A DNA stretch of 64,000 bases, from positions 62,001-126,000 of the forward strand of contig NZ_SSMQ01000029.1 of the NCBI RefSeq assembly GCF_005144585.1. Reading direction: 5' to 3'. Origin of the DNA: Polyangium fumosum. GTDB taxonomy: Bacteria > Myxococcota_A > Polyangia > Polyangiales > Polyangiaceae. Made by a program: the position numbers and the translations under genes. How positions within the stretch are numbered: the stretch's first letter is position 1; every line of letters starts with the position of its first letter. Below the pieces are notes generated by a model. The model was not told the origin of the DNA and made no database searches. It saw only the letters and a list, made by a program, of their open reading frames with translations. Shown here one piece after another: positions 1 to 64,000 of this stretch.

Positions 1-329
1 GCCGCCTGGACCTCCAGGCATGGGTTGAAGCGGTTGTAGTTCAAGGACCAGATGTTGTTCCTGGCAGCCGTTGAACTTCAACGAGGCGTCAAGAACGACG
101 ACCGTCTCCTGCTCACCCTGCGCTGCTAGCGCCGCTGTCCAAAGCTCAGCGAGAACGTCGACATGAAGAACAACGACAAGTCCCGCTTCAACCGGGAGGC
201 TGGCGGTTGAACTTCCACGCGAAGAAGAACATCAGGTTCGAGTCGGACATGTAGTCGTTGAACTTGAACCACAACGTGACCGAGGGCAGACCGAGGCCAG
301 CGGCCTTGTTCAACTGCACCGAGTAGAAC
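1..329. repeat. Non-coding lead-in with recurring TTGAACTT motif
   Basis: No supported gene is seen here. The stretch is broken by stops in the frame of the downstream HNH gene, including a TAG two codons before its start. Three near-copies of the motif TTGAACTTCAAC occur at 71-82, 207-218 and 258-269, with weaker relatives near 24-44 and 306-313. The copies are not evenly spaced. It may be a decayed gene end or a structured intergenic region; no function can be assigned. Confidence 0.3.
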
Positions 330-956
330 GTGGACGAGAAGAAGAAGCCGAGCCGTACTCCTCAGCGAGCGACATCGAGTGACCCGGAGGAGCAAAAGCT
401 CTCGTCCTTCGCGAAGTTTAGCGCCCTTGTTCGTCAGGGCAACGGCGACGAGTGCTGGTACTGGCTCGGCGCGGTGAACAACCGCGGGTACGGCGTCTTC
501 CGCGTCGGCCGCCGCGTCGTCATGGCCCACCGCCACATGTTCGAGCTGGAGCACGAACGTCCTCCGTCTGGGATGGTCCTGCACACCTGCGGCAAGAAGA
601 CGTGCGTCAACCCCAGCCACCTCTACGAGGGCTCGAAGCCCAACCCGTTCAACTCGGACGCGGTGCTGCTCGAGGAGATCGAGCGCAAGGCGCTTCCCGC
701 GGCTTCTTCATCGCGAGGGCGGCCGGGGATCAACAACCCGCGCGCTCGGCTCACCGAGGAGCAGGTGAAGAAGATCTGCGTGCTGCTCGATCAAGGTGTA
801 CCTCCGAGGATGATCGGGTTCAGCTTCGGCGTCGACGCGAAGTCGATCCGCAACATCGACGAGGGCAAGACCTGGAGTCACGTGCCCGAGGTGGCTCGTC
901 GGGCGGAGGCCCCGAAGAAGAGACGGCGCGGAGGATGGCGTCGTCGAGCGCGTTGA
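330..956 (+). CDS. HNH endonuclease-like protein with basic C-terminus
   Basis: The 208-residue protein carries an HNH_3-like core at roughly residues 42-105: a CWYWLG motif, GYG, then HRHMFELEH, VLHTCGKKTCVNPSHLY, which matches the zinc/metal-dependent HNH homing-type nucleases common in phages and mobile elements. A second segment (about residues 140-180, LTEEQVKKIC...IRNI) resembles the helix-turn-helix often found after such cores. The last 20 residues are very basic. The start is GTG; an in-frame TAG lies six bases upstream and no good ribosome-binding site is visible, so a later start is possible. Likely a selfish or mobile-element nuclease. Confidence 0.7.
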   Translation: MDEKKKPSRTPQRATSSDPEEQKLSSFAKFSALVRQGNGDECWYWLGAVNNRGYGVFRVGRRVVMAHRHMFELEHERPPSGMVLHTCGKKTCVNPSHLYEGSKPNPFNSDAVLLEEIERKALPAASSSRGRPGINNPRARLTEEQVKKICVLLDQGVPPRMIGFSFGVDAKSIRNIDEGKTWSHVPEVARRAEAPKKRRRGGWRRRAR

Positions 957-1366
957 GGCTCTGTCGAGGACCCTGCTCGGCACGCGGAGCAGCGGGCAGC
1001 TCGTTCCAACGATCGCGGCCTCCGTCATCCCGCCGTACGTTGGCGCCACGAGGCGCAGTTGTTCTGCCGACGCGATGGCGATGATCCTCGTCGATGTCGC
1101 CACGGCAGGGGACGTGCTCGCGGAACGGGGGCGCACTCCTGTTGTTCCGACGCCTTGCAGGAGATGGCGTTCAACGGATCGACGTCTGGGCGTCGCGCAT
1201 CCCACCTCATGCTCCGTCCGAAGGGGTGGACGGAGCCGCGGTGCACCACAAGCGACGAAGAAAACGTCCCGCGTTGATCCCGCCTCGCCGTCTGGTTGCT
1301 ATCCTCCGCTCCCACTGGCCGACGCGTCGGTGAGAACCACGCGCTCGGTCGCCGAAGGGCATCACG
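957..1366. other. Intergenic region upstream of the Pycsar operon
   Basis: No convincing gene is seen. Short open frames exist on both strands but none shows a recognisable domain or a good start. The promoter of the downstream cyclase/TIR operon must lie here, but I could not pick out a clear -35/-10 pair. Confidence 0.4.
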
Positions 1367-2278
1367 ATGCTGAGCAGATTTACGGGGGAACAAGGTCGTC
1401 GCCGGCTCGAGGAGGCGCTACGCGAGCAGTCGGTGGTCGCGCACGATGCGCAGGTCGCCAGCGAGGTCGCCGGCTCCGTGACGCTCAAGAGGTACGAGCC
1501 GGGCGAAGCCGTGATCACCCAGGGGAACACGGACACCGACCTGTGTCTCATCCTAGCGGGAGTGGTGGGAGTCGAGATCAACGGCCGCGAGGTCGCCAGG
1601 CGTCGCGCCGGTCAGCACGTCGGGGAGATGGGCATGATCGACCCCTCCGTCAAACGCAGCGCGACGATCCGCGCGATCGAGGAGACCGTGGTCGCGTCGA
1701 TCGACGAGCCGGCCTTCACTGCGATTGCCGACCGCCACCCCGTCGTGTGGCGCAGGCTCTCGGTCGATCTTGGCAAAAGGCTTCGGGAGCGCGGCGAGCT
1801 GGTCAAACCGTCGAACGAGAGACCTGTCGTCTTCATCGGCTCGACCGTCGAGCGGTTACCTGTCGCACGCGCTATCCAGGCCGCATGCCAACACGACCCG
1901 TGGACCACGCGGCTGTGGACCGATGGTGTCTTCGGTGCCGGCCAGACCCCTATCGAGTCGCTTGCCGCACAGCTCCATTCGCTGGACTTCGGACTTCTCG
2001 TCGTCACCGCGGATGACGTGGTGGAGTCGCGTGGATCCCGGAACCCGATGCCGCGCGACAACGTCGTTTTCGAGTTCGGGCTGCTCATGGGGGCCCTCGG
2101 GCGCGACCGCACGTTCATGGTCCGGCTGCGAGACGAGCGCGACATCAAGCTGCCCTCGGACCTCCTCGGGGTGAAGGCACTTGAGATTGTCCCGGGCTCG
2201 GAGGCCGATCTTCCATCGCGTGTGGCGCCAGCGGTCAATGAGTTGCGTTCGATCGTGTCCCGCCTGCGGTGCAGATGA
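1367..2278 (+). CDS. pycTIR: Pycsar effector: cyclic-nucleotide-binding domain fused to TIR domain
   Basis: This 303-residue protein has an N-terminal cyclic-nucleotide-binding (CRP-type) domain, about residues 20-125. Its phosphate-binding cassette is visible at about 86-103 (GEMGMIDP...RSATIRA). A TIR-like domain follows from about residue 152 (PVVFIGS), with a candidate catalytic glutamate in the TPIESL motif near 195 and the DNVVFEFGLLMGALG strand-helix. This domain pair is the PycTIR effector of Pycsar systems: it senses a pyrimidine cyclic nucleotide made by the partner cyclase and degrades NAD+, causing abortive infection. The cyclase gene follows after 13 bases, consistent with one operon. 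Assignment rests on motif reading plus the neighbour. Confidence 0.88.
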   Translation: MLSRFTGEQGRRRLEEALREQSVVAHDAQVASEVAGSVTLKRYEPGEAVITQGNTDTDLCLILAGVVGVEINGREVARRRAGQHVGEMGMIDPSVKRSATIRAIEETVVASIDEPAFTAIADRHPVVWRRLSVDLGKRLRERGELVKPSNERPVVFIGSTVERLPVARAIQAACQHDPWTTRLWTDGVFGAGQTPIESLAAQLHSLDFGLLVVTADDVVESRGSRNPMPRDNVVFEFGLLMGALGRDRTFMVRLRDERDIKLPSDLLGVKALEIVPGSEADLPSRVAPAVNELRSIVSRLRCR

Positions 2279-2291
2279 GAAAGGAACCACA

Positions 2292-2993
2292 ATGGCATTC
2301 ACAGACGACCTCACGGCCGAGGTTATAAAAATCCTCAAAGAACAGTGGCAGACTCGCGACGGCAACAAAGTCCCCGATACGCCCGAACTCAAGCTGGCAA
2401 ACGATGCCGTAAAACTCAACGGCACCGTTCTGTATGCCGACCTCGCGGATTCGACGGGGCTTGTCATGCTCCAGACACCCGGGTTTGTTGCAGAAGTCTA
2501 CAAGTGCTATCTGAACTGCGCGTGTCGTATCATTCGCGAGAAAGGCGGTGAGATCACGGCCTTCGATGGTGACCGCGTGATGGCGGTATTCCTGGGCGAC
2601 GGGATGGCTACGAGAGCTTGCCGTGCCGCGCTGGCGATCAACCACGCTGTCGTGAAAATCCTGAACCCGAAGGTTCGCGAGCAGTATCCCAAGCTGCCCG
2701 CCGACTTCGCCATAAAGCAGGCCGTGGGCATCGATATGAGCCCGCTGTTCGTTGCCCGAACTGGAATTCGCGGGGCGAACGATCTCGTGTGGGTAGGACG
2801 CGCTGCCAATATCGCCGCAAAGCTCTGCTCCCTACGAGAGGGGAACTATGCCACCTATATCACGAACGACGTTTACGCGGCAGCGGACAATAGCGTCAGG
2901 ACGAGTTCAGACGGCAAGTCGATGTGGGAGTCGAATCCCCAATCCGTGCGTAACCTGACGGTGTATCGCTCCGGATGGCACTGGGGTCTGTAG
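2292..2993 (+). CDS. pycC: Pycsar class III nucleotide (pyrimidine) cyclase
   Basis: The 233-residue protein is a single class III cyclase catalytic domain without membrane or sensor domains. Metal-binding aspartates are in YADLADSTG (about residues 48-56) and in FDGDRVMAVF (91-100), and the WVGRAANIAAKL helix (about 166-177) supplies the usual Asn/Arg. The DGDRVMAVF form and compact size are typical of Pycsar uridylate/cytidylate cyclases rather than ordinary adenylate cyclases. A clear AAGGA site lies nine bases before the ATG. Whether it makes cUMP or cCMP cannot be told from motifs alone. Base composition is AT-richer than flanking genes, which fits horizontal transfer. Confidence 0.88.
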   Translation: MAFTDDLTAEVIKILKEQWQTRDGNKVPDTPELKLANDAVKLNGTVLYADLADSTGLVMLQTPGFVAEVYKCYLNCACRIIREKGGEITAFDGDRVMAVFLGDGMATRACRAALAINHAVVKILNPKVREQYPKLPADFAIKQAVGIDMSPLFVARTGIRGANDLVWVGRAANIAAKLCSLREGNYATYITNDVYAAADNSVRTSSDGKSMWESNPQSVRNLTVYRSGWHWGL

Positions 2994-3065
2994 CAAAATG
3001 GAGAGCTACCAGCATTAGGCACCCCGCGCACGTTGGCAAGGCGACCCCCGATGGCATCGGAGCCA

Positions 3066-3998
3066 TCACGGATTCAACGGATCCTTGACCCACTCCCAGC
3101 TATAGCGGCGGTCGTCTGGTGTAAGTCGGTGCGTGCTGTTTACTGCGGTCTCGGGTGCGACCAGCCCAAGCGTTACCGCTAGCTGCAGTTCACGCCCCCT
3201 GAGAGGTTTCGGGTCCAACGCGAAGACACCATCCAAGCGTATCCGCGCGCCGGAGTTAACAATAAGGTGCGGCGTCTGAGGGTGGCTGATACCCTCGCCG
3301 AACTCATCGCGCAACCTGATATCTCGTGCATAGGTGTAGGGTCCGTCCAGATCTGCCCGGAGACCCAATGCGCACCGGTGCGTTGGTATTACGGCTTTGC
3401 CTGCGCCAACTGGCGCAACGTACATTGCTACGGTGACCTCGATGCGCGAAAGGTTGTCGTCGTTTATGCCGACCGTAAGAAAGTCGACTCCGGGCGCCAT
3501 AATCATGGGTTCGAGAATGCGCAGCAGATCTTCACGACGGGCGGGGTTGGTGCTGTTGCCGCTGCGGTACGGAACCTCAAAGCGAGGGCAGTTGCACCCC
3601 TCCTGCGGGGGCACCTTGGTCACGTACGGAGCACGCCCGGTATCAAACTGGACCACGACGACAGAAGTGTTTTCATGCGGTACAACGAGAGTCTCCATCA
3701 AGTCGGGCGCGACTTCGCCATCGAAAAGCTTGCGGAGCGGTAGGTACCAGCCTGCCACGTCGCAAGTAGCTGCGCCACAGACGCTCCTGTTCCGTTCGTT
3801 TACACCGATGATCCAGATGATCGGTTCACCGCGGGCCGCATTCGCGTGGCCGGCCAGTTGGCGTGCGGTTCTGTAGGAATCCTCGGGTCTAGGCCATTCA
3901 GACTTTAATTCGACGTTCCTGTCCTCCATCTGGCGTTTAGCGATAACGCCGTCAATGATCCTGTGAACTCGTAACTCGAGTTTCGTGCGATTGGTCAT
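3066..3998 (-). CDS. Schlafen-type AlbA_2 domain protein, putative defence
   Basis: The 310-residue protein (ATG at 3998 chosen; an upstream in-frame start at 4034 is possible) begins with a helical region followed by RNVELKSEWP (about 27-36) and RQLAGHANA...IIWIIGVNE, the pattern of the AlbA_2/Schlafen core in which the conserved E and K form part of the nucleic-acid-processing site. The remaining 200 residues contain beta-rich sequence I do not recognise. It is convergent with the Pycsar operon (72-base gap) and, like it, is AT-richer than its surroundings, suggesting both arrived together in a defence island. Role inferred; no direct partner identified. Confidence 0.55.
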   Translation of the reverse strand: MTNRTKLELRVHRIIDGVIAKRQMEDRNVELKSEWPRPEDSYRTARQLAGHANAARGEPIIWIIGVNERNRSVCGAATCDVAGWYLPLRKLFDGEVAPDLMETLVVPHENTSVVVVQFDTGRAPYVTKVPPQEGCNCPRFEVPYRSGNSTNPARREDLLRILEPMIMAPGVDFLTVGINDDNLSRIEVTVAMYVAPVGAGKAVIPTHRCALGLRADLDGPYTYARDIRLRDEFGEGISHPQTPHLIVNSGARIRLDGVFALDPKPLRGRELQLAVTLGLVAPETAVNSTHRLTPDDRRYSWEWVKDPLNP

Positions 3999-4087
3999 CG
4001 TTCGCACGGTAGTTGTTAGCGGACGGGCAGGCAAGCGGGCGGGGCGTGAGGGCTCGGCTTCATCAAGCTTGCAGGGGCCTACACAGG

Positions 4088-4124
4088 GCTAAAAGTAGGC
4101 GGTGCAGCCCCCAGGCTGCACCGC
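4088..4124 (-). terminator. Intrinsic terminator of the long minus-strand run
   Basis: A perfect 11-bp stem, GCGGTGCAGCC / GGCTGCACCGC (4099-4109 and 4114-4124), with a four-base loop sits 15 bases after the stop of the DndB-like gene. Read on the minus strand it is followed by CTACTTTTAG. It marks the 3' end of the minus-strand block. Confidence 0.75.
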
Positions 4125-4138
4125 GCCGTTGTTCTGGT

Positions 4139-5398
4139 TCAGGCCGCCGTCGCCGCGCCGTCGCCCTGCATGTTGTCCTCGTCGATCTGCGGCTCCTCGG
4201 AGACCAGCACGGACTCATGCCGCCGGTCCTCGATGAAGAGCTCCAGTCCGAGGTGCACCTTGATCAGGTTGGCCGTGAGGATGACGCTCGCGGCGTTCTT
4301 CGCGATCCTGCCGTTCACCAGAGCGCGCCCCTCCCAGCGCGGGCTCGCTCGGGACCAGTCCAGCGTCCCGAGGCCCGCCAGGACGCTCTTCCAGTCCTCC
4401 CGCCGCTCCCGCAGCAGCGCGTTGCCGGCCCGGCCGAGCGCTTCGAGCACGACCGCATGCGCGTGCACGCACCGATCCCGCAGCACCTGCGCCTTGATCT
4501 TGCCGAGGCCGACCTCGTGCCAGTCCGGCATCACGCGCGTCACCTCGTTCCAGAACTCGACGGCGATCTTCTTCGCGGCCTCGAAGCTCCCACTGAACCC
4601 CGCGAGCAGCGCCTTCGTCGCCGCGTGGATGCTCGCGAGCGCGAAGAGCTTGTTCGAGCCGCCCGAGACCGAGGTTTTCTCCCCGTCCGTGAGCTGCGCG
4701 AACAGCGGCACTTCCCGCACGACGGCCCGCGTGAGGTTCGCGAGCTCGTCGCGGTGATCGTACAGGAGCCCCAACGAGTTGTTCGGCCGGACCGCGAAGC
4801 GGTTCAAGTCCGCGAACCTCTGCTGCGCCTTCTCGAGCCCCGCGTCGACGAACAACGTCACGCAGATGCTCTCGTCCCCGAGCGATCCTCGCCGCTTCCT
4901 GACGTACTCCTGCGAGAGGGCCATCACGACGGCCGCCCGCCGGTGCTGCCCATCTAGGACCGCGACCGTCATGTCCCGCGGGATGTAGAGCGTGCCCATG
5001 TGGCTCTTCTCGTGCGCCGGCTCGAAGCGCGGCAGGCCGTCGATCGCGCCGACGAGGGCCGGCAGCGTGTAGTTCGTCGGGTTTTTCGTGATGTAGTCCG
5101 CGATCTTCGGGACACGGACCTTACTCAGCACCCGCTGCGCCCGGAGCTCGGGCGGCAGCTTGCCATCCACGGGAGCAAAGAGCTTCGCCACGTCCCGGAG
5201 ATGCACCATGACCGAGTAGTATTCGCCGCCGGCCTGGACACCCCGGATGGCGGGGAAGGACCACTCGGACGCGATGTTCTGCTGCGGGGTCCTATGCGTC
5301 GCCAGCGCCTCCTTGGCCGCAGCCGTCTTCTCGGGCGCGTCTTTCTTGGAGTCGTCCCTCTTGAGGTCGTTCTTCTTGGTCTCGTTCTTCTTCCGCAT
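4139..5398 (-). CDS. DndB-like DGQHR domain protein
   Basis: The 419-residue protein contains the signature DGQHR (about residues 146-150, in VAVLDGQHRRAAV) and, downstream, DLNRFAVRPNNSL, both hallmarks of the DndB/DGQHR family. In DNA phosphorothioation systems DndB is the regulatory partner of DndCDE. No dndA, C, D or E is present in the window, so this is an orphan, as often seen on plasmids and phages. The N-terminus is a Lys/Asp/Glu-rich low-complexity tail. The ATG overlaps the TGA of the preceding small gene by one base (TGATG), so translation is probably coupled. Exact role here is unknown. Confidence 0.75.
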   Translation of the reverse strand: MRKKNETKKNDLKRDDSKKDAPEKTAAAKEALATHRTPQQNIASEWSFPAIRGVQAGGEYYSVMVHLRDVAKLFAPVDGKLPPELRAQRVLSKVRVPKIADYITKNPTNYTLPALVGAIDGLPRFEPAHEKSHMGTLYIPRDMTVAVLDGQHRRAAVVMALSQEYVRKRRGSLGDESICVTLFVDAGLEKAQQRFADLNRFAVRPNNSLGLLYDHRDELANLTRAVVREVPLFAQLTDGEKTSVSGGSNKLFALASIHAATKALLAGFSGSFEAAKKIAVEFWNEVTRVMPDWHEVGLGKIKAQVLRDRCVHAHAVVLEALGRAGNALLRERREDWKSVLAGLGTLDWSRASPRWEGRALVNGRIAKNAASVILTANLIKVHLGLELFIEDRRHESVLVSEEPQIDEDNMQGDGAATAA

Positions 5399-5688
5399 CA
5401 AGTACCTCGAATAGGCTTCGCCTGCTCCAGCGCCGCGCGCTCGAGGGAGTCGAGCTCGACCGAGGCCATGGAGAGGAACCAGTAGGCGCGGCACGGGCTG
5501 CAAAGCCGGTCGGGATGGAAGAGCTGCAGGGGGCGCAACCGGCCCCTGAACCTCCGCGCCTTTTCTTTCTGGATGCACGACGACTGCTCCTCGCACTGGA
5601 ACGCCTCGTGCCGGTTGAGCGTCTCGCAGAGCGTCCGCACTTGCCCTGCCGTTGCCGAAATCTTCTCGGCCTTCTCGCTCGGCGTCAC
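5398..5688 (-). CDS. Small Cys-containing hypothetical protein
   Basis: A 96-residue protein with five cysteines, including pairs that could bind zinc (CEEQSSC near 32-38 and CSPC near 64-67). It starts with GTG directly after the stop of the upstream gene and ends overlapping the start of the DndB-like gene, so it belongs to the same transcript. No family recognised. Confidence 0.6.
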   Translation of the reverse strand: MTPSEKAEKISATAGQVRTLCETLNRHEAFQCEEQSSCIQKEKARRFRGRLRPLQLFHPDRLCSPCRAYWFLSMASVELDSLERAALEQAKPIRGT

Positions 5689-6108
5689 TCAGACCTCCAG
5701 CAGCGGGAGGGCATGATCTGGGTATCGGTCATTCCACGACGCGATCTCGCAGTTCGCGACGCGCGTATCGCTGACAGGATCTGCCAGGCGAATGTGCACC
5801 GCGAACATGTGCTGCGGGTAGTCCTGGGCGCGCATCTCGCCGTGGCAGTGCGGGCAGATGAAGATCGGGCCGCTGCTCGGGACGGTGACGAACCCGTTCG
5901 ACTCGCAGTACCCCTCCCAGTGCTTCTGGATGCTCTCCGGCGAGTATGTGGAAAAGCAGAGCTCGTGCTCGCCCCACTTCCCGCCGGTGAAGACGATCCA
6001 GAGCTCGCCGCGGTCCTCGCGCACCTCGGCCTGGAGATGCAGGCCATGTCCGTCCCGCACCATGCCCACGATGAGGCGCGTGGCAGCCTCACGCGCCTGC
6101 TCGTTCAT
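5689..6108 (-). CDS. Hypothetical protein with C2H2-like zinc motif
   Basis: The 139-residue protein holds a C2H2-like arrangement, CPHCHGEMRAQDYPQHMFAVH, near residues 85-105, of the kind used to bind nucleic acid or zinc. A strong GAGGAGG site lies just before the ATG. Its start overlaps the 3' end of the upstream gene by 20 bases, and the next gene begins immediately after its stop, so it is an operon member. Function unknown. Confidence 0.65.
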   Translation of the reverse strand: MNEQAREAATRLIVGMVRDGHGLHLQAEVREDRGELWIVFTGGKWGEHELCFSTYSPESIQKHWEGYCESNGFVTVPSSGPIFICPHCHGEMRAQDYPQHMFAVHIRLADPVSDTRVANCEIASWNDRYPDHALPLLEV

Positions 6109-6586
6109 CTTCCTCCTCTCTTCGCCTCCCGGTGCTCAGAGGCGTGTTGTTCTTGAGCCACTTCACCCGCGTGCCGCAGCCCCGGATACGGCGCAGCGGC
6201 TGCTCCGGAAGCGGCAGGTTGTGCCAGTGCGCGCCGTGCAGAAGAGCGTCCGCGTAGATCTCGCCAGCGACGATCACGAGCTGCGGCGGCGGGCGGAACG
6301 ACGGCAAGATCTCCCCAACCGTCCGCACGCCCCAGCCCTCGCGCTCGCTCTTCCTGAACGTGCGCAGGTTCCGGTCATACGGGTGAAGCACGGTCTTCGG
6401 AGTGACGGCGCCGTAGAAGGCCGAGACGATGATCACCACGTCGCACGTCTTCTCGGCGTATGCGTAGGCGGCGCGAAAGAGCGCCGACGTGTAGAAGTCC
6501 TTGGCTGGCGCTGGCCTCTTGCTCTTCAGCGCGGCGCAGCCCACGAGGGCAACCCGCTTGGCCCCCGGCTGCTTGTCCGTGAACAT
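6089..6586 (-). CDS. DUF6884-like protein
   Basis: A 165-residue protein starting with a Rossmann-like strand (VALVGCAALK) and followed by FYTSALFRAAYAYAE, a conserved VIIVSAFYGAVTP segment and HPYD. This is the layout of DUF6884 proteins, found on phages, plasmids and other mobile elements and of unproven activity. The basic, acidic-patched C-terminus (TGRRREEEDE) is probably disordered. It sits within the minus-strand DNA-processing run. Confidence 0.55.
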   Translation of the reverse strand: MFTDKQPGAKRVALVGCAALKSKRPAPAKDFYTSALFRAAYAYAEKTCDVVIIVSAFYGAVTPKTVLHPYDRNLRTFRKSEREGWGVRTVGEILPSFRPPPQLVIVAGEIYADALLHGAHWHNLPLPEQPLRRIRGCGTRVKWLKNNTPLSTGRRREEEDERAGA

Positions 6587-6659
6587 GAACCCTCCGAGAC
6601 GGCAGGGCGCACGTCAGAAGTCCTGCGAGTTGCCTCGGCGACTCCGACGACGCGCTGGT

Positions 6660-6914
6660 CTACTTCTTTTTGCTCCGCTGAGAACGCTTCGAGGCGATCT
6701 TGGCGACCGCCTCGGCGAGAGCGTCGTCAGCCGCCGCGAGGAGCTTCTTCACCTCACCGCGCGAGAGGCGGACACCGACAAACACCCTTCCAACCTCAGG
6801 GACATGCGGCAGAAGCTTCGCCACGTCGATCCCCAGGTGGGTCACGTTCGCGTAGACGCCCCCGTCGGACGTCACGGCGATCGGGACGTCGGAGAGCTCG
6901 TTCTTCCTGGGCAC
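6660..6914 (-). CDS. Small hypothetical protein, Lys-rich C-terminus
   Basis: An 84-residue protein that starts with GTG three bases after the recA stop codon. It has a predicted alpha/beta N-terminal part and ends in a helix with a very basic tail (KIASKRSQRSKKK), which suggests nucleic-acid contact. No family recognised. Confidence 0.5.
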   Translation of the reverse strand: MPRKNELSDVPIAVTSDGGVYANVTHLGIDVAKLLPHVPEVGRVFVGVRLSRGEVKKLLAAADDALAEAVAKIASKRSQRSKKK

Positions 6915-6917
6915 CGA

Positions 6918-7913
6918 CTACTGCGCCGCCGTCCGCTGCGCGAGCGCGCTCTCGACCGCGCTCCGAAGCGCCACGCCCATCGGCCCCTTGATCGCCTCGC
7001 GCGCCTTCTCCCGGCCCTGGCCGAGCGTCTCCCCCCGAAAGGACAAGTAGGCCCCGCTCTTCTCGACGACACCTTGGGCGACGGCGAAGTCGAGGAGGTC
7101 ACCCGAGATGTCGATCCCCGTCCCCCAGCGGATGTCGAACTCGGCCTCGCGGAACGGCGGCGCGCACTTGTTCTTCACGACCTTCACGCGCGTCTTCGAC
7201 CCGACCACGTCGTCGCCGACCTTCAACGCTCCGATGCGACGGACATCGAGGCGCACGCTCGAGTAGAACTTGAGAGCGTTGCCTCCCGTCGTCGTCTCGG
7301 GGTTGCCGAACGTCACGCCGATCTTGTGCCGGAGCTGGTTGATGAAGATGAGCAGGGTCTCTGTGCGGTAGGCGGTGGCGGTGAGCTTGCGCATGGCCTG
7401 GCTCATGAGCCTCGCGTGCAGGCCCATGTGCGCGTCGCCCATGTCGCCCTCGAGCTCGGCCTTGGGCACGAGCGCCGCGACCGAGTCGATGATGACGAGG
7501 TCCACCGCGCCGGAGCGCGTGAGGGTCTCGGCGATCTCGAGGGCCTGCTCCCCGTTGTCCGGCTGGGAGATGAGGAGCCGATCGGTGTCCACGCCGATGT
7601 TGCGGGCGTAGCCCGGATCGAAGGCGTGCTCGGCGTCGATGAAGGCCGCGACGCCGCCCTGCTTCTGGGCCTCGTGGAGGGCGTGCAAGGTGAGCGTCGT
7701 CTTGCCTGAAGACTCGGGCCCGAAGATCTCGACGATCCTCCCCCGCGGGTAGCCGCCCACGCCGAGGGCCTGGTCGAGCGCGAGCGAGCCCGTGCGCAGG
7801 ACGCGCACGCTGCGGTCGGAGTCGGCGCCTCCGAGCGTCATGATGGCCCCCTTTCCGTACTGCTTCTCGATGGTGGCGAGCGCGCCCTTGAGCGCGTTGC
7901 TGAGGTGCTGCAT
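6918..7913 (-). CDS. recA: RecA recombinase, accessory copy
   Basis: The 331-residue protein matches RecA over its whole core: Walker [10 protein letters not shown] (about 62-70), the L1 region [15 protein letters not shown], the near-invariant [16 protein letters not shown] of loop L2 and VRLDVRR. It binds single-stranded DNA and ATP and drives strand exchange. It is shorter than typical chromosomal RecA (about 350) and ends without the usual acidic tail. ATG at 7913 is chosen because homology begins there; the open frame extends 28 codons further upstream through a terminator hairpin. Together with ComM-like and RadC-like genes in the same run it looks like an element-borne recombination set. 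Confidence 0.92.
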
Positions 7914-7923
7914 GGTCTTTGGT

Positions 7924-7961
7924 CCACAAAAGAAAGCGCGCACCCTCCCGAACGGGTGCGC
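7924..7961 (-). terminator. Hairpin with T-tract upstream of recA
   Basis: GCGCACCC (7938-7945) pairs perfectly with GGGTGCGC (7954-7961) across an eight-base loop. On the minus strand it is followed by CTTTCTTTTG, an intrinsic-terminator layout. It lies between the upstream 310-aa gene and recA, only 24 bases before the recA ATG, so it could also attenuate recA. Confidence 0.65.
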
Positions 7962-8048
7962 ACACTCATGCATCCGGGAGCCGAACAAGCGGCACAACCG
8001 GACTCGGGCTGCCTTACAGCAAGTGTTGTTATTCGGCCCCGACGTCGC

Positions 8049-8981
8049 TCACGTCGTTCCGCGTAGCCGCTCGACGAGCGCAAGGGCCTCGGGGATGCGC
8101 CGATCCCGCTGGCGGTCGTCGAGGAGATCGTCCACGAGGTCGAGCAGCTCCGGCGCCGCGGCGACGAGCTCCGCAGCCCCCTCGACGGCCTCCGCGACGA
8201 AGTGCTTGTTCTGGTCGAGGATGACCTGCCTGTCGGCGCAGCGGTAGGCGACGTGCCAGCGGACCTGCGGGGGTACCGTGGTCACGTCGTTCTGCTTGCT
8301 GGTGGGCGGCGCCAGGGTATCGGCCTCGTCCGAATCGCCCGGACGCACCGTCTTTTTCTTGAGCTCCTCGGCGTACGCGCGGAGAGGACACGACTTGGTG
8401 CAAGGCGTGTTCGGCGGGGCATTACAATCCGGGCACGGCTGGTCCGGCCACACGCCAGTCTCGATGGCCACGAGCCTGTTCTGTCGCGCGCTGCCCTTGA
8501 CGTACATGTCTGGGCGGCAGCTAGGACATTGGCAGGTCCCAGGCTCGTGCGCGGGAGCAGGTGCGCTCTGCACGAGACCGCACCTCACGAGGCGCGCCCG
8601 CGCTTCGCTTCTCGTGAGGTCCCGATCTTCTGCGACCCAGAAAACCAGCGTGTTCTCGTCCCAGGTCGGGTCGAAGAAGATGGGCGCGTCGTCGACAAGA
8701 ACGTCGCGGCTCTCCTGCTCATCGCCCAAAGCTACGCAGATGGTGGAGGCCAGGTAGACCTCCCGCGTGTTCTCATGCTCGATGAGGCGGTGCCCGAGCT
8801 CGACGCCCGGGAGACGGCCCAGGAGCTTGAAGCCGTACTTCCCCACGGCGTCGGTCTCGAACTCTGCGATGAAGCGCTCGCCGGTGGTGGGTTTATCCCG
8901 ACCGCACAAGACGCAGTTGCCGTGCGCGTCCGCGGTGGCGAGATGTCGTCCGCCCCGCAGGCAATCGACAATGGACATCAT
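8049..8981 (-). CDS. Hypothetical protein with Cys-rich zinc motifs
   Basis: The 310-residue protein has an N-terminal CVLCGRD motif, a central CQCPSC cluster and a CPDCNAPPNTPC...CPLRAYAEEL element near residues 195-215; the last resembles the zinc motif phage proteins use near Gamma-Gal or Zn-ribbon folds. The ATG overlaps the stop of the ComM-like gene (ATGA), indicating translational coupling to it. No catalytic family is recognised; DNA or RNA binding is plausible. Confidence 0.6.
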   Translation of the reverse strand: MMSIVDCLRGGRHLATADAHGNCVLCGRDKPTTGERFIAEFETDAVGKYGFKLLGRLPGVELGHRLIEHENTREVYLASTICVALGDEQESRDVLVDDAPIFFDPTWDENTLVFWVAEDRDLTRSEARARLVRCGLVQSAPAPAHEPGTCQCPSCRPDMYVKGSARQNRLVAIETGVWPDQPCPDCNAPPNTPCTKSCPLRAYAEELKKKTVRPGDSDEADTLAPPTSKQNDVTTVPPQVRWHVAYRCADRQVILDQNKHFVAEAVEGAAELVAAAPELLDLVDDLLDDRQRDRRIPEALALVERLRGTT

Positions 8982-10492
8982 GTGACGAGCGGGGCGGCGT
9001 TGAGGGCCTCGGCGATGTGATGGGCCCGGACGGCGTCGCTGCCGTCGAGGTCCGCGATCGAGCGGGAGACGCGCAGCACCTTGGCGTGGAGCTCGGCCGA
9101 GAGCCCGAGCCGCTCCACGGCCTGCCCCAGCATGCGCTGCCCCTTGTCGTCCGGCTTCGCGACGCGATCGAGGTCCGCGAGGCTGAGCCGGCCGTTCACC
9201 GCCTCGGTGACCACGAGCTTCTCGAAGCGGTTCTTCTGCACGTCCCTCGCCTTGACGACGCGGGCGCGCATGTCCGCGGAGCACTCGCTGCGGCTGCCCT
9301 TGAGCTCGTCCCCGGACAGGATCGCCTTCATGTCCATGCGGTCGAACACGGCACCGCGCAGCCGCTCGCGGTATGCCCGAATGCGCTCCGGCGGGCACTT
9401 GCATGTCCTGTCCTTCGTGCGGTGGAAGCCGCACGGGCACGGAAGAACCGACGCGACGGTGAGCGGTCGGGCCGGGAAGACCACGCGGGTCTGGCGCTGG
9501 CAGATGACCGATTGCCCGTCCTTGAGCACGCCATCGAGCACCGCGAGCGTCCGCTTCTTGAACTCCAGCAGCTCGTCCAAGAACAAGACGCCGAGGTGCG
9601 CGAGCGACACCTGCCCAGGTCGCACCGGAAGGCCGCCGCCGACGAGGCCCACCTCGCTCACCGTGTAATGCGGCGCCTGCAAGGGCCTCTGCGTGAGGAG
9701 CCCCTGGGAGGTGTGGAGCAGGCCCGCCACCGAATGAATCGACGTAACCTCGAGCGCCTCCTCGCGGGTGAGCGGGGGCATTACCGTGGGCAGGCGCCGG
9801 CAGAGCATCGTCTTCCCCGACCCAGGCGAGCCGATGAAGAGTAGCGGATGGAGGCCGGCAGCCGAGATCTCCAGGGCACGACGGCCGGCCACGAGACCTT
9901 GGATATCCGCGAGATCGACTTCCGCGAGCGGAGGCGCTTTCAAGAAGTCACGCGCGAACTGGAGCTGCCCCGCGCCTCGCAGCGAGCCGACCACGTCCTG
10001 CAGGTGCGCCGCGACCTGCACCTCCATGTGCTGCACGCTCGACGCCTCGGGGCCATTGGACCAGGGCACGATGGCGCGTGACATGTCCTTCACCCCGAGC
10101 AACGCCGGCAGAACGCCGCGCACAGGGCGCACGGCGCCGGTCTGCGCGAGCTCGCCGACGATGACCATGCGCGCAAGCGGCTTCTGCTCGAGGGCCATGA
10201 GCAGCGCCGTCGCCACGGCGAGGTCGAGCATTCCGTCGTTGCGGGTGCCGGCCGGGGAGAACTCGACCTTGACCTTGTAGCCGTCGAGCCACTTCCCAAG
10301 CCTCGCAAGCGCGGATAGCACGCGGGCCTTGGTATCGCGGACGCTGGCCTCCGCGAGGCCGATCAGCTCGACGGTGCTCGATCCTGCCTCGATCGTGACC
10401 ACGATGCTGACCAGCGTGGCGACGAGACCCGTGAGCGCGATGGACAAAACCTCGCTGCGGAGAGGTTTCTCCGGCAGGGGATTGGTCCCCAT
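8978..10492 (-). CDS. ComM/YifB-type Mg-chelatase-like AAA+ ATPase
   Basis: The 504-residue protein follows the YifB/ComM layout: an N-terminal Lon-protease-like fold (SSTVELIGLAEASVRDTKARV), Walker A GSPGSGKTM (about 219-227), Walker B VLFLDELLEF, and the cysteine-bearing CPCGFHRTKDRTCKCPP segment followed by YRERLRGAVFDRMDM. ComM is a helicase that promotes branch migration during uptake of homologous DNA. Its pairing with RecA and RadC here suggests recombination of incoming or element DNA. ATG at 10492 has AAAAAGGAG upstream. Strong hairpin immediately upstream. Confidence 0.88.
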   Translation of the reverse strand: MGTNPLPEKPLRSEVLSIALTGLVATLVSIVVTIEAGSSTVELIGLAEASVRDTKARVLSALARLGKWLDGYKVKVEFSPAGTRNDGMLDLAVATALLMALEQKPLARMVIVGELAQTGAVRPVRGVLPALLGVKDMSRAIVPWSNGPEASSVQHMEVQVAAHLQDVVGSLRGAGQLQFARDFLKAPPLAEVDLADIQGLVAGRRALEISAAGLHPLLFIGSPGSGKTMLCRRLPTVMPPLTREEALEVTSIHSVAGLLHTSQGLLTQRPLQAPHYTVSEVGLVGGGLPVRPGQVSLAHLGVLFLDELLEFKKRTLAVLDGVLKDGQSVICQRQTRVVFPARPLTVASVLPCPCGFHRTKDRTCKCPPERIRAYRERLRGAVFDRMDMKAILSGDELKGSRSECSADMRARVVKARDVQKNRFEKLVVTEAVNGRLSLADLDRVAKPDDKGQRMLGQAVERLGLSAELHAKVLRVSRSIADLDGSDAVRAHHIAEALNAAPLVT

Positions 10493-10530
10493 AGTGGTCT
10501 CCTTTTTGGGTGATTGAAGCGGAAGGAAGA

Positions 10531-10559
10531 GGGCCCGGAGGCGTGATGCCCCCGGGCCC
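10531..10559 (-). terminator. Strong hairpin between two minus-strand genes
   Basis: GGGCCCGG (10531-10538) pairs with CCGGGCCC (10552-10559), and an inner GGC/GCC extends the stem. On the minus strand a TCTTCCTTCCGCTTC pyrimidine tract follows, then the ComM-like start codon 38 bases on. Terminator or leader structure. Confidence 0.55.
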
Positions 10560-10566
10560 GTCGTGG

Positions 10567-10905
10567 TCAGAGGTCCCCGGACTCCTGCTTGGACCCGCCG
10601 GTGCTCGCCGGCTCGCCCTCGGGCGGCTCCTGCCCGCCGAGCTTGCCCTTCTCGATGGCGCTCCGCAGCGCGACCGCCACGTTCGGCATGATGAGCTCGA
10701 CCTCCTCGGCGAAGAACTCCGTCTCGGCCCGCGTGAGGCGCACGCCCCGCCACTCCTTCCGCCCGCGCCGCTTGTCAGCGGGCAGCTCGTCCTCGTGGAT
10801 GTAGACGTGCCCGTCGCTGGCGAGCGCGAACGAGGCCATGCACTCCTCCACGCGATCCTGCTCCTCGGTCTCCGCGTTCTTCGTGGGCGACTGCTTGGAC
10901 GACAT
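10567..10905 (-). CDS. Small acidic hypothetical protein
   Basis: A 112-residue protein. The N-terminal 25 residues are polar and probably disordered; the middle (EWRGVRLTRAETEFFAEEVELIMPNVAVALRSAIEKG) looks like two helices; the C-terminus is Gly/Glu-rich. A GGGAG site precedes the ATG at 10905. No family recognised. Confidence 0.55.
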   Translation of the reverse strand: MSSKQSPTKNAETEEQDRVEECMASFALASDGHVYIHEDELPADKRRGRKEWRGVRLTRAETEFFAEEVELIMPNVAVALRSAIEKGKLGGQEPPEGEPASTGGSKQESGDL

Positions 10906-10916
10906 GTGTCTCCCTG

Positions 10917-10957
10917 AAAAAGCGAATGCGGCGCACGGAAGAACCGCACGCCGCATT
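10917..10957 (-). terminator. Hairpin with T5 tract before a minus-strand gene
   Basis: AATGCGGCG (10925-10933) and CGCCGCATT (10949-10957) form a perfect 9-bp stem with a 15-base loop. On the minus strand CGCTTTTTC follows at once, then the start codon 19 bases from the stem. Canonical intrinsic-terminator shape. Confidence 0.65.
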
Positions 10958-10976
10958 GTTGTTGTTGGGTTTTCGC

Positions 10977-11378
10977 TCAATCCTCTTCGGGCAAGAGGAT
11001 CGTGATGACCGCCTCGCCGTCGTCGCCGGGGCCGATGATGGCCTTCAGCTCGACGAGAGACGGTTCGATCGCGTCCGTGACGACATGCAACTCGTACCGG
11101 ATTTGAGCTTCATCCGGCCGTTGCAGGGCGGCGCATCGGAACATCCAGAGGATGTCCCAGAGCCGGCCGGTCTCGTCGTTCCCCGCCTTCTCCGCGGCCG
11201 GCGACAGCTCGACGTACTTCTCCCAGACGGAGCGCGTCAGCGCCACCGGCGCCTTGATTCCAGCCTGCTTCGCGAGCTCAGTGACGTCGACGAGCGTGCC
11301 GTCTTCGAGCGCCTGCGCGCGGCTGTAAGCCGCAATCAGGACAAACTCTCCACCGATATCGTCACCTTCGTCGCTCAC
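10977..11378 (-). CDS. DUF6573-like protein
   Basis: The 133-residue protein has the IAAYSRAQALEDGTLVDVTELAKQAG and APVALTRSVWEKY segments typical of DUF6573, a small family of plasmid and phage proteins with unknown activity. The start is a GTG that overlaps the stop codon of the VWA gene (GTGA), so translation is coupled; the open frame continues upstream inside the VWA gene but has no homology there. A hairpin terminator follows its stop. Confidence 0.65.
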   Translation of the reverse strand: MSDEGDDIGGEFVLIAAYSRAQALEDGTLVDVTELAKQAGIKAPVALTRSVWEKYVELSPAAEKAGNDETGRLWDILWMFRCAALQRPDEAQIRYELHVVTDAIEPSLVELKAIIGPGDDGEAVITILLPEED

Positions 11379-12544
11379 GTTGCCCCCGCGAGCAGCGTGA
11401 TGCTCGAGCCCTTGGTCATCGCGTTGTCGTTGAGTTCGGTATACTGCGCAGCCTTTTTCCGGAGCGGCGAGTCCTCCGAGATGGAGCACTCGATCGCCAC
11501 CGTCCAGAGCCGCGCGCCGATGCTCGACGCCGCGTCGACCGACTTCTTCTGCTCCTCCTCGTTCCGGTCGATGCCGTCCGTGACGAGGATGATGTCGGCG
11601 CCGTGCTGGCCCTTCTGCGCGAGCGCCTTCACCTGATCCACTGCGACGCCGAGGGCCAGGCTGATTGCCGTTCCACCGCTGAGGAAGTGAAGGATCATCT
11701 TCAAGACTCCAGCGCTGTCGTCCGGCTTCACGATCTGGACCACGGTCGAGGTCGCGTAATGCACCACGGCCACGGGCCGCTTCTCCTCCGAGGCGACACG
11801 GGCGAGCGCCACCGCAGCGGCCTTCGCCCACTCGTTCCGGATCCCGTGCATGCTGCCCGATTCATCGAGCGCGAGCACAAGCGGCCCTTTCGACTTCTTC
11901 GTCGTCCCCCGGACCGCATACTGCGCGGCCCGGCGAGAGGCGATTCGCTCGAGGGTCACAACCTCGAGCTGGGAATCGGTCAGGAGCACCGTCTCCGACG
12001 GCAGAAGCCGGGCGACGTCATTCCCCTGCTCGACCGAATACACCTCGCCCGAGACCCCGTGGGCCTTCGTCGCGTGCGCGCCGCGCAGCGAGGCAAACAT
12101 GCGACCGGCCAGCCGAGCAATACGCTCGACCCGATCCATGTCCCCCTGTGCGGTCTCGACCTCCCGCACCTGCGCCCAAGCCGCGGCGAGGTCCCAGCCG
12201 AAGCCATCCGAGACGTGCCTGGCCTGCTTCGCCTTCTTGTCGAACGCCGCCCACTGCTCACGAGCGGCGCTTCGCATCTCGAAGGCCGAGGCCCCCTCCG
12301 GGACGTCTTTCCCCGCCTTCCAGAGGAGATCGAACGCGTAGGCTGCCCCGACCTCGTCGAGCGCGAGGAAGGCCATGTGCTCGGGCGGCACCGTGTCGCG
12401 CACCGCCTCCGCGAAGGTCTTTGCAGGGGGATCCCTGCCCAGACCCACGATCGCATTCCAGAGGTCGCCGGCCTTCTCCGCGTCTTCACGCGAAGCCTCT
12501 TTCAAAATGAGATGCCGGCGCCTCGCTTGCAGGAAGGAGCCCAT
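11375..12544 (-). CDS. VWA-domain protein, partner of the MoxR ATPase
   Basis: The 389-residue protein has a helical N-terminal half and a C-terminal von Willebrand A domain from about residue 220. The metal-ion site is intact: LDESGSMHG (DxSxS, about 226-232), GGTAIS and the later VTDGID. It follows the MoxR-type ATPase gene with a three-base gap, as in RavA-ViaA and related MoxR-VWA pairs, where the ATPase remodels a target selected by the VWA protein. On mobile elements such pairs are proposed NTP-dependent conflict modules. No substrate can be named from sequence. Confidence 0.82.
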   Translation of the reverse strand: MGSFLQARRRHLILKEASREDAEKAGDLWNAIVGLGRDPPAKTFAEAVRDTVPPEHMAFLALDEVGAAYAFDLLWKAGKDVPEGASAFEMRSAAREQWAAFDKKAKQARHVSDGFGWDLAAAWAQVREVETAQGDMDRVERIARLAGRMFASLRGAHATKAHGVSGEVYSVEQGNDVARLLPSETVLLTDSQLEVVTLERIASRRAAQYAVRGTTKKSKGPLVLALDESGSMHGIRNEWAKAAAVALARVASEEKRPVAVVHYATSTVVQIVKPDDSAGVLKMILHFLSGGTAISLALGVAVDQVKALAQKGQHGADIILVTDGIDRNEEEQKKSVDAASSIGARLWTVAIECSISEDSPLRKKAAQYTELNDNAMTKGSSITLLAGAT

Positions 12545-12547
12545 GGC

Positions 12548-13693
12548 CTACGAGAGCTGGTAGCGCTTCGAGAGGTCGCCCGTGAGCGCGTCGTGGGCCT
12601 TTTTCAGCTCGTCGAGCTTGGGCTGGATGCGGGCATGGGCGCGGCGCGACACGCCGTTCTTCAGCATGTCCTGCACGCGTTTGCCCGCCTCCGTGACCTT
12701 GTCGGCGAGCTGCGGGAGCGCCGCCTGATACGCCGCCGTGTCGGTGGGCCGATTGGCGTACGCCTTGAGCGCCTCGTCGACGACATCGATGGCCTGCGCG
12801 ACGACGGAGCGGTCCACCGTCTGCAACACGGCGACGACGCGCGCACGGTCCTCGGGCTTGTTCCAGAGCCCGTACTTGAGGACCGAGAGGTGATCGAGCT
12901 CGACGGCCTGCGCGTCGTCGAGCCACGCCGCCGCCTTGAGCACGCGCGTGAGTGCAATCCAGCGCCGGTCCGAGAGGACCAGGCCGTCCGCCTTGAGCGC
13001 CGTGCGGAGCCGCAACATCTCCTCGACGACGCGCTGGGGCAGCTCGACCCGCTGCACCTCCTTCGCCGCCGCCTCCCACTCGGCGAGGCCGATCTGCGCG
13101 GCGGGCTTGTACTCCGGCGGCGTGGCGACGAGGTTCATCCAGGTGGCGTCCGCCTGGACGTACTCGACCACATCACGCAGGAGGAAGCGGTCGTAGATCG
13201 CCGCGAGGATCTCCTCCTCGGGCAGCTCGTTCGACGCGCCGACGAGCAGCCGCAGGGGGATCGGCTGTCCCTTGTAGAGCCGCTCGTTCATCGCGCTCAG
13301 GAAGGCGTTGAGCACGCTGTCCGAGCCCTTGAACACCTCGTCGAGGAAGGCGCACTCGACGGCCGCGAGCCGGCCATCCAGGTTCCTCTCCCACAGGTCG
13401 TTCTTCAGCGCCGAGAGCTTCACCGGGCCGAAGTACTCGTCCTCGGTGCCGAACTTGGTGACGAGGGTCTGAAACTTCCGTGCGTCGGGGAACGACGCCA
13501 GGAAGCCGAAAAAGAGCGCGCTCTTCGCCGTGCCCGGAGGCCCGACGAGCAGGGCGTGGCTCTGCGAGAGCGCGGCGAGGATGATGCACTCGATCGCGTC
13601 CTCGCGCTCACGGAAGGCCGCGTTGAGGCCGTCGCGCACGGCACGGAACCGGGCGCGGACGGAGCCGATGTCGATGGATCCGTTTTTCTTCAT
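12548..13693 (-). CDS. MoxR/RavA-type AAA+ ATPase
   Basis: The 381-residue protein has Walker A GPPGTAKSA (about 50-58), Walker B AFLDEVFKG, the sensor 1 segment GASNELPEEE and a lid domain with FLLRDVVEYV, all as in RavA-like MoxR ATPases. The C-terminal 150 residues are helical. It is transcribed just before the VWA gene and probably forms a chaperone-like complex with it. The ATG is at the position where family homology starts. Confidence 0.85.
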   Translation of the reverse strand: MKKNGSIDIGSVRARFRAVRDGLNAAFREREDAIECIILAALSQSHALLVGPPGTAKSALFFGFLASFPDARKFQTLVTKFGTEDEYFGPVKLSALKNDLWERNLDGRLAAVECAFLDEVFKGSDSVLNAFLSAMNERLYKGQPIPLRLLVGASNELPEEEILAAIYDRFLLRDVVEYVQADATWMNLVATPPEYKPAAQIGLAEWEAAAKEVQRVELPQRVVEEMLRLRTALKADGLVLSDRRWIALTRVLKAAAWLDDAQAVELDHLSVLKYGLWNKPEDRARVVAVLQTVDRSVVAQAIDVVDEALKAYANRPTDTAAYQAALPQLADKVTEAGKRVQDMLKNGVSRRAHARIQPKLDELKKAHDALTGDLSKRYQLS

Positions 13694-13769
13694 GCTGGTT
13701 ATCCGCAGGTGGAAGAAGTCGCGGCGCCCGCCTCGGCGTCACCCGAAGCGGGGCCGGTTTGTCGGAGAA

Positions 13770-14735
13770 TCAGTCGGTGATGGGCACCGTGAACGAGGGC
13801 TCGCTGGGCACGCCACCACCGCCACCACCGCCCGCGAGCTGGCGCTGGAAGCTGTCCTTGAGCTCCTTCACCTTCGTGGTGATCTTGTCGGAGACGCCCG
13901 CGAGCACGCCGCGATAGAGCTCGGCCTTCGCCACGAGCTCGTTGCAGAACTGGACGCGCCGGGTGAGCGCGTCCTGCCGCATGCCGTCGGTGGTCGCCTT
14001 CTCGAGGTCCTTGAGGAGCTCGCCGATGTCGGCCTCGAGCGCACCCTGCGCCGCCGACTTCGCGGTGGCGAGATTGTCCGGCGCGTCGTGCATGACGATG
14101 GTGATCGGCTCGACGCGCAGGTCCTCGAGCGCCGGCTTGAGCCGCTGCCACCGCTCGCACGAGGAGGGCGGGAGCAGGTACATGCCGCCGCGATTGCGAA
14201 GCGGGACGCCCGAGAGGGCCTTCACCATCGCGACGAGGGCCCCCGAGATGTCCTTCGTCTCGCAGTGGGCAATGAGGTGGTTGGCTTGCGCGGCGATGTT
14301 CTCCGCGTGCGCCATGGCCTCCTCGAGCCCGGGGGCACCATCGGGCGGCAAGGAGACGACCCTGCTCGAGGCGAGAGCGACGCGGCACCGTGCGCCGCAC
14401 GGGTACTGGTCGCCAGCCTCGCCCCCGCCGCTCCTCCGCACGTAGATGCCGAAGGACGCGGGGGTGTCGCCGTTGGGGTTGGCGAAGGGCTGGACGAGAA
14501 TGCCCGAGGGGCGCTTCACCTCGCCAGCGGCGCGGGAGAGGGCCGTGGCGGGGTCGACGTCCAGGATGAGGTGGTCGAAGCCCTCGGGCTGGAGGAGCAC
14601 GCGTGCGCGCTCGCGGGAGACATTGATGCGCTCGGTATTCCACCCGACGATGTCGCCGATATGGCGTCCACCGGCGGCGGCCATCTTGCGCTGCGCTTGA
14701 CGGATGTCGGCGACAGCGCCGTTCTTACCTGCCAT
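13770..14735 (-). CDS. Hypothetical protein next to the MoxR-VWA pair
   Basis: A 321-residue protein of unknown family. It contains a beta-rich first half (residues 40-130), a helical middle, and a Gly-rich linker (eight glycines) near residue 305 before a short C-terminal tail. Its position directly upstream of the MoxR and VWA genes suggests it is the third component or client-recognition subunit of that system. It may belong to DUF6744 but I am not sure. Confidence 0.6.
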   Translation of the reverse strand: MAGKNGAVADIRQAQRKMAAAGGRHIGDIVGWNTERINVSRERARVLLQPEGFDHLILDVDPATALSRAAGEVKRPSGILVQPFANPNGDTPASFGIYVRRSGGGEAGDQYPCGARCRVALASSRVVSLPPDGAPGLEEAMAHAENIAAQANHLIAHCETKDISGALVAMVKALSGVPLRNRGGMYLLPPSSCERWQRLKPALEDLRVEPITIVMHDAPDNLATAKSAAQGALEADIGELLKDLEKATTDGMRQDALTRRVQFCNELVAKAELYRGVLAGVSDKITTKVKELKDSFQRQLAGGGGGGGVPSEPSFTVPITD

Positions 14736-14836
14736 GGAATTGGTCCGGAGATAGGACGCAATGCTGTGCGCACGCGGTCCGGAGACGGGAGGCGCCGAAG
14801 ACGGTGCTCGTCGCGGCGCCGTGTCGAAGGCGCGCT

Positions 14837-15517
14837 CTATGTGAAGAGCGCCATGGAGACCACCTCATCGCCGAGCGGAAAGGCCGGGCGGCGTGGCCTG
14901 GGCGGGGGCCGCGTCACCTGCTGGACGACAGGCGGCATGAGGTAGACGTGCAGCCCGAATGCGATGTCCTTCGGGGCCACGGTTTGCGAGACGAAGTTCA
15001 GGCCCCCGCGCCCGTTCTTCCAACGGAAGTGGAGCCCATCGTTGTCGAGCCAGGCGACGAGATCGTCGTACTGTCTCGTAAGAACCCCGGCCACCTGTAC
15101 AAGGAATGGGCGGGGCATTCGGACCTCGAATGCCCGGACCACGTGGAAGGCGATGAACTTGTTCCCCGCGTCGGCGAGGAGTGGGCCGAGCAGAAGGAGC
15201 GGGTCGAGGTAGATCCGATCGCCCTGCCACACAGTTGTCGAGGCGAGCCGGCCGGCGGCGGAAGACGCGCGCCGGCTCATCTTCTCCACGTGTTCGGCCC
15301 GGAGCGCCTCGACGCGCGGGTGAAGAAGCGCCTGGAGCTCGGGCGCGATGTGCTGGTCGAGCTTGCCGATGAAAGACCGGAGCTTTTCCGGCTCCACGCC
15401 GAGGACAGGCGCGAGCTGATCGCCTTCCTCTTCGAGATACCAGCTCAGGCTTTTCGTATTCGGCTTGGCCAGGCGCAGCACGCGCCCGAGGTCTTCCAGG
15501 CTAGGCCGCCTCGGCAT
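14837..15517 (-). CDS. Hypothetical protein
   Basis: A 226-residue protein beginning with a helical segment (LEDLGRVLRLAKPNTKSLSW). Its start lies 17 bases inside the upstream gene, indicating coupling. A 101-base gap to the next gene contains two direct copies of TCTCCGGACC. No recognised domain. Confidence 0.55.
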   Translation of the reverse strand: MPRRPSLEDLGRVLRLAKPNTKSLSWYLEEEGDQLAPVLGVEPEKLRSFIGKLDQHIAPELQALLHPRVEALRAEHVEKMSRRASSAAGRLASTTVWQGDRIYLDPLLLLGPLLADAGNKFIAFHVVRAFEVRMPRPFLVQVAGVLTRQYDDLVAWLDNDGLHFRWKNGRGGLNFVSQTVAPKDIAFGLHVYLMPPVVQQVTRPPPRPRRPAFPLGDEVVSMALFT

Positions 15518-15788
15518 GCACGAGCTCGTGCTCGGGGAGCACCGGCTCCGGGCGGTCGAAGTCCGGCGGGGGCACGGGGGGCTGGCCGGGCGGGCGCTTC
15601 GCCTGTGTGGCGAGGGCCTTGAAGAACTCCATGTCCGGCGTGTTGTTCTTCGCCGCCCGCGCGATGCGCCGGGCGACCGTGTACGGGTTCATGGAGCGCG
15701 GGACGCGCAGCTCGGTGATGCCGAGCGAGAGGAAGAGGCGACGCTCGGCGAGCGTGCCATAGCGGAGCACGCGACCATTGACGCGCAT
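15501..15788 (-). CDS. Small hypothetical protein
   Basis: A 95-residue protein; the ATG at 15788 follows GGAAAGGATT, a good ribosome site. The first 60 residues (RVNGRVLRYGTLAERRLFLSLGITELRVPRS) look folded and the C-terminus is Pro-rich. An imperfect hairpin (AGGGCG/CGCCCT) lies just upstream. No family recognised. Confidence 0.5.
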   Translation of the reverse strand: MRVNGRVLRYGTLAERRLFLSLGITELRVPRSMNPYTVARRIARAAKNNTPDMEFFKALATQAKRPPGQPPVPPPDFDRPEPVLPEHELVHAEAA

Positions 15789-15880
15789 GATCGTAATCCT
15801 TTCCGGAAACAAGAGGGCGCCCCGGAGCACGGCATTGCATGCCAGCGAGACGCCCTGGTCGACGGATGACGGAATGGGTT

Positions 15881-16243
15881 TCAGCGATCCCAGAGCCGGC
15901 TGGGTCGCCACGGCGGCGGCTCCTCATCGTCGTCCTGGATGAAGAGGTGCCGCTGGTGCGGTGGGACGTGCGGGCCTGGGGAGTGGTGGCCGTACGGCGA
16001 GGCCGGCCGCGTCGGCGCGTGCCGGAAGGCCAGCATCGCGACGGGCTGGTTGCGATCGACGAGCACGATGCCCGTGAACACGGAGCCGTCGGAGCTGACG
16101 AGCTCGACGCCGGGCGGCGGTCGGGCCGCCTCGCGGAGCCAGTCGATCGCCTCTTCGGCGGAGGGGCCGAGGTTTTTCAGACGGCGCCGCAGTTCTTCGA
16201 GGAGAGCTTCGCCGAGAACGTCGGCTACGAGTTCGAGGGCCAG
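15881..16243 (-). CDS. Hypothetical protein with unclear start
   Basis: This frame reads as a sensible protein (helical LGEALLEELRRRLKNLGPSA, then a beta-rich part and a Pro/His-rich tail), but no ATG, GTG or TTG occurs before a GTG at 16081, which would give only 66 residues. The interval from a CTG at 16243 would give 120 residues and overlap the end of the upstream 54-aa gene. Either a CTG start or frameshifting from the upstream gene is needed to express the whole frame. Confidence 0.35.
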   Translation of the reverse strand: MALELVADVLGEALLEELRRRLKNLGPSAEEAIDWLREAARPPPGVELVSSDGSVFTGIVLVDRNQPVAMLAFRHAPTRPASPYGHHSPGPHVPPHQRHLFIQDDDEEPPPWRPSRLWDR

Positions 16244-16389
16244 ATGGCCTCGGTCACGACGGCGAGGACGACGCCGGCGACGAGCGCGGCGGCGCCTTTC
16301 TTGGCGCTGTCATTGCCGAGCACACGCTTGATGAACGAGGTGCCGGGGTTCTCGGGATTCGACGGGGCAGCGTTGGGCGTGAGGGGCAT
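16225..16389 (-). CDS. Small single-pass membrane protein (54 aa)
   Basis: Residues 1-32 are polar and residues 33-46 (AAALVAGVVLAVVT) form one hydrophobic segment, followed by EAIWPSNS and a stop. GGAAAGG lies upstream of the ATG at 16389. Its 3' end overlaps the next frame by 19 bases. Holin-like or regulatory small membrane proteins have this shape; no specific role is supported. Confidence 0.5.
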   Translation of the reverse strand: MPLTPNAAPSNPENPGTSFIKRVLGNDSAKKGAAALVAGVVLAVVTEAIWPSNS

Positions 16390-16436
16390 GGCTTCTTCTG
16401 GATACCTTTCCGAGTTGATTGGAACGATGGGGCTCG

Positions 16437-16550
16437 TCAGCCCAGGCAGACGGTGATGATCTGCGCGACCATCGTGATGACGGCCGCCGCGATACGCAGC
16501 GCCTTGCTGACCGCTTTGGGGTCACGAAGGAAGCGAGAGAGACGGGACAT
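16437..16550 (-). CDS. Small single-pass membrane protein (37 aa)
   Basis: A 37-residue protein with a basic N-terminus (MSRLSRFLRDPKAVSK) and a hydrophobic C-terminal helix (IAAAVITMVAQIITVCLG). A perfect GGAGG lies eight bases before the ATG, which makes translation credible despite the short length. A motif shared with the radC leader lies 37 bases upstream. Confidence 0.5.
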   Translation of the reverse strand: MSRLSRFLRDPKAVSKALRIAAAVITMVAQIITVCLG

Positions 16551-16587
16551 CACAATGACCTCCGGGGTGATGGGTTTCCCCAGATTA

Positions 16588-16598
16588 TTATCTCCGCG
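16588..16598 (-). promoter_or_regulatory. Motif CGCGGAGATAA, copy 1
   Basis: The 11-mer CGCGGAGATAA (minus strand) lies 37 bases before the 37-aa membrane protein gene. An identical copy lies 33 bases before the radC-like gene. Equal placement suggests a shared promoter element or operator. Confidence 0.4.
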
Positions 16599-16601
16599 AT
16601 A

Positions 16602-17261
16602 TCACTGTTCTTGCGTTGCGCGGCGGACCCATTCATCCGCGACGAACGAGCTGAAGCGGCCCGATGCGGCGACGATGATGTGGTCGACGAGGGGCATTCC
16701 GATGAGATCTGCAATCTCCTGCACGCGGACGGTCAGCTTGATGTCCTCGATCGACGGGTTGTGATCGCCGCCCGGATGGTTGTGGACGAGCACGAACCCG
16801 GACGCTGCGAGTTCGAGCGCTGCACGCAGGATGTCGGAGGTGCGGACCGCGAGGGCGTGAAGGCCGCCGCGGGCGATCATCCTTGCGCCGCGGAATTCGT
16901 TCTGGCCGCTGAGCGCGATGATGTGCATCTCCTCGTGTGCCAGATGTCCGAGCCGGGGGCGGGCCCATGCGGCAACGTCGGCAGAGCAGGTGATCTTGGG
17001 CGCGCTCGCGCCTTCGATCAGTCTGCGGTAGCCGAGCTCGAAGGCGGCGGCGAGGCGGGTGGCCTCGTCGAGGGTGAGGCCGAAGCGCTCGGTGAGCGCC
17101 AGGGGCGTGAAGCGGGCGAGCGCGGGGAGGCTGCCGAGGGATTCGAGCAGATGGGCTGCGACGCCGGGGCGTCCGAGCACGAGGTCGATCAGGTTCTCGG
17201 TGGTGGACTGCTCGATGTGGATGATGGAAGCGATGAGAGGAGCGTCAGGCGAGCCTGTCAC
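16602..17261 (-). CDS. radC: RadC-family JAB-domain protein
   Basis: The 219-residue protein has the N-terminal helix-hairpin-helix-like part and a C-terminal JAB/MPN domain with the RadC motif HNHPGGDHNPSIED (about residues 157-170), giving the HxH...D metal ligands. RadC proteins are frequent on plasmids, genomic islands and phages and are linked to recombination, though the reaction is unproven. It is the first gene of the minus-strand run. GTG start at 17261, preceded by AAGGAGG. Confidence 0.85.
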   Translation of the reverse strand: MTGSPDAPLIASIIHIEQSTTENLIDLVLGRPGVAAHLLESLGSLPALARFTPLALTERFGLTLDEATRLAAAFELGYRRLIEGASAPKITCSADVAAWARPRLGHLAHEEMHIIALSGQNEFRGARMIARGGLHALAVRTSDILRAALELAASGFVLVHNHPGGDHNPSIEDIKLTVRVQEIADLIGMPLVDHIIVAASGRFSSFVADEWVRRATQEQ

Positions 17262-17294
17262 GGATACAGGGCCTCCTTTCCGATGCCGTGGCTC

Positions 17295-17305
17295 TTATCT
17301 CCGCG
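17295..17305 (-). promoter_or_regulatory. Motif CGCGGAGATAA, copy 2, in a divergent promoter region
   Basis: Second exact copy of the 11-mer, 33 bases upstream of the radC-like GTG, inside the 186-base divergent region between radC and the plus-strand DUF1016-like gene. Confidence 0.4.
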
Positions 17306-17447
17306 GTGTTCACGAGTTTTCCCAGGACGGATCGAGAGCGCATTCAGGCGACCGTCGGAAGAACCGGTACAACCACGTAGGGGGCACCACTTGGCACGAG
17401 CAGGCGCGTGGCTAAGCTGCCGAGGATCAGGTCAAGAGGAGAAGCTG

Positions 17448-18329
17448 ATGCCGAGGTACACCGCTGCCGCCGAGGTGGAGACCACCGTCGACGAACAAGC
17501 ACAAGCCGAGGAGATGGCCCCCGAGCTGCGCGAGCGATGCGACAAGGTTCGGAAGGCGCTCGCCAAGGCGGGTCCCCAGGACACCCGCGCCCGCTACCAG
17601 CTCGGGGAGCTGGTCAAGGACGCGATGACTGATGAAGAGAAGTACGGCAAGAAGGCCGTGGCTCAGATCGCGGTCTCACTAGGCTACGATGAGAAGACGC
17701 TCTACCGATACGCGCAGGTCGCCAAGGCTTGGTCCCTCGACGAGCTCAACGAACTGCTGAAGCGGTCCTCGAAGACCGACATACCGATCGGCTTCTCGCA
17801 CCTGCTCGAGATCGCCGGCATCGACGACAAGCGGAAGCGTAAGAAGTACGTCAACCAGGTACTCAAGGAGGGGCTGTCGGTGCGGGAGCTCAAGGTCCGC
17901 ATCACGGCTGAGCGCGTGGCGTCCGGCGAAGAGCCGGAGATCGACACGCCGAAGACCCTGAGTGGCATGCGCTCCGCGTCCAAGAACTGGCTCGGGCGCG
18001 TTCGCGACTGGGAGGAGCGCCTTCTCCCCGCGCTGAACGAGGCCCCGCCTCCCCCGGAGGTCCGTGCGAAGTTCGAGGAGATGCTCGAGCAGCAACGTGA
18101 GCTCGTGAAGCGACTCCAGAACGTCAACGAGAGGCTCGACTCCTGGCTCGGCGCGCCGCCCGCCTCGGCGGAGCAACCGACGCTCAAGGATGCACAGGAG
18201 GACGAGCTGGAGGAGGACGACGAGGCGGAGGCCAGCGTGGATGCAGAGGCTCACGACCACGCCCAGGCCGAGGACGAGGAAGAGGCCGAGGAAGAGGCGG
18301 CTGCACCCGAGCAGGCGAGAACCGCGTAG
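17448..18329 (+). CDS. DUF1016-like N-terminal domain protein with acidic tail
   Basis: The 293-residue protein has a segment RARYQLGELVKDAM...KAVAQIAVSLGYDEKTLYRYAQVA (about 45-95) that resembles the helical DUF1016 N-terminal/ParB-like HTH region, then VSVRELK-type helices, a coiled coil (about 195-235) and a strongly acidic Glu/Asp/Ala tail (last 45 residues). AGAGGAGAA precedes the ATG at 17448. It is divergent from the minus-strand run and may regulate it or act in partition; this is inference. Confidence 0.55.
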   Translation: MPRYTAAAEVETTVDEQAQAEEMAPELRERCDKVRKALAKAGPQDTRARYQLGELVKDAMTDEEKYGKKAVAQIAVSLGYDEKTLYRYAQVAKAWSLDELNELLKRSSKTDIPIGFSHLLEIAGIDDKRKRKKYVNQVLKEGLSVRELKVRITAERVASGEEPEIDTPKTLSGMRSASKNWLGRVRDWEERLLPALNEAPPPPEVRAKFEEMLEQQRELVKRLQNVNERLDSWLGAPPASAEQPTLKDAQEDELEEDDEAEASVDAEAHDHAQAEDEEEAEEEAAAPEQARTA

Positions 18330-18413
18330 GCAGGGGCGAAGAAAGTCGCGACGTCGCGACTTTGTTGACCGGCAATTCCTAGCCAAGGCCGGTGACTGCG
18401 GGCCCGGCAGGGC

Positions 18414-18646
18414 ATGGCGAGCACAGCGATCCAGTGGTGCGACGACACCGTCAACCCGACGATGGGTTGTGACGGGTGCGTGCTCTGAGGCCCGCAGCGC
18501 AAGAGCTGCTGCGCCAGCATCTTCCACGAGCGTAAGCAAGGCAGCAACCTGGCTTTGCCCCCGTCTTCGCCAAGCCGCTGGACCTCGAAGAGGTATCGGG
18601 CTCGGCAACGCCGCTCCGGTTGTTCCAGTGCCTCGCCGAAGGCTGA
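18414..18646 (+). pseudogene. Decayed DUF5131 (phage Gp37/Gp68-like) gene
   Basis: Translation begins MASTAIQWCDDTVNPTMGCDGC, the N-terminal signature of DUF5131 proteins, but an in-frame TGA follows at 18486 where the family has Trp. The frame then resumes with RKSCCASIFHERKQGSNL, and a further shift is needed to read FAPVFAKPLDLEEV. The remaining two thirds of the family (about 250 residues) is missing. DUF5131 genes often pair with three-Cys-motif partner proteins; none is present. A relic in the island. Confidence 0.7.
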
Positions 18647-18736
18647 CGCGCCGCCCTAACCGACTCTCTCCGACTCTCCCCAGCTCTTCCAGACGCCTCC
18701 CCCGTGCTGTACCGTTGCATGGGCAGGCGTGTGCCT

Positions 18737-18979
18737 ATGGAGCAGCTCAAGATGCCGGAGCCTTGGTCCTCGGTCGACGAGGTCGCGAAACACTTGGGAG
18801 TGGCGCAGGACTCGATCTATCGCTGGATCGAGGCGCGAGGACTCCCAGCGCACAAAATCGGTCGACTCTGGAAGTTCAAGCTCTCGGACGTTGATGGGTG
18901 GGTTCGTGCCGGGGGCGCGGAGGGCGGCGAGAAGGTCGCCTCGAAGAACAGGACGAAGGCGAAGCGGGGGCGTTCATGA
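18737..18979 (+). CDS. Excisionase-type helix-turn-helix protein
   Basis: An 80-residue protein (ATG 18737; upstream ATGs at 18704 and 18719 also in frame). WSSVDEVAKHLGVAQDSIYRWIEARGLPAHKIGRLWKF is the MerR/excisionase HTH_17 fold, followed by a Gly- and Lys-rich tail. It overlaps the next gene by ATGA, so it is the first cistron of the large defence-like operon and probably its transcriptional regulator rather than a recombination factor, as no tyrosine integrase is nearby. Confidence 0.75.
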   Translation: MEQLKMPEPWSSVDEVAKHLGVAQDSIYRWIEARGLPAHKIGRLWKFKLSDVDGWVRAGGAEGGEKVASKNRTKAKRGRS

Positions 18980-21900
18980 GCGGCAAGAGCATGGACGTCT
19001 TCTCGTTGAGAGACTCGATCGTCGCCGAGTATCGCAAGTTCGCCACCTCGTTCACGACGATCCACGCGGACGACATCCGCTCACAGGTCGAGGCGCTCTA
19101 CGCGAAGGGGCGCTTCTGGCCCGATCCGCTCATCCAGATCAACCCGAGCTACAAGCGCGGGGCGAACATCGAGACGCTCATCGCGGGCAGCGCGCTCGCC
19201 CCTGGAACCGCTGAAATCTTCCGCGCCGACGGCGCTCCGCTGAGCCTCTACAAGCATCAGGAGCAAGCCATCGCGCTTGCCTCGCAGGGCGAGAGCTACG
19301 TCGTCACCACCGGCACGGGTTCGGGCAAATCGCTTTGCTTCTTCATCCCGATCGTAAGCGCGGTGCTCGCTGAGAAGCGCGGAAGTGCGTCGAAGCGCAC
19401 GCGGGCGATCATCATCTACCCAATGAATGCGCTGGCCAACAGCCAGCTCGAAGAGCTCGACAAGTTTGTCGCGAACGTCCAAGGCGAGCGACCCATCACG
19501 TTCGCGCGCTACACCGGGCAGGAAGACAGTGAAGAACGGCGTCGCGTTGCCGAGAATCCGCCCGACATCCTGCTGACGAACTTCATGATGCTCGAGCTCC
19601 TGATGACTCGCCAGGACGAGCTCGATCGTAAGGTAATCGGCAACTGCGCCGGCTTGCGCTTCCTCGTGCTTGATGAGCTGCACACGTACCGCGGGCGCCA
19701 AGGCGCCGACGTCGCGCTGCTCGTGCGGCGCGTGCGTGAGCGCTTGTCGCCTGAGAAGCTCCAGTGCATCGGCACGTCGGCCACGATGGCCAGCGAGGGG
19801 AGCGCGCGCAACAAGCAGGAGGTCGTCGCGGGCATCGCCTCCAAGCTGTTCTCGACGACGGTGGACCCGAGCCACGTCATCATCGAGGAGCTCGAACGCG
19901 TCACCGACAAGTCGAGGCGCGCAGAGTCCGTGAAGAGCGTGCTCGGCGCTGCGATCGACGGGGGACTCCCCTCTAACATCTCCGACGACGGCCTTCACAA
20001 CCACCCGCTCGCCATCTGGACGGAGACGCGACTCGGCATCACAACCACCGACGCGAACCCTGCGTGGCATCGCGCGCGCCCACGAACGCTCGACGAGGCG
20101 GCGCGAGAGCTGGCCGCCGAGGCGGGCCGCGATGAGGAGGCGTGCCGTGCAGCACTTCGGACGCTGCTCCTAGTGTCGAGCCTGCCCGAACGTGATCGAA
20201 CCGGAGACCCATCCGCCACGCACCGCAGCTTTTTCGCCTTCAAGCTGCACCAGTTCATCTCGGGCGCGGGGCACGCCTTCGCGACCTTCGAGCCGCCCGG
20301 CAAGCGCTCGGTCACGGTCGAGGGGCAACAGTACCTTCCCGGCGATCCCGATAAGCGCCTCTACCCAGTCCACTTCTGCCGCGAATGTGGGCACGAGTAC
20401 CACCCGGTCCGCTTCGTCTCGGACTCGGGCGAACGCGTCTTCCTGGCCCGCGACATCGACGACGCCGCGCCGGCGAAGACCGACGACGAACCGGAGAGCG
20501 ACGAGGACGAGTCACCCGACCGCGAGGTCTTCGGCTTCCTCACGCTCCACGCCCGCGACCCAGAGTTCACCTTCGCCGACCGCGAGGAGGACTACCCTGA
20601 GACCTGGCTGGACTTCGATGCCGCCGGCAATCCTCGCATCAAGAGCCACTACCGCAGCGCCCGTGCGCGCGAGGTCATCGTCACGCCCAACGGCAAGGTG
20701 GGCTCCGGCGCAAAGGCCTGGTTCATCCCCGGCCGCTTTCGCTTTTGCCTTCGCTGCGGGGCGACGCACAGCACCTCGGCGCGCGACCGCACGCGGCTCG
20801 CATCGCTGTCCGCTGAAGGTCGAAGCTCAGCTACGACGGTGCTGGTCGCGAGCGCGCTTCGCTGGATGCACGGGCGTGACTCGGGGCTCACTACGCACAC
20901 GCGCAAGCTGCTCGGCTTCACCGACAACCGGCAGGACGCCGCGCTCCAGTCTGGGCACTTCAACGATTTCCTCTTTGTGAGCCTCATCCGCGCTGCATTT
21001 CTCAGCGCCCTCGATGTGGCGGGCGACAAGAGGCTCCGGAGCGACGAACTCGGGGCCGCGCAACAGCGCGCGCTTGGCTTCGACCGCCCTGCGCCGGAGC
21101 TGCGCAGTGAGTGGCTCCTCGAGCCGACGCTCAAGGGCTTCAACCTGCAGGAGGCCGAGAGCGCGCTCCGGCAAGTTCTATCGTACCGCGTGTGGTTCGA
21201 TCAGCGTCGAGGCTGGCGCTACACGAACCCGAACCTCGAGCAGCTCGGGCTCGTGAACGTCGAGTACCTCGGTCTCGACGACCTGGCCTCCGATGAAGAG
21301 CTGTTCGCGGCGGCGCCGGACGTCCTGCGCCTCGCGTCGCCCGCCGTGCGCAAGTCGGTCTACCTCGAGGTGTTCGACCACCTGCGCAAGTGGATGGCGA
21401 TCCGCAGCCAGGTGCTCGACCCGACCGTTATCGAGCAGATGCTGCAGAAGTCCCACAGCCGGCTTCGTGCGCCGTGGGGATTCGGCAACGATGAGAAGCC
21501 GCGTAAGGCGCGCTGGCTGCTCATCTCGCCGCCGTCGCGCAAGAACACGAGCTTGCGCGACGAGGACCTCATCGTGCGCGGCGGCTCGCGCAGCGCGCTC
21601 GGGAAGACGATCAAGTCGTCTCGCGGCTCGCGAACCCCGCAGGAGCCCGATGGGCGCAAGCTCTGGGATAACCCCTCGACGGTGCGTGCCCTCAAACCCG
21701 AGTACTTCGACACGCTCATCGAGGTGCTGCTCAAGGCGGCCTGCACGCACGGGCTCGTGTCCGAGGAAGTGACGCCCTTCGGCGACCAGACGGGGTTCCG
21801 CCTAAACGACGCCTGCGTGCTCTTCAAGCGCAGCACTCCCGACATCGATCCGAACCACCCGAACGAGAACGCCTTCTTTCGCGACTTCTATGCGAACCTC

Positions 21901-24330
21901 GCGGTGACGCTGCGCGAGCCGATCCATCCGCTCTTCGGCTTCGAGGCGCGCGAGCATACCGCGCAGGTCGACGGCGAGAAGCGTGCCGTACGCGAGAAGC
22001 GGTTCCGCTTCGGCATGAAGGAGCGGGAGGAACTCGGCTCCGACGAGAAGCACCTGCGCGAGATCGGCGAGGCCAACCGGTTCCTCCCGGTCCTCTTCTG
22101 CTCGCCGACGATGGAGCTCGGCGTCGACATTTCCGCGCTGAACGCGGTCTACATGCGCAACGTTCCGCCTACACCCGCGAACTACGCGCAACGTAGCGGT
22201 CGCGCGGGCCGCAGCGGCCAGGCCGCGCTGGTGCTCACTTACAGCTCTTCGCAGAGCCCGCACGACCAGTACTTTTTCCGCGACCCAAAGGCGATGGTGC
22301 ACGGCGAGGTCCGCCCGCCGCTCCTCGACCTCGCGAACCGCGACCTTGTCGAGAGCCACCTGTCCGCCGTCTGGCTCGCGTGCACGGAACTGCCGCTCGA
22401 TCCGTCGATCGCGGAGCTGCTCGTGCTCTCGGAGACAGGGCGCCCGCTCAAGAAGGACGTGAAGGTGCCGATGGCGCTTCCGAAGGTCGCCGAGGAAGCC
22501 CGTCGTCGTATTCGGCGCGTGCTGGACCTCCTCGACGAAGATCTCACGAAGGAGCTTGCCCCCTGGTACCGAGAGCGTGGGCGCGACGTGTTCGCCGACG
22601 AGGTCGTCGAACGCGCGCTCACGCGCTTTGAGCAGGCCTTCAACCGCTGGCGTTACATCTTTGCCGCCGCCGAGCAGCAGCGCGACGCCGCGCGCCGCAC
22701 GATGGACGACTACTCGGCACCGCAGAACGAGAAGCGCGCGGCGCAGGGCCGTCACGCACAGGCCATCGACCAGCTCAATCTGCTCCAGTCGGACACGCGG
22801 AACTTGAACAGCCCGTCGAGCGACTTCAACACGTACCGCTACCTCGCGACCGAGGGCTTTCTACCCGGGTACAACTTCCCGCGCCTTCCGCTGATGGCCT
22901 ACATTCCCGCGACCAACGATGGGCGCGGGCGCCAGACGTACCTCCAGCGACCTCGTTTCCTCGCGCTCTCCGAGTTCGGGCCGAGGAGCCTCGTGTATCA
23001 CGAGGGCCGCGCGTACCGCGTCGTGCGCGCGATGCTCTCGCTCAACCAGCAGGCGAGCGCCACGGCGGACGTGCGCCTCGCCACGAAGACCGTGCGCATC
23101 TGCAAGGCGTGCGGCGCGGGGCACTGGAACGACGAAGCGTCGATGTGCCACGCGTGTAGCGCGTCGCTCGGAGATGCGGAGATCGTCAACCACACATACC
23201 GCATCGAAAACGTCTCGACGCAGCCCGCCGAGCGCATCACCGCGAACGACGAGGAGCGCCAGCGCCAGGGCTTCGAGCTGCAGACGACGTTCGAGTGGGC
23301 CACGCGCGACCACGCGCTCGACGTCCGCAAGGGCGTCGCCCTCGACGAAGAGGGCGAGATTGTGCGGCTTGCCTACGGACCGGGCGCCACCATCACGCGC
23401 CTGAACAAGGGCCTGCGCCGCCGGAAGAACCGCACGCAGCTCGGGTTCATGATGGACCCGGTTTCGGGCTACTGGGCGAAGAACGAGGACGAAGGCGATG
23501 ACGGCTCTGATCCGACGGCGTCGCCGCGCCAGTGGATCGTGCCGAGCGTGCAGGACCGGAAGAACGCGCTGCTGCTCCAGCCCAGCGATGCCGAGCTCTC
23601 CCAGGCCACGCTGACGACGGTGCAGCACGCGCTGCTGCGTGGCATCGAGGCCGTGTTCCAACTCGAGGAAGGCGAGATCCTCGCCGAGCCGATGCCCCAG
23701 CGGGACGCGCGCACGGGCTTCCTGTTCTACGAGGCGACTGAAGGCGGCGCCGGCGTGCTCACACGCCTGGTCGCCGAGCCCGAGAGCCTCGCCGAGGTGG
23801 CGCGCGAAGCGCTCGCCATTATGCACTTCGACCTGGCGGACGGCCTGCCCTCGACAGTGACCACGTTCGTTGACGCGCCCGGTGGCGCGTGCGTCGCGGC
23901 CTGTTACCGCTGCGTGATGTCGTACTTCAACCAGCCGGACCACGAGCTGCTCGACCGTCGCAACGAGGGCGCGCGCGGGCTCCTACTCCGGCTCGCGGGA
24001 GGAAGGCTTACCGGGCTCGAAGCGCCGGTTTCGCGGCGTCCGACCGAGCCTCCTCACATGCCTGCGGGCGGCGACCTCGCTTCCGCGTGGCGCATCTACG
24101 CTCACGGGCGCGAGCTTCCGTCACCAGATTCGGAGCCCCTCTTGATCGATGAACAGTCCGTTACGCTGGTGTGGCGCGGCCACTACGTCGCTGCGCTCTT
24201 CGCGCAGAACAGCGTGCTTGCAGCGAAGCTGGAGAACAAGGGCTTCGAGGTCGTTGTCCTCGGTGAGAACGAAGAGTCATGGGCCGAGCCCACGTCGTCG
24301 CTCGCGAAGCTTCTCGGGAGGCCGGCGTGA
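18976..24330 (+). CDS. Giant SF2 helicase with DUF1998-like C-terminus (DrmA/DrmB or DruE-like)
   Basis: A 1784-residue protein. Motif I GTGSGKS (about 114-120), DELH (233-236), GTSATMAS, and motif VI QRSGRAGRSG (about 1072-1081) show a DEAD/DEAH superfamily 2 helicase with an insert of about 800 residues between the RecA-like lobes. Cys pairs (CREC, CLRC in the insert; CKAC and CHAC near 1376-1394) and a C-terminal CVAACYRCVMSY (about 1639-1650) match the DUF1998 region. In DISARM these activities are split between DrmA and DrmB; in Druantia they are joined in DruE. The length fits DruE better, the neighbours fit DISARM. ATGA overlap upstream, GTGA overlap downstream. Confidence 0.82.
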   Translation: MSGKSMDVFSLRDSIVAEYRKFATSFTTIHADDIRSQVEALYAKGRFWPDPLIQINPSYKRGANIETLIAGSALAPGTAEIFRADGAPLSLYKHQEQAIALASQGESYVVTTGTGSGKSLCFFIPIVSAVLAEKRGSASKRTRAIIIYPMNALANSQLEELDKFVANVQGERPITFARYTGQEDSEERRRVAENPPDILLTNFMMLELLMTRQDELDRKVIGNCAGLRFLVLDELHTYRGRQGADVALLVRRVRERLSPEKLQCIGTSATMASEGSARNKQEVVAGIASKLFSTTVDPSHVIIEELERVTDKSRRAESVKSVLGAAIDGGLPSNISDDGLHNHPLAIWTETRLGITTTDANPAWHRARPRTLDEAARELAAEAGRDEEACRAALRTLLLVSSLPERDRTGDPSATHRSFFAFKLHQFISGAGHAFATFEPPGKRSVTVEGQQYLPGDPDKRLYPVHFCRECGHEYHPVRFVSDSGERVFLARDIDDAAPAKTDDEPESDEDESPDREVFGFLTLHARDPEFTFADREEDYPETWLDFDAAGNPRIKSHYRSARAREVIVTPNGKVGSGAKAWFIPGRFRFCLRCGATHSTSARDRTRLASLSAEGRSSATTVLVASALRWMHGRDSGLTTHTRKLLGFTDNRQDAALQSGHFNDFLFVSLIRAAFLSALDVAGDKRLRSDELGAAQQRALGFDRPAPELRSEWLLEPTLKGFNLQEAESALRQVLSYRVWFDQRRGWRYTNPNLEQLGLVNVEYLGLDDLASDEELFAAAPDVLRLASPAVRKSVYLEVFDHLRKWMAIRSQVLDPTVIEQMLQKSHSRLRAPWGFGNDEKPRKARWLLISPPSRKNTSLRDEDLIVRGGSRSALGKTIKSSRGSRTPQEPDGRKLWDNPSTVRALKPEYFDTLIEVLLKAACTHGLVSEEVTPFGDQTGFRLNDACVLFKRSTPDIDPNHPNENAFFRDFYANLAVTLREPIHPLFGFEAREHTAQVDGEKRAVREKRFRFGMKEREELGSDEKHLREIGEANRFLPVLFCSPTMELGVDISALNAVYMRNVPPTPANYAQRSGRAGRSGQAALVLTYSSSQSPHDQYFFRDPKAMVHGEVRPPLLDLANRDLVESHLSAVWLACTELPLDPSIAELLVLSETGRPLKKDVKVPMALPKVAEEARRRIRRVLDLLDEDLTKELAPWYRERGRDVFADEVVERALTRFEQAFNRWRYIFAAAEQQRDAARRTMDDYSAPQNEKRAAQGRHAQAIDQLNLLQSDTRNLNSPSSDFNTYRYLATEGFLPGYNFPRLPLMAYIPATNDGRGRQTYLQRPRFLALSEFGPRSLVYHEGRAYRVVRAMLSLNQQASATADVRLATKTVRICKACGAGHWNDEASMCHACSASLGDAEIVNHTYRIENVSTQPAERITANDEERQRQGFELQTTFEWATRDHALDVRKGVALDEEGEIVRLAYGPGATITRLNKGLRRRKNRTQLGFMMDPVSGYWAKNEDEGDDGSDPTASPRQWIVPSVQDRKNALLLQPSDAELSQATLTTVQHALLRGIEAVFQLEEGEILAEPMPQRDARTGFLFYEATEGGAGVLTRLVAEPESLAEVAREALAIMHFDLADGLPSTVTTFVDAPGGACVAACYRCVMSYFNQPDHELLDRRNEGARGLLLRLAGGRLTGLEAPVSRRPTEPPHMPAGGDLASAWRIYAHGRELPSPDSEPLLIDEQSVTLVWRGHYVAALFAQNSVLAAKLENKGFEVVVLGENEESWAEPTSSLAKLLGRPA

Positions 24331-27158
24331 GCACGACGGCAACGACGCCGCCGCCCTCGAACGCGCGGTGGAGCCCCGGCAGCCTTGTGCGCGCACGCGG
24401 TCGCGAGTGGATCGTGCTCTCCGGAAGTGACGCCGAGGTGCTACGCGTTCGTCCGGTCGCGGGCTCGGAGGAGGACCAGACCTCCATCCACCTCGCGCTC
24501 GAGGCGACCCCGGTCGCCGACGCCTCCTTCCCGAAGCCCGAGCCCACGCAGAAGGCTGGCCACGATGCGGCGCTGCTCCTGCGTGACGCGCTCGTGCTGT
24601 CGCTTCGTCGCGGCGCCGGGCCGTTCCGCAGCTTTGGCCAGATCGCCATCGAGCCGCGCGCCTACCAGCTCGTGCCGCTACTCATGGCGCTCAAGCTCGA
24701 CCCCGTTCGGCTCCTGATCGCCGACGACGTCGGTGTTGGAAAAACCATCGAAGCAGCGCTAATCGCGCGCGAGCTGCTCGACCGTGGCGACGTTGAGCGC
24801 TTCGCGGTGCTGTGCCCGCCGCACCTCGTGGACCAGTGGGTGACCGAGCTCGAAGGCCGCTTCCACCTACGACCGGTCGCAGTGACCGCAGCGAGCGCGG
24901 CGCGCCTCGAGCGCAACTTGCCGCCGAGCGAGAGCATCTTCACCACGCACTCGCACACGGTCGTCAGCCTGGACTACATCAAGGGCGAGCGCCGTCGCGC
25001 AGAGTTTCTACGCGCGTGCCCCGAGTTGGTGATCGTCGACGAGGCGCACACATGCGCGTCGACCGGTCAGGGGCGGCACCAGCGCTACGAGCTGCTGAAG
25101 GGGCTCGTCAGCGAAAAGGCGCGCCACCTGGTGATGCTCACGGCGACACCGCATAGCGGTGACGAGGACGCCTACTTCCGACTGCTCGGGCTCCTGCATC
25201 CCGACTTCGCGGCGCTGTCGGACGCGGCGGGCGACGAGCACAAGAAGCTCCGCGATCGCCTTGCAGCACACTTCGTCCAGCGCCGACGCCCGGACATCGC
25301 CGAGTGGAAGGAGGGCAACCTCTTCCCGCGCCGTGAGACCAAGGAACTGACCTACAAACTCACGGGCACGTGGGAACGCTTCTTCGACGCCGTGCTCGAC
25401 TACTGCGCCTCTGTCGTTGCGGCAGCCGGGGAAGACACGAAGAAGCAGCGCCTCAACTTCTGGGGCACGCTCGCCCTCATGCGTTGCGTGGCTTCTAGCC
25501 CTGCGGCCGCCGTCCAGGCACTGCGCACCCGAGCGGGGCTCGAAGAAGAAGTCGCCGAGGACGACATCGAAGCACGCGTTTTCGACGGAGCCGCCGACGC
25601 GCTCCCGGACGACGACGTCGAGCCGCCCGCAGCGTCCGAGGAGAAGGCACTCGCGGCGCTCATCACGCAGGCCGAGGAGCTCACCGGACAGGCCGGAGAC
25701 CCAAAGCTAAAGATCCTCACCGACCACGTCGTCGAGCTGGTGAAGGAAGGCTTCAACCCGGTCGTCTTCTGCCGCTACATCGCGACGGCCCACTACCTCG
25801 GACAGCACCTCGCCACGAAGATCAAGGACGTCGCGGTCGGCGTCGTCACGGGTGAGCTGACCTCGGACGAGCGCAAGGAGAAGGTCGAGTTGCTCGGCGA
25901 CGCCGAGCGGCGCGTCCTCGTGGCCACCGACTGCCTCTCCGAGGGCGTGAACCTTCAGGACCACTTCGATGCGGTCGTCCATTACGACCTCTCGTGGAAC
26001 CCCACGCGCCACGAGCAGCGCGAAGGCCGCGTCGATCGCTTCGGGCAGAAGAGCGGCGTGGTGCGCGCCACGTTGATCTACGGAGCGAACAACCCGGTCG
26101 ACGGCGCAGTGCTCGAGGTCATCCTCAAGAAAGCCGACAAGATCCGCGAGGAACTCGGCGTGCCGGTGCCGCTGCCCGACGACGGGCACACGCTGAGCCA
26201 GGCGCTCATGAAGGCCGTGCTTCTCCGTAATCGCGAGCGCGAAGGGAAGCGTCAGCAGGCCTTTGCGTTCGTCGAGATGGACGAAGCAAAGGCCATCGAG
26301 ACCCGCTGGCTCGATGCGGCCGAGAAGGCGAAGAAGAACCGTACGGTCTTCGCACAGCGCCGCCTCAAGCCCGAGGACGTGCTGCCCGAATGGAAGAAGT
26401 CGCTGGCTGTGCTCGGTGGCAAGGAGGACGTGCAGCGCTTCACCGGCCGCGCCCTCGCTCGTCTGGGTGGTGCGCTGGAGCCCGTAGGCAGCTCTGGACG
26501 TCGAGGCTTCAAGACGCCGCTCACGGCGCTCCCCGAGGACGTCCGCGAACGTCTCGATGTCGAAGGGCTCGTAGGCTCGCTGCTCATCGATTTCGAGTAC
26601 CCGCCCGCGCCGCGTTGCCGCCCGGTGCAGCGGAGCCACCCGCTCGTCTCGGTGCTCGCCGAGACGCTTCTCGAACGCACCCTCGGGAACGTCGCCGGTG
26701 CCGACGTGAATGATCCGGGCGTACTCGGAAGGGTCGGATGCTGGGTGGCCGAGGTCGTTACGTCGCGCACGTTGGTGGCGCTCGTGAGACTGCGCCACCA
26801 GCTCACGTCGCAGCGAGGCCCGCAGGCCACGACGTTGCTTGTCGAAGAGGCGACGGCCATCGCATGGACCGGTGGTCCGAGCTCGCTTGAAGGGCCGGAC
26901 GCGCTCGCGCTGCTCTCGCCCGTTCCCGCTTCCGATCCTCCCGCGCACGTGCGCGAGCGCGCGGTCACGCAGGCGCTCGGCCAGCTCGACACCCGCATGT
27001 CGGAGCTCGATGCGTTCGCGGAGCGGCGCGCACAGGCGCTCCTCGCTGACCATCGCCGCGTGCGCGAAGCCGCTGATGCTCTCGGTCGCTACAGCGTGAA
27101 GGCACTTCTTCCAGCGGACGTCATCGGACTGTTCGTTCTGCTGCCGAAAGTGGACTGA
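24327..27158 (+). CDS. SNF2-family helicase (DrmD-like)
   Basis: A 943-residue protein. DDVGVGKT (about 131-139) is the SNF2 form of motif I, with VDEAH (about 237-241), [20 protein letters not shown], and motif [15 protein letters not shown] near 566. The C-terminal 350 residues contain coiled-coil-like sequence. This matches DrmD, the SNF2 translocase of class 1 DISARM, and HepA/RapA-like defence helicases. Translation starts at a GTG overlapping the preceding stop (GTGA), and the methyltransferase gene begins two bases after the stop. Confidence 0.82.
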
Positions 27159-27160
27159 AC

Positions 27161-30100
27161 ATGGCAGCAAAGCGAAAGACCCGAGCCCGTGAGGCCCAGC
27201 TCGCGTTCGAAGCGCTCTCGATCGAAGGCGGCCTCCTCTCGCCCGAGTGGCTCTCGAAGGTCGCCCAGCTTCAGGCGGGAACGCAGGCCGAAGCGGACTA
27301 TCGCATACATAAGGGCCTCAACCTCCGCGACGAGATTGGCCGCTACTGGCGCATCGCGCAGGCCCAGTGGGCCGACTTCAAGTCCGGCCGTGACGCGAAG
27401 GCCGACCCGAAGGCCGTCTCCGAGCGCTTCGTGCCCGCGCTCCTCCGCGACGCATTCGGCTTCACGTCGCTCGCGGCAGTGGAGCCTGCGCGCCTCCAGG
27501 AGCGGACGTACCCCATCGGGCGCGCAGCGCTCGGCGGGCGTGTGCCGGTCGTCATTGCTCCGGCCAACAGCGGACTGGACTCGCTCTCGCCGTCGTTCGG
27601 CGACGGCAGCCGTCGCCGTAGCGCCTTCGGTCTCGCGCAGGAGTACCTGAACGCCCAGGAAGGCGCGCTCTGGGGTATCGCCAGCGACGGCTCCGCCCTG
27701 CGCATCGTGCGCGACAACGCGAGCCTCACGCGCCCCGCGTGGATCGAGGGCGATCTCCAGCGTATCTTCACCGAGGACCGCTACGCCGACTTCGCTGTGC
27801 TCTGGCTCCTCCTCCACGAGACGCGCTTCGGCCGTGAAGGGCAGCCCGTCACCGAATGCGCGCTCGAGGTCTGGCGTAACGCAGGCCGCGAAGAAGGCAC
27901 ACGTGCGCGCGAGCACCTTCGACGTGGCGTCGAGGAAGCGCTCGTTGCGCTGGGCCAGGGCTTCCTTTCGCACGCGGAGAACCAGACGCTACGCATCGAC
28001 CTTCAGAACGGCACGCTGCCGGTGAAGGACTACTTCAACCAGCTCCTGCGGCTCGTCTACCGGCTCATCTTCCTGCTCACGGTCGAAGAGCGCGGGCTGC
28101 TTCACCCCGACGGGACGAGCGACGCAGCGAAGGCGCTCTACGCCCACGGCTACGGTATCCGGCGCCTGCGCGAGCGCTCGGTGAAGCGCAGCGCCCATGA
28201 CCGATTCTCCGACCTGTGGGAGGCGACCAAGGTCGTGTGCCGTGGCCTTGCTGCCGGAGAGGCGCGCCTCGGTCTACCGGCGCTCGCGGGCATTTTCGCG
28301 GCGAGCCAGTGTCCCGCGCTCGATGCCGCGAAGCTCGAGAACCGCGCGCTGCTCCTCGCCGTTTTCAAGCTCGCGTGGCTTCGCGAGGACGGCAGCCTCT
28401 CGCGCGTCAACTGGCGCGACATGGGCCCCGAGGAGCTGGGCAGCGTCTACGAGAGCCTCCTTGAACTCGTTCCGCAGATCGCCAAGGACGGACGGCAGTT
28501 CGGCTTCGCCTCTGGCGGTGAGACCAAGGGCAACGCGCGCAAGACGACGGGGAGCTACTACACGCCAGAGAGCCTCGTGCAAGTGCTGCTCGACAGCGCG
28601 CTCGAGCCCGTCATCGCCGACACCATCGCGAAGAACCCGGCGACCCCGGTTGAGGCGCTGCTGGGCCTATCGATCGTCGACCCGGCTTGCGGCTCGGGTC
28701 ACTTCCTCCTCGCGGCCGCGCGCAGGCTTGCGGCGCAAGTCGCGCGCCTTGAGGCGAACGGCACGCCCTCGGCCGCCGAGTACCGGCACGCGCTGCGGCA
28801 GGTCGTCGGACGCTGCATCTTCGGCGTCGACCTCAATCCGATGGCCGTCGAGCTGTGCAAGGTCGGCCTTTGGATGGAGGCGGTCGAGCCGGGCCTGCCG
28901 CTCACGTTCCTCAACTCGCACATCCAGCACGGCAACGCGCTCCTCGGGACGACGCCGGAGCTGATGGCAAAGGGCATCCCCGATGCGGCGTGGGACCCGA
29001 TCGAGGGCGACGACAAGAAGACCGCGAGCGCGCTCAAGAAGCGGAACAAGAAGGCCGCCGAAGGACAGCGTTCCCTCGACACGCTGTGGACCAAGACCGC
29101 CGACACCGAGGCGCAGGCCGTCACGCGCGCGGTCACCGAGCTCGATGCGGCGAGTGATGCGAACGTCGAAGCGCTCGCGAAGAAGGAGGAGCGCTGGGAC
29201 GGCATCTTGGGCTCGCCCGAGTACCGCCACCAGAAGTTCGTGGCCGACGCATGGTGCGCCGCGTTCGTGTGGCCAAAGCAGCCGGGCGAGCTGACCGACG
29301 CCACGCCGACGAACGAGCTGTGGCGCCAGCTCCGTGATGGGCAGGGCAAGGCGCCTGCACTCACGACGAAGACGGTCGGTGAGCTCGCGGACCAGTACCG
29401 GTTTTTCCACTGGCACCTGCAGTTCCCGCAAGTTTTCGCGAAGGGCGGTTTCGATGTCGTCCTCGGCAACCCGCCGTGGGAACGCGTGAAGCTGCAGGAG
29501 CAGGAATTCTTCGCGTCACGCAGCGAGGAGATCGCGAAGGCCTTGAACGCGGCGGCCCGCAAGAAGCTCATCGCGAAGCTGCCCGATGAGAACCCGCAAC
29601 TCTGGGAGGAGTGGAGCACTGCGAGCCGTAAGGCCGAAGGAGAGAGTCATTCGATCCGGCAGTCGGGTCGGTATCCACTCTGTGGCGTCGGAGACGTCAA
29701 TACGTACGCGATCTTCGCGGAGCACAACCGTTCGCTCCTCAGTCCCAGAGGGCGAGCTGGGTTCATTGTCCCCAGCGGCATCGCAACGGACGACACGACC
29801 AAGGAGTTCTTCCGCTCCCTAGTCGACGAGCGATTCCTGCGATCGCTGCTCGACTTCCAGAGTGGTCCTGGCCTCTTCGGGGAAGTTGGCCATGCCAGGT
29901 TTAAGTTCTGCCTCTTGACGCTCGGCAGAGGCGAGGCCCCCGCCGACTTCCTGTTCTTTGCGCGAGGCGTAGAGGAACTGGCCGATCCAGAGCGTCGGTT
30001 CTCTCTCAGCGCTGAGGACTTCGAGCGACTGAACCCGAACACGAGAACGTGTCCGACATTCAGGTCGAAGCGCGACGCAAGGCTCAACCGCGACATCTAC

Positions 30101-31738
30101 CGTCGGAGCGGGGTGCTTTGGCGCGAAGACGTGCCCGACGGAAACCCGTGGCGTCTCCAGATTCGCACTCGCCTTTGGCACATGGCTGAGGATGCGTCGT
30201 ACTTCCACACGAAGACTCAACTGGAGTCGGAGGGCTGGGAACGGCACGGCAACAAGTACTCGCGGGGCACGACGGAAATGGTCCCGCTGTACGAGGCGAA
30301 GATGCTGCACCACTTCGACCATCGATATGGCGACTATGCCGACAAGCTCGCGTCGAGCGAAAGCACCAGTCTTCCCGACGTACCGATCGAGCGTCTTGGG
30401 GACGCAGACTACTCACCGCTGGCCCGTTACTGGGTGGACGGCGCAGAGGTTCGCGAACGCCTCGCTGGGCTTTGGACGCGAGGATGGCTGGTTGGGTGGC
30501 GCGATATCTGCCGAAGCACGGACGAGAGGACGATGGTCTCGTCGCTGCTGCCGACGACGGCAGTCGGCAACAAGTTCCTCCTGTTGTTCCCGTCGGTCGA
30601 ACCGAGTCTTGCGGCGGCTCTGTACGCGAATCTATGTAGCTTCATCTTCGACTACTGCGCGCGACAGAAAACAGGTGGCACGAGTCTCAATGTCTTCACG
30701 ATGAAGCAGCTTCCGGCGCTGCCGCCCTCTGCCTACGAAGCGGCCCCTTCGTGGGCAGGGGGAATGCGTGTCGTCGATTGGCTCGTGTTGCGAGTTCTGG
30801 AACTCACGTACACCGCATGGGACCTCGAATCGTTTGCTCGTGACCTCGGCCACGACGGCTCGCCGTTCCGCTGGGACCCGGAGCGGCGATTCCTGCTTCG
30901 ATGCGAGATGGATGCCGCCTTTTTCCACCTCTACGAGGTGGCCCGCGACGACGTCGAATACGTGATGGAGACGTTTCCCATCATTCGCCGAGACGATGAG
31001 AAGGCCAACAACGGCGTCTACCGAACGAAGGACGTGGTCCTCGCGATTTACGACGAGCTGGCCGAGGCCGAGCACTTTGGCAAACCGTACCAGACGCGCC
31101 TCTCGCCACCACCTGCCGACCGCAGCGTGGCGCATCCGGCACGCGGTGGCGGGAAGGTCATCGCGTTCCCGAGTCGCCCGGCGGCCCGGCCGCAGCCCGA
31201 AGTTCGACCGGCTGCAGTCGCAACCACCGCGGTGGTGCCGGACCTCGCCGCCGTTGGTGCGAAGGCATGGGAGCGACCGCACATGATGGAGCGCGGCGAG
31301 ATCCAGGCCGCCATCCTCGCGGTACTCAAGGCGAACGGGGCACCGATGGATCGGCGACAAGCTCGTCTCGCCGCGCTGCTCTGCTTGGAGCCGCACCTTC
31401 TCGCTCCCCAGCTCGACAGGACTGAGAAGGCCCAATGGGCGAGTGTGATCGGGCCTGACGCGAAGAAGGCAGCGACCGCCGCGATCGACGCTACGACCCA
31501 GGAGTGGGGGGCCGCGCTCACTGGCTTGCGTGGCCGCGGGAGGTTGCTTGAGGACCTACAGCAGAACACTTGGGCCCTCGGCACGGGCACCGAGGCCATC
31601 GACACGAGCGGCTGGCCCGAAGGGCGAGCGGGCTTCGTGGTGAACGTGCTGCGTCGCCTCCAGGAGTCGATGCAGGTGAACGCGATCATCCTCAATCTGC
31701 CGACGCCCATCCGGCAATGGTTGGAACATGCAGCGTGA
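27161..31738 (+). CDS. Large N6-adenine DNA methyltransferase (DrmMI/type IIG-like)
   Basis: A 1525-residue protein with SAM motif DPACGSGHFL (about 507-516), FGVDLNPMAVELCKVGLW (about 553) and catalytic NPPW (about 770-773), the layout of gamma-class adenine methyltransferases of the Eco57I/BrxX/DrmMI type. About 500 residues precede and 700 follow the catalytic core; the latter should include target recognition. No PD-(D/E)XK nuclease motif was seen, so it is likely modification-only and marks self DNA for the operon. The last 100 residues include an Ala/Pro-rich linker at about 1320-1360 followed by a separate helical domain. Confidence 0.85.
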   Translation: MAAKRKTRAREAQLAFEALSIEGGLLSPEWLSKVAQLQAGTQAEADYRIHKGLNLRDEIGRYWRIAQAQWADFKSGRDAKADPKAVSERFVPALLRDAFGFTSLAAVEPARLQERTYPIGRAALGGRVPVVIAPANSGLDSLSPSFGDGSRRRSAFGLAQEYLNAQEGALWGIASDGSALRIVRDNASLTRPAWIEGDLQRIFTEDRYADFAVLWLLLHETRFGREGQPVTECALEVWRNAGREEGTRAREHLRRGVEEALVALGQGFLSHAENQTLRIDLQNGTLPVKDYFNQLLRLVYRLIFLLTVEERGLLHPDGTSDAAKALYAHGYGIRRLRERSVKRSAHDRFSDLWEATKVVCRGLAAGEARLGLPALAGIFAASQCPALDAAKLENRALLLAVFKLAWLREDGSLSRVNWRDMGPEELGSVYESLLELVPQIAKDGRQFGFASGGETKGNARKTTGSYYTPESLVQVLLDSALEPVIADTIAKNPATPVEALLGLSIVDPACGSGHFLLAAARRLAAQVARLEANGTPSAAEYRHALRQVVGRCIFGVDLNPMAVELCKVGLWMEAVEPGLPLTFLNSHIQHGNALLGTTPELMAKGIPDAAWDPIEGDDKKTASALKKRNKKAAEGQRSLDTLWTKTADTEAQAVTRAVTELDAASDANVEALAKKEERWDGILGSPEYRHQKFVADAWCAAFVWPKQPGELTDATPTNELWRQLRDGQGKAPALTTKTVGELADQYRFFHWHLQFPQVFAKGGFDVVLGNPPWERVKLQEQEFFASRSEEIAKALNAAARKKLIAKLPDENPQLWEEWSTASRKAEGESHSIRQSGRYPLCGVGDVNTYAIFAEHNRSLLSPRGRAGFIVPSGIATDDTTKEFFRSLVDERFLRSLLDFQSGPGLFGEVGHARFKFCLLTLGRGEAPADFLFFARGVEELADPERRFSLSAEDFERLNPNTRTCPTFRSKRDARLNRDIYRRSGVLWREDVPDGNPWRLQIRTRLWHMAEDASYFHTKTQLESEGWERHGNKYSRGTTEMVPLYEAKMLHHFDHRYGDYADKLASSESTSLPDVPIERLGDADYSPLARYWVDGAEVRERLAGLWTRGWLVGWRDICRSTDERTMVSSLLPTTAVGNKFLLLFPSVEPSLAAALYANLCSFIFDYCARQKTGGTSLNVFTMKQLPALPPSAYEAAPSWAGGMRVVDWLVLRVLELTYTAWDLESFARDLGHDGSPFRWDPERRFLLRCEMDAAFFHLYEVARDDVEYVMETFPIIRRDDEKANNGVYRTKDVVLAIYDELAEAEHFGKPYQTRLSPPPADRSVAHPARGGGKVIAFPSRPAARPQPEVRPAAVATTAVVPDLAAVGAKAWERPHMMERGEIQAAILAVLKANGAPMDRRQARLAALLCLEPHLLAPQLDRTEKAQWASVIGPDAKKAATAAIDATTQEWGAALTGLRGRGRLLEDLQQNTWALGTGTEAIDTSGWPEGRAGFVVNVLRRLQESMQVNAIILNLPTPIRQWLEHAA

Positions 31739-33734
31739 ATTGTTCAAGCCACGGGAACTGGACGTGAAGCCGACCGCCACGAACGGGCCTCGGCTCTGGT
31801 TCAGACGGCTCGTCATCTGGGGCGAGCCGGACGCCAAGCCCATCCAGGACATTGAGTTCGGGCCCGGGCTCAACATTATCTGGTCGCCCGATCCCGCCGA
31901 CCGCAGCGCGCGCGACGACGGCGAAGTCCCTCCGGGCCCGGGCCACGGCGCGGGCAAGACGCTAGTCTGTCGCCTCTTGCGCTACTGTTTGGGGGAACCG
32001 CACTTCGCTTCCGATGTGCTGCGAAGCAAGATCAGCAGCGCGTTCAAGGATGGCCGCGTCGGAGTAGAGCTGATCGTTGACGGTGCTGAATGGGTTGTCG
32101 TGCGCTCGATCGGCGTGTTTGGGCATGACGTCGTGCTTGAGGGCGGAACGCTCGAAGCGGCTGTCTCGTCGAACACCGCGCCGACCGGTATTGCGCCGCT
32201 CATCGACATGCTCGTCGAGCGCTTCCTGACCGCAGACGTTGCCGCACTCGTCACGAAGTCCCGCGAAGGCGAGGAAGAGACGGAGGCTCAGCGTCGGGCA
32301 TGGCTTTTCGCCATTGCGTGGCTGACACGTGACCAGGAGTGCCATTTCGGCAAGGCGACGGAGTGGCGCGCGGCAGCCTCCGAGTCCGGCTCGCCCGCTC
32401 GTCGACTCTCAGTAGGCGATGCGAACAACGTGGTGCGCGCGCTGCTCGGCGCCATCACCCCGCGCGAACACAGGTTGGAAGCCGAGGTGGAGAAGCTCGG
32501 GAGACGGCGAGAGGACGAGGGTCGCGGCATCGAGCGGCGCCGGTGGCTGATCGAGCAGTCACTCAAGAGGATTTTGAGGGCGGTCGAGCTTGAGGGAAAG
32601 CCGCTTCCCGAGGGTGATCTCCTCGGCCAGTTCTTGCGGAACGCGGCACGCGTACGCGTGGCGCAAGTTGCCGTCGTGGACGCGAAGGGCGAACTCGCGT
32701 CAGTGGACGACCTCGAGGCGAAGTACGAGAGCGAACGAAAGGAGGTCGAACGGCTTGAGGCCGAGCTCTCCAGCGCGGAGACCAAGCGGAGCACCGCCGA
32801 GGCAGTAGCGAAGCAAATCGCGAGCGAAACGCCCGGCCTGACGGCGAGCCTCGACGAGGCGGAGATACCTACGTGCCCCGTCTGCGAGGTGCCCATTGAC
32901 CGCGTTCTTGCGGAGGGATGCAAGCTCTCGCACAAACTGCCCGATGTCGAATCATTGCGTCAGCGACAAGAGAAGAACCAGCGGGACTTGCGTGACAAGA
33001 AAGCCGAGCAGGCGGCTGCAGAGGAAGCGCTCAAGCGTCTCGGACCCCAACTCAAGGCGGCTACAACGAGGCGCGACAAGGCATGGGCGGATCTTCGCGC
33101 TGCGAGGAGGCAGCGTGATGCGCGGACCGAGGTTTGGTACGCCGCGAGGCGGATCGGCGACGACGTCGGCGACCTTGAGAAGCTGCTGACCGAGAACGCG
33201 GAAGCGGAGAAGACGCTCGCCGACATCGACACGACCCTTAAGCAGCGACGAGAGGCCGCCGGGGCAGAGCGCGACCAGCATGGCCAGGTCTTCGCCCGCC
33301 TCGGGCAGCACTTCGACCCGCTCGTGCGACGGCTCCTCGGCCCCAAGTCAGAGGCCACCGGGCGAGTGCAGCACGACGGAAACGGCCTGAATCTCGTAGT
33401 CGAGTACGGCGGCGAGCGCTCGACGCCCGCTATCAACTTGGTGAAGGTGCTCGCCTTCGATCTCGCGACGCTGTGTCGGAGTATCGAGGGGGCGACCAAG
33501 CTCCCGCCGCTGCTAATTCACGATAGCCCACGCAGCTCCGACCTCGGACTCAGCATCTACCACGAGCTTTTTCACGTAGTGCGGGAGCTGGAGAAGGCGG
33601 GCTCCGGCCCGCAGTTCCAGTACATCGTGACGACTACGTCGCGTCCCCCGGACGACTTGGTTGGTGACAAACGTGTGCGGCTCAAGTTGAACGGCTCGCC
33701 CGCAGAAGCTCGACTTTTGCGGCGGGACCTATGA
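31728..33734 (+). CDS. Rad50/SMC-like ATPase with zinc-hook motif
   Basis: A 668-residue protein with an N-terminal ATP-binding lobe carrying GHGAGKT (about 72-78), a long coiled coil (about 230-520) interrupted by CPVC...EGC near 383-395, and a C-terminal lobe with LLIHDSPRSSDLG (about 595-607). A CxxC inside a coiled coil is the Rad50 zinc-hook arrangement, and the final part resembles defence ATPases of the DUF2326/RecF-like group. It starts 11 bases inside the methyltransferase gene. It probably dimerises on DNA and licenses the nuclease encoded next; this is inference from architecture. Confidence 0.72.
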   Translation: MQRELFKPRELDVKPTATNGPRLWFRRLVIWGEPDAKPIQDIEFGPGLNIIWSPDPADRSARDDGEVPPGPGHGAGKTLVCRLLRYCLGEPHFASDVLRSKISSAFKDGRVGVELIVDGAEWVVVRSIGVFGHDVVLEGGTLEAAVSSNTAPTGIAPLIDMLVERFLTADVAALVTKSREGEEETEAQRRAWLFAIAWLTRDQECHFGKATEWRAAASESGSPARRLSVGDANNVVRALLGAITPREHRLEAEVEKLGRRREDEGRGIERRRWLIEQSLKRILRAVELEGKPLPEGDLLGQFLRNAARVRVAQVAVVDAKGELASVDDLEAKYESERKEVERLEAELSSAETKRSTAEAVAKQIASETPGLTASLDEAEIPTCPVCEVPIDRVLAEGCKLSHKLPDVESLRQRQEKNQRDLRDKKAEQAAAEEALKRLGPQLKAATTRRDKAWADLRAARRQRDARTEVWYAARRIGDDVGDLEKLLTENAEAEKTLADIDTTLKQRREAAGAERDQHGQVFARLGQHFDPLVRRLLGPKSEATGRVQHDGNGLNLVVEYGGERSTPAINLVKVLAFDLATLCRSIEGATKLPPLLIHDSPRSSDLGLSIYHELFHVVRELEKAGSGPQFQYIVTTTSRPPDDLVGDKRVRLKLNGSPAEARLLRRDL

Positions 33735-34507
33735 CGACAACGCTCTCGCCGATCATCGCCTCGCGTCTCGCTAAGGCGGCCACGGACAACGGCTTCGACC
33801 AGGAGTTCCAGCGCGAGGGCGACTGGCTCGTCTTTGCGAGCACGCAGTGCCCGCTTCGGGTGTGGCTCGGAGCGTTCGGTGCCGCCGTCTTCCTCGCGGC
33901 GTTCTCGCAGCAAAACGTCGCACGTGCCCTCGGCGAGTACGGCACGCCCATGGCTGCGCCGCTTCCGAAGGGCGCCATCGCTGGGCGCACGGTCCCGGAC
34001 GTGCCCGCATTGCATCGGCTCCTTCGTCGCGCCTTCCAGCTCTCGAAAGCGCTGCCGACAGAGCTGCTTCACACGTTCGAGAAGCAGATTGCAGCCTTGC
34101 CGAAGAAGACCGAGGCCGAGCACCTCGTGGTTCAGCGCGTCGGCCAGAACCTTTTTCGCGACGGCTTGCTCGACCTGTGGGAGGGGCGGTGCGCCGTAAC
34201 CGGGCTCGCCGTGCGGGAGCTTCTCCGCGCGAGCCACATCAAGCCGTGGGCCGATTGCGAGACCGACGCCGAGCGGCTCGACGTCTACAACGGCATCCTG
34301 CTCGCACCGCATCTCGACGCGGCTTTCGATCGAGGCTTCATCACCGTCGCAGACGACGGCGCCATCGTCGTGAGCGACACGCTCGGCAGCGCCGCCCGCG
34401 CCACGCTCAGTCTCGACCAGCCCCTTCGCGTCCGTGGACTCGCGGACGGGCATCGCTCGTACCTGCCGTGGCACCGAGAGCGGGTGTTTAAGACGGGAGG
34501 TGCGTGA
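33731..34507 (+). CDS. HNH_2-type endonuclease, putative effector of the operon
   Basis: The 258-residue protein has an unrecognised N-terminal domain (about 1-140) and a C-terminal HNH nuclease: CAVTGLAVRELLRASHIKPW (C154, H168) then YNGILLAPHLDAAFDRGF, matching PF13391 HNH_2. Its ATG overlaps the ATPase stop (ATGA). In this operon it is the only obvious nuclease and so the likely cleaving effector, directed by the helicases or the Rad50-like ATPase. Confidence 0.78.
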   Translation: MTTTLSPIIASRLAKAATDNGFDQEFQREGDWLVFASTQCPLRVWLGAFGAAVFLAAFSQQNVARALGEYGTPMAAPLPKGAIAGRTVPDVPALHRLLRRAFQLSKALPTELLHTFEKQIAALPKKTEAEHLVVQRVGQNLFRDGLLDLWEGRCAVTGLAVRELLRASHIKPWADCETDAERLDVYNGILLAPHLDAAFDRGFITVADDGAIVVSDTLGSAARATLSLDQPLRVRGLADGHRSYLPWHRERVFKTGGA

Positions 34508-34840
34508 TGCTCGTGGACTACACCGTCGCACGGGTCTGCCTGTATGCTCAACCGCTGGTGAGCGAGCGCCCTAGCGATCACGTCCTCCTCCCCGTAGCGG
34601 GATACGCGCGTAGCCCATGCCGCGGGCTCGGTTGTCCTGGGCCCGTCTGAGCCCGCGTCCGTCGCGTCCCTGAGACGATGTTGCGAATCCCGCAGGGCGC
34701 GGTGAGAGGCGGTGCAATGTCAACGGGAATGGACAGAGATCAAAAGGAATGGACGGCGGGGGGGCGGGTGACCGCGAACAGCCGGAAGAGCCAATTGGCA
34801 ATGATCTTGCTGTGAGACCGGATAACAGGAGGTTCGGGCG
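34508..34840. other. Intergenic region, possible IS-end remnant
   Basis: No supported gene. A 47-codon open frame (34507-34650) overlaps the HNH stop but has no recognisable sequence. At 34718-34754 TGTCAACGGGAATGGAC is followed by a second GGAATGGAC, an arrangement reminiscent of IS21-family ends; no transposase is present. The downstream gene has AGGAGG before its ATG. Confidence 0.3.
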
Positions 34841-35191
34841 ATGAAGATGATGTTCACGTGGACCAGCACTCACGAACGGCTTGAGGTCAGGTTCATCCTG
34901 CTGAGCGCCGTCGACGTGCAAAAAGTGCGCGGAGCCGGGGGAAATTTGCGCGAGTTGCCTGTCGTCGTGGGCAAGGGGGAGGAGATCTCGATCGATCCGA
35001 ACGACGTGCCTTATGGGACCTCGAAATGGGTGGTGCGGGTCTTCCTCGCAGATGTCACGGGGACGCCGATGGAAGGATTGGACATCCTTTGCGATGGTAA
35101 GCTCGTCATCGCCTCCAAAGGGAAGGTCGAGGCCAACAGCGTGAAGGATTTCGAAGAGACCATCACCAATCCTCCGGGAGGCGTGGCATGA
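34841..35191 (+). CDS. Hypothetical protein, beta-rich
   Basis: A 116-residue protein, mostly beta-strand, without signal peptide. Its TGA overlaps the next ATG (ATGA), so the two genes are co-translated. An AGGAGG site precedes it. Unrelated in style to the defence operon upstream; function unknown. Confidence 0.6.
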   Translation: MKMMFTWTSTHERLEVRFILLSAVDVQKVRGAGGNLRELPVVVGKGEEISIDPNDVPYGTSKWVVRVFLADVTGTPMEGLDILCDGKLVIASKGKVEANSVKDFEETITNPPGGVA

Positions 35192-36594
35192 GGATGTCGA
35201 ACCGCATCGGCCTCATGGGCGCCACGCTGCTCGTGTGTATCGGCTCGGCGCGAGGCGCGCTCGCCCAGAGCGACGAGACCGAGAACAAGCTTCCCGCCGC
35301 CGGCACCGATGTCCCCTCGGTGGGCGGGGATATCGGTGGAGGCCCGAACCTACTCGATCTCGAATACGTGACGGCCCGTGTCGCCTTCAGGCCGGGCAAC
35401 ACGATTGGAACGGTGACATTCGCTCCTTGGATGAAGCCGCCCTACAGGTGGTACTACTCGGAGACCCGATTCGGGTTCTCCGTCGAGCAGGATGGCACCC
35501 TAGGTATAGGCGCCGGGGTGGGTATCAATGGTCCCCGCATCCGCCTCAAAAATGAGAAAAAGTGCAAGGCGCATCCAGAGTACGAAGGGCCAGGGACGAT
35601 CGCCGAGAAAGCCAGGGCGAACCTTGCTGCCCTTGAGATGCGACAGCGAGCGGAGGTGGACGTCGCGTGCAGGCTCATCGCGGATTGCAGGGCTGACGAC
35701 GCGGAATGCAGCACGCTGACGAGACTGACGCAGACTGACTGCAAGCCGGATCGGCGTGTCGCCGCGCGCGCGCCTGGCATTGAGGACGCATTGAAGCGGA
35801 GCTGGGATGCCATCCTGGCCAAGGACACGGCCTATCACACGACCCTCCGTATGATGGCTTCGAGACTCGAGTCTGTGCGCGAGGAGAGTGAGGCGGCGCT
35901 CAAGGGCGCCAAGACGAGCGCGGACGACGTCCAGCTCAAGAAGAGGAACGCCTGTCGGCTGGAGGAAGCCTATTCGATGAAGGGTGGCCTCAATCTCCTC
36001 GGCTCGGCGCGGTTCTTCTCGGTGGTGAAGGCGCCGAGCATTGCGCCGAAGGGCGGCGAGAACACAGAGGAAACCCGTCGCGACGCGAATGCTCGGTTCC
36101 TGCGGAGCATCGATCTGATGGCGGCCGGGCGCCTGCACTTGACGCGCAATTTTATGTTCCAGGGGCGCGGCGGCTACCGATGGGGGCGGGTGGATGCACT
36201 AGAAGACACGACTCTTCAGGGACAATATATGCTCGGACTGGACGTGGGCGTCTTCGTCGGGACAGGGGAGACCGATGCGAAAGGCTTTACGCCGGGCGTC
36301 GGCATCGGCTTGTCGACCACTTACTTCGGTTGCCAGGCCGGCGATGGCTGCAAGACCAACATCGCCACGAACGACGAGGAGTTCCCCAAGGGCATCCCGC
36401 TCGACTGGCGCTTCCAGAACTCCCTCTTCGCCGAGGTGCGCGTGAAGCAGGAGCTCCAGTTCCGCATCGGCTTCGACTTTTACGCTGATCAGGTCCATGG
36501 CGCGCTCGACCGAGCGGATCCAGGCAGCAAGGATCCGATCATCGTCCGCTTCGTGCCGAAGCTCGCGGCGGGGACGTCGTTCTGGGGAATTTGA
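35188..36594 (+). CDS. Secreted, possibly outer-membrane, protein
   Basis: The 468-residue protein begins with a Sec signal peptide (basic MRMSNR, hydrophobic GLMGATLLVCIGSARG, likely cleavage after ALA-Q near 27). The mature part contains beta-rich stretches at both ends, a Cys-containing helical insert (about 120-270) and closes with aromatic beta-strand-like sequence (KLAAGTSFWGI), as seen in outer-membrane proteins. Coupled to the preceding small gene. No family recognised. Confidence 0.6.
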   Translation: MRMSNRIGLMGATLLVCIGSARGALAQSDETENKLPAAGTDVPSVGGDIGGGPNLLDLEYVTARVAFRPGNTIGTVTFAPWMKPPYRWYYSETRFGFSVEQDGTLGIGAGVGINGPRIRLKNEKKCKAHPEYEGPGTIAEKARANLAALEMRQRAEVDVACRLIADCRADDAECSTLTRLTQTDCKPDRRVAARAPGIEDALKRSWDAILAKDTAYHTTLRMMASRLESVREESEAALKGAKTSADDVQLKKRNACRLEEAYSMKGGLNLLGSARFFSVVKAPSIAPKGGENTEETRRDANARFLRSIDLMAAGRLHLTRNFMFQGRGGYRWGRVDALEDTTLQGQYMLGLDVGVFVGTGETDAKGFTPGVGIGLSTTYFGCQAGDGCKTNIATNDEEFPKGIPLDWRFQNSLFAEVRVKQELQFRIGFDFYADQVHGALDRADPGSKDPIIVRFVPKLAAGTSFWGI

Positions 36595-36742
36595 GGTATT
36601 TGGCGTGTAACCGCGCCCCCTTCGTCCACCGCCGTTTGCATATGGATCGCCTTATCGAAACCGCGTAGCCGCCTCCCTGAAGATAGCCGCGGAGGCCGCT
36701 CAAGCTAGTGCCGATCACGGAACGGCACCCGCTAGAACTCAC

Positions 36743-37097
36743 TCACGGACCGTCCAACCGTCCAGGAGCGTCCTGAAGGAACAGGATCATGCATCCGAGG
36801 CAGACGAAGCCGAGGGAGTTCTCGGCATGGCGCTCGTACCGTACCACGATGCGGCGGAAGCTTTGGAGCCAGGCGAAAAGGCGCTCAAGCTTCCAGCGGC
36901 GCTTGTATCGGCGGAGGGGGCGGAGGTCTTGGGTAAGGCGCTTGCGATTCGAGCGATTGGGTGCGATTAGCTCGATCCCCCGCTCCTTCGCAAGCCGCGC
37001 GTCGAGCGCGTTGCTGTCGGAGGCCTTGTCGCCGATGAGGCGCTTGGGAATCTGGGCGAGGAAGCAGTTATCGAGGGTTCGCTCGACGAGCGTGAAT
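36743..37097 (-). pseudogene. IS5-family transposase, 3' fragment
   Basis: The minus-strand frame reads [30 protein letters not shown], then [39 protein letters not shown], the C-terminal DDE region of IS5-type (IS427 group) transposases including the catalytic E in the KLERLF segment. The 5' half is missing: homology ends at about 37096, exactly where the next gene's stop codon lies. A truncated, non-functional insertion sequence. Confidence 0.8.
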
Positions 37098-39398
37098 TCA
37101 CTCTTCGTCTCCCTCGTCGCTCGCTCTTTGCTCCCACTCGACTGTCTCTAGCCTTTCTCCGATGAAAGCGTGAAGGTGCTTCCGAGCGACTTCAGCATGT
37201 ATGCGGATGCTCTCATTTGCGATTTGGGCCGCAAGGCGAGCAACCGTGTGCACGCGCCAGGCAAGGTGTACCTCGTTCTTCTCGACAGCGGCGCGAGCGA
37301 GCAGAACAAGCTCATCCGGGCGATGCTGGGCGTGCGTGAGCATCGACTGCGCCAGTGGCTCAACGAGGCCCGCGTCGATGCATGGGAATGCGCCCACGCC
37401 AGGCACTTCATGGAACGGTATGCCGTCGAGCCGGTCGGGAGTTGATGGCTCGACATATCGAAGAAGGTATGGCGTTTTGCCAAGACGCGCGAACAACTTG
37501 GCGTTCGCCGTAATACCGTCCCCCTCATCGAGCACCGCCCCTAGGAGGTGTGAGAGCACAAGCCACGGGAAAAGATTACCGACGAGTGGCGCTGGCTCTT
37601 GGCCGAAGTTCATGTCGATCGCGCCACCCTCAAGCAGCAGTACGGCACGCGACCCACTGGTCGGTGTCGCGACATTGGGCTCGTCCTTGGCGAGCGTCAT
37701 GAGTATTGCGTTGGAGGTTGCAGGATCCTCAGCGTGCTCCATGCGCAATAGGAGAGCGAGCGCCGCGAGCACTGCACCATGCGGCATAAGCTCAGCTTGG
37801 GCGATCACCTCACGAACAAAGTCCTCGGGTTTCGCGCTGTCCCCAGCACGAGCAAGCTGCCAGGCCGTAGCGTGTGCGAAAAGCTCCTCTGGTCGCAGGA
37901 TCACGCGCCCGCCGAGTGTCTCGTGCTCTACTGCCGCAGCGAATCCTTCTCTGATTAGGCGTTCGATTCGACCTTCGCCCACGGCACGCTCCGCGATGTC
38001 GCGATCAACTGAAGGCCGTCCGTACGTGGCTGCCGCCCAGTCTACGTCGCCGCGCCTTGCAGCACGTTCTGCAAGGAGCGCTTCGACGACCTTGCGTATA
38101 TCGCGTGCCAGTTCCGGCTCGCCGCCGATCCATGTGTTCCAGGCGGTAATAAGGGTGCCTGGGCCGAGCATCGGAAAAACACGGACTACTTCACCGGCCT
38201 CCACGTCCTCCGCGGCGGGGACCGTGGCCGCGACGACTCGCAGCATCCGGGGGGCTCGAAGCTCGCGTGCGTACATTGCGCCTGGGAAGAAGGTGACGTG
38301 CCGGCCGCGGAGGAGTTCGGTCGCGTGCGCGAACTCGTCGTCCGAGAGCGGCTCCACGGGAACGCTCGCGGCGCCGCGCGCAAGCGGGCTTGCCTCAGTG
38401 CGTCCCACGCGGCGGGTGAGGCGTTGGTGCGCGGCGTCGCCGACTCCCACGACCAGCGACATGCTGGTGCGGTCGATGATTTCTCGGAGTTCCGATATAC
38501 CCTCACGTGGTTCCCCATCAATGGCGAGCAGCAGCGCCGGAGCGCCGGGCTGCGCGAGGCTCGATATAAGCCACCTGCGCACGTCATCGGCCGTTGTCGT
38601 GGTGAAAAGCTCTCGGCTCAGGAGGTTCGCGAGGTGCTGGAGCACGTTCGGTGCAGCGGCCGCGTCGATGAGAAGCACAGGGAGCGAGGACGGTACCTCT
38701 TCGGATAGCTCAGCGAGGATGTTCGTAACGCCAGACAGGGGCGGGCCGTGCACGAAGACTAGCTTCGTTCCGTTCATGATCAGCTCTCGCACGCGCACCG
38801 TCGCCTCCCGCGGGATGCGGAAGTCCGCGACGAGAGGTGCGCGCACGTCGGCAACCGTGCTGGTGCGGGCCGCTCGTGCCTCGCGGCTGAGCTTCTGGGA
38901 AAGTTGCCGCCAGACGCGCTCGTCCGAGCCTAGAAGTATCCGAACCGTCTCATCAACATCGTGTGCAGCGCGCCTCGCGCCCGCGGCGATCGATGCTTCC
39001 AGTGCTTGAGCTCCTGCGATCCCTGGATCGAGCGGAGCGCCATCGTAGGCTTGAATGATACGCGTGTCGGCACCGTTGGTTACCACCACAAGCGGCGCGA
39101 CCTCAGGCAGGTGGAGCGCGTAAGAGCGCCCTTGGATGACGTCCGCGTCCTGAAGCGCAACCCCTGGCGCCTTCAGCTCGAACACGATGCGTGGGCGGCC
39201 TTCGACTCGGATGAGTGCGTCGAGCCGACCGTGCACGGGTCTGTCCCCCGCTCGTTCGTAGCCATCAACCTGGATCGTGTGATGGCCAAGGCGCAGTGTG
39301 AGCCATCGTTCAACCTCCACGCCCCTGCTCCCGCACAAAAGCGGGAAAATTCGATCGAATTCCGCGATGATGAGGGCCTGGAAGTGGGCTTCGTTCAC
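37098..39398 (-). CDS. PD-(D/E)XK nuclease fused to STAND-like NTPase domain
   Basis: From the GTG at 39398 the protein has 766 residues. The N-terminal domain shows the PD-(D/E)XK order GRLDALI (D60) and FELKAP (E74, K76), as in the nuclease part of type I/IV-like restriction proteins. A P-loop-like GPPLSGVTN near residue 220 lacks the usual Lys, and ALLLAIDGE is a possible Walker B, so the NTPase may be degenerate. The helical C-terminal half resembles the repeat sensor of STAND proteins such as Avs. The stop codon coincides with an IS5 remnant, so the true C-terminus may be altered. Upstream in-frame starts exist; start uncertain. Confidence 0.6.
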
Positions 39399-39799
39399 AC
39401 GGCTGATCTTACCAGTCGTGCGGACGGACGCACGAGCCTTGGAGCCCCGCTCATCATCATCCACGTGGGCGGGCCTGTGGCTGGCTGGCAGGCACGACCT
39501 TGTCATCGAGCGCATCGCCCTCGCGGGCTCGCAGTCGCACCCGAGGCGCCCGAGGACATCGACCCGAACCCGGAAGTCGGCGCCGTTGCCACCCCCGGTG
39601 TGTCGGACGCGCGCGCTCCCCATCGCCTGCGCCGGTGAGCCAGTGTCCGGTGGTCTGAGCATCGCGCTACCGATCCTGGCCTCGCGCCACTCGTGGTGCT
39701 CCTCGAACGGTTCCACCCACGATGAACGAGAGCGACCCCGTACAGGGACAGAGGCCACGCTCAAAGGGGCCACGCCGGTTCCCTGACGGGCGCCTGCCA
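39399..39799. other. Gap between nuclease-NTPase and ParB-domain genes
   Basis: The minus-strand frame of the nuclease gene remains open through this stretch but the sequence lacks protein-like character (Arg/Ser-rich), so I treat it as non-coding. No RNA gene or repeat seen. Confidence 0.35.
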
Positions 39800-41752
39800 T
39801 CACGCAGCCGGCAACAGCGCCCGCACCAGATCTTGTGCGGCCTGCGTCGTCTCCGGCGGCCAGTTTTTCTTCTGAATTGCCTCCATGACATGTGCGGGGC
39901 TCGCCAAGACACCATGCAAGTAGTCGGCAAGCAGGGCGCCGACTTCGTTTCGGACGTTGATCGACGTGGCGGACGGTGTGCTTGGCCGTTCGGGCACTGT
40001 CGGTCCCTTCGGCACACTGGCAGGCGGCACCCCACGGGCGCCTCTGTGCGGCACGGCAGGAGGCGATGCAGGACCTCCCCTTGCCCCACCGTGAGATGCA
40101 GCCGCTGCGAGCACGTGCGCTCGCTTCGGCCGTGCGGTGAAGTCCTGCATGCTCTGCAGCACCTTGTCCGAGAACCGATTCAGCGCCCGGAGGTACGCCA
40201 CCATTTCCTGCTCCATCGCCCGCGCGGCGACGTGAAACGCTTGTGGATCGGCGCGGTATGCCTTGAGGTAATGGACGTACGAGAAGCTGTTGTCGATGAT
40301 CGCGATGCCACCGTTCTCGAGGAAGCGGTCGATCTTCTCGCAGATCCGCGCGCTCTCCGGGTTCTCTGTGCGCGTCGCCGCGTACTCGTTGTAGATGGGC
40401 TCCAGCGTCGGCTCGTGTCGCTCGAGATAGCGCTGAACCGTGCTGTACGTCTTATACGACAAGAGCCTCCCGCCCTGGTCGACGACGTCGTTCGCAGGCA
40501 CGACACCACGGCCGCACCTCGATCCCCGCGATTCGCGCGCTGCTCGTGTCTGGATCATCCCCCGCACCTCCGCGAGCTGCTTGCGAAGCCCCTGCGGATC
40601 GGTCGGATCCGCGCAGAGGACGTCCATGAAGGTCATCGGCGGCGCCTTCAAGATCCCCTCGCGCTCAAGCTCGAACATGGCCTCGACGGCAGCGAGGACA
40701 TCGCTGCGCGGCGTGTCTGGACGCTGCGGCGGTAGCTGTTGCTGCACCTGCACCTGTGCGTCGCGGGTCGGCAAAGACCTCGCCTCGACCGAGGTTGCAA
40801 GCGCGCTGAGCTTCTTCTCGACCGCCGAGATCTCCTCGCCCAACGCCTGCGCCTCCTGCGCGCTCGCTGTGTCCAGGCCCGACGCGAGGCGTGCCAAGCG
40901 CTTCTTGGCGTCCAAGAGGGGCTCGACCACGCCGCGTACGAGGGATGCGATGCCTCCGCGTGGGTGGCGAGGCTGGGGCTTCTCCTTCACGCCGAGTTCG
41001 ATAACGGCCTGCTTCACGGTGCCGCATCGCCCCGAGGCAACCGCGTCGGCGACGGCCGCCTGCTTCTCCGGCGCGATCCGGGTGATCTGCAGGAGCACGC
41101 GCTTCTGGTCCTCGAGCGGCGTGCCGCGGATAGCCTTCTTCGTGTCGTCGCCGAGCCGCGCGATCTTCACGTCGTCCTGGATGGTCCGGACCGAGGGGCC
41201 CGTCTTTGCGGCGGTGTCCTCGGCGAAGGACGCGACGGTCGCGTCTTTCGCCTTCTTCCCGCCGCCCTTCTTCCCAGGCGCGCCGCCGTGCTTCGTCTCG
41301 GGGTAGAGTTGCTCGTGGATCTCCTTCCGCCGCAGCAGGTGTTCCCCACGCTCGAGCACCGTGAGCTCGGTTCGCATCAGGTTTTCGTCGAGCTCCATGA
41401 GCTCGGCCTCGAGATCGGACACCTCGATGATGCGCGCGAGGATCGTGTCACGGCCGAGCTGCCGATGGGCGTCCAGCCGGTGCGCCCCGCACACGAGTAC
41501 GAGGCGCCCGTTCGGCAAGCGACGCACGACGATCGGCTCGATGAGGCCGGATTGCGCGATGGACTCGACGAGCGCCGTGACGTCGCGCAGCCGCCGGGCA
41601 CGCTGGCGGGGCACAATGATGTCGGCGAGCGGAAGCTCACGAACCTCCGCCGCCGAGACCGTGCCCGTCGCCGCGTTCTGCATCTGGGTACCAGGCATCT
41701 TCTTGCTCTTCATCTCGGCCTTCTTGCCGGCGCTGAGCGCCACGGTTGCCAT
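39800..41752 (-). CDS. Large ParB/Spo0J-type nuclease-domain protein
   Basis: A 650-residue protein. An N-terminal ParB domain (about 40-130) has PLADIIVPRQRARRL, LVCGAHRLDAHRQLG and ENLMRTELTVLERGEHLLRRKE, followed by an HTH-like VRTIQDDVKIARLG. The long C-terminal part has a coiled coil (about 275-330), a helical region (YLERHEPTLEPIYNEY...), and a Pro/Ala-rich linker. Classical ParB is about 300 residues, so this is an extended form typical of plasmids and phages, used in partition or as transcription regulator. Adjacent to the serine recombinase. Confidence 0.7.
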   Translation of the reverse strand: MATVALSAGKKAEMKSKKMPGTQMQNAATGTVSAAEVRELPLADIIVPRQRARRLRDVTALVESIAQSGLIEPIVVRRLPNGRLVLVCGAHRLDAHRQLGRDTILARIIEVSDLEAELMELDENLMRTELTVLERGEHLLRRKEIHEQLYPETKHGGAPGKKGGGKKAKDATVASFAEDTAAKTGPSVRTIQDDVKIARLGDDTKKAIRGTPLEDQKRVLLQITRIAPEKQAAVADAVASGRCGTVKQAVIELGVKEKPQPRHPRGGIASLVRGVVEPLLDAKKRLARLASGLDTASAQEAQALGEEISAVEKKLSALATSVEARSLPTRDAQVQVQQQLPPQRPDTPRSDVLAAVEAMFELEREGILKAPPMTFMDVLCADPTDPQGLRKQLAEVRGMIQTRAARESRGSRCGRGVVPANDVVDQGGRLLSYKTYSTVQRYLERHEPTLEPIYNEYAATRTENPESARICEKIDRFLENGGIAIIDNSFSYVHYLKAYRADPQAFHVAARAMEQEMVAYLRALNRFSDKVLQSMQDFTARPKRAHVLAAAASHGGARGGPASPPAVPHRGARGVPPASVPKGPTVPERPSTPSATSINVRNEVGALLADYLHGVLASPAHVMEAIQKKNWPPETTQAAQDLVRALLPAA

Positions 41753-41861
41753 TTCCGCTGATCTTCCGCATCTCGTGCGCTGCCAGCACCCGGCGAGCAG
41801 CAGTTCATCTAAGCTCCGGCCCGCGAGACCGCGTGCGGCCCGCCAGGGATTTGCCGAGCAT

Positions 41862-42161
41862 TCATCCACAGGGCACCTCGTCCTCGACGACTGCCTTGCT
41901 GCCGCGCTTGGTTGAGGGAGAGCCAGGGGGCTGGAAGACTTCCCGCCGGACGGGCTTCCATCCACTCAGCAGAAGCGATACGACCGCATCCCGTTTATTG
42001 ATGTGGTGCGTGTTACAAATCAGTGCGGTCTGCTCCCTGGTCAGGGTGTGAGCACCGATGTGCGCTAGCGTCCCACATGGGGAGTAGCCGGCTCGAGCTC
42101 TGAATTCGACAATAACGTCCAAGGCGGACGGGACGACGACGGGAGGATAGGCGTACCTCAC
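41862..42161 (-). CDS. Hypothetical protein overlapping the recombinase 3' end
   Basis: A 99-residue frame (GTG at 42161) with protein-like sequence, for example GTLAHIGAHTLTREQTALICNTHHINKRDAVVSLLLSGW. It overlaps the recombinase frame by 149 bases; in that overlap this frame looks more natural than the Arg/Ser-rich recombinase tail. The frame extends upstream without a stop for about 40 codons. Confidence 0.35.
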   Translation of the reverse strand: MRYAYPPVVVPSALDVIVEFRARAGYSPCGTLAHIGAHTLTREQTALICNTHHINKRDAVVSLLLSGWKPVRREVFQPPGSPSTKRGSKAVVEDEVPCG

Positions 42162-43881
42162 GCGACCGCTCGCATCGCTCGCGGCAACTGGAACCCCTGC
42201 AAAGTGGCTGGCGCACGCCGTTTTGACGGGTGCACGACCGTGCGTACCCCGCTGGGGACGCTGATTTAAGACATCCAGCCGCGAACAGGGCCCACAGGTT
42301 CGCGGATCCCTCCACCCAGAACCGCTTCCCTTCGGGGGTCTCGATCGGCGTGAGCTTGATCGGGCCCTCGAAGAGCATGCTGATCACCTCGCGGGCCTGC
42401 TCGGGCTTGCGCGTCAAGGTGCCCTTCAGCTCATCGAGCCGCCGCCGGGCCTCCGCCTCCATCCGTCGGAGCTCGAGCTGGATCGCCTCGGGCGCTGCCT
42501 TGGCCCCGCGAAGCCGGGCTTCGAGCGCGGAGAGCTCTTCTTGACGGTCGGCGATGGCGCGGATCACGGCCTCGGGCTTCTGGTCGATCGTCGCCAGGGC
42601 CGTGACGAGACGATCGATCTCGGTCCGGAGTCGCGCGGCTTCCTTCTCCATCCGGGGGAGATCCGTCGTCGTCTTGGTCGTCCGCTCGGCGAGGAGGGTC
42701 CGCACGTGCTGGATCACGTCGAGAAGGAGCGCCTCGGACAGAACGGTCTGGGAGATCCACCGGGCGACGGCGTCGTTGATGCCGTCGACAGGCCGGCGCA
42801 GCGTGTTCGCGCAGACCGTCTTGCCCCGATCGCGGCTGTAGGCGCAGCCGTAGACCTTCACGGTCTCGTAGCTGCGCTTGCCGTTCGTCACGGTCATCGG
42901 GCCGCCGCACTGGCCGCAGCGGGCGAGGCCTGAAAGAAGATGGCGCGCGGGCCGCCCGGCGCCGCGCCGGGTCTCGCGGTGCTCCTGCGCTTGGGCTCGG
43001 GCCTGAACGGCAAACCAGAGCTCATCGTCCACGATCCGGAGATGGGGCACCTCGGTACGGATCCACTCGGAAGGATCCCGCGCGATCCGGACCTTGGTCC
43101 CGCCCTTGTAGGTCTTCTCCCTCGTGTTCCAGACGAGGATCCCGCGGTAGCGCTCGCGGCGAAGCATCGACCAGACGGCCGAGGTCGCCCACGAGCCGGT
43201 GCCACGCTTCCCCGCGCGCGGCGGTGGGACGCGGCGAGCGTTCAGATCCTTCACGATCGAGCGTAGCCCCTCGCCGTCCGCGTACCGTTTGAATAGCTCA
43301 CGGATGATCGCCGCCTGCTCCTCGTTGATCTTGTATTCGACGCGGATCCGCTGTTCGCCGCCTCGGACTTCGGCGTTATCATAGCCGTACACGCGCCCGC
43401 CGACGACGAGCCCGCGCCGGGCCTTCGTCATCAGATGCTCGTGGGTCCTCTGGCTGATCTTCTCCCGCTCGAGCTCGGAGGCGAAGTTCCGCACGTTGAT
43501 CATGAACTTGTCGACAGCGCCGTCGATCGTCACCTCTTCGTCCGTGAAGTAGTAGAAGAGACGGACGCCCGCATCGAGTAGGTCCTGGATGAATAGCGAG
43601 GTGCGGTTGGTGTCGCCCCCGAGGCGCGACTCATCGCGCACAACGACAACATCAAATTCGCCGCGCTCGGCGGCGTTCAGCATGGCAATGAGGCCGGGCC
43701 GCTTCTTGAACTCGGCGCGGCCGTGGTCGGCATCGACAAAGACGTGCTCGGGGGCGAGTGTGCCCCCATGGTTGGTGAGGTACCTCGAACCCTCCCCGGT
43801 CTGCACTTCGATGGATGCGGCTTGATGTTCTTCTTTGCTGCGGCGGGCGTAGATGGCGCAACGTAGACCGAAGAGCTTCAT
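42013..43881 (-). CDS. Large serine recombinase (prophage integrase)
   Basis: A 622-residue large serine recombinase: N-terminal resolvase domain with catalytic Ser15 (YARRSKEE), VVVRDESRLGGD, the recombinase domain, a zinc-ribbon (CGQCGGPM...YGCAYSRDRGKTVCAN) and a coiled coil (about 395-490). It would catalyse integration/excision of the prophage to its right. The final 80 residues are basic and unlike the family, suggesting the reading frame runs on past the natural end. The ATG overlaps the stop of the preceding gene (ATGA). Confidence 0.9.
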   Translation of the reverse strand: MKLFGLRCAIYARRSKEEHQAASIEVQTGEGSRYLTNHGGTLAPEHVFVDADHGRAEFKKRPGLIAMLNAAERGEFDVVVVRDESRLGGDTNRTSLFIQDLLDAGVRLFYYFTDEEVTIDGAVDKFMINVRNFASELEREKISQRTHEHLMTKARRGLVVGGRVYGYDNAEVRGGEQRIRVEYKINEEQAAIIRELFKRYADGEGLRSIVKDLNARRVPPPRAGKRGTGSWATSAVWSMLRRERYRGILVWNTREKTYKGGTKVRIARDPSEWIRTEVPHLRIVDDELWFAVQARAQAQEHRETRRGAGRPARHLLSGLARCGQCGGPMTVTNGKRSYETVKVYGCAYSRDRGKTVCANTLRRPVDGINDAVARWISQTVLSEALLLDVIQHVRTLLAERTTKTTTDLPRMEKEAARLRTEIDRLVTALATIDQKPEAVIRAIADRQEELSALEARLRGAKAAPEAIQLELRRMEAEARRRLDELKGTLTRKPEQAREVISMLFEGPIKLTPIETPEGKRFWVEGSANLWALFAAGCLKSASPAGYARSCTRQNGVRQPLCRGSSCRERCERSREVRLSSRRRPVRLGRYCRIQSSSRLLPMWDASAHRCSHPDQGADRTDL

Positions 43882-44219
43882 GGCTTCTCAGGAGGATAGT
43901 CCAAAAGGTCTGCCACGACAAGCGCGGCGAGTGCCCGGACGAACGCTTCGCGATCAAAGGGTTTTCCCGCGGGGGAAGGGCTCACGGTGATCCTCAGCTT
44001 GTCCTGGGGCGCCGTGGTGCTCGGCTTCGTGGTCCCCTCTCCCGTTCCTCGCGTAGACCGCGCGCACGGCGTGCGGGGGTTGGGCACCTCTGCACCCTCC
44101 TCGCGGCGCTTGCTCGGCTCATTCTTGGGACGGGTCGCTCGACGTGCCATCGCGTGCGAGGGCACTATCGGCCGTGCAGTGGGCGATCTGCCAGTATGGA
44201 ATCGCATCACTTCGGACAT
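43878..44219 (-). CDS. Small hypothetical protein coupled to the integrase
   Basis: A 113-residue protein (ATG 44219, AGGA nine bases upstream). The first 70 residues are basic and low-complexity; the C-terminal part (FDREAFVRALAALVVADLLDY) forms a helix. Its stop overlaps the recombinase start by four bases. Could be a recombination accessory or repressor; not recognised. Confidence 0.5.
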   Translation of the reverse strand: MSEVMRFHTGRSPTARPIVPSHAMARRATRPKNEPSKRREEGAEVPNPRTPCARSTRGTGEGTTKPSTTAPQDKLRITVSPSPAGKPFDREAFVRALAALVVADLLDYPPEKP

Positions 44220-44228
44220 TTTGTGTCC
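44214..44228. promoter_or_regulatory. Inverted repeat at the left-gene start
   Basis: GGACATTTTGTGTCC is an interrupted palindrome (5-bp arms) covering the start codon of the integrase-coupled gene, and a second palindrome ATCGGACCGAT lies at 44384-44394. Both are in the divergent region between the integrase pair and the methyltransferase, where a prophage operator is expected. Confidence 0.35.
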
Positions 44229-44458
44229 TACGCTGAGATGACATGAATCATAGGTCGAGACGTGCATTCGTCATGGAAACGGCGTCGATCCGGCCGTGTT
44301 CGCGGTTGTCTCGGCCTACGCTCGGAAGGGCGCTCTGCACCGTTACAGTGTCGGTGCGATCGGCCATTCTCTGTCTCATTTGGATCGGACCGATAATGTC
44401 CACCATTGCGACTTGTTTCAGTTGAGACGTTCGATCGCGGGCTGATACCGTCCTCGCC

Positions 44459-45298
44459 ATGGTGGCCAGGTCCAAGCCCTCGCTCCTCGATGGCGCTGCA
44501 ATCGGGAAGGAGGGCTCGCCGGATGAGGTGATCGCCGGATCGGCCGGGTGGCACGTCGCCACGGCCGACGCGCTCGATTTCGCCGAAGCGCTCCCGGACG
44601 CGTGTGCTCACGCCGTGTGGACCGATCCGCCCTACTGCTCGGGCGGGTACACGGAATCGGCCAAGCGCCAAGCGCGCGGGATGATCACGCACAAGAGCGT
44701 GAAGTCCATGGGCTGGTTCATCAATGACAACATGGGATCCGCCGGGATCGTGTGGCTCCTGCGCTGCGTCGCGGTTCAGGCGTTCCGGATCCTGGTTGAC
44801 GGCGGGAGCCTCGGCGTCTTCTGCGACTGGCGGATGGTTCCGCTCCTCGCTCCCGCCCTCGAATCAAGCGGGCTTCGCTGGCAAGGGATGGTGATCTGGG
44901 ACAAGCGAGCTCCTGCCCTCGGGACGGGGTTCCGGCGCCAACATGAGGTCGTCCTCCACTTCGTGAAGGGGACCGGCGTCTTTCATGACGCGAGCACGGG
45001 GGACGTACTGAACGTTTCGCGGCTCCATCATGAGGCGCGGAATCACCAGACGGCCAAGCCTCCCGAGGTGATCGAACGGTGCCTCGCGGTGGTGGCTCCG
45101 CCCGGGGGCCTGGTCGTCGACTTCTTCACGGGGGGCGGCTCGACGGGCGTTGCCGCGCGGCGGCTCGGGATGCGGTTTCTCGGGAGTGAGATCGATTCGA
45201 GGATCGCGGCGCGAGCTCGTGAGGCGATCCGGGCGCAGAGCACGGACGCGCGACGCGTGGGCAAGGCGCATCAACTCGGGCTCTTCGACGGCGAATAA
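44459..45298 (+). CDS. DNA methyltransferase (DPPY type)
   Basis: The 279-residue protein has the catalytic motif DPPY (about 54-57) before the SAM-binding motif FFTGGGSTGVAA (about 221-232), the beta-class order of N6-adenine or N4-cytosine methyltransferases. It lacks a companion restriction enzyme; an orphan methylase in a prophage usually protects the phage genome against host restriction. It is the first plus-strand gene of the prophage early block. Confidence 0.85.
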   Translation: MVARSKPSLLDGAAIGKEGSPDEVIAGSAGWHVATADALDFAEALPDACAHAVWTDPPYCSGGYTESAKRQARGMITHKSVKSMGWFINDNMGSAGIVWLLRCVAVQAFRILVDGGSLGVFCDWRMVPLLAPALESSGLRWQGMVIWDKRAPALGTGFRRQHEVVLHFVKGTGVFHDASTGDVLNVSRLHHEARNHQTAKPPEVIERCLAVVAPPGGLVVDFFTGGGSTGVAARRLGMRFLGSEIDSRIAARAREAIRAQSTDARRVGKAHQLGLFDGE

Positions 45299-45322
45299 CC
45301 TTGTCGATTTTCAGTGAAGACC

Positions 45323-48001
45323 ATGGACCTCGACCCGAAATATCTTCCGGATCCTGACGATCCGCCTTCGCTCGCGGCATCCCTCTACGTGAGCATGGGC
45401 TGGAGGCCGCTTCCCCTTTGGTCCGTCGATCCGAGGACAGGGGCCTGCGAATGCTCGCGCGGCATGCGCTGCGGTGGGAGCGCGGGCAAGCACCCGCGCA
45501 TGCGCGCGTGGCAGGATTTGCGGCCGACGCGCGAGGACGTCCTCGCGTGGTGGAAGAAGTGGCCCGATGCGGGGGTCGGCCTGGCGATGGGTGGTGAGGC
45601 GCGGCTCGTCGCTCTGGACATCGACGGGCCTGCCGGGCGGGAGAGCTTGCGCGCGCTCGAGGCGGTCCATGGTCCCCTCCCCCGGACCTTGACTTCGCGC
45701 TCCGGGCGGGTCGACGGGGGCGAGCATCGCGTGTTCGTCGTGCCGCGCCACTTCGACATGAGCGCGATCCGGAACAACGCGGGGAAGCTTGCGACGGGGC
45801 TCGACGTGCGCGGGGATGGCGGGCAAATCGCGACCTGCCCGACGGTGCATCGCACCGGGAGCGTCTACACGTGGATTGATCGTGTTCCGGTGGCGGAGTT
45901 GCCGAGGTGGCTGTTCGAACGGATGGCATCGGCGAGCACGCGCGCGGCGGCTCCGGCGCGCACGGAGGCGAGCGTGGCGCCTGAGGCCCCCTCCTTCGGC
46001 GAGGATCACGCCCGGTATGCGCGGGCGGCGTTGAATCAGGCGATCGAGGTGGTCGAGCGGGCGCCGAAGGGCTCCCGGAATGACACCCTCAATCGTGAGG
46101 CCTACTCGCTCGGTGGGCTCGTCGCGCGTGGGCTGCTCTCGGCGAGCGAGGTCGAGGATGCGCTCTACGGCGCCATGCTGAACGGTCGGTGGGATCCGGA
46201 GGCGATCAAGGCGCAGCACCTTCGAACCTTGCGCCGGGCGCTCGAAGATGGGCGCGCGGCTCCTCGGACGGTTCCGCCGCGGTCGAGCCATGGGCGAGGC
46301 GCTTCGGATTCGCTGCAAAACGGGAGGTCGCGCGAAGCGGGTCGGGGGGCGGAATCGGTCGTGGACGACGATGACATCGAGCGGGCGGCGATCATGGCCG
46401 AGGGCAAACAGGCTCCTACCCGGTCGGACGTGGGCCGAGCTCCGAGCCCCCCGCCTGCCGCGAGTCCTCGGCGAGACAGCACGGATCGCGCGCCGCGTGC
46501 GCTACCTGCTCTCCGAGCGGGTACGGGTGAATGTACCGAACTCGCGAACGCGGAAGGCCTCGTCGCGGTCCACGGCGCGGATCTGCGATACGTGGCAGAG
46601 CTCGGCGGCTGGTATCACTACGATGGGCGGCGCTGGTCGCGTGATTCGCCAGCGGCCGAGCGGGCGGCGAAGGATTACACGCGGCTCCTTTCGCTCGTCG
46701 CGGCGGAACGCCTCGCGGCGGCGCGGAGGGCGCTCGATGCGGTGGCCGAGTCCTCGGACGAGACGGCGATCAAGCGGGCTCGGGCCGCGCTCGACGGCGC
46801 ACAACGTCGTTACGCGTGGGCGATGCGCTCGCAGGGGGCGCGTGCCCTCTCGAACATGCTCGCGCTCGCGTCGTCGGAGCCGGGGGTGGTCGTGCCGGCG
46901 TCAGCGTTCGATGCGGATCCGTGGTCGCTCTGCTGCCTGAATGGCGTGGTGGACCTGCGGACGGGGAAGCTGCGCCCGCATCGGCGGGAAGACCTGATCA
47001 CGCGGCTTGCTCCGGTCGTGTACGATCCCGCGGCGCGGTCGGAGCTCTGGGAGACCTTCCTCCACGACGTCACGGGCGGCGATCGGGAGCTCGCCGGCTT
47101 CCTTGGCCGCGCCGTCGGCTACTCGATGTCGGCGGACACGAGCGAGGAAAAGCTTTTCTTCGTGCATGGGCCCGCGGCCTCGGGCAAGTCGACGTTCCTC
47201 GAGGCCGTCAAGGCGACGCTGGGGGACTACGGCACGACGTCCGATTTCGAGACGTTCCTGGTCCGGCCGCTGGTCGGCGCGCCTCGGAATGACATCGCCA
47301 GGCTCGCGGGGTCACGATTCGTCGTCTCGATCGAGGTGGACGACGGCAAACGGCTCGCGGAGGCGCTCGTCAAGAGCATCACGGGCGGCGATACGGTGAC
47401 CGCTCGGATGCTCTATCAGGAGTCGTTCGAGTTCAAGCCGACGTTCAAGTTATGGCTTGCGGCAAACCATGCGCCCCGCGTGAGCGACGAGGATCTGGCC
47501 ATGTGGCGGCGGATCCTGCGCATCCCGTTTGACAGGGTGATCCCGAAGGAACGGCGCGATCGACGCGTAAAACGCACGCTCACCGACGTGCGGAAATCGG
47601 GAGCGGCCATCCTCGCGTGGGCGGTGCGCGGCTGTCTGGCCTGGCAAAAGGATGGGCTCGCGGTGCCTGCGTCGGTCGAGGCTGCGACCGAGACATACCG
47701 GCAGGAGAACAACCCGCTCCGGGAGTTCCTGGACGATGAATGCGTGGTCGCCAAGGACCGGGCGGTCTGGCCTGATGTGTGGGTCACGCGTTCAGCCCTC
47801 CGCGAGGCCTACGAGCGCTGGGGAAAGGAGAACGGCGCGCGGCATCTGCTCGGGCCGAAGGCATTTACGCGGCATCTGCGGGATCTTGGCTGCAATGACA
47901 AGGCGAAACGGTGGGTGGATAATGCTTCGGTGCGGGCTTGGGAGGGAATCCGATTACGGCAAGCGGCGGACGATGCGATGGACGAGGTGGGCCATGCGTA
48001 A
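45323..48001 (+). CDS. Prim-Pol primase fused to P4-type SF3 helicase
   Basis: An 892-residue protein (ATG 45323; a GTG three codons earlier is possible). The N-terminal bifunctional primase-polymerase domain shows GWRPLPLW, GKHPRM and VALDIDGP (about 98-104) with later DGGEHRVF. A linker rich in Arg/Ser/Pro (about 320-400) leads to a D5_N/P4 region and a superfamily 3 helicase with GPAASGKS (about 616-623), SIEVDDGK and LWLAANHAPRV. It would initiate and drive replication of the prophage or related element. The iteron-like cluster follows directly. Confidence 0.88.
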   Translation: MDLDPKYLPDPDDPPSLAASLYVSMGWRPLPLWSVDPRTGACECSRGMRCGGSAGKHPRMRAWQDLRPTREDVLAWWKKWPDAGVGLAMGGEARLVALDIDGPAGRESLRALEAVHGPLPRTLTSRSGRVDGGEHRVFVVPRHFDMSAIRNNAGKLATGLDVRGDGGQIATCPTVHRTGSVYTWIDRVPVAELPRWLFERMASASTRAAAPARTEASVAPEAPSFGEDHARYARAALNQAIEVVERAPKGSRNDTLNREAYSLGGLVARGLLSASEVEDALYGAMLNGRWDPEAIKAQHLRTLRRALEDGRAAPRTVPPRSSHGRGASDSLQNGRSREAGRGAESVVDDDDIERAAIMAEGKQAPTRSDVGRAPSPPPAASPRRDSTDRAPRALPALRAGTGECTELANAEGLVAVHGADLRYVAELGGWYHYDGRRWSRDSPAAERAAKDYTRLLSLVAAERLAAARRALDAVAESSDETAIKRARAALDGAQRRYAWAMRSQGARALSNMLALASSEPGVVVPASAFDADPWSLCCLNGVVDLRTGKLRPHRREDLITRLAPVVYDPAARSELWETFLHDVTGGDRELAGFLGRAVGYSMSADTSEEKLFFVHGPAASGKSTFLEAVKATLGDYGTTSDFETFLVRPLVGAPRNDIARLAGSRFVVSIEVDDGKRLAEALVKSITGGDTVTARMLYQESFEFKPTFKLWLAANHAPRVSDEDLAMWRRILRIPFDRVIPKERRDRRVKRTLTDVRKSGAAILAWAVRGCLAWQKDGLAVPASVEAATETYRQENNPLREFLDDECVVAKDRAVWPDVWVTRSALREAYERWGKENGARHLLGPKAFTRHLRDLGCNDKAKRWVDNASVRAWEGIRLRQAADDAMDEVGHA

Positions 48002-48060
48002 CGACGGCGGGGCGCGCGGCAATGGGCGGTCGGACGGGGAGAGGCGCCCTCGGGTGGTTG

Positions 48061-48252
48061 CTGGTCACGACATGGGCAGCACGCGAGGGTCTGGACACGA
48101 GCATGTGTCCAGGAATTTTGTACGAGGATTCGGGCACTTGGGCCTGTTCTGGTCACGTCTGGTCACGTTTTTTGTATCCTCGCGCAGGGGTGTGCGCGCG
48201 CGCAGGATCGGGAGTTTTCAAAACTCGTGTCCAGACGTGACCAGGTGACCAG
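48061..48252. repeat. Iteron-like cluster of CTGGTCAC octamers
   Basis: CTGGTCACG occurs at 48061, 48149 and 48159, its reverse complement at 48236 and 48244 (GTGACCAG), with one-mismatch versions CTGGACACG at 48091, TGTGTCCAG at 48105 and CGTGTCCAG at 48226. CTGGTCACGTCTGG (48149-48162) and CCAGACGTGACCAG (48231-48244) form a perfect 14-bp inverted repeat 68 bases apart. Directly downstream of the primase-helicase gene this looks like an origin or operator array. Confidence 0.6.
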
Positions 48253-48292
48253 GTGGCGGCGATGTGTGGCTCGGCCGGACGGGAGGCAGCGC

Positions 48293-48472
48293 GTGAGGCT
48301 CGGCGAGCATGACGGCGACGAGGGGCCTGAGGACGAGCGCGATCCTGGGCTCGCGGCGGTCCCGTGCGCTCCGCTTGCTCCGCCGACCGAGGAAGAGCTC
48401 GCGTGGGTCGAGTACCTGGAGGAAACGGAGGCGGAGGGGCCCGCGACGTGGAAGCCGGGGTTCGCTGGATAG
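48293..48472 (+). CDS. Small acidic hypothetical protein
   Basis: A 59-residue protein from a GTG preceded by GGGAGG. Highly acidic N-terminus (GEHDGDEGPEDERD) and a helix EEELAWVEYLEETEAEG. The same frame is open further upstream through the iteron cluster. It ends eight bases from the convergent DUF4236 gene. Confidence 0.4.
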   Translation: MRLGEHDGDEGPEDERDPGLAAVPCAPLAPPTEEELAWVEYLEETEAEGPATWKPGFAG

Positions 48473-48479
48473 GCGAGGC

Positions 48480-49628
48480 TCACCCCTGGTTCTGCTCGAT
48501 GTCGTCGGGGGTGAGGGGTTCGATCGGGTCGAGGCCCGAGTTCTTCTTGTGCTCCATGCGGTGCTCGAAATTGGCCATCGAATCTGAGGGGTCGATCGCT
48601 TCGAGCCTGAGCTGGAAGAAGGTCTCGATGTCGAACGCTACGGAAAGAATGGGGTAGCGATCTGGGAAGCCCGTCTGGGTGTTCGTCCACGGGTAGGCCA
48701 CGTGGACCAGCGTGACGGGGATCCGGAGGATCGCGAAGACCTCCCGGGCGATGCGGAGGGCGGCGCTGCACACGTGGTCCTGGTAGATCGACCAATACCG
48801 CTGGGTCGGCATCGTCTTCCGGGAGATTCTACCCGTCGACGTGTAGGAGACCGCCTCGTCAGGCAGGACGCTTTGATCGTTCGCGGTGAGCCATGCCTCC
48901 ACGCACCATGGGCGGGTGATGCACACGTTCAGTGAGGATCCGAGCTGCTGGAAGGCTTGGAAGGGGCCGAGGTGGTCGAGGACCGCCTGGCAGGCTTCCG
49001 GGTCGCCGGAAAGGACGCCCTGCGCGGCGCGCTGGAACCATTTCCAGCGGTCGAGCTCGTTCATGTACGCGGCGTAATGGGCGCCGTACTCCTGCTCATC
49101 CTGAGCGCGGGCGACGTGGACGGCTTGCTGGAGTTCTTCGAGGCGGCGATCAGCTCCGGTGAGCTTTCCGAGGACGCCGGGGCGGTGCGCCTGGAGGGCC
49201 TGGAGGGCGGCGGCCTCGCGGTGGTTCTGGCGGTACGGCTGCGGGGGCGCGGGCGATGCGGCGATCTGGCGCCAGTCCCAGGGGGACCACCCTTCGTGGT
49301 GAAGCGTGGTCAGGGCGCGGAGGTGCTGCTCGTGGAGCTGGACCTCGTCGAGGATCGGCTGGTGGTAGGGGGCGCGGCTCGGGTCGTGCTGGGCCGCGAG
49401 CATCTGCTGATACTGCGCGCCGGCCGAGGAGCCGACGCGCTGGCCGGCGCCGAGGTTCTGGCTCCAGTGGAGGCCGGCGCCGGGGATGCCGAAGTGGGCG
49501 CGGGAGCCGGCAGGTCCGGTGCTGACGCGGAAGCCGGGGACACCCCAGGATGCGCCGATGCCGCGGCTGCTCAGGTTGACGCGGAAGCCTCCGGGGATCT
49601 TGATGCTTTTACGAAACCGGAGCGCCAT
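48480..49628 (-). CDS. DUF4236-domain protein
   Basis: The 382-residue protein starts with MALRFRKSIKIPGGFRVNLSSRGIGASWGVPG, the diagnostic glycine-rich DUF4236 beta domain. A Gln/His/Ala-rich helical middle (about 70-190) follows, then a folded C-terminal region. DUF4236 proteins are found on phages and mobile elements with unknown activity. Oriented against the phage genes and paired with the kinase upstream of it, it looks like cargo. Confidence 0.7.
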   Translation of the reverse strand: MALRFRKSIKIPGGFRVNLSSRGIGASWGVPGFRVSTGPAGSRAHFGIPGAGLHWSQNLGAGQRVGSSAGAQYQQMLAAQHDPSRAPYHQPILDEVQLHEQHLRALTTLHHEGWSPWDWRQIAASPAPPQPYRQNHREAAALQALQAHRPGVLGKLTGADRRLEELQQAVHVARAQDEQEYGAHYAAYMNELDRWKWFQRAAQGVLSGDPEACQAVLDHLGPFQAFQQLGSSLNVCITRPWCVEAWLTANDQSVLPDEAVSYTSTGRISRKTMPTQRYWSIYQDHVCSAALRIAREVFAILRIPVTLVHVAYPWTNTQTGFPDRYPILSVAFDIETFFQLRLEAIDPSDSMANFEHRMEHKKNSGLDPIEPLTPDDIEQNQG

Positions 49629-49776
49629 GGCAGATCGTTGGGTCGGTTGGCATCAGGAGTTGCCATTGGCCGCTACGCGACCTGGGCGGGGCAGCAAGCA
49701 AAGAGGAGAACGACGAGCCTGGCGGGAAGCGGCGCATGGGTGCGGCTGGGACATACCGGCCGAAACTCGCCACGGC

Positions 49777-50643
49777 TTAAGGCTGTTGCAAGTCTCGCCA
49801 CAATTCAACCGCCGTTTGTGTCCTTTGGGCGACAGTTCGCCGGAGAGCTTTTTCGAGCGCTGGTCCCCAAGGTGGAGGCAAGTCTGCGGCCACGCTTCGG
49901 GGCAGTCCATCCAGAATCTGCGATTTTTCAAATTGGAGATCCTGCCCGTGCCAGACTGAGAGCAAGAGCAATCCCGCGTGATAGATATCGGTCTGCGGAC
50001 CAACATAACCAAACCGGTCCGGGGCGAGGAATTCGGGCGGGAGCATCCACTGGGCAAGCACGGTGCCGAAAAAGTCGATTTCGGTTGCGAGCCTACTGAT
50101 ACCGAGGTCTCCAATTTTGAACGTCACGGAGGATGCTGGCGTCGCATCCATCTCGTTTCTATGCATCAACCAGAATATATTTCCTGAGTGAATATCCTTA
50201 TGAACATACCCCTGACTGTGGACAAAATGAATGCCACTAAGGATACACCTTGCTATTGGGCGCATCCAGACGCTACCGTCATAGCCCGGCATCGCGAAAA
50301 GATCTTTAAGCGTGCCGGTGCAGCGTTCGATAACGATCGAAAATGCGTTCTGGTGTTCAAACCAGCTGTAGACGTGGGTGATATGTGGATGCCGTAGCGT
50401 ACTCAATGCCTGAATCTCACGCTCCCAATTCGCCTTGATTTCTTCGTACGTTCGGTTACGGGGACTCAGCGTCTTGACGACGAGTGCGTTATCGAAGTCA
50501 TCGACCGCCTCATGCACGAGGCCAAAGGCTCCGTTACCAAGCCTTTTCCCGACCGTGATGGTTTCTCCCGTAGGAAGGAGGTATCTGTGCCCAGGTTCCG
50601 GGAGGACAACCAACCGATCGCGAGTCGTGAGCGTGCGTGCCAT
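49777..50643 (-). CDS. Serine/threonine protein kinase, probable cargo
   Basis: A 288-residue Hanks-type kinase without membrane or sensor domain: glycine loop LGNGAFG (35-41), Lys57, Glu76, catalytic HKDIHSGN (148-155, with HKD replacing the common HRD) and DLG (179-181) replacing DFG. All catalytic residues are present, so activity is likely. The gene is visibly AT-richer than its neighbours and inverted relative to the phage genes, both signs of recent acquisition. Prophage-borne kinases can block superinfection; here the target is unknown. Confidence 0.85.
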   Translation of the reverse strand: MARTLTTRDRLVVLPEPGHRYLLPTGETITVGKRLGNGAFGLVHEAVDDFDNALVVKTLSPRNRTYEEIKANWEREIQALSTLRHPHITHVYSWFEHQNAFSIVIERCTGTLKDLFAMPGYDGSVWMRPIARCILSGIHFVHSQGYVHKDIHSGNIFWLMHRNEMDATPASSVTFKIGDLGISRLATEIDFFGTVLAQWMLPPEFLAPDRFGYVGPQTDIYHAGLLLLSVWHGQDLQFEKSQILDGLPRSVAADLPPPWGPALEKALRRTVAQRTQTAVELWRDLQQP

Positions 50644-50910
50644 ATAGGGGAGCGCAGTTACGTCATTCTCACGCGCCGCGCAAGTCCCTCTGGTGGGTCC
50701 CCGGGCTGCCGAGAGAGCAAAATATCTACCCAGAATGCGATCAAAAACTGGTTGAGTACCTACATTTGTTGCATATTGTTGTTGATGTCACGGACAGTGG
50801 GTTTGGGGGGCACTCAGGGGACCAGCACTTTCGCGCTTTGCAACGCCCACTGACCTCGGCGGGATCGGTCGAGGGCGACCGGGAGGTCGGGGCCGCGTCG
50901 AGGGCCTCGC

Positions 50911-51655
50911 GGTCGGCGAGCCCGGCGCGCGTAAGGGGTCGAGGGCCCCTCGGCTGGCCGGCCGGGCCTCGGCGAAAATCTTCCCCGGGGTCGAGGCGCC
51001 CTGACCGCGCTCAACATCGTATTTCCGCCACCCCCGCATCCGGGGGGGTCAGAGTGGCGGAAACCAAGGCGGCGGAAACCCTCCGCGTCGAGCTCGTCGG
51101 CGAGCGTCGCGGGGCTCGACGTCGAGGGCTCGATCGTCGGTTCGTCGGAGTCGCACGATGCCGCGGGGGCCGGCGTCGAGGCAGGTGATCGCGGCGTGGT
51201 CGAGGGCGACGGCGAGGCCGGGCGGCGTCGAGGGCGTCGAGCCCGGCGCGCGTAAGGGGTCGAGGGCCCCTCGGCGGGCCGGCCGGGCCTCGGCGAAAAT
51301 CTTCCCCGGGGTCGAGGCACCCCGACCGCGCTCAACATCGTATTTCCGCCACCCCCGCATCCGGGGGGGTCAGAGTGGCGGAAACCAAGGCGGCGGAAAC
51401 CCTCCGCGTCGAGCTCGTCGGCGAGCGTCGCGGGGCTCGACGTCGAGGGCTCGATCGTCGGTTCGTCGGAGTCGCACGATGCCGCGGGGGCCGGCGTCGA
51501 GGCAGGTGATCGCGGCGTGGTCGAGGGCGACGGCGAGGCCGGGCGGCGTCGAGGGCGTCGAGCCCGGCGCGCGTAAGGGGTCGAGGGCCCCTCGGCGGGC
51601 CGGCCGGGCCTCGGCGAAAATCTTCCCCGGGGTCGAGGCACCCCGACCGCGCTCG
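50911..51655. repeat. Tandem repeat, 321-bp unit, about 2.3 copies, with cruciform
   Basis: The sequence around 51011, 51332 and 51653 repeats with an exact period of 321 bp. The first copy is partial and diverged; the next two are almost identical. Each full copy contains the perfect 10-bp inverted repeat TTTCCGCCAC ... GTGGCGGAAA (51023-51063; 51344-51384) enclosing a CCCCCG/CGGGGG inner stem, plus many GTCGAG hexamers. It lies between the kinase promoter side and the late phage genes. The period is a multiple of three and one minus-strand frame stays open, but no protein is recognised. Confidence 0.85.
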
Positions 51656-51718
51656 ACATTTTATTTTTTGCTTTCTCGGATCACCGGACGGAGCGAGGCT
51701 TCGCGAAGGAGGTAGCTT

Positions 51719-52132
51719 ATGGACGGGCTGCGATCGAATTGGGAAGCCGTCGTCGAAACGATCTCCAAGGGAACACGGGATCCGAGGCTCGCGGCGGCGC
51801 TCGATATCCGCGCGTCGGGGCGCATCAGCCTGGCGGAAGCTGCTTCGATGCTCGGCGAGCCCACGGCGGCGCCAGGGTGGCGAAGGAAGCTCACCCGACG
51901 GCTGCGATACCTCGAACGCATCCACGGCGTTTCACTTCTGGTGCCACAAATCGGACGCCGCGGAACGGTCGTCATGCTCGAGGGGCTGCGCGAGGCGTGT
52001 CCGATTCCGGTGGCGTCGGTCCTCGCGATGCAAGAATTCCACGCGCGGCTCGTCGGGATGGAAGGCAGGCTCGGCACTTTCGAGGGAGAGGTCGAACGGT
52101 TGAAGTCCCCCGCCGCCTCGAAAAGAGGATAG
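51719..52132 (+). CDS. Hypothetical protein, possible HTH
   Basis: A 137-residue protein with an excellent GAAGGAGG site. The segment ISLAEAASMLGE...WRRKLTRRLRYLERIHG (about 40-75) suggests a DNA-binding helix-turn-helix, and the C-terminus is a helix. It opens the late operon and could be its regulator or a small packaging accessory. Confidence 0.5.
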   Translation: MDGLRSNWEAVVETISKGTRDPRLAAALDIRASGRISLAEAASMLGEPTAAPGWRRKLTRRLRYLERIHGVSLLVPQIGRRGTVVMLEGLREACPIPVASVLAMQEFHARLVGMEGRLGTFEGEVERLKSPAASKRG

Positions 52133-52172
52133 AAATAGGCCGCGGGCGGCTCCTTTCTCCTCCAAGGGTAGG

Positions 52173-52454
52173 ATGGCTTTACCTTTGGCGGAGACCCCAC
52201 AACGGCGATACAGGCGCATCGTGCGCGAAGTCCTCGACGCTCGCGGCCGCTTCTGCGAGTGCTGCGGCGTTCCCGCGCGGCACGTTCACCACATCATCCC
52301 CTGCTCGATCTCGGGGATCGCCTCGGAGCTCGTGTTCGATCCCGCGAATCTGATCGTGATCTGCAACGATTGCCACATGCTCATGCACCCCCTGATCCGG
52401 AGGCCGTCATGGACCAAAGCAGCGAAAGGCCGCGGGATCGCGCTCAATCGTTGA
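52173..52454 (+). CDS. Phage HNH endonuclease
   Basis: A 93-residue HNH protein: CECCGVPARHVHHIIP, then NLIVICNDCHMLMHP. HNH nucleases encoded next to terminase genes often work in DNA packaging (as gp74 of HK97). It precedes the terminase genes and overlaps the next gene by 46 bases. Confidence 0.85.
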   Translation: MALPLAETPQRRYRRIVREVLDARGRFCECCGVPARHVHHIIPCSISGIASELVFDPANLIVICNDCHMLMHPLIRRPSWTKAAKGRGIALNR

Positions 52455-52798
52455 CGCCCGAGGAAGCCGAGCGCGCTTCCGCCGAAGGGCGGCCCGCACC
52501 GAACCCGGACGCGCCGAAGATGGACGCGGACGTGAAGACGCTCCGGTGGCTTCTCCGCGTTGAAAAGCGCCGGCTCAAGGAAGCCGTGCGCATCGAGCGG
52601 GAGCGGCGAATCGTCTTCCCCGAGACGAGCGTGATCCTGCGCGATGTGCATCGGCTCCTCGACGCGATTGCCATCCGCGAAGGGCGCCTCTCCTCGCGCA
52701 CGGCAACGGCTCCCGAGCCAGGGCGCTTCGAGGGGAGCGCGAACGGAGGCGCAAAGCCTCGGGATGAATTCGACGATTTCCGGAACCTGCTGGAGTAG
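52409..52798 (+). CDS. Hypothetical protein upstream of terminase
   Basis: A 129-residue hydrophilic protein, mostly charged helix (TLRWLLRVEKRRLKEAVRIERERR) with disordered ends. Starts inside the HNH gene and ends three bases before the small terminase. No family recognised. Confidence 0.5.
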   Translation: MDQSSERPRDRAQSLTPEEAERASAEGRPAPNPDAPKMDADVKTLRWLLRVEKRRLKEAVRIERERRIVFPETSVILRDVHRLLDAIAIREGRLSSRTATAPEPGRFEGSANGGAKPRDEFDDFRNLLE

Positions 52799-52801
52799 AC
52801 C

Positions 52802-53329
52802 ATGAACGGCGGCCGCCCGACCCTCCGCACCCCCGAGGTCGAAAAGCAGATCCTCGACGCGCTTCGGCTCGGTCAACTTCACCGGCCGACGGTGTGCGCG
52901 CTCGTCGGGATCAAGCCGCGGACGCTGCGAGATTGGCGAAAGCAGGATCCGGCGTTCGATGCGGCGATCCGAGCCGCGGAGGCGAAGGGCGAAGCGCGGC
53001 TCGCCTCGATCGCGACGCAAGGGGCCGCAGACGATCCGCGCCTCGCGCTCGACATCCTGCGCGCGCGGTACCCCGAGAAGTGGAACCGCAGGCATACGCG
53101 GGTCGATGGCAACGTGCATGTTGACGTCGCTCGCCCCCCAACGCTCCCCAAGGAGCTGCGCGTCGCGTGGGATGCGGGCGCGAAGAGCGGTTGGAAGGAT
53201 CGGAAGGCTTGTCGGGAGCTCGAAATCTACTGGGCGACGGGCGAGATCGGGAGGCCTGAGCAGATAGCGGCGCTCGAAAAGCTCTTGGCCGAGCTCAAGG
53301 CAAACCCCGAGCCGTACCTCGGGGAATAA
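52802..53329 (+). CDS. Small terminase-like subunit
   Basis: A 175-residue protein with an N-terminal helix-turn-helix (VEKQILDALRLGQLHRPTVCALVGIKPRTLRDWRKQDPAF), followed by a helical central region and an acidic C-terminus. Position, length and HTH match TerS proteins that bind the packaging site. Family match is by context and pattern. Confidence 0.65.
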   Translation: MNGGRPTLRTPEVEKQILDALRLGQLHRPTVCALVGIKPRTLRDWRKQDPAFDAAIRAAEAKGEARLASIATQGAADDPRLALDILRARYPEKWNRRHTRVDGNVHVDVARPPTLPKELRVAWDAGAKSGWKDRKACRELEIYWATGEIGRPEQIAALEKLLAELKANPEPYLGE

Positions 53330-53333
53330 CTCG

Positions 53334-54743
53334 ATGGCGAAGGCTTTCGGCTATCGGGTGGGCGATTTCTCGTTCAAGGAGCACGGGCGGATAGCTGCGG
53401 CCCCCTCCGAAGGCCTCGCGGCGTTCATACCGGCTGTTACGCCAGGCTATGCGCGTCCGGATCATCTCGCTCCGCTGATCGAGCTGCTCGAACGTGCGCG
53501 GCGCGAGCCTGTCCGCGCGGTCATCCATGCGCCTCCACGGCATGGGAAGACGGACACGATCCTCCATGCGATCGCGTGGTACTTGCGAAAGGATCCGACC
53601 CTCCCGATCGCTTATGCGACGTACGGAATCGAGCTGGCCAACAGCAAGAGCCGCGACGCTCGGGCGATAGCGCGCGCGGCCGGCGTCGAGCTCGACGCGG
53701 GCGCGAAGGGCGTCGGCGAGTGGCGGACGCGCGAGGGTGGACGGGCGGTGTTTACCGCGCTGAATGGCTCACTGACGGGCAAGGGGTTCCGCGTCCTCTT
53801 CGTGGACGACCCTTTCAAGAACCGAATCCAGGCCGAAAGCCCCACGTACCGTTCGCGGATATGGGACCTCTGGCAGGGCTCGACGATCAACCGCGTCGAG
53901 CCGGGCGGGAGCGCGATCGTCCTTGCCACGCGGTGGCATCCCGAGGACCTCTCGGGGCGGCTGATCTCCCAGGGCTGGCAGTACCTTCGCTTGCCTGCGC
54001 TCACCGACGACGAGCGCGCGCTGTGGCCCGAACGCTGGCCCGCGGCCGAGCTCGAAGCACGGCGGCGCGAGGTCGGGGAATACACGTGGGCCTCGCTTTA
54101 CCAGGGCGTCCCGCGGCCGCGAGGCGGGGCCGTGTTCAACGCAGAGCCGGCCCTCTACACCCCCGAGGCCCTCAACGAGGTGCGGGAGTATCGCGACGGG
54201 ATCGGCGTCGATTTCGCGTATACCGCACGAAAGCATGCGGATTACTCGTCCGCGGTCGTCATGCGCTCGCACGAACCGGAGCGCGGGCGGCGCGTGTACT
54301 ACGTGCTCGAATGTCTGCGAAAGCAGGTCCTCGCGCCCGAGTTCGCGGCGGACGGGGCGCGGCTGCAACGGGCGCACGGGGGATGCAAGGCGATGGGCTA
54401 CGTCACGGTGTTTGAAAAGATGATCGTGCCCTTCATGTCCGATCGGGGCTTCACGGTCGAGGCGCGCCGCGTGAAGGCGGACAAGTTCACGCGCGCGCAG
54501 CCGTACGCGGCATCCTGGAATGACGGCCGCGTGCTTCTCCCTCAAGACGTCGGCCCGGATTCGTGGGTCAACGTCTTCCTGGCGGAGCATCTTCGATTCA
54601 CGGGGCAGGACGACGACGAGGACGACCAGGTCGACGCCGGCGCCGCCGCGCATGACCTGCTCTCCTCGCCTGCGGGGCGGATCGCGGGCTCGTTCTCCGC
54701 GGCGAACAAGCGACCGGTGAAGCTGACGAGGTACACCCGATGA
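53334..54743 (+). CDS. Large terminase subunit
   Basis: A 469-residue protein. Walker A APPRHGKTD (about 65-73), Walker B VLFVDDP (about 153-159), an ATPase motif LATRWHPEDL and the RNase H-like nuclease with GVDFAYT (about 291) and later acidic QDDDEDDQVDA. Packages concatemeric or integrated phage DNA into proheads. The start lies four bases after the TerS stop, and the portal gene begins inside its end (ATGA). Confidence 0.88.
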   Translation: MAKAFGYRVGDFSFKEHGRIAAAPSEGLAAFIPAVTPGYARPDHLAPLIELLERARREPVRAVIHAPPRHGKTDTILHAIAWYLRKDPTLPIAYATYGIELANSKSRDARAIARAAGVELDAGAKGVGEWRTREGGRAVFTALNGSLTGKGFRVLFVDDPFKNRIQAESPTYRSRIWDLWQGSTINRVEPGGSAIVLATRWHPEDLSGRLISQGWQYLRLPALTDDERALWPERWPAAELEARRREVGEYTWASLYQGVPRPRGGAVFNAEPALYTPEALNEVREYRDGIGVDFAYTARKHADYSSAVVMRSHEPERGRRVYYVLECLRKQVLAPEFAADGARLQRAHGGCKAMGYVTVFEKMIVPFMSDRGFTVEARRVKADKFTRAQPYAASWNDGRVLLPQDVGPDSWVNVFLAEHLRFTGQDDDEDDQVDAGAAAHDLLSSPAGRIAGSFSAANKRPVKLTRYTR

Positions 54744-56104
54744 ACCGCGCTCCTCGCGTTCGGTACGCGCAACACGTGTTTGCGCCGCTCATGGGCTGGG
54801 ATAACGACCGCGTGCGGCAGGCGCTCGAACGGCATGAAGCCGGCGATTTTCGCGAGTCGGCGGACCTCGCGGAAGCACTCTTGACGGACGAGCGGCTCGA
54901 CGGCGCCCTTCAGCAACGGATCGACGGGCTGCTCGCGCTGCCGCTCTCCTTCGAGGTGTCCACCGAGACGGATGACAAAGACGCGGCGGAACTCGCGCAA
55001 CGGGAGGCCGCGGAGGTGTGGTGGCGCTTCTGCCCCGAGCCCGTGCTGCGGGACGTGCTCAAGTGGTTGATCATGCTCGGCGTCGCGGTCGTGCAACTGA
55101 ATTGGACCGAGGAGCGCGGGCAATGGCTGCCCCTGCTCGAAGTCTGGCATCCGCGGGATCTGTGGTTCGATGGGCACGAGGTCACATACAAGGTCGGCAC
55201 TCCGACCACGCAGATCGCGCTTGGCGCGGATCCGCACAAGTGGGCGATCTTCGCGTCGGGGAGCCAGACCCCTTGGATGAACGGCGCCGTTCGGCGGGTG
55301 GCCATGTACTACCTCGCGAAACAACAGATGTTCACGGATTGGGCCCATTACTCCGAGGTCTACGGGCATCCCACGCGCGTCGGTCGGTATCCCGCGGCCC
55401 TCGATGAAGCTGAGGAGACGGCGCGGGAGCGCGACGCGTACCAGGACGCGCTCGTCAACGCAGGGAAATCGCCGGTGATCATGCTCCCGGTGGACATCGA
55501 TAGCGAGGGGAAAGCGGCAGCGGGCTGGGGTTACGAGCTCGTCCAGGCGGACGGCGCGAGCGCGGTCGAGGTGTTCGAGCGCGGGATCCGATACTGCGAC
55601 AGCGCGGCGGCGATGGCGATCCTCCGGCAGACGCTCACCATGGAACCTGCGCCGATCGGCTCGCATGCGCTCGGAAAGGTCCACAACGCGGTCCGGCATG
55701 AGGGGAAGCGGGCGGATACCGAAGGGCTCGCGACGACGGGGCATTTTCAGGTGCTACGGCCGTGGGCGCTGTTCAATTACGGGGACGAACGCCTCGCGCC
55801 GTGGCCGAAGTGGGATACGAGGACGCCGGAGGAGCGCGAGGCGCAAGCCGAGGCCGAAGTGCTCGAAGCACGACGGCGCGCGGACGTGGCGAAAGCTGAG
55901 GCGGAGGCAAAACGCGCTACGGCGGACGCCATCAAGGCGCATGCGGCGGCGGAAGCTGAGGCGCTGAAGTTGCGCGCCGAGTCGCTCGGTACGCTCGCGG
56001 AAGCGCTGGCGAAGCTCGCGGGTGGGTCGGTCGTGGAGCGAATCGACGTCGAGGCGCTCTTCAAAGAGCTGGGGGTGCCGCTGCGCGCTTCGACGGCGGA
56101 GTAG
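54740..56104 (+). CDS. Portal protein, Mu gp29/DUF935 type
   Basis: A 454-residue protein with LLTDERLDGALQQRIDGLLALPLSFE near the start, LIMLGVAVVQLNW, and HPRDLWFD, the DUF935 portal pattern of Mu-like phages. The C-terminal 100 residues form an Ala/Glu-rich helix that would be the tunnel region. ATGA overlap with the terminase stop. Confidence 0.82.
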   Translation: MNRAPRVRYAQHVFAPLMGWDNDRVRQALERHEAGDFRESADLAEALLTDERLDGALQQRIDGLLALPLSFEVSTETDDKDAAELAQREAAEVWWRFCPEPVLRDVLKWLIMLGVAVVQLNWTEERGQWLPLLEVWHPRDLWFDGHEVTYKVGTPTTQIALGADPHKWAIFASGSQTPWMNGAVRRVAMYYLAKQQMFTDWAHYSEVYGHPTRVGRYPAALDEAEETARERDAYQDALVNAGKSPVIMLPVDIDSEGKAAAGWGYELVQADGASAVEVFERGIRYCDSAAAMAILRQTLTMEPAPIGSHALGKVHNAVRHEGKRADTEGLATTGHFQVLRPWALFNYGDERLAPWPKWDTRTPEEREAQAEAEVLEARRRADVAKAEAEAKRATADAIKAHAAAEAEALKLRAESLGTLAEALAKLAGGSVVERIDVEALFKELGVPLRASTAE

Positions 56105-56220
56105 ACGAGGACGGCCAGGGGAAAATCGTCTCGACAGGCAAAAGGTGCTCGAAAGGAGATCTCCGCGTCCTGTTTCCCCCCAAAGGGTGAGGGAAGCCTA
56201 TCCCTCGCTGCGCTGGGTGT

Positions 56221-57276
56221 ATGGCTCGAAACGGTCGCGCAACGCTCCGCCTTGTAGATTTGTCCGGGGATCCGCCCGGCGAGGTGCTGCTCTTCCGCGC
56301 AGGCGTGAACAAATCGTACAAAGGCCTCCTCCTCTTCGATGAGGAAGCCGCGCGCCGCGTCCTCGCTGACTTCGAGGCGCACGGCGCGGAGCTCTTCTTC
56401 GATTACGATCACGCCTCCCTCTTCGGCTTCTCGAAGGGCGCGGGCGAGGCGGCCGCGTGGTTCCGGCCCGAGGTCCGCGAGGGCGCGCTATGGGCCGTCG
56501 AGGTCCGGTGGACCGAGGAGGCCGCGGAGAAGGTGCGGGCGCGGAAGTATCGCTACATTTCGCCCGCGGTCGACTACGAGCTCGATAGCAACCGGATAAC
56601 GCGGCTGATCAACGTCGCGCTGACGAACCTGCCCGCTTCGCACGGGTTACCGCCGCTGATGGCGGCTTCGCAGGGAGCAAAAGGGATGCTGGAAGGCGCG
56701 CTCGCACATATCGCCTCGGCGCTCGGGCTCGATCCCGATTCGGCGAGTGAGGACGACGTGATCAAGGCATTTGACGATCACATGGCCGAGGAAGGCGGCG
56801 ATGAGGGGGACGACGCGTTGAAGGATAGCGACGCGGCGGAGGCCCTCGCGCAGATCCGCATGCTGACCGGGAAGGCGACGACGCGCGAGGCGCTCGCTAC
56901 CGCGGCCGAGGAGCTGCAAGCGGCGCGCGCGTCGGCCATCGAGGACGAGATCGGCGCGCTCGTGGACCGTGGCATCGCGGCGAAGCTCATCCCCGAGGCC
57001 GGGCGGGAGGCATTCGTCAAGCTCGGCCGGAAGGACCTCGACGCGTTGCGGGAACTCGTCGGGAGCACGGGCGAGGATCCCGAGCGGGAGAAGCCGAAAA
57101 AGGAACCGCCGAAGGGCGATCCCCCGAAGAAACCGGCGGCGAGGCCCTCCCCTCCGGCAAACCGCTACCAGCAAGCGAGCCTCGCGGCGCGTACGCGGCG
57201 AAATGGCGAGTTCGATCTCCAGGTGGCGAAAACCCTGCGGATCGATCCCGCCGCGATGGACGACGGCGACGATTGA
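56221..57276 (+). CDS. Prohead protease, Mu gpI-like
   Basis: A 351-residue protein. The N-terminal part carries AELFFDYDHASLFG, YRYISPAVDYE and LTNLPASHGLPPLMAAS, the gpI protease pattern; cleavage releases a C-terminal scaffold, here an acidic/Lys-Pro-rich region with a coiled coil. A 116-base gap with a GC-rich hairpin separates it from the portal. The start follows no strong ribosome site. Confidence 0.8.
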   Translation: MARNGRATLRLVDLSGDPPGEVLLFRAGVNKSYKGLLLFDEEAARRVLADFEAHGAELFFDYDHASLFGFSKGAGEAAAWFRPEVREGALWAVEVRWTEEAAEKVRARKYRYISPAVDYELDSNRITRLINVALTNLPASHGLPPLMAASQGAKGMLEGALAHIASALGLDPDSASEDDVIKAFDDHMAEEGGDEGDDALKDSDAAEALAQIRMLTGKATTREALATAAEELQAARASAIEDEIGALVDRGIAAKLIPEAGREAFVKLGRKDLDALRELVGSTGEDPEREKPKKEPPKGDPPKKPAARPSPPANRYQQASLAARTRRNGEFDLQVAKTLRIDPAAMDDGDD

Positions 57277-57288
57277 AGGAGCTGGCTC

Positions 57289-57702
57289 ATGGTCCGTGAC
57301 GTCAAGCGATACGGGATCGGCGTCTGCGTCGAGCGGCTCGCGCCGGGGATGAAGGCCGGCGCGGTGATCGAGGAAGGCAATATCGTCTGCGTGGATGCCT
57401 CGGGCTACGCGGTCGAGGCGGGCGAAGCCGCGGACCTTCGGCCGGTCGGGCGGGCCTGCGAGACGAAAGACAACAGCGCGGGCCAGGACGGCGCCGAGCG
57501 GATCAACTGCGAGCCGGGGACTTATCTGCTCCAGAATTCGAGCGGGGCCGACGTGGTCACCATGGCCGATTTCCTGAAGGACGTGTTCTTCGTGAACGGG
57601 GGCCGCGTCGCGAAGACCAGCGGAGGCGGCAAACGCTCGGTAGCGGGGAAGATGATGGGGCTCGACGGGGGCCGCGTGGCGGTCTCGATCGGTCCGCGGT
57701 GA
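57289..57702 (+). CDS. Head decoration protein
   Basis: A 137-residue beta-rich protein with GAVIEEGNIVCVDASGYAVEAGEAADLRPVGRA, which resembles the capsid decoration/fibre (DUF2190-like) fold usually encoded between protease and major capsid genes of Mu-like phages. AAGGAG precedes its ATG. Confidence 0.6.
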   Translation: MVRDVKRYGIGVCVERLAPGMKAGAVIEEGNIVCVDASGYAVEAGEAADLRPVGRACETKDNSAGQDGAERINCEPGTYLLQNSSGADVVTMADFLKDVFFVNGGRVAKTSGGGKRSVAGKMMGLDGGRVAVSIGPR

Positions 57703-57720
57703 CGCGAGGAAGGGCGTTCG

Positions 57721-58668
57721 ATGATCATCACGCGTTCAAGCCTGCGGGCGATGTTCAAGGGCTTCCAAATCCTCTTCAAGAGCGGGATGGGCATGGCGGA
57801 GCCCTGGGGCTCGAAGGTCGCCCGCACGTTGCCGAGCACGGGCGAGGAGGAAACTTACTCTTGGCTGACCGCGATCCCGGGCCTTCGGCATTGGGTCGGC
57901 CCGCGCGTGGTCGAGAACCTCCGATCGCGTAGCTTCACGATCAAAAACAAGCCCTTTGAGAAGACCCTCGGCGTCGAGCGGGAGAAGATCGAGGACGACA
58001 AATACGGGATGTACGGCGATTACGCGAGCCTGCTCGGGCAGCAGGCCGCGAAGCATCCCGACGACTGCATCGCGCCGATCCTCCTCTACGGGGAGCAAGC
58101 GAGTTACCTCGATCCTCTCGTCGGGCCGGTCTCCCTCGTCGTCTACGATGGCCAGCCTGTCTTTTCCGAGGTGCATCCGGTCGACCAAGACGATCCGGAT
58201 TCGCCCGTCCAGGCCAACTATTACCCCTCGGGGATGGCCCTCACGCCCGAGAATTACGAGCTCGTCCGCGCGAACATGCGGTCGCTCGTCGACGTGAACG
58301 GGCGGCGCATCGGGATCAAGCCGGACACGCTGATCGTGAGCCCGCAGAAGGAGGGCGCGGCGAAGCGGATCGTGGAAGCCGAGACGATCGCCCGCGGCGG
58401 CGCGCAGGAGGACAACATCAATCAGGGGACGGCCGAGGTGCTCGTGATCGATGAGCTGAGCGATTCGCCGGGGGTCTGGTTCCTCGCCATGCTCAAGAAT
58501 CAGTTGATGCGGCCGATCATCTGGCAGGAACGGCAGAAGCCGCGATTTCAGGCGCTCATGAACGGGAGCGAATACGCGTTCGTGAATAACCAATACCTCG
58601 CGGGGGTCGACTGCCGGGGCAACGCGGCTCCGGCCGTCTGGCAGAGCATCGCGAAGTGTCGCCCGTAG
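57721..58668 (+). CDS. Major capsid protein, Mu gpT-like
   Basis: A 315-residue protein with the gpT order: N-terminal LRAMFKGFQILFKSGM, WLTAIPGLRHWVGPRVVENL, FTIKNKPFEKTLGVEREKIEDDKYGMY, and C-terminal RPIIWQERQKPRF. It forms the capsid shell. Position directly after decoration protein confirms it. Confidence 0.88.
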   Translation: MIITRSSLRAMFKGFQILFKSGMGMAEPWGSKVARTLPSTGEEETYSWLTAIPGLRHWVGPRVVENLRSRSFTIKNKPFEKTLGVEREKIEDDKYGMYGDYASLLGQQAAKHPDDCIAPILLYGEQASYLDPLVGPVSLVVYDGQPVFSEVHPVDQDDPDSPVQANYYPSGMALTPENYELVRANMRSLVDVNGRRIGIKPDTLIVSPQKEGAAKRIVEAETIARGGAQEDNINQGTAEVLVIDELSDSPGVWFLAMLKNQLMRPIIWQERQKPRFQALMNGSEYAFVNNQYLAGVDCRGNAAPAVWQSIAKCRP

Positions 58669-58685
58669 GGCCGGAGGAAAGGACG

Positions 58686-59009
58686 ATGATTATCGTTACG
58701 TGTGTTCCGCCTCCTGGATATGATTCCTACCGCTGCGGGTGGCGCGAAGAAGAGCGCGACGGCAGGAAGGTCCGGATCGGGCTCTGCTGGAAGGCTGGGG
58801 CGACCGAGCTCCCGGATGATGCGCTGACGCGCGAGCAGATCGAAATGCTGAAGCGCGATCCCGGGAAGCGGATCACGGTGCGGGAGCTGCCGGGCGTCGA
58901 GCACGGGCGCGAGGCGCGCGGGAAGGCGTCGCCCGAGGCAAAGGGCAAGGCGTCGAAGGAGAGCGGCGAGGAGAAGGGCCCGAGCATGGCCGCGACGGGG
59001 GAGACGTGA
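58686..59009 (+). CDS. Mu gp35-like head-tail region protein
   Basis: A 107-residue protein with a folded N-terminus (YDSYRCGWREEERDGRKVRIGLCW) and a Lys/Glu-rich tail. Its place between capsid and DUF1320 genes matches the small unknown protein of Mu-like head operons. GGAGGAAAGG precedes the ATG at 58686. Confidence 0.5.
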   Translation: MIIVTCVPPPGYDSYRCGWREEERDGRKVRIGLCWKAGATELPDDALTREQIEMLKRDPGKRITVRELPGVEHGREARGKASPEAKGKASKESGEEKGPSMAATGET

Positions 59010-59431
59010 ACGCGTACGCCTCGCTTTCGCAACTGTACGCGCTCGGCGTGAATGCGGAGGCGCTGGCTCGCGTGCCGGTGGCGGACCAACTCGAAGGGAT
59101 CGAGGCCGCTTCGCGCAAGGTGGACACGTACCTCGCGGACCTGCATCCGCCGCTTGCGGTGTTCACCGGGGCGATCGTCGAAGCGACGGCGGCGATTGCT
59201 GCCTACATGCTCATGTCCGCTTCGGGCTTCGATCCCGAGCACGACGATTCCAAGAACCTGCGGCAGAGATACCTCGACCAAATTCACTGGCTCGAAGGGC
59301 TCGACGGCGGGAAAAAGCTGCCGGGCGTTGTGGGGCAGTCGGGGGTGGGAGGCCGACTGCTCGGGCCTCGTGTGCGCGCGGCGGAGCTGCGCGGGTGGGA
59401 ACGTGGATGGCGAGGAGGGCGGCGGCCATGA
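59006..59431 (+). CDS. Head-tail connector, Mu gp36/DUF1320 type
   Basis: A 141-residue protein beginning NAYASLSQLYALGVNAEALARV, with DTYLADLHPPL and YMLMSASGFDP, the DUF1320 helical connector pattern. Starts with GTG overlapping the preceding stop (GTGA) and ends in ATGA with the next gene. Confidence 0.7.
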   Translation: MNAYASLSQLYALGVNAEALARVPVADQLEGIEAASRKVDTYLADLHPPLAVFTGAIVEATAAIAAYMLMSASGFDPEHDDSKNLRQRYLDQIHWLEGLDGGKKLPGVVGQSGVGGRLLGPRVRAAELRGWERGWRGGRRP

Positions 59432-59883
59432 AGCTGTCACGGGTCGCGGGTCGCGGGCTGCTCGAAATGGCGAAGGGGCTTCGAGGTCTCTCGAAGGGAT
59501 CGCATCAAACCGAGGTGCAAAGGACCCTCGGCAAAGAGGCTGTCGAGCTCGTGCGGGATGGCATCGAGGCCGGCCGCTCGCCCGATGGGGACGCCTGGCC
59601 AAAGCGGGCGGCGGATGGCGCGCTCGCGCTACAGCCGCTCGCGGCGCACGTCGAGTATCGTCCGCTTCCGCCGAACCCCTTTGAATGCGCGGTCGAGGTG
59701 CGGGTGAATCACTGGACCGCGCATTTCGCGCAACGCGGGACGCTTCAGCATGGGGTCATCCATAACCCCGAGCGGCCGCTCGTTCCGGATGGGCAACCCC
59801 CTCCGGGGTGGATTGCGCGCATCCGCGCGGGCGTCGGCGTCGCCTTTTCCGCCGCGGTGCGGCGCGCGGTCAAGGGGGAATGA
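59428..59883 (+). CDS. Tail-completion/virion morphogenesis protein
   Basis: A 151-residue protein (ATG 59428 in the ATGA overlap; GAGGAGGG upstream). Contains LVRDGIEAGRSPDGDAWPKRA and FAQRGTLQHG, the gpG/HK97 gp10-like pattern of head-tail completion proteins. Ends in ATGA with the next gene. Confidence 0.6.
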   Translation: MKLSRVAGRGLLEMAKGLRGLSKGSHQTEVQRTLGKEAVELVRDGIEAGRSPDGDAWPKRAADGALALQPLAAHVEYRPLPPNPFECAVEVRVNHWTAHFAQRGTLQHGVIHNPERPLVPDGQPPPGWIARIRAGVGVAFSAAVRRAVKGE

Positions 59884-60389
59884 TGGGCGGCTGGGACGAG
59901 ACGAGCCTCGGGCGATTCGCCAAGGAGCTCCATGCGAAAATGAACGTCGAGGGCCTCGATCTTGCGATCGGAAAAGACGAGGGGCGCGGGCTCGCCTCGC
60001 CCGCGCGGCTGATCGTCTCGGTGCCGGAACATGAGGACCTCGAACCTCCGGCGCAGCAAGGCGGCGTGGGGAAACACATCTGCGAGGATCGCGTGATCGA
60101 AGCGACGTTCACGGTCTGGGGGAGCTCGCCCGTCGAGGCGGAAAGCGTCTACCTCCGCCTGTTGCAATCGGTGCGGGAGCTCGGGGTGAGCCGACGGGCG
60201 CGTGGTTATGGGCGCGTGCAGTGGATCGCGGGGGCCGGGCGCGCGGGTTCGGCGGGGGTCAAGGTGGTCGTCCCGATGTCGATCCGCCTTCCGGTGGTGG
60301 ACGTCGAGCTGCGGCATGCGCTGATCTTGAAAGCCTCGGCCGAGGGGGAAACGGCTGCGCCCGATGGCTCGAAACGTGAGGGGTTCTGA
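59880..60389 (+). CDS. Tail-terminator-like protein
   Basis: A 169-residue protein with a beta-rich centre (VIEATFTVWGSSPVEAESVYLRLL) typical of tail terminators. The position just before the sheath gene fits Mu gp37-type proteins. Second ATG three bases later is an alternative start. Confidence 0.5.
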   Translation: MMGGWDETSLGRFAKELHAKMNVEGLDLAIGKDEGRGLASPARLIVSVPEHEDLEPPAQQGGVGKHICEDRVIEATFTVWGSSPVEAESVYLRLLQSVRELGVSRRARGYGRVQWIAGAGRAGSAGVKVVVPMSIRLPVVDVELRHALILKASAEGETAAPDGSKREGF

Positions 60390-62437
60390 TGCCGAGCGCT
60401 GAGATCACGTTTACTGAATTCGGACCGGCGGGCGAGCCGGCATCCGCTGCGCGGGTGGTCGCCAAGGTCGGCGTCTGCGCGGCGGGCTCGACGAATGCCG
60501 TCTATGCGTTCGATGTGCCTTCGCCCGTCGCGAAAGCGCTCGGCGAGGGGCCGCTGACGGAAGCGACGGCGCAAGCGGTGCGCGTGTCCAAGCAGCGCAC
60601 GCTCGCGGTCCCCATCGAGGCGAGTATTCCGGGCGTGCTCGGGCCGATCACGCAATCCGGTCCGGGGCCGGCGCTCCTGCTCTCGGGCGCACCGACGGAT
60701 ACGGCGGCCGTGCGGGTGCGGGTCACGAAGAGTGGGGCGCAGGGCGTCGGGCGATTCCGCGTCTCGATCTCGGGGACGGCGGCCGGCGCAGCGGTCGTTC
60801 CACGGTTCGGAACGGAGCTCGTGATCCCGACGCGCAAGGCGGCCGAGGTGACGGGCACGCGGGATCTATCACGGCTCACGTACGCGAAACCGGCGCAGAT
60901 TCGCGGGGACAAAGACCTCGGGGCCTCGGGCCTCTACGGGTCCGGGGGCTTGCTCGATGGGAAGGACATCGAGGCCAAGATCAACGGCACTGAGGTGACG
61001 TGCGTGATCGAGGCCCCGAAGGACGCGGTCGCGCTGCTCGCGCAATTGTCGAACGCCTTTTCCGCGAGCGTGTTCTCACTCGGTGCCGGCGCGCGGCTCG
61101 TGTGGGTCTCGAAGGCGATCGGGAAGGCGGCGACGATCGAGCTCCTCGGCGGCTCTGCGCTCGGCGCGCTCGGCCTGGTGGTCGGTTTGAAGCAAGGCGA
61201 GGCGGGGGATCTCGACGGGGCGATGCTCGATTTGCAGGAGGACACGGGGGAGGCTCAAACCGTCGAATTCAAGGATCCTCCTGCTGATCCCGCGGCGGTC
61301 GTCGCTGCGCTCGGGAAGGTCAAGAACGTCGCTGCGTCGCTCGTAGCTCCGGCCTCGAAGCTGCGGCTTGCGAGCCTCACGGTTGGCGAGGGGTCTGCGC
61401 TGGCGATCCTCGGCGGAAGCGCGCTCGAATTACTCGGGCTTCCGAAAGCGGATGTGAAGGGCCGCGAAGCGGACCATACGATTCCGGGCGTCGGCGTGAC
61501 GATCCAGTTTCCGGCGGCGTCGTTCGTCAAGGATACCGAATACGCCTTTGCCTGCTATGCGCCGGGGTTCTCGGTCGAGGCCGTGATCGAGGCGCTCGAC
61601 AAGCTCGTCCAGGTGAAGGCGGATTTCCGGATCCTGCATGTCGCTGGCGAGCTCGCGGACGCCGCGGAAACGCGGGCGCTCGCGGAGGCCCTCGACACGA
61701 AGATCGCGGAGCTCGAAGCGCTGAAGCGGCCGATCGTCGCGATCATCGGCGCGCCCCTCGGCGAGACGGACGAGGCGCTCGCGGAAGCCTTCGAGGGCTT
61801 CGCGTCGCGCCGGGTGTGCGTCTGCGCCCGCGGCGCGTGGCTGCGCGGTGGGACGCTCCAAGGGTCGTTCTTGCGCTCGCAATCGTGGGCGGCCGCGTAC
61901 AAGGCTGCGGCGATGCGGTTCTCGTCGGATCTCGGCAACCACGATGACGGGCCGTTGAAGGAAGTCGACGCGCTTCCCGTGGACGAGGGGCTCGCGACGG
62001 TGAAGCTCCGGGCCGCGCGGCTCACGGTCATGGATACGAGCGGGGGAAACGTGTACTTCGCCCGCGGGCTCACGATGGCGGACGAACGGAGCCGTTATCG
62101 GGATCTGAACGTGACGCGCGTCATGATCGAGGCATACCTCGCGGCGCAGCCGGTCCTCGACAACGAGATCAACAACGATCCACCGCTGCACGAGGACGGC
62201 ACGCTCGAAACGAACACCGCGGGCGCGATCGACCGAGCGGTCACGAATGCCCTGGCAAGCGCGCTGATGCCCGACCACGCGAGCGCTGTCCGGGCGCGTG
62301 TCATCCGCACGGACAACATCTTCGAGACGAACTTCCTTCGGGCGACGATGACCGTTGTCCCGCGGGGGCAAATCTACGGGGTCTCGGCTGAACTCGGGCC
62401 GGGCCTGTTGACCGACAACGAGGAGGAAGGCGGCTGA
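60389..62437 (+). CDS. Contractile tail sheath protein, DUF2586-like, with duplicated insert
   Basis: A 682-residue protein, longer than Mu gpL (about 495). The C-terminal half has RRVCVCARGAWLRGG, GNVYFARGLTM and FLRATMTVVPRG, the sheath domain closing the contractile tube. The middle holds two related segments (about 194-268 and 292-360) each ending in GGSALG/ELLGL, which suggest a duplicated surface domain. It marks the phage as contractile-tailed. Confidence 0.72.
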   Translation: MPSAEITFTEFGPAGEPASAARVVAKVGVCAAGSTNAVYAFDVPSPVAKALGEGPLTEATAQAVRVSKQRTLAVPIEASIPGVLGPITQSGPGPALLLSGAPTDTAAVRVRVTKSGAQGVGRFRVSISGTAAGAAVVPRFGTELVIPTRKAAEVTGTRDLSRLTYAKPAQIRGDKDLGASGLYGSGGLLDGKDIEAKINGTEVTCVIEAPKDAVALLAQLSNAFSASVFSLGAGARLVWVSKAIGKAATIELLGGSALGALGLVVGLKQGEAGDLDGAMLDLQEDTGEAQTVEFKDPPADPAAVVAALGKVKNVAASLVAPASKLRLASLTVGEGSALAILGGSALELLGLPKADVKGREADHTIPGVGVTIQFPAASFVKDTEYAFACYAPGFSVEAVIEALDKLVQVKADFRILHVAGELADAAETRALAEALDTKIAELEALKRPIVAIIGAPLGETDEALAEAFEGFASRRVCVCARGAWLRGGTLQGSFLRSQSWAAAYKAAAMRFSSDLGNHDDGPLKEVDALPVDEGLATVKLRAARLTVMDTSGGNVYFARGLTMADERSRYRDLNVTRVMIEAYLAAQPVLDNEINNDPPLHEDGTLETNTAGAIDRAVTNALASALMPDHASAVRARVIRTDNIFETNFLRATMTVVPRGQIYGVSAELGPGLLTDNEEEGG

Positions 62438-62438
62438 G

Positions 62439-62897
62439 ATGGGGCAAACCGTGACGACTCCGCGCGGGGAATTCGCTCATGATGATCTCACGATCACGGC
62501 GATCCTCCACAACGGCAAGCGGCACACGTTCACCACGTGTTCATCGCTGACCTATGGCAATGGCCTGTCCTCCAGCACCGTCGGCGGGACGCAACCCGGG
62601 CCGAAGGCGCACGGGGGCCGGAAGGCCGAGCCGAAGTGCGAGATGGAGGTTTCGCGAGGCGAGGAGGACGAGCTGCGCGGGAAGCAGGGAGACGGCTGGA
62701 TCTATCGGACGGTGGATCTGCAAATCGTTTATTCGCTCCCGGGCCGGCCGGACATCATCGATCGCGTGGAGACGTGGCTGCCGCTTGGGGATGAGACCTC
62801 TTCGCAGGCCGGGGATCCCTCGATGACGAAGCTCGAAGGGAATTGCCTCAAGGTGATCAAGAACGGGATCGATCCATTCAAGAAGCCGAGGAGCTGA
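62439..62897 (+). CDS. Tail tube protein
   Basis: A 152-residue beta-rich protein (FAHDDLTITAILHNGKRHTFTTCSSLTYGNG...) immediately after the sheath, as Mu gpM. Expected to stack inside the sheath. Confidence 0.65.
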   Translation: MGQTVTTPRGEFAHDDLTITAILHNGKRHTFTTCSSLTYGNGLSSSTVGGTQPGPKAHGGRKAEPKCEMEVSRGEEDELRGKQGDGWIYRTVDLQIVYSLPGRPDIIDRVETWLPLGDETSSQAGDPSMTKLEGNCLKVIKNGIDPFKKPRS

Positions 62898-62903
62898 GCG
62901 AAC

Positions 62904-63593
62904 ATGCGCAAGCTGACGGATGACGTACGGGCAGAGCTCCGCCGGACGCACGGCGGGGATCTGCGGGTGATCGAGGTCGAGGGACACGAGGGGCTCGCCC
63001 TCGTGGTGAAGCCCCCGGATCGGAAGGCGTGGGCAGCGGCGTTCGATGGCCTTGCAAAGCCGGCCGGGCGCGTGGATGCGCTCCATAATCTGCTCGTCGA
63101 CTGCGTGGTGTGGCCCGAGGCGGCCGCGCTGCCGGCGGTGCTGGACGAGGTGCCGGCGCTGCCGGAGCTCGTGTGGCCCGTGCTCGCGGGGCTCGCGGGG
63201 GCGCCCGAGGACGAGCTGCAAGCCATGCCGCTGTTGAAGCTCGGGGCCGAGGAGCGCGCCGAGCTCGCGGCGGCAGGCCTGACTGAGGGCAGGCTCGCGG
63301 AACTCGCGGCGACCGCGCGAGGGCCCTCGCAACGGGTCGCGGTGCGCATGCCGACGGGACTCTGGCTGTTGAAGTGTCCGAGTTCCGCGCATTATGCGGC
63401 GTCGCGGCGGCTGAGCGCGCAGGGCAAGGTCTTCGAGGGGCTCTATCGCCTCTCGCTCAACGCGATCGAATGGCCGACGGCTGAAGCCGTGGCGGCGGTG
63501 TTCGAGCGTGCGCCGGGGCTCGCGAGCGCCGTCGGCGAGGTGGTGATGGAGCTAGCCGGCGCGGAGGCAAAGCTTCGCGTGGGGGGGATCTGA
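62904..63593 (+). CDS. Tail assembly chaperone, short form
   Basis: A 229-residue helical protein between tube and tape measure, the position of the Mu gp41 / lambda gpG-type chaperone. It ends in ...RVGGI and a stop. The stop is preceded by a run of seven G (63581-63587), a classical slippery site where a -1 shift would give the long form. Confidence 0.7.
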   Translation: MRKLTDDVRAELRRTHGGDLRVIEVEGHEGLALVVKPPDRKAWAAAFDGLAKPAGRVDALHNLLVDCVVWPEAAALPAVLDEVPALPELVWPVLAGLAGAPEDELQAMPLLKLGAEERAELAAAGLTEGRLAELAATARGPSQRVAVRMPTGLWLLKCPSSAHYAASRRLSAQGKVFEGLYRLSLNAIEWPTAEAVAAVFERAPGLASAVGEVVMELAGAEAKLRVGGI

Positions 63594-63745
63594 GCCTGCT
63601 GCGACAGGCGCGGACAGATTTGGGCCTGGTCGCAGACGGGCTCGTCGAGCTTAGCGGCGCGGACGCGGACGCGGAACCGGCACGCGCTGCGGCGCTCACA
63701 ATCGCGGCGTTTCTCTACTCCAACATCCGATGGCCTGACCTATGA
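63587..63745 (+). CDS. Tail assembly chaperone, -1 frameshift extension
   Basis: Continuing in the -1 frame after the G7 run gives DLSLLRQARTDLGLVADGLVEL and ends IRWPDL, with no start codon of its own at the expected place. The stop overlaps the tape-measure ATG (ATGA). This is the lambda gpGT-like fusion product, made by ribosomal slippage. Confidence 0.65.
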   Translation, partial: DLSLLRQARTDLGLVADGLVELSGADADAEPARAAALTIAAFLYSNIRWPDL

Positions 63746-64000
63746 CCGTTTCCGAGAAACTCGTCCTTCGTGAAGACGTCGCGCGTCCTGCGGCGAAGGC
63801 GGCGGAGGGCGTGGAACGCCTCGCGGGCGCGCTCGGCGAACTTGGGGCCGTCGAGGTGGACACGCAAGCGGCCGCAAAGATCGAACGGACGGCGAAGGCG
63901 GCGGCCGCAGCGCAGGATCGGGCGACAGAAGCGGCAAAGCGCGCGGCCGCGATCCGGGAGAAGGCATCAAAGACCGACGCGAAGGCACGCGAGGCGGCCG
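63742..64000 (+). CDS. Tape measure protein, N-terminal part (cut by window)
   Basis: The first 86 residues are seen (MTVSEKLVLREDVARPAAKA ...), with Ala/Lys-rich coiled-coil sequence typical of tape measure proteins. The gene runs off the right edge. Its length would set the tail length. Confidence 0.75.
   Translation, partial: MTVSEKLVLREDVARPAAKAAEGVERLAGALGELGAVEVDTQAAAKIERTAKAAAAAQDRATEAAKRAAAIREKASKTDAKAREAA

What the first reader, a model, noticed from the sequence alone, without database searches (positions are those of the whole stretch)
48480..50643. DUF4236 protein and Ser/Thr kinase as inverted prophage cargo
The two genes are opposite to the surrounding phage genes and the kinase is clearly AT-richer. 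The kinase has all catalytic residues but HKD and DLG variants and no sensor domain. Such cargo often gives the lysogen immunity to other phages; this pair could be an undescribed kinase-based system.
Basis: partly seen in the sequence, partly recalled or inferred. Interest (0 to 1): 0.6.

Follow-up and report, generated by a model that had tools for sequence, protein, structure and literature searches.

The report
Swappable defence slot in Polyangium prophages
The kinase is one of several different, probably phage-fighting genes that occupy the same exchangeable pocket in a family of dormant viruses of Polyangium soil bacteria; the neighbouring DUF4236 gene looks like an edge of that pocket rather than the kinase's dedicated partner.

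Summary
The genes are real: a 288-aa non-RD Ser/Thr kinase (GC 0.54; window mean 0.66) and a 382-aa DUF4236 protein, both opposite to the nearest phage genes, inside a Polyangium prophage (serine recombinase, methylase, PrimPol-D5, slot, HNH, terminase, Mu-type portal, tail sheath). The proposed DUF4236-kinase pair is not conserved. Close DUF4236 copies (87-94% identical) in other Polyangium genomes have a different AT-rich gene in the kinase's place: TIR, AAA_15 ATPase + GvpU, DUF4145 (plus DUF4062 downstream), or DUF4365. Sister prophages without DUF4236 hold bSEFIR, DUF4365 or unknown genes there. A ~320-bp direct-repeat array borders the slot. In nine loci I counted 13 cargo genes, GC 0.52-0.56, without blastp similarity to each other (some share a Pfam family or TIR-like fold); 10 of 13 have immunity-type domains, and one strongly matches the PADLOC family bSEFIR. 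The kinase falls in a clade (99/99) that includes AT-rich genes of two predicted viral contigs. Best reading: a prophage defence hotspot in which this kinase is one interchangeable candidate effector. Protection and mechanism are inferred, untested. PADLOC's PD-T4-6 models do not single it out: ordinary kinases of the same genome score higher.

The parts
49777..50643 (-). non-RD Ser/Thr protein kinase, 288 aa, AT-rich cargo gene
48480..49628 (-). DUF4236 N-terminal domain (3-55) plus ~320-residue helical/coiled-coil and alpha/beta C-terminal region; one edge of the slot
49667..50866 (.). variable slot: no DNA match in the same-genus loci compared; DNA similarity ends at 49622-49666 on the DUF4236 side (by locus) and resumes at 50867, the start of the repeats
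   Evidence: blastn against same-genus loci
50867..51659 (.). direct-repeat array, unit 321 bp, about 2.5 copies, GC 0.71-0.74; related arrays border the cargo in the other eight slot loci
45314..48001 (+). PrimPol-D5 replication protein (phage backbone, replication side of the slot)
   Evidence: lies in a 5.3-kb stretch 88.6% identical to the G292:C1 prophage
44459..45298 (+). DNA methylase (N6_N4_Mtase)
42013..43881 (-). large serine recombinase (likely prophage end)
51719..52132 (+). 137-aa protein without a Pfam or PHROGs match; next to the repeats
52173..52454 (+). HNH endonuclease
52802..53329 (+). terminase small subunit
53334..54743 (+). terminase large subunit, 93-98% identical in 7 further copies of the same genus
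54740..56104 (+). Mu-type portal
56221..57276 (+). head maturation protease
57721..58668 (+). major head protein
60389..62437 (+). tail sheath (contractile tail)

Best explanation
The kinase is one interchangeable cargo gene in a hypervariable slot of a contractile-tailed Polyangium prophage, between the replication gene (PrimPol-D5) and the packaging genes. The slot is bounded by a ~320-bp direct-repeat array and, in several copies, by a DUF4236 gene. SHOWN: position, changing content, low GC, mostly reverse orientation, immunity-type domains in most cargo, intact catalytic residues, and membership of a kinase clade that includes genes of two predicted viral contigs. INFERRED: cargo is swapped by recombination in the repeats and the flanking conserved DNA. 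INFERRED: the kinase is a stand-alone anti-phage effector expressed by the lysogen, silent until infection by a competing phage triggers it, after which it phosphorylates host or phage proteins and aborts the infection. As a non-RD kinase (HKD) it probably does not need activation-loop phosphorylation (general knowledge of kinases), so control would come from inhibition or from binding a phage product.
For: Same-genus genomes carry close relatives of this prophage (terminase 93-98%; 8 copies in 4 of 6 genomes). G292:C1 (L119) keeps the order recombinase, methylase, PrimPol, DUF4236 (94%), slot, repeats, 136-aa gene, terminase, but has an AAA_15 ATPase and GvpU instead of the kinase. Other slots hold TIR_2 (L134), DUF4145 + DUF4062 (L133), DUF4145 + CAP12-TIR (L136), SEFIR = bSEFIR, 353.9 bits (L169), DUF4365 (L173, L135), unknowns (L120). 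The 13 cargo proteins have no blastp match to each other below E 0.16 and GC 0.519-0.564. Ten of 13 have immunity-type domains (9 of 12 without the kinase). In the 7 prophage copies 10 of 11 cargo genes run against the phage genes. The kinase has no close copy in the other 5 genomes of the genus (best 35-36%). Kinase clade 99/99 with L103, L104 (IMG/VR contigs, kinase GC 0.52-0.53; L103 also has DUF4062 and FRG genes) and L050 (GC 0.49, about 2.6 kb from a serine recombinase).
Against: No experiment; no substrate or trigger known. Only the SEFIR gene reaches a strong match to a named PADLOC family; the TIR, CAP12 and AAA genes fall far below NCBIfam's curated cut-offs, and 3 of 13 cargo genes (GvpU-like, 422 aa, 355 aa) have no immune link. 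I picked cargo by eye from a rough gene list and dropped short GC-rich ORFs in or beside the slots (such as window 48227-48472, L169 3999-4283, L133 11063-11494) and an 80-aa one over the remnant in L136, so the narrow GC range is partly selection. The cargo is not wholly unrelated: two DUF4145, two DUF4365, and three with TIR or SEFIR domains. No matched control set was scanned. The genome gave 142 kinase matches, so a captured kinase is not remarkable in itself. Clade members L051-L054 have no phage-like neighbours in my gene lists. The repeats also occur where I saw no such cargo (L166, L167, L168, neighbours not scanned). Only 4 of 7 prophage slots are complete; the others end at contig breaks.
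Confidence: 0.62

Rival explanations
1. Modular system with a constant partner: the DUF4236 protein is a sensor, adaptor or immunity protein that works with whatever effector lies upstream; the kinase is one of several plug-in effectors.
For: In the four loci with an intact copy (window, L119, L133, L134), and in L135 where the copy is incomplete (residues 1-180, one stop reported, at a contig end), a cargo gene lies directly upstream on the same strand. The DUF4236 gene is under purifying selection (dN/dS 0.14-0.24 in 6 of 6 pairs).
Against: Three of nine slots lack it (L169, L120, L173) and L136 has only a remnant. Relatives in other genera stand among varied neighbours, without a common upstream gene in my gene lists. 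bSEFIR occupies the slot without it.
Confidence: 0.12
2. Lysogeny control: the kinase acts on the prophage's own or a co-resident prophage's repression, as KKP does, rather than on incoming phages.
For: KKP, a prophage kinase module, does both (PMC11341870, passages).
Against: No phosphatase and no second kinase between PrimPol and the repeats; the six sister prophage slots seen, three of them cut by contig ends, hold no kinase, so the phage family does not need it for its own cycle.
Confidence: 0.08
3. Kin discrimination: cargo genes are toxins or markers that separate related myxobacteria, as loci on Mx-alpha prophages of Myxococcus xanthus do.
For: Myxobacterial prophages are known carriers of such loci (PMC10047993, passages).
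Against: The cargo domains (SEFIR, TIR, DUF4062, DUF4365, AAA_15, kinase) look intracellular; no delivery domain was reported by Pfam for the cargo. Signal peptides and immunity genes were not searched for.
Confidence: 0.06
4. Passive hitch-hiker: an AT-rich kinase captured by chance with no function for the phage or the lysogen.
For: Kinases abound in this genome; of six same-genus genomes only this one has it.
Against: Open frame with all catalytic residues kept; clade relatives in other phage-like cargo positions; most same-slot genes have immunity-type domains.
Confidence: 0.12

Closest known systems
P2-type prophage defence hotspot (PMC9519451; four systems lie between the replication endonuclease and portal genes)
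   Same: exchangeable cargo position between replication and packaging genes, one or two genes at a time, different defence-type genes in related prophages
   Different: different phage (serine recombinase, PrimPol-D5, Mu-type portal) and host; bordered by a ~320-bp repeat array and often a DUF4236 gene; protection not shown
KKP, prophage kinase-kinase-phosphatase module (PMC11341870)
   Same: prophage-borne Ser/Thr kinase
   Different: one kinase, no phosphatase, no CSD or FHA domain reported by Pfam; different neighbours
PD-T4-6 (kinase defence family in PADLOC)
   Same: single-gene Ser/Thr kinase (family character recalled)
   Different: best model match (91.8 bits) is far below that of ordinary kinases of the same genome (222-304 bits), so no specific kinship is shown
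MADS MAD6 kinase
   Same: best PADLOC model by bits (99.8), kinase domain only
   Different: 57.6 bits against NCBIfam's cut-off of 460; short stand-alone kinase
bSEFIR
   Same: occupies the same slot in the sister prophage G292:C5 (L169)
   Different: unrelated protein; shows what kind of gene the slot takes

Membership tests
Prophage defence hotspot (P2-like sense) | fixed position between conserved phage genes | tested here: met
   PrimPol side and HNH or terminase side both conserved in window, L119 and L169; HNH/terminase side with unnamed early genes in L120
Prophage defence hotspot (P2-like sense) | content differs between close relatives | tested here: met
   13 cargo genes in 9 loci (7 of them prophage copies) without mutual blastp similarity below E 0.16, though two pairs share a Pfam family
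Prophage defence hotspot (P2-like sense) | cargo includes known defence families | tested here: met
   bSEFIR 353.9 bits in L169; other cargo has weaker or domain-level matches only
Prophage defence hotspot (P2-like sense) | cargo protects the lysogen from phages | not testable with these tools
   needs plaque assays
Protein kinase (PF00069) | domain score and catalytic Lys, Glu, Asp, Asn, Asp | tested here: met
   100.2 bits; K57, E76, D150, N155, D179 invariant; activity not tested
PD-T4-6 | model match above that of ordinary kinases | tested here: not met
   window kinase 91.8 bits; paralogues L003, L004, L006, L007 303.7, 293.0, 253.0, 222.2 bits
KKP | two kinases and a PP2C phosphatase in one cluster | tested here: not met
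   besides short ORFs only the kinase and the DUF4236 gene lie between PrimPol and the repeats
MADS (MAD6) | NCBIfam cut-off | tested here: not met
   57.6 of 460 bits
DUF4236 (PF14020) | Pfam gathering score | tested here: met
   63.8 against 27 bits, residues 3-55
Known fold for the DUF4236 protein's C-terminal region | match to a solved structure | tested here: inconclusive
   no Foldseek PDB match at E <= 0.001; VIA best Z 6.0 on the long helices

The most novel reading that the evidence does not exclude
A modular prophage immune unit: a constant DUF4236 coiled-coil protein serves as common sensor or adaptor for interchangeable upstream effectors (kinase, TIR, AAA_15 + GvpU, DUF4145, DUF4365), and flanking 320-bp repeats act as an exchange device, so the phage re-arms by swapping the effector while keeping the sensor.
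Probability: 0.12. Interest if true: 0.75.

Novelty: new member of a known kind. Interest (0 to 1): 0.5.

Why it matters
It adds a well-bounded candidate prophage defence hotspot in a myxobacterial genus, and it names genes to test: a mobile clade of short non-RD kinases, a 728-aa and a 320-aa DUF4365 protein, two DUF4145 proteins, and two proteins without any family match. It also gives DUF4236, which PHROGs and viral structure libraries show in many phages but which only one paper of the searched open library names, a context in which its role can be tested. Slots like this can reveal defence genes that searches of ordinary defence islands miss.

Tried and rejected
DUF4236-kinase pair as a system: rejected. 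My first counts by tblastn (1 of 29; 1 of 16) were too low; the profile search gives 2 of 29 and 2 of 16. All are two loci of G212 (L012 = L041 = L099; L038 = L042 = L100), which look like copies of one segment; the kinase is convergent to the C-domain gene and 27-29% identical to the window's. In ten wider stretches (L039-L048) one search also finds kinases about 6 kb away in L039 and 3-5 kb away in L046.

PD-T4-6 by PADLOC match: rejected after the control with ordinary paralogues.

Capture from the host's own kinases: the nearest own-genome relative, L002 (32-35% identity), has look-alikes in many genomes of the host family and falls in a different branch.

Phage, viral and plasmid collections: the kinase gave 6 distant phage records (21-26% identity), 69 plasmid records (best of those listed 29%) and 2 IMG/VR contigs (48% and 46%). 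P0001 gave only N-terminal matches (within residues 1-65) in 7 phage records. In the three read no kinase is annotated (most genes there are hypothetical): the gene lies among tail genes in the Pasteurella phage and shortly before a ~5-kb gene in the Acinetobacter and Clostridioides phages. The IMG/VR scan with the P0001 alignment found no relative.

Structure of the DUF4236 protein: mean pLDDT 78.7, low up to residue 60; no informative fold match. The best viral-library hits were mostly other DUF4236 domains.

Fixed recombination site: the repeat-side junction varies within the repeat, so a site-specific cassette system was not supported. Misassembly at the repeats: full repeat copies occur at one place in this genome, so a wrong join is unlikely, but no reads were seen.

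Papers: PMC9519451, PMC11341870, PMC10047993 (passages); PMC13174449 (abstract and outline); PMC10810196, PMC3710099 (search listing with start of abstract). None of the papers listed names this slot in its title or shown abstract; listings were capped at 12-20 (searches had 97, 185 and 26 papers).

Full report
WHAT IS THERE. The two reported ORFs exist at the stated coordinates and strand. Pfam gives DUF4236 for residues 3-55 of the 382-aa protein and a protein kinase domain for residues 30-236 of the 288-aa protein, no second domain. The kinase is clearly AT-richer than its surroundings (0.540 against a mean of 0.663); the DUF4236 gene is not (0.68). The kinase comes first and the DUF4236 gene follows 148 bp downstream on the same strand. 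HKD in place of HRD makes it a non-RD kinase; the lysine is invariant in the seven sequences (window and six relatives), so it is a lineage feature. DLG/DFG varies among them (5/2).

WHERE IT LIES. Around the pair are a large serine recombinase, a DNA methylase, a PrimPol-D5 replication protein, HNH nuclease, terminase subunits, Mu-type portal, head protease, major head protein and tail sheath: a contractile-tailed prophage. The host genome is 13.0 Mb in 201 contigs. A same-genus genome (G368) has a contig, C17, of 236,059 bases, the length of the Polyangium sp. y55x31 contig, with the same P0001 relative, so the genus is taken as Polyangium.

THE PAIR IS NOT CONSERVED. A relative of the DUF4236 protein was found in 29 of 282 genomes of the phylum, own genome included, often in the N-terminal domain only. 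Among 29 loci fetched from other genomes (L010-L038, 1.5-kb flanks where contigs allow) a kinase profile finds a kinase in two, L012 and L038 (tblastn had found only the first). Among 16 further loci with up to 6 kb of flank it finds two, L099 and L100 (tblastn had found only the second). These four are the same two loci of one genome, G212, which look like copies of one segment; the kinase is convergent to the C-domain gene and 27-29% identical to the window's. Among 29 kinase loci (L050-L078, five of them in the window kinase's clade), and in L103 and L104, none encodes a relative of the DUF4236 protein.

A SLOT WITH CHANGING CONTENT. In six genomes of the genus the terminase has 8 copies in 4 genomes, 93-98% identical. 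The DUF4236 protein has three further intact close copies (87-94%) and one incomplete copy in G370, at a contig end and with one stop reported. The kinase has none: the best matches in the other five genomes are 35-36%. DNA comparison shows similarity ending around the DUF4236 start (49622-49666 by locus) and resuming at 50867, in the repeat array. What lies between differs each time: window, kinase; L119 (G292:C1), AAA_15 ATPase and a GvpU match; L133 (G292:C42), DUF4145, with a DUF4062 gene downstream of DUF4236; L134 (G368:C17, the place of L087), TIR_2; L135 (G370:C94), a 728-aa DUF4365 protein; L136 (left end of G292:C1), DUF4145, a DUF4236 remnant and a CAP12-type TIR; L169 (G292:C5), SEFIR without DUF4236; L173 (G370:C199), a 320-aa DUF4365 protein without DUF4236; L120 (G368:C30), two proteins without a family and no DUF4236. 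L134 and L135 show no phage genes around them in my gene lists (judged from translations, not scanned; the two share a further gene beyond the repeats), so the repeat-cargo-DUF4236 unit is not confined to the prophage. A profile search finds no kinase in the eight other loci. Four of the seven prophage copies are complete (window, L119, L169, L120); L133, L136 and L173 end at contig breaks. L116, L117, L118 and L122 stop in the repeats and say nothing about content.

HOW THE CARGO WAS COUNTED. I took 13 ORFs from a rough gene list and left out short GC-rich ORFs in or beside the slots, an 80-aa ORF over the DUF4236 remnant in L136, and the genes between further repeats of L134. Their GC range (0.519-0.564) is therefore partly selection. 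They have no blastp match to each other below E 0.16, but two share DUF4145, two share DUF4365, and three have TIR or SEFIR domains, so the families are fewer than the genes. In the seven prophage copies 10 of 11 cargo genes run against the phage genes.

WHAT KIND OF CARGO. Ten of 13 proteins (9 of 12 without the kinase) have domains of the immunity type. The strongest single result is L169, which matches PADLOC's bSEFIR at 353.9 bits. DUF4062 has been reported as a TIR-like NADase domain forming an anti-phage system (PMC13174449, abstract); DUF4365 as a nuclease domain associated with short Argonautes (PMC10810196, start of abstract), and L173 has a 65-bit match to such a PADLOC model. DUF4145 is named ten times in a paper on the HEPN superfamily (PMC3710099, listing only). 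For the AAA_15, TIR and CAP12 genes matches are partial and far below NCBIfam's curated cut-offs. No matched set of other accessory prophage genes was scanned as a control; the backbone proteins scanned show none of these cargo domains, apart from two AAA matches below cut-off in PrimPol-D5, and among them the methylase has PADLOC matches of its own.

THE KINASE CLADE. In 377 genomes of the phylum 34, own included, have a match at E <= 1e-30: five at 39-51% identity (L050-L054), the rest at 32-38%, among them the own-genome gene L002. Two IMG/VR contigs encode relatives at 48% and 46% (L103, L104). Both kinase genes are AT-rich (0.52-0.53) among GC-rich genes of a shared backbone (PDDEXK nuclease, DNA polymerase A), and L103 also carries DUF4062 and FRG genes beside the kinase. 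A tree joins the window kinase with L050-L054, L103 and L104 (99/99) apart from the L002 group and four ordinary kinases. L050, the nearest, has GC 0.49 and lies about 2.6 kb from a serine recombinase; L051-L054 show no phage-like neighbours in my gene lists. PADLOC kinase models do not discriminate: four ordinary kinases of this genome match PD-T4-6 at 222-304 bits, the window kinase at 91.8.

THE DUF4236 PROTEIN. It is constrained (dN/dS 0.14-0.24 over 6 pairs). Its C-terminal region (from about residue 61) is predicted with fair to high confidence as helices, a long helix 159-207 and an alpha/beta part, while the DUF4236 part is poorly predicted; no informative structural match. Related proteins with or without the DUF4236 domain occur in other Myxococcota-type genomes and a few other bacteria. 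It is absent from three of nine slots, so it is not required for the slot; whether it works with the cargo is open.

MECHANISM. Shown: position, exchange of content, composition, domains, intact catalytic residues. Inferred: exchange by recombination in repeats and flanking conserved DNA; the kinase as a stand-alone effector that stops other phages, by analogy with prophage hotspots such as that of P2, where four systems lie between replication endonuclease and portal genes (PMC9519451, passages), and with KKP, where unleashed kinase activity blocks lytic phage (PMC11341870, passages). The analogy is of function and position only; membership in KKP, PD-T4-6 or MADS was tested and not met.

VERDICT. 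The more general finding is an exchangeable cargo slot, probably a defence hotspot, in a Polyangium prophage family.

Noticed in passing
window 50867-51659; also L119, L133, L134, L135, L136, L166, L167, L168, L169: A ~320-bp GC-rich direct repeat, strongly folding on paper, with matches in 6 of 6 genomes of the genus. It borders cargo in prophages but also occurs away from them, and several contigs break in it. Nature unknown.
   Followed up: partly
L171 4665-8493 (G368:C17): A GajA/GajB (Gabija) pair by PADLOC (617.9 and 567.5 bits) about 4 kb from repeat fragments and on the same contig as the TIR slot locus L134.
   Followed up: partly
L106 142-3396 (own genome, contig C37): AT-rich 1084-aa AAA ATPase with an Avs1b match of 94.5 bits, on a contig that also holds a fragment of the repeat.
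   Followed up: partly
L119 10371-10859: A protein above the NCBIfam cut-off for gas vesicle accessory protein GvpU (88 against 70 bits) next to an AAA_15 ATPase inside the slot.
   Followed up: no
L120 5059-6327 and 7420-8487: Two slot proteins (422 and 355 aa) without a match in Pfam, PADLOC or NCBIfam at the limits used: candidates for unknown defence genes.
   Followed up: no
L002 1486-2346: A short kinase with look-alikes across the host family, next to a protein that looks TerB-like (recalled, not tested).
   Followed up: no
L174, L176 near 4001: In an Acinetobacter and a Clostridioides phage a DUF4236 gene lies shortly before a ~5-kb gene, a place typical of the stretch before the tape measure gene (recalled; not annotated so).
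   Followed up: no
L136/L119 (G292:C1): Two prophage halves of this family, each with its own methylase and slot, lie back to back around one serine recombinase gene near the contig start (the recombinase judged from its translation).
   Followed up: no
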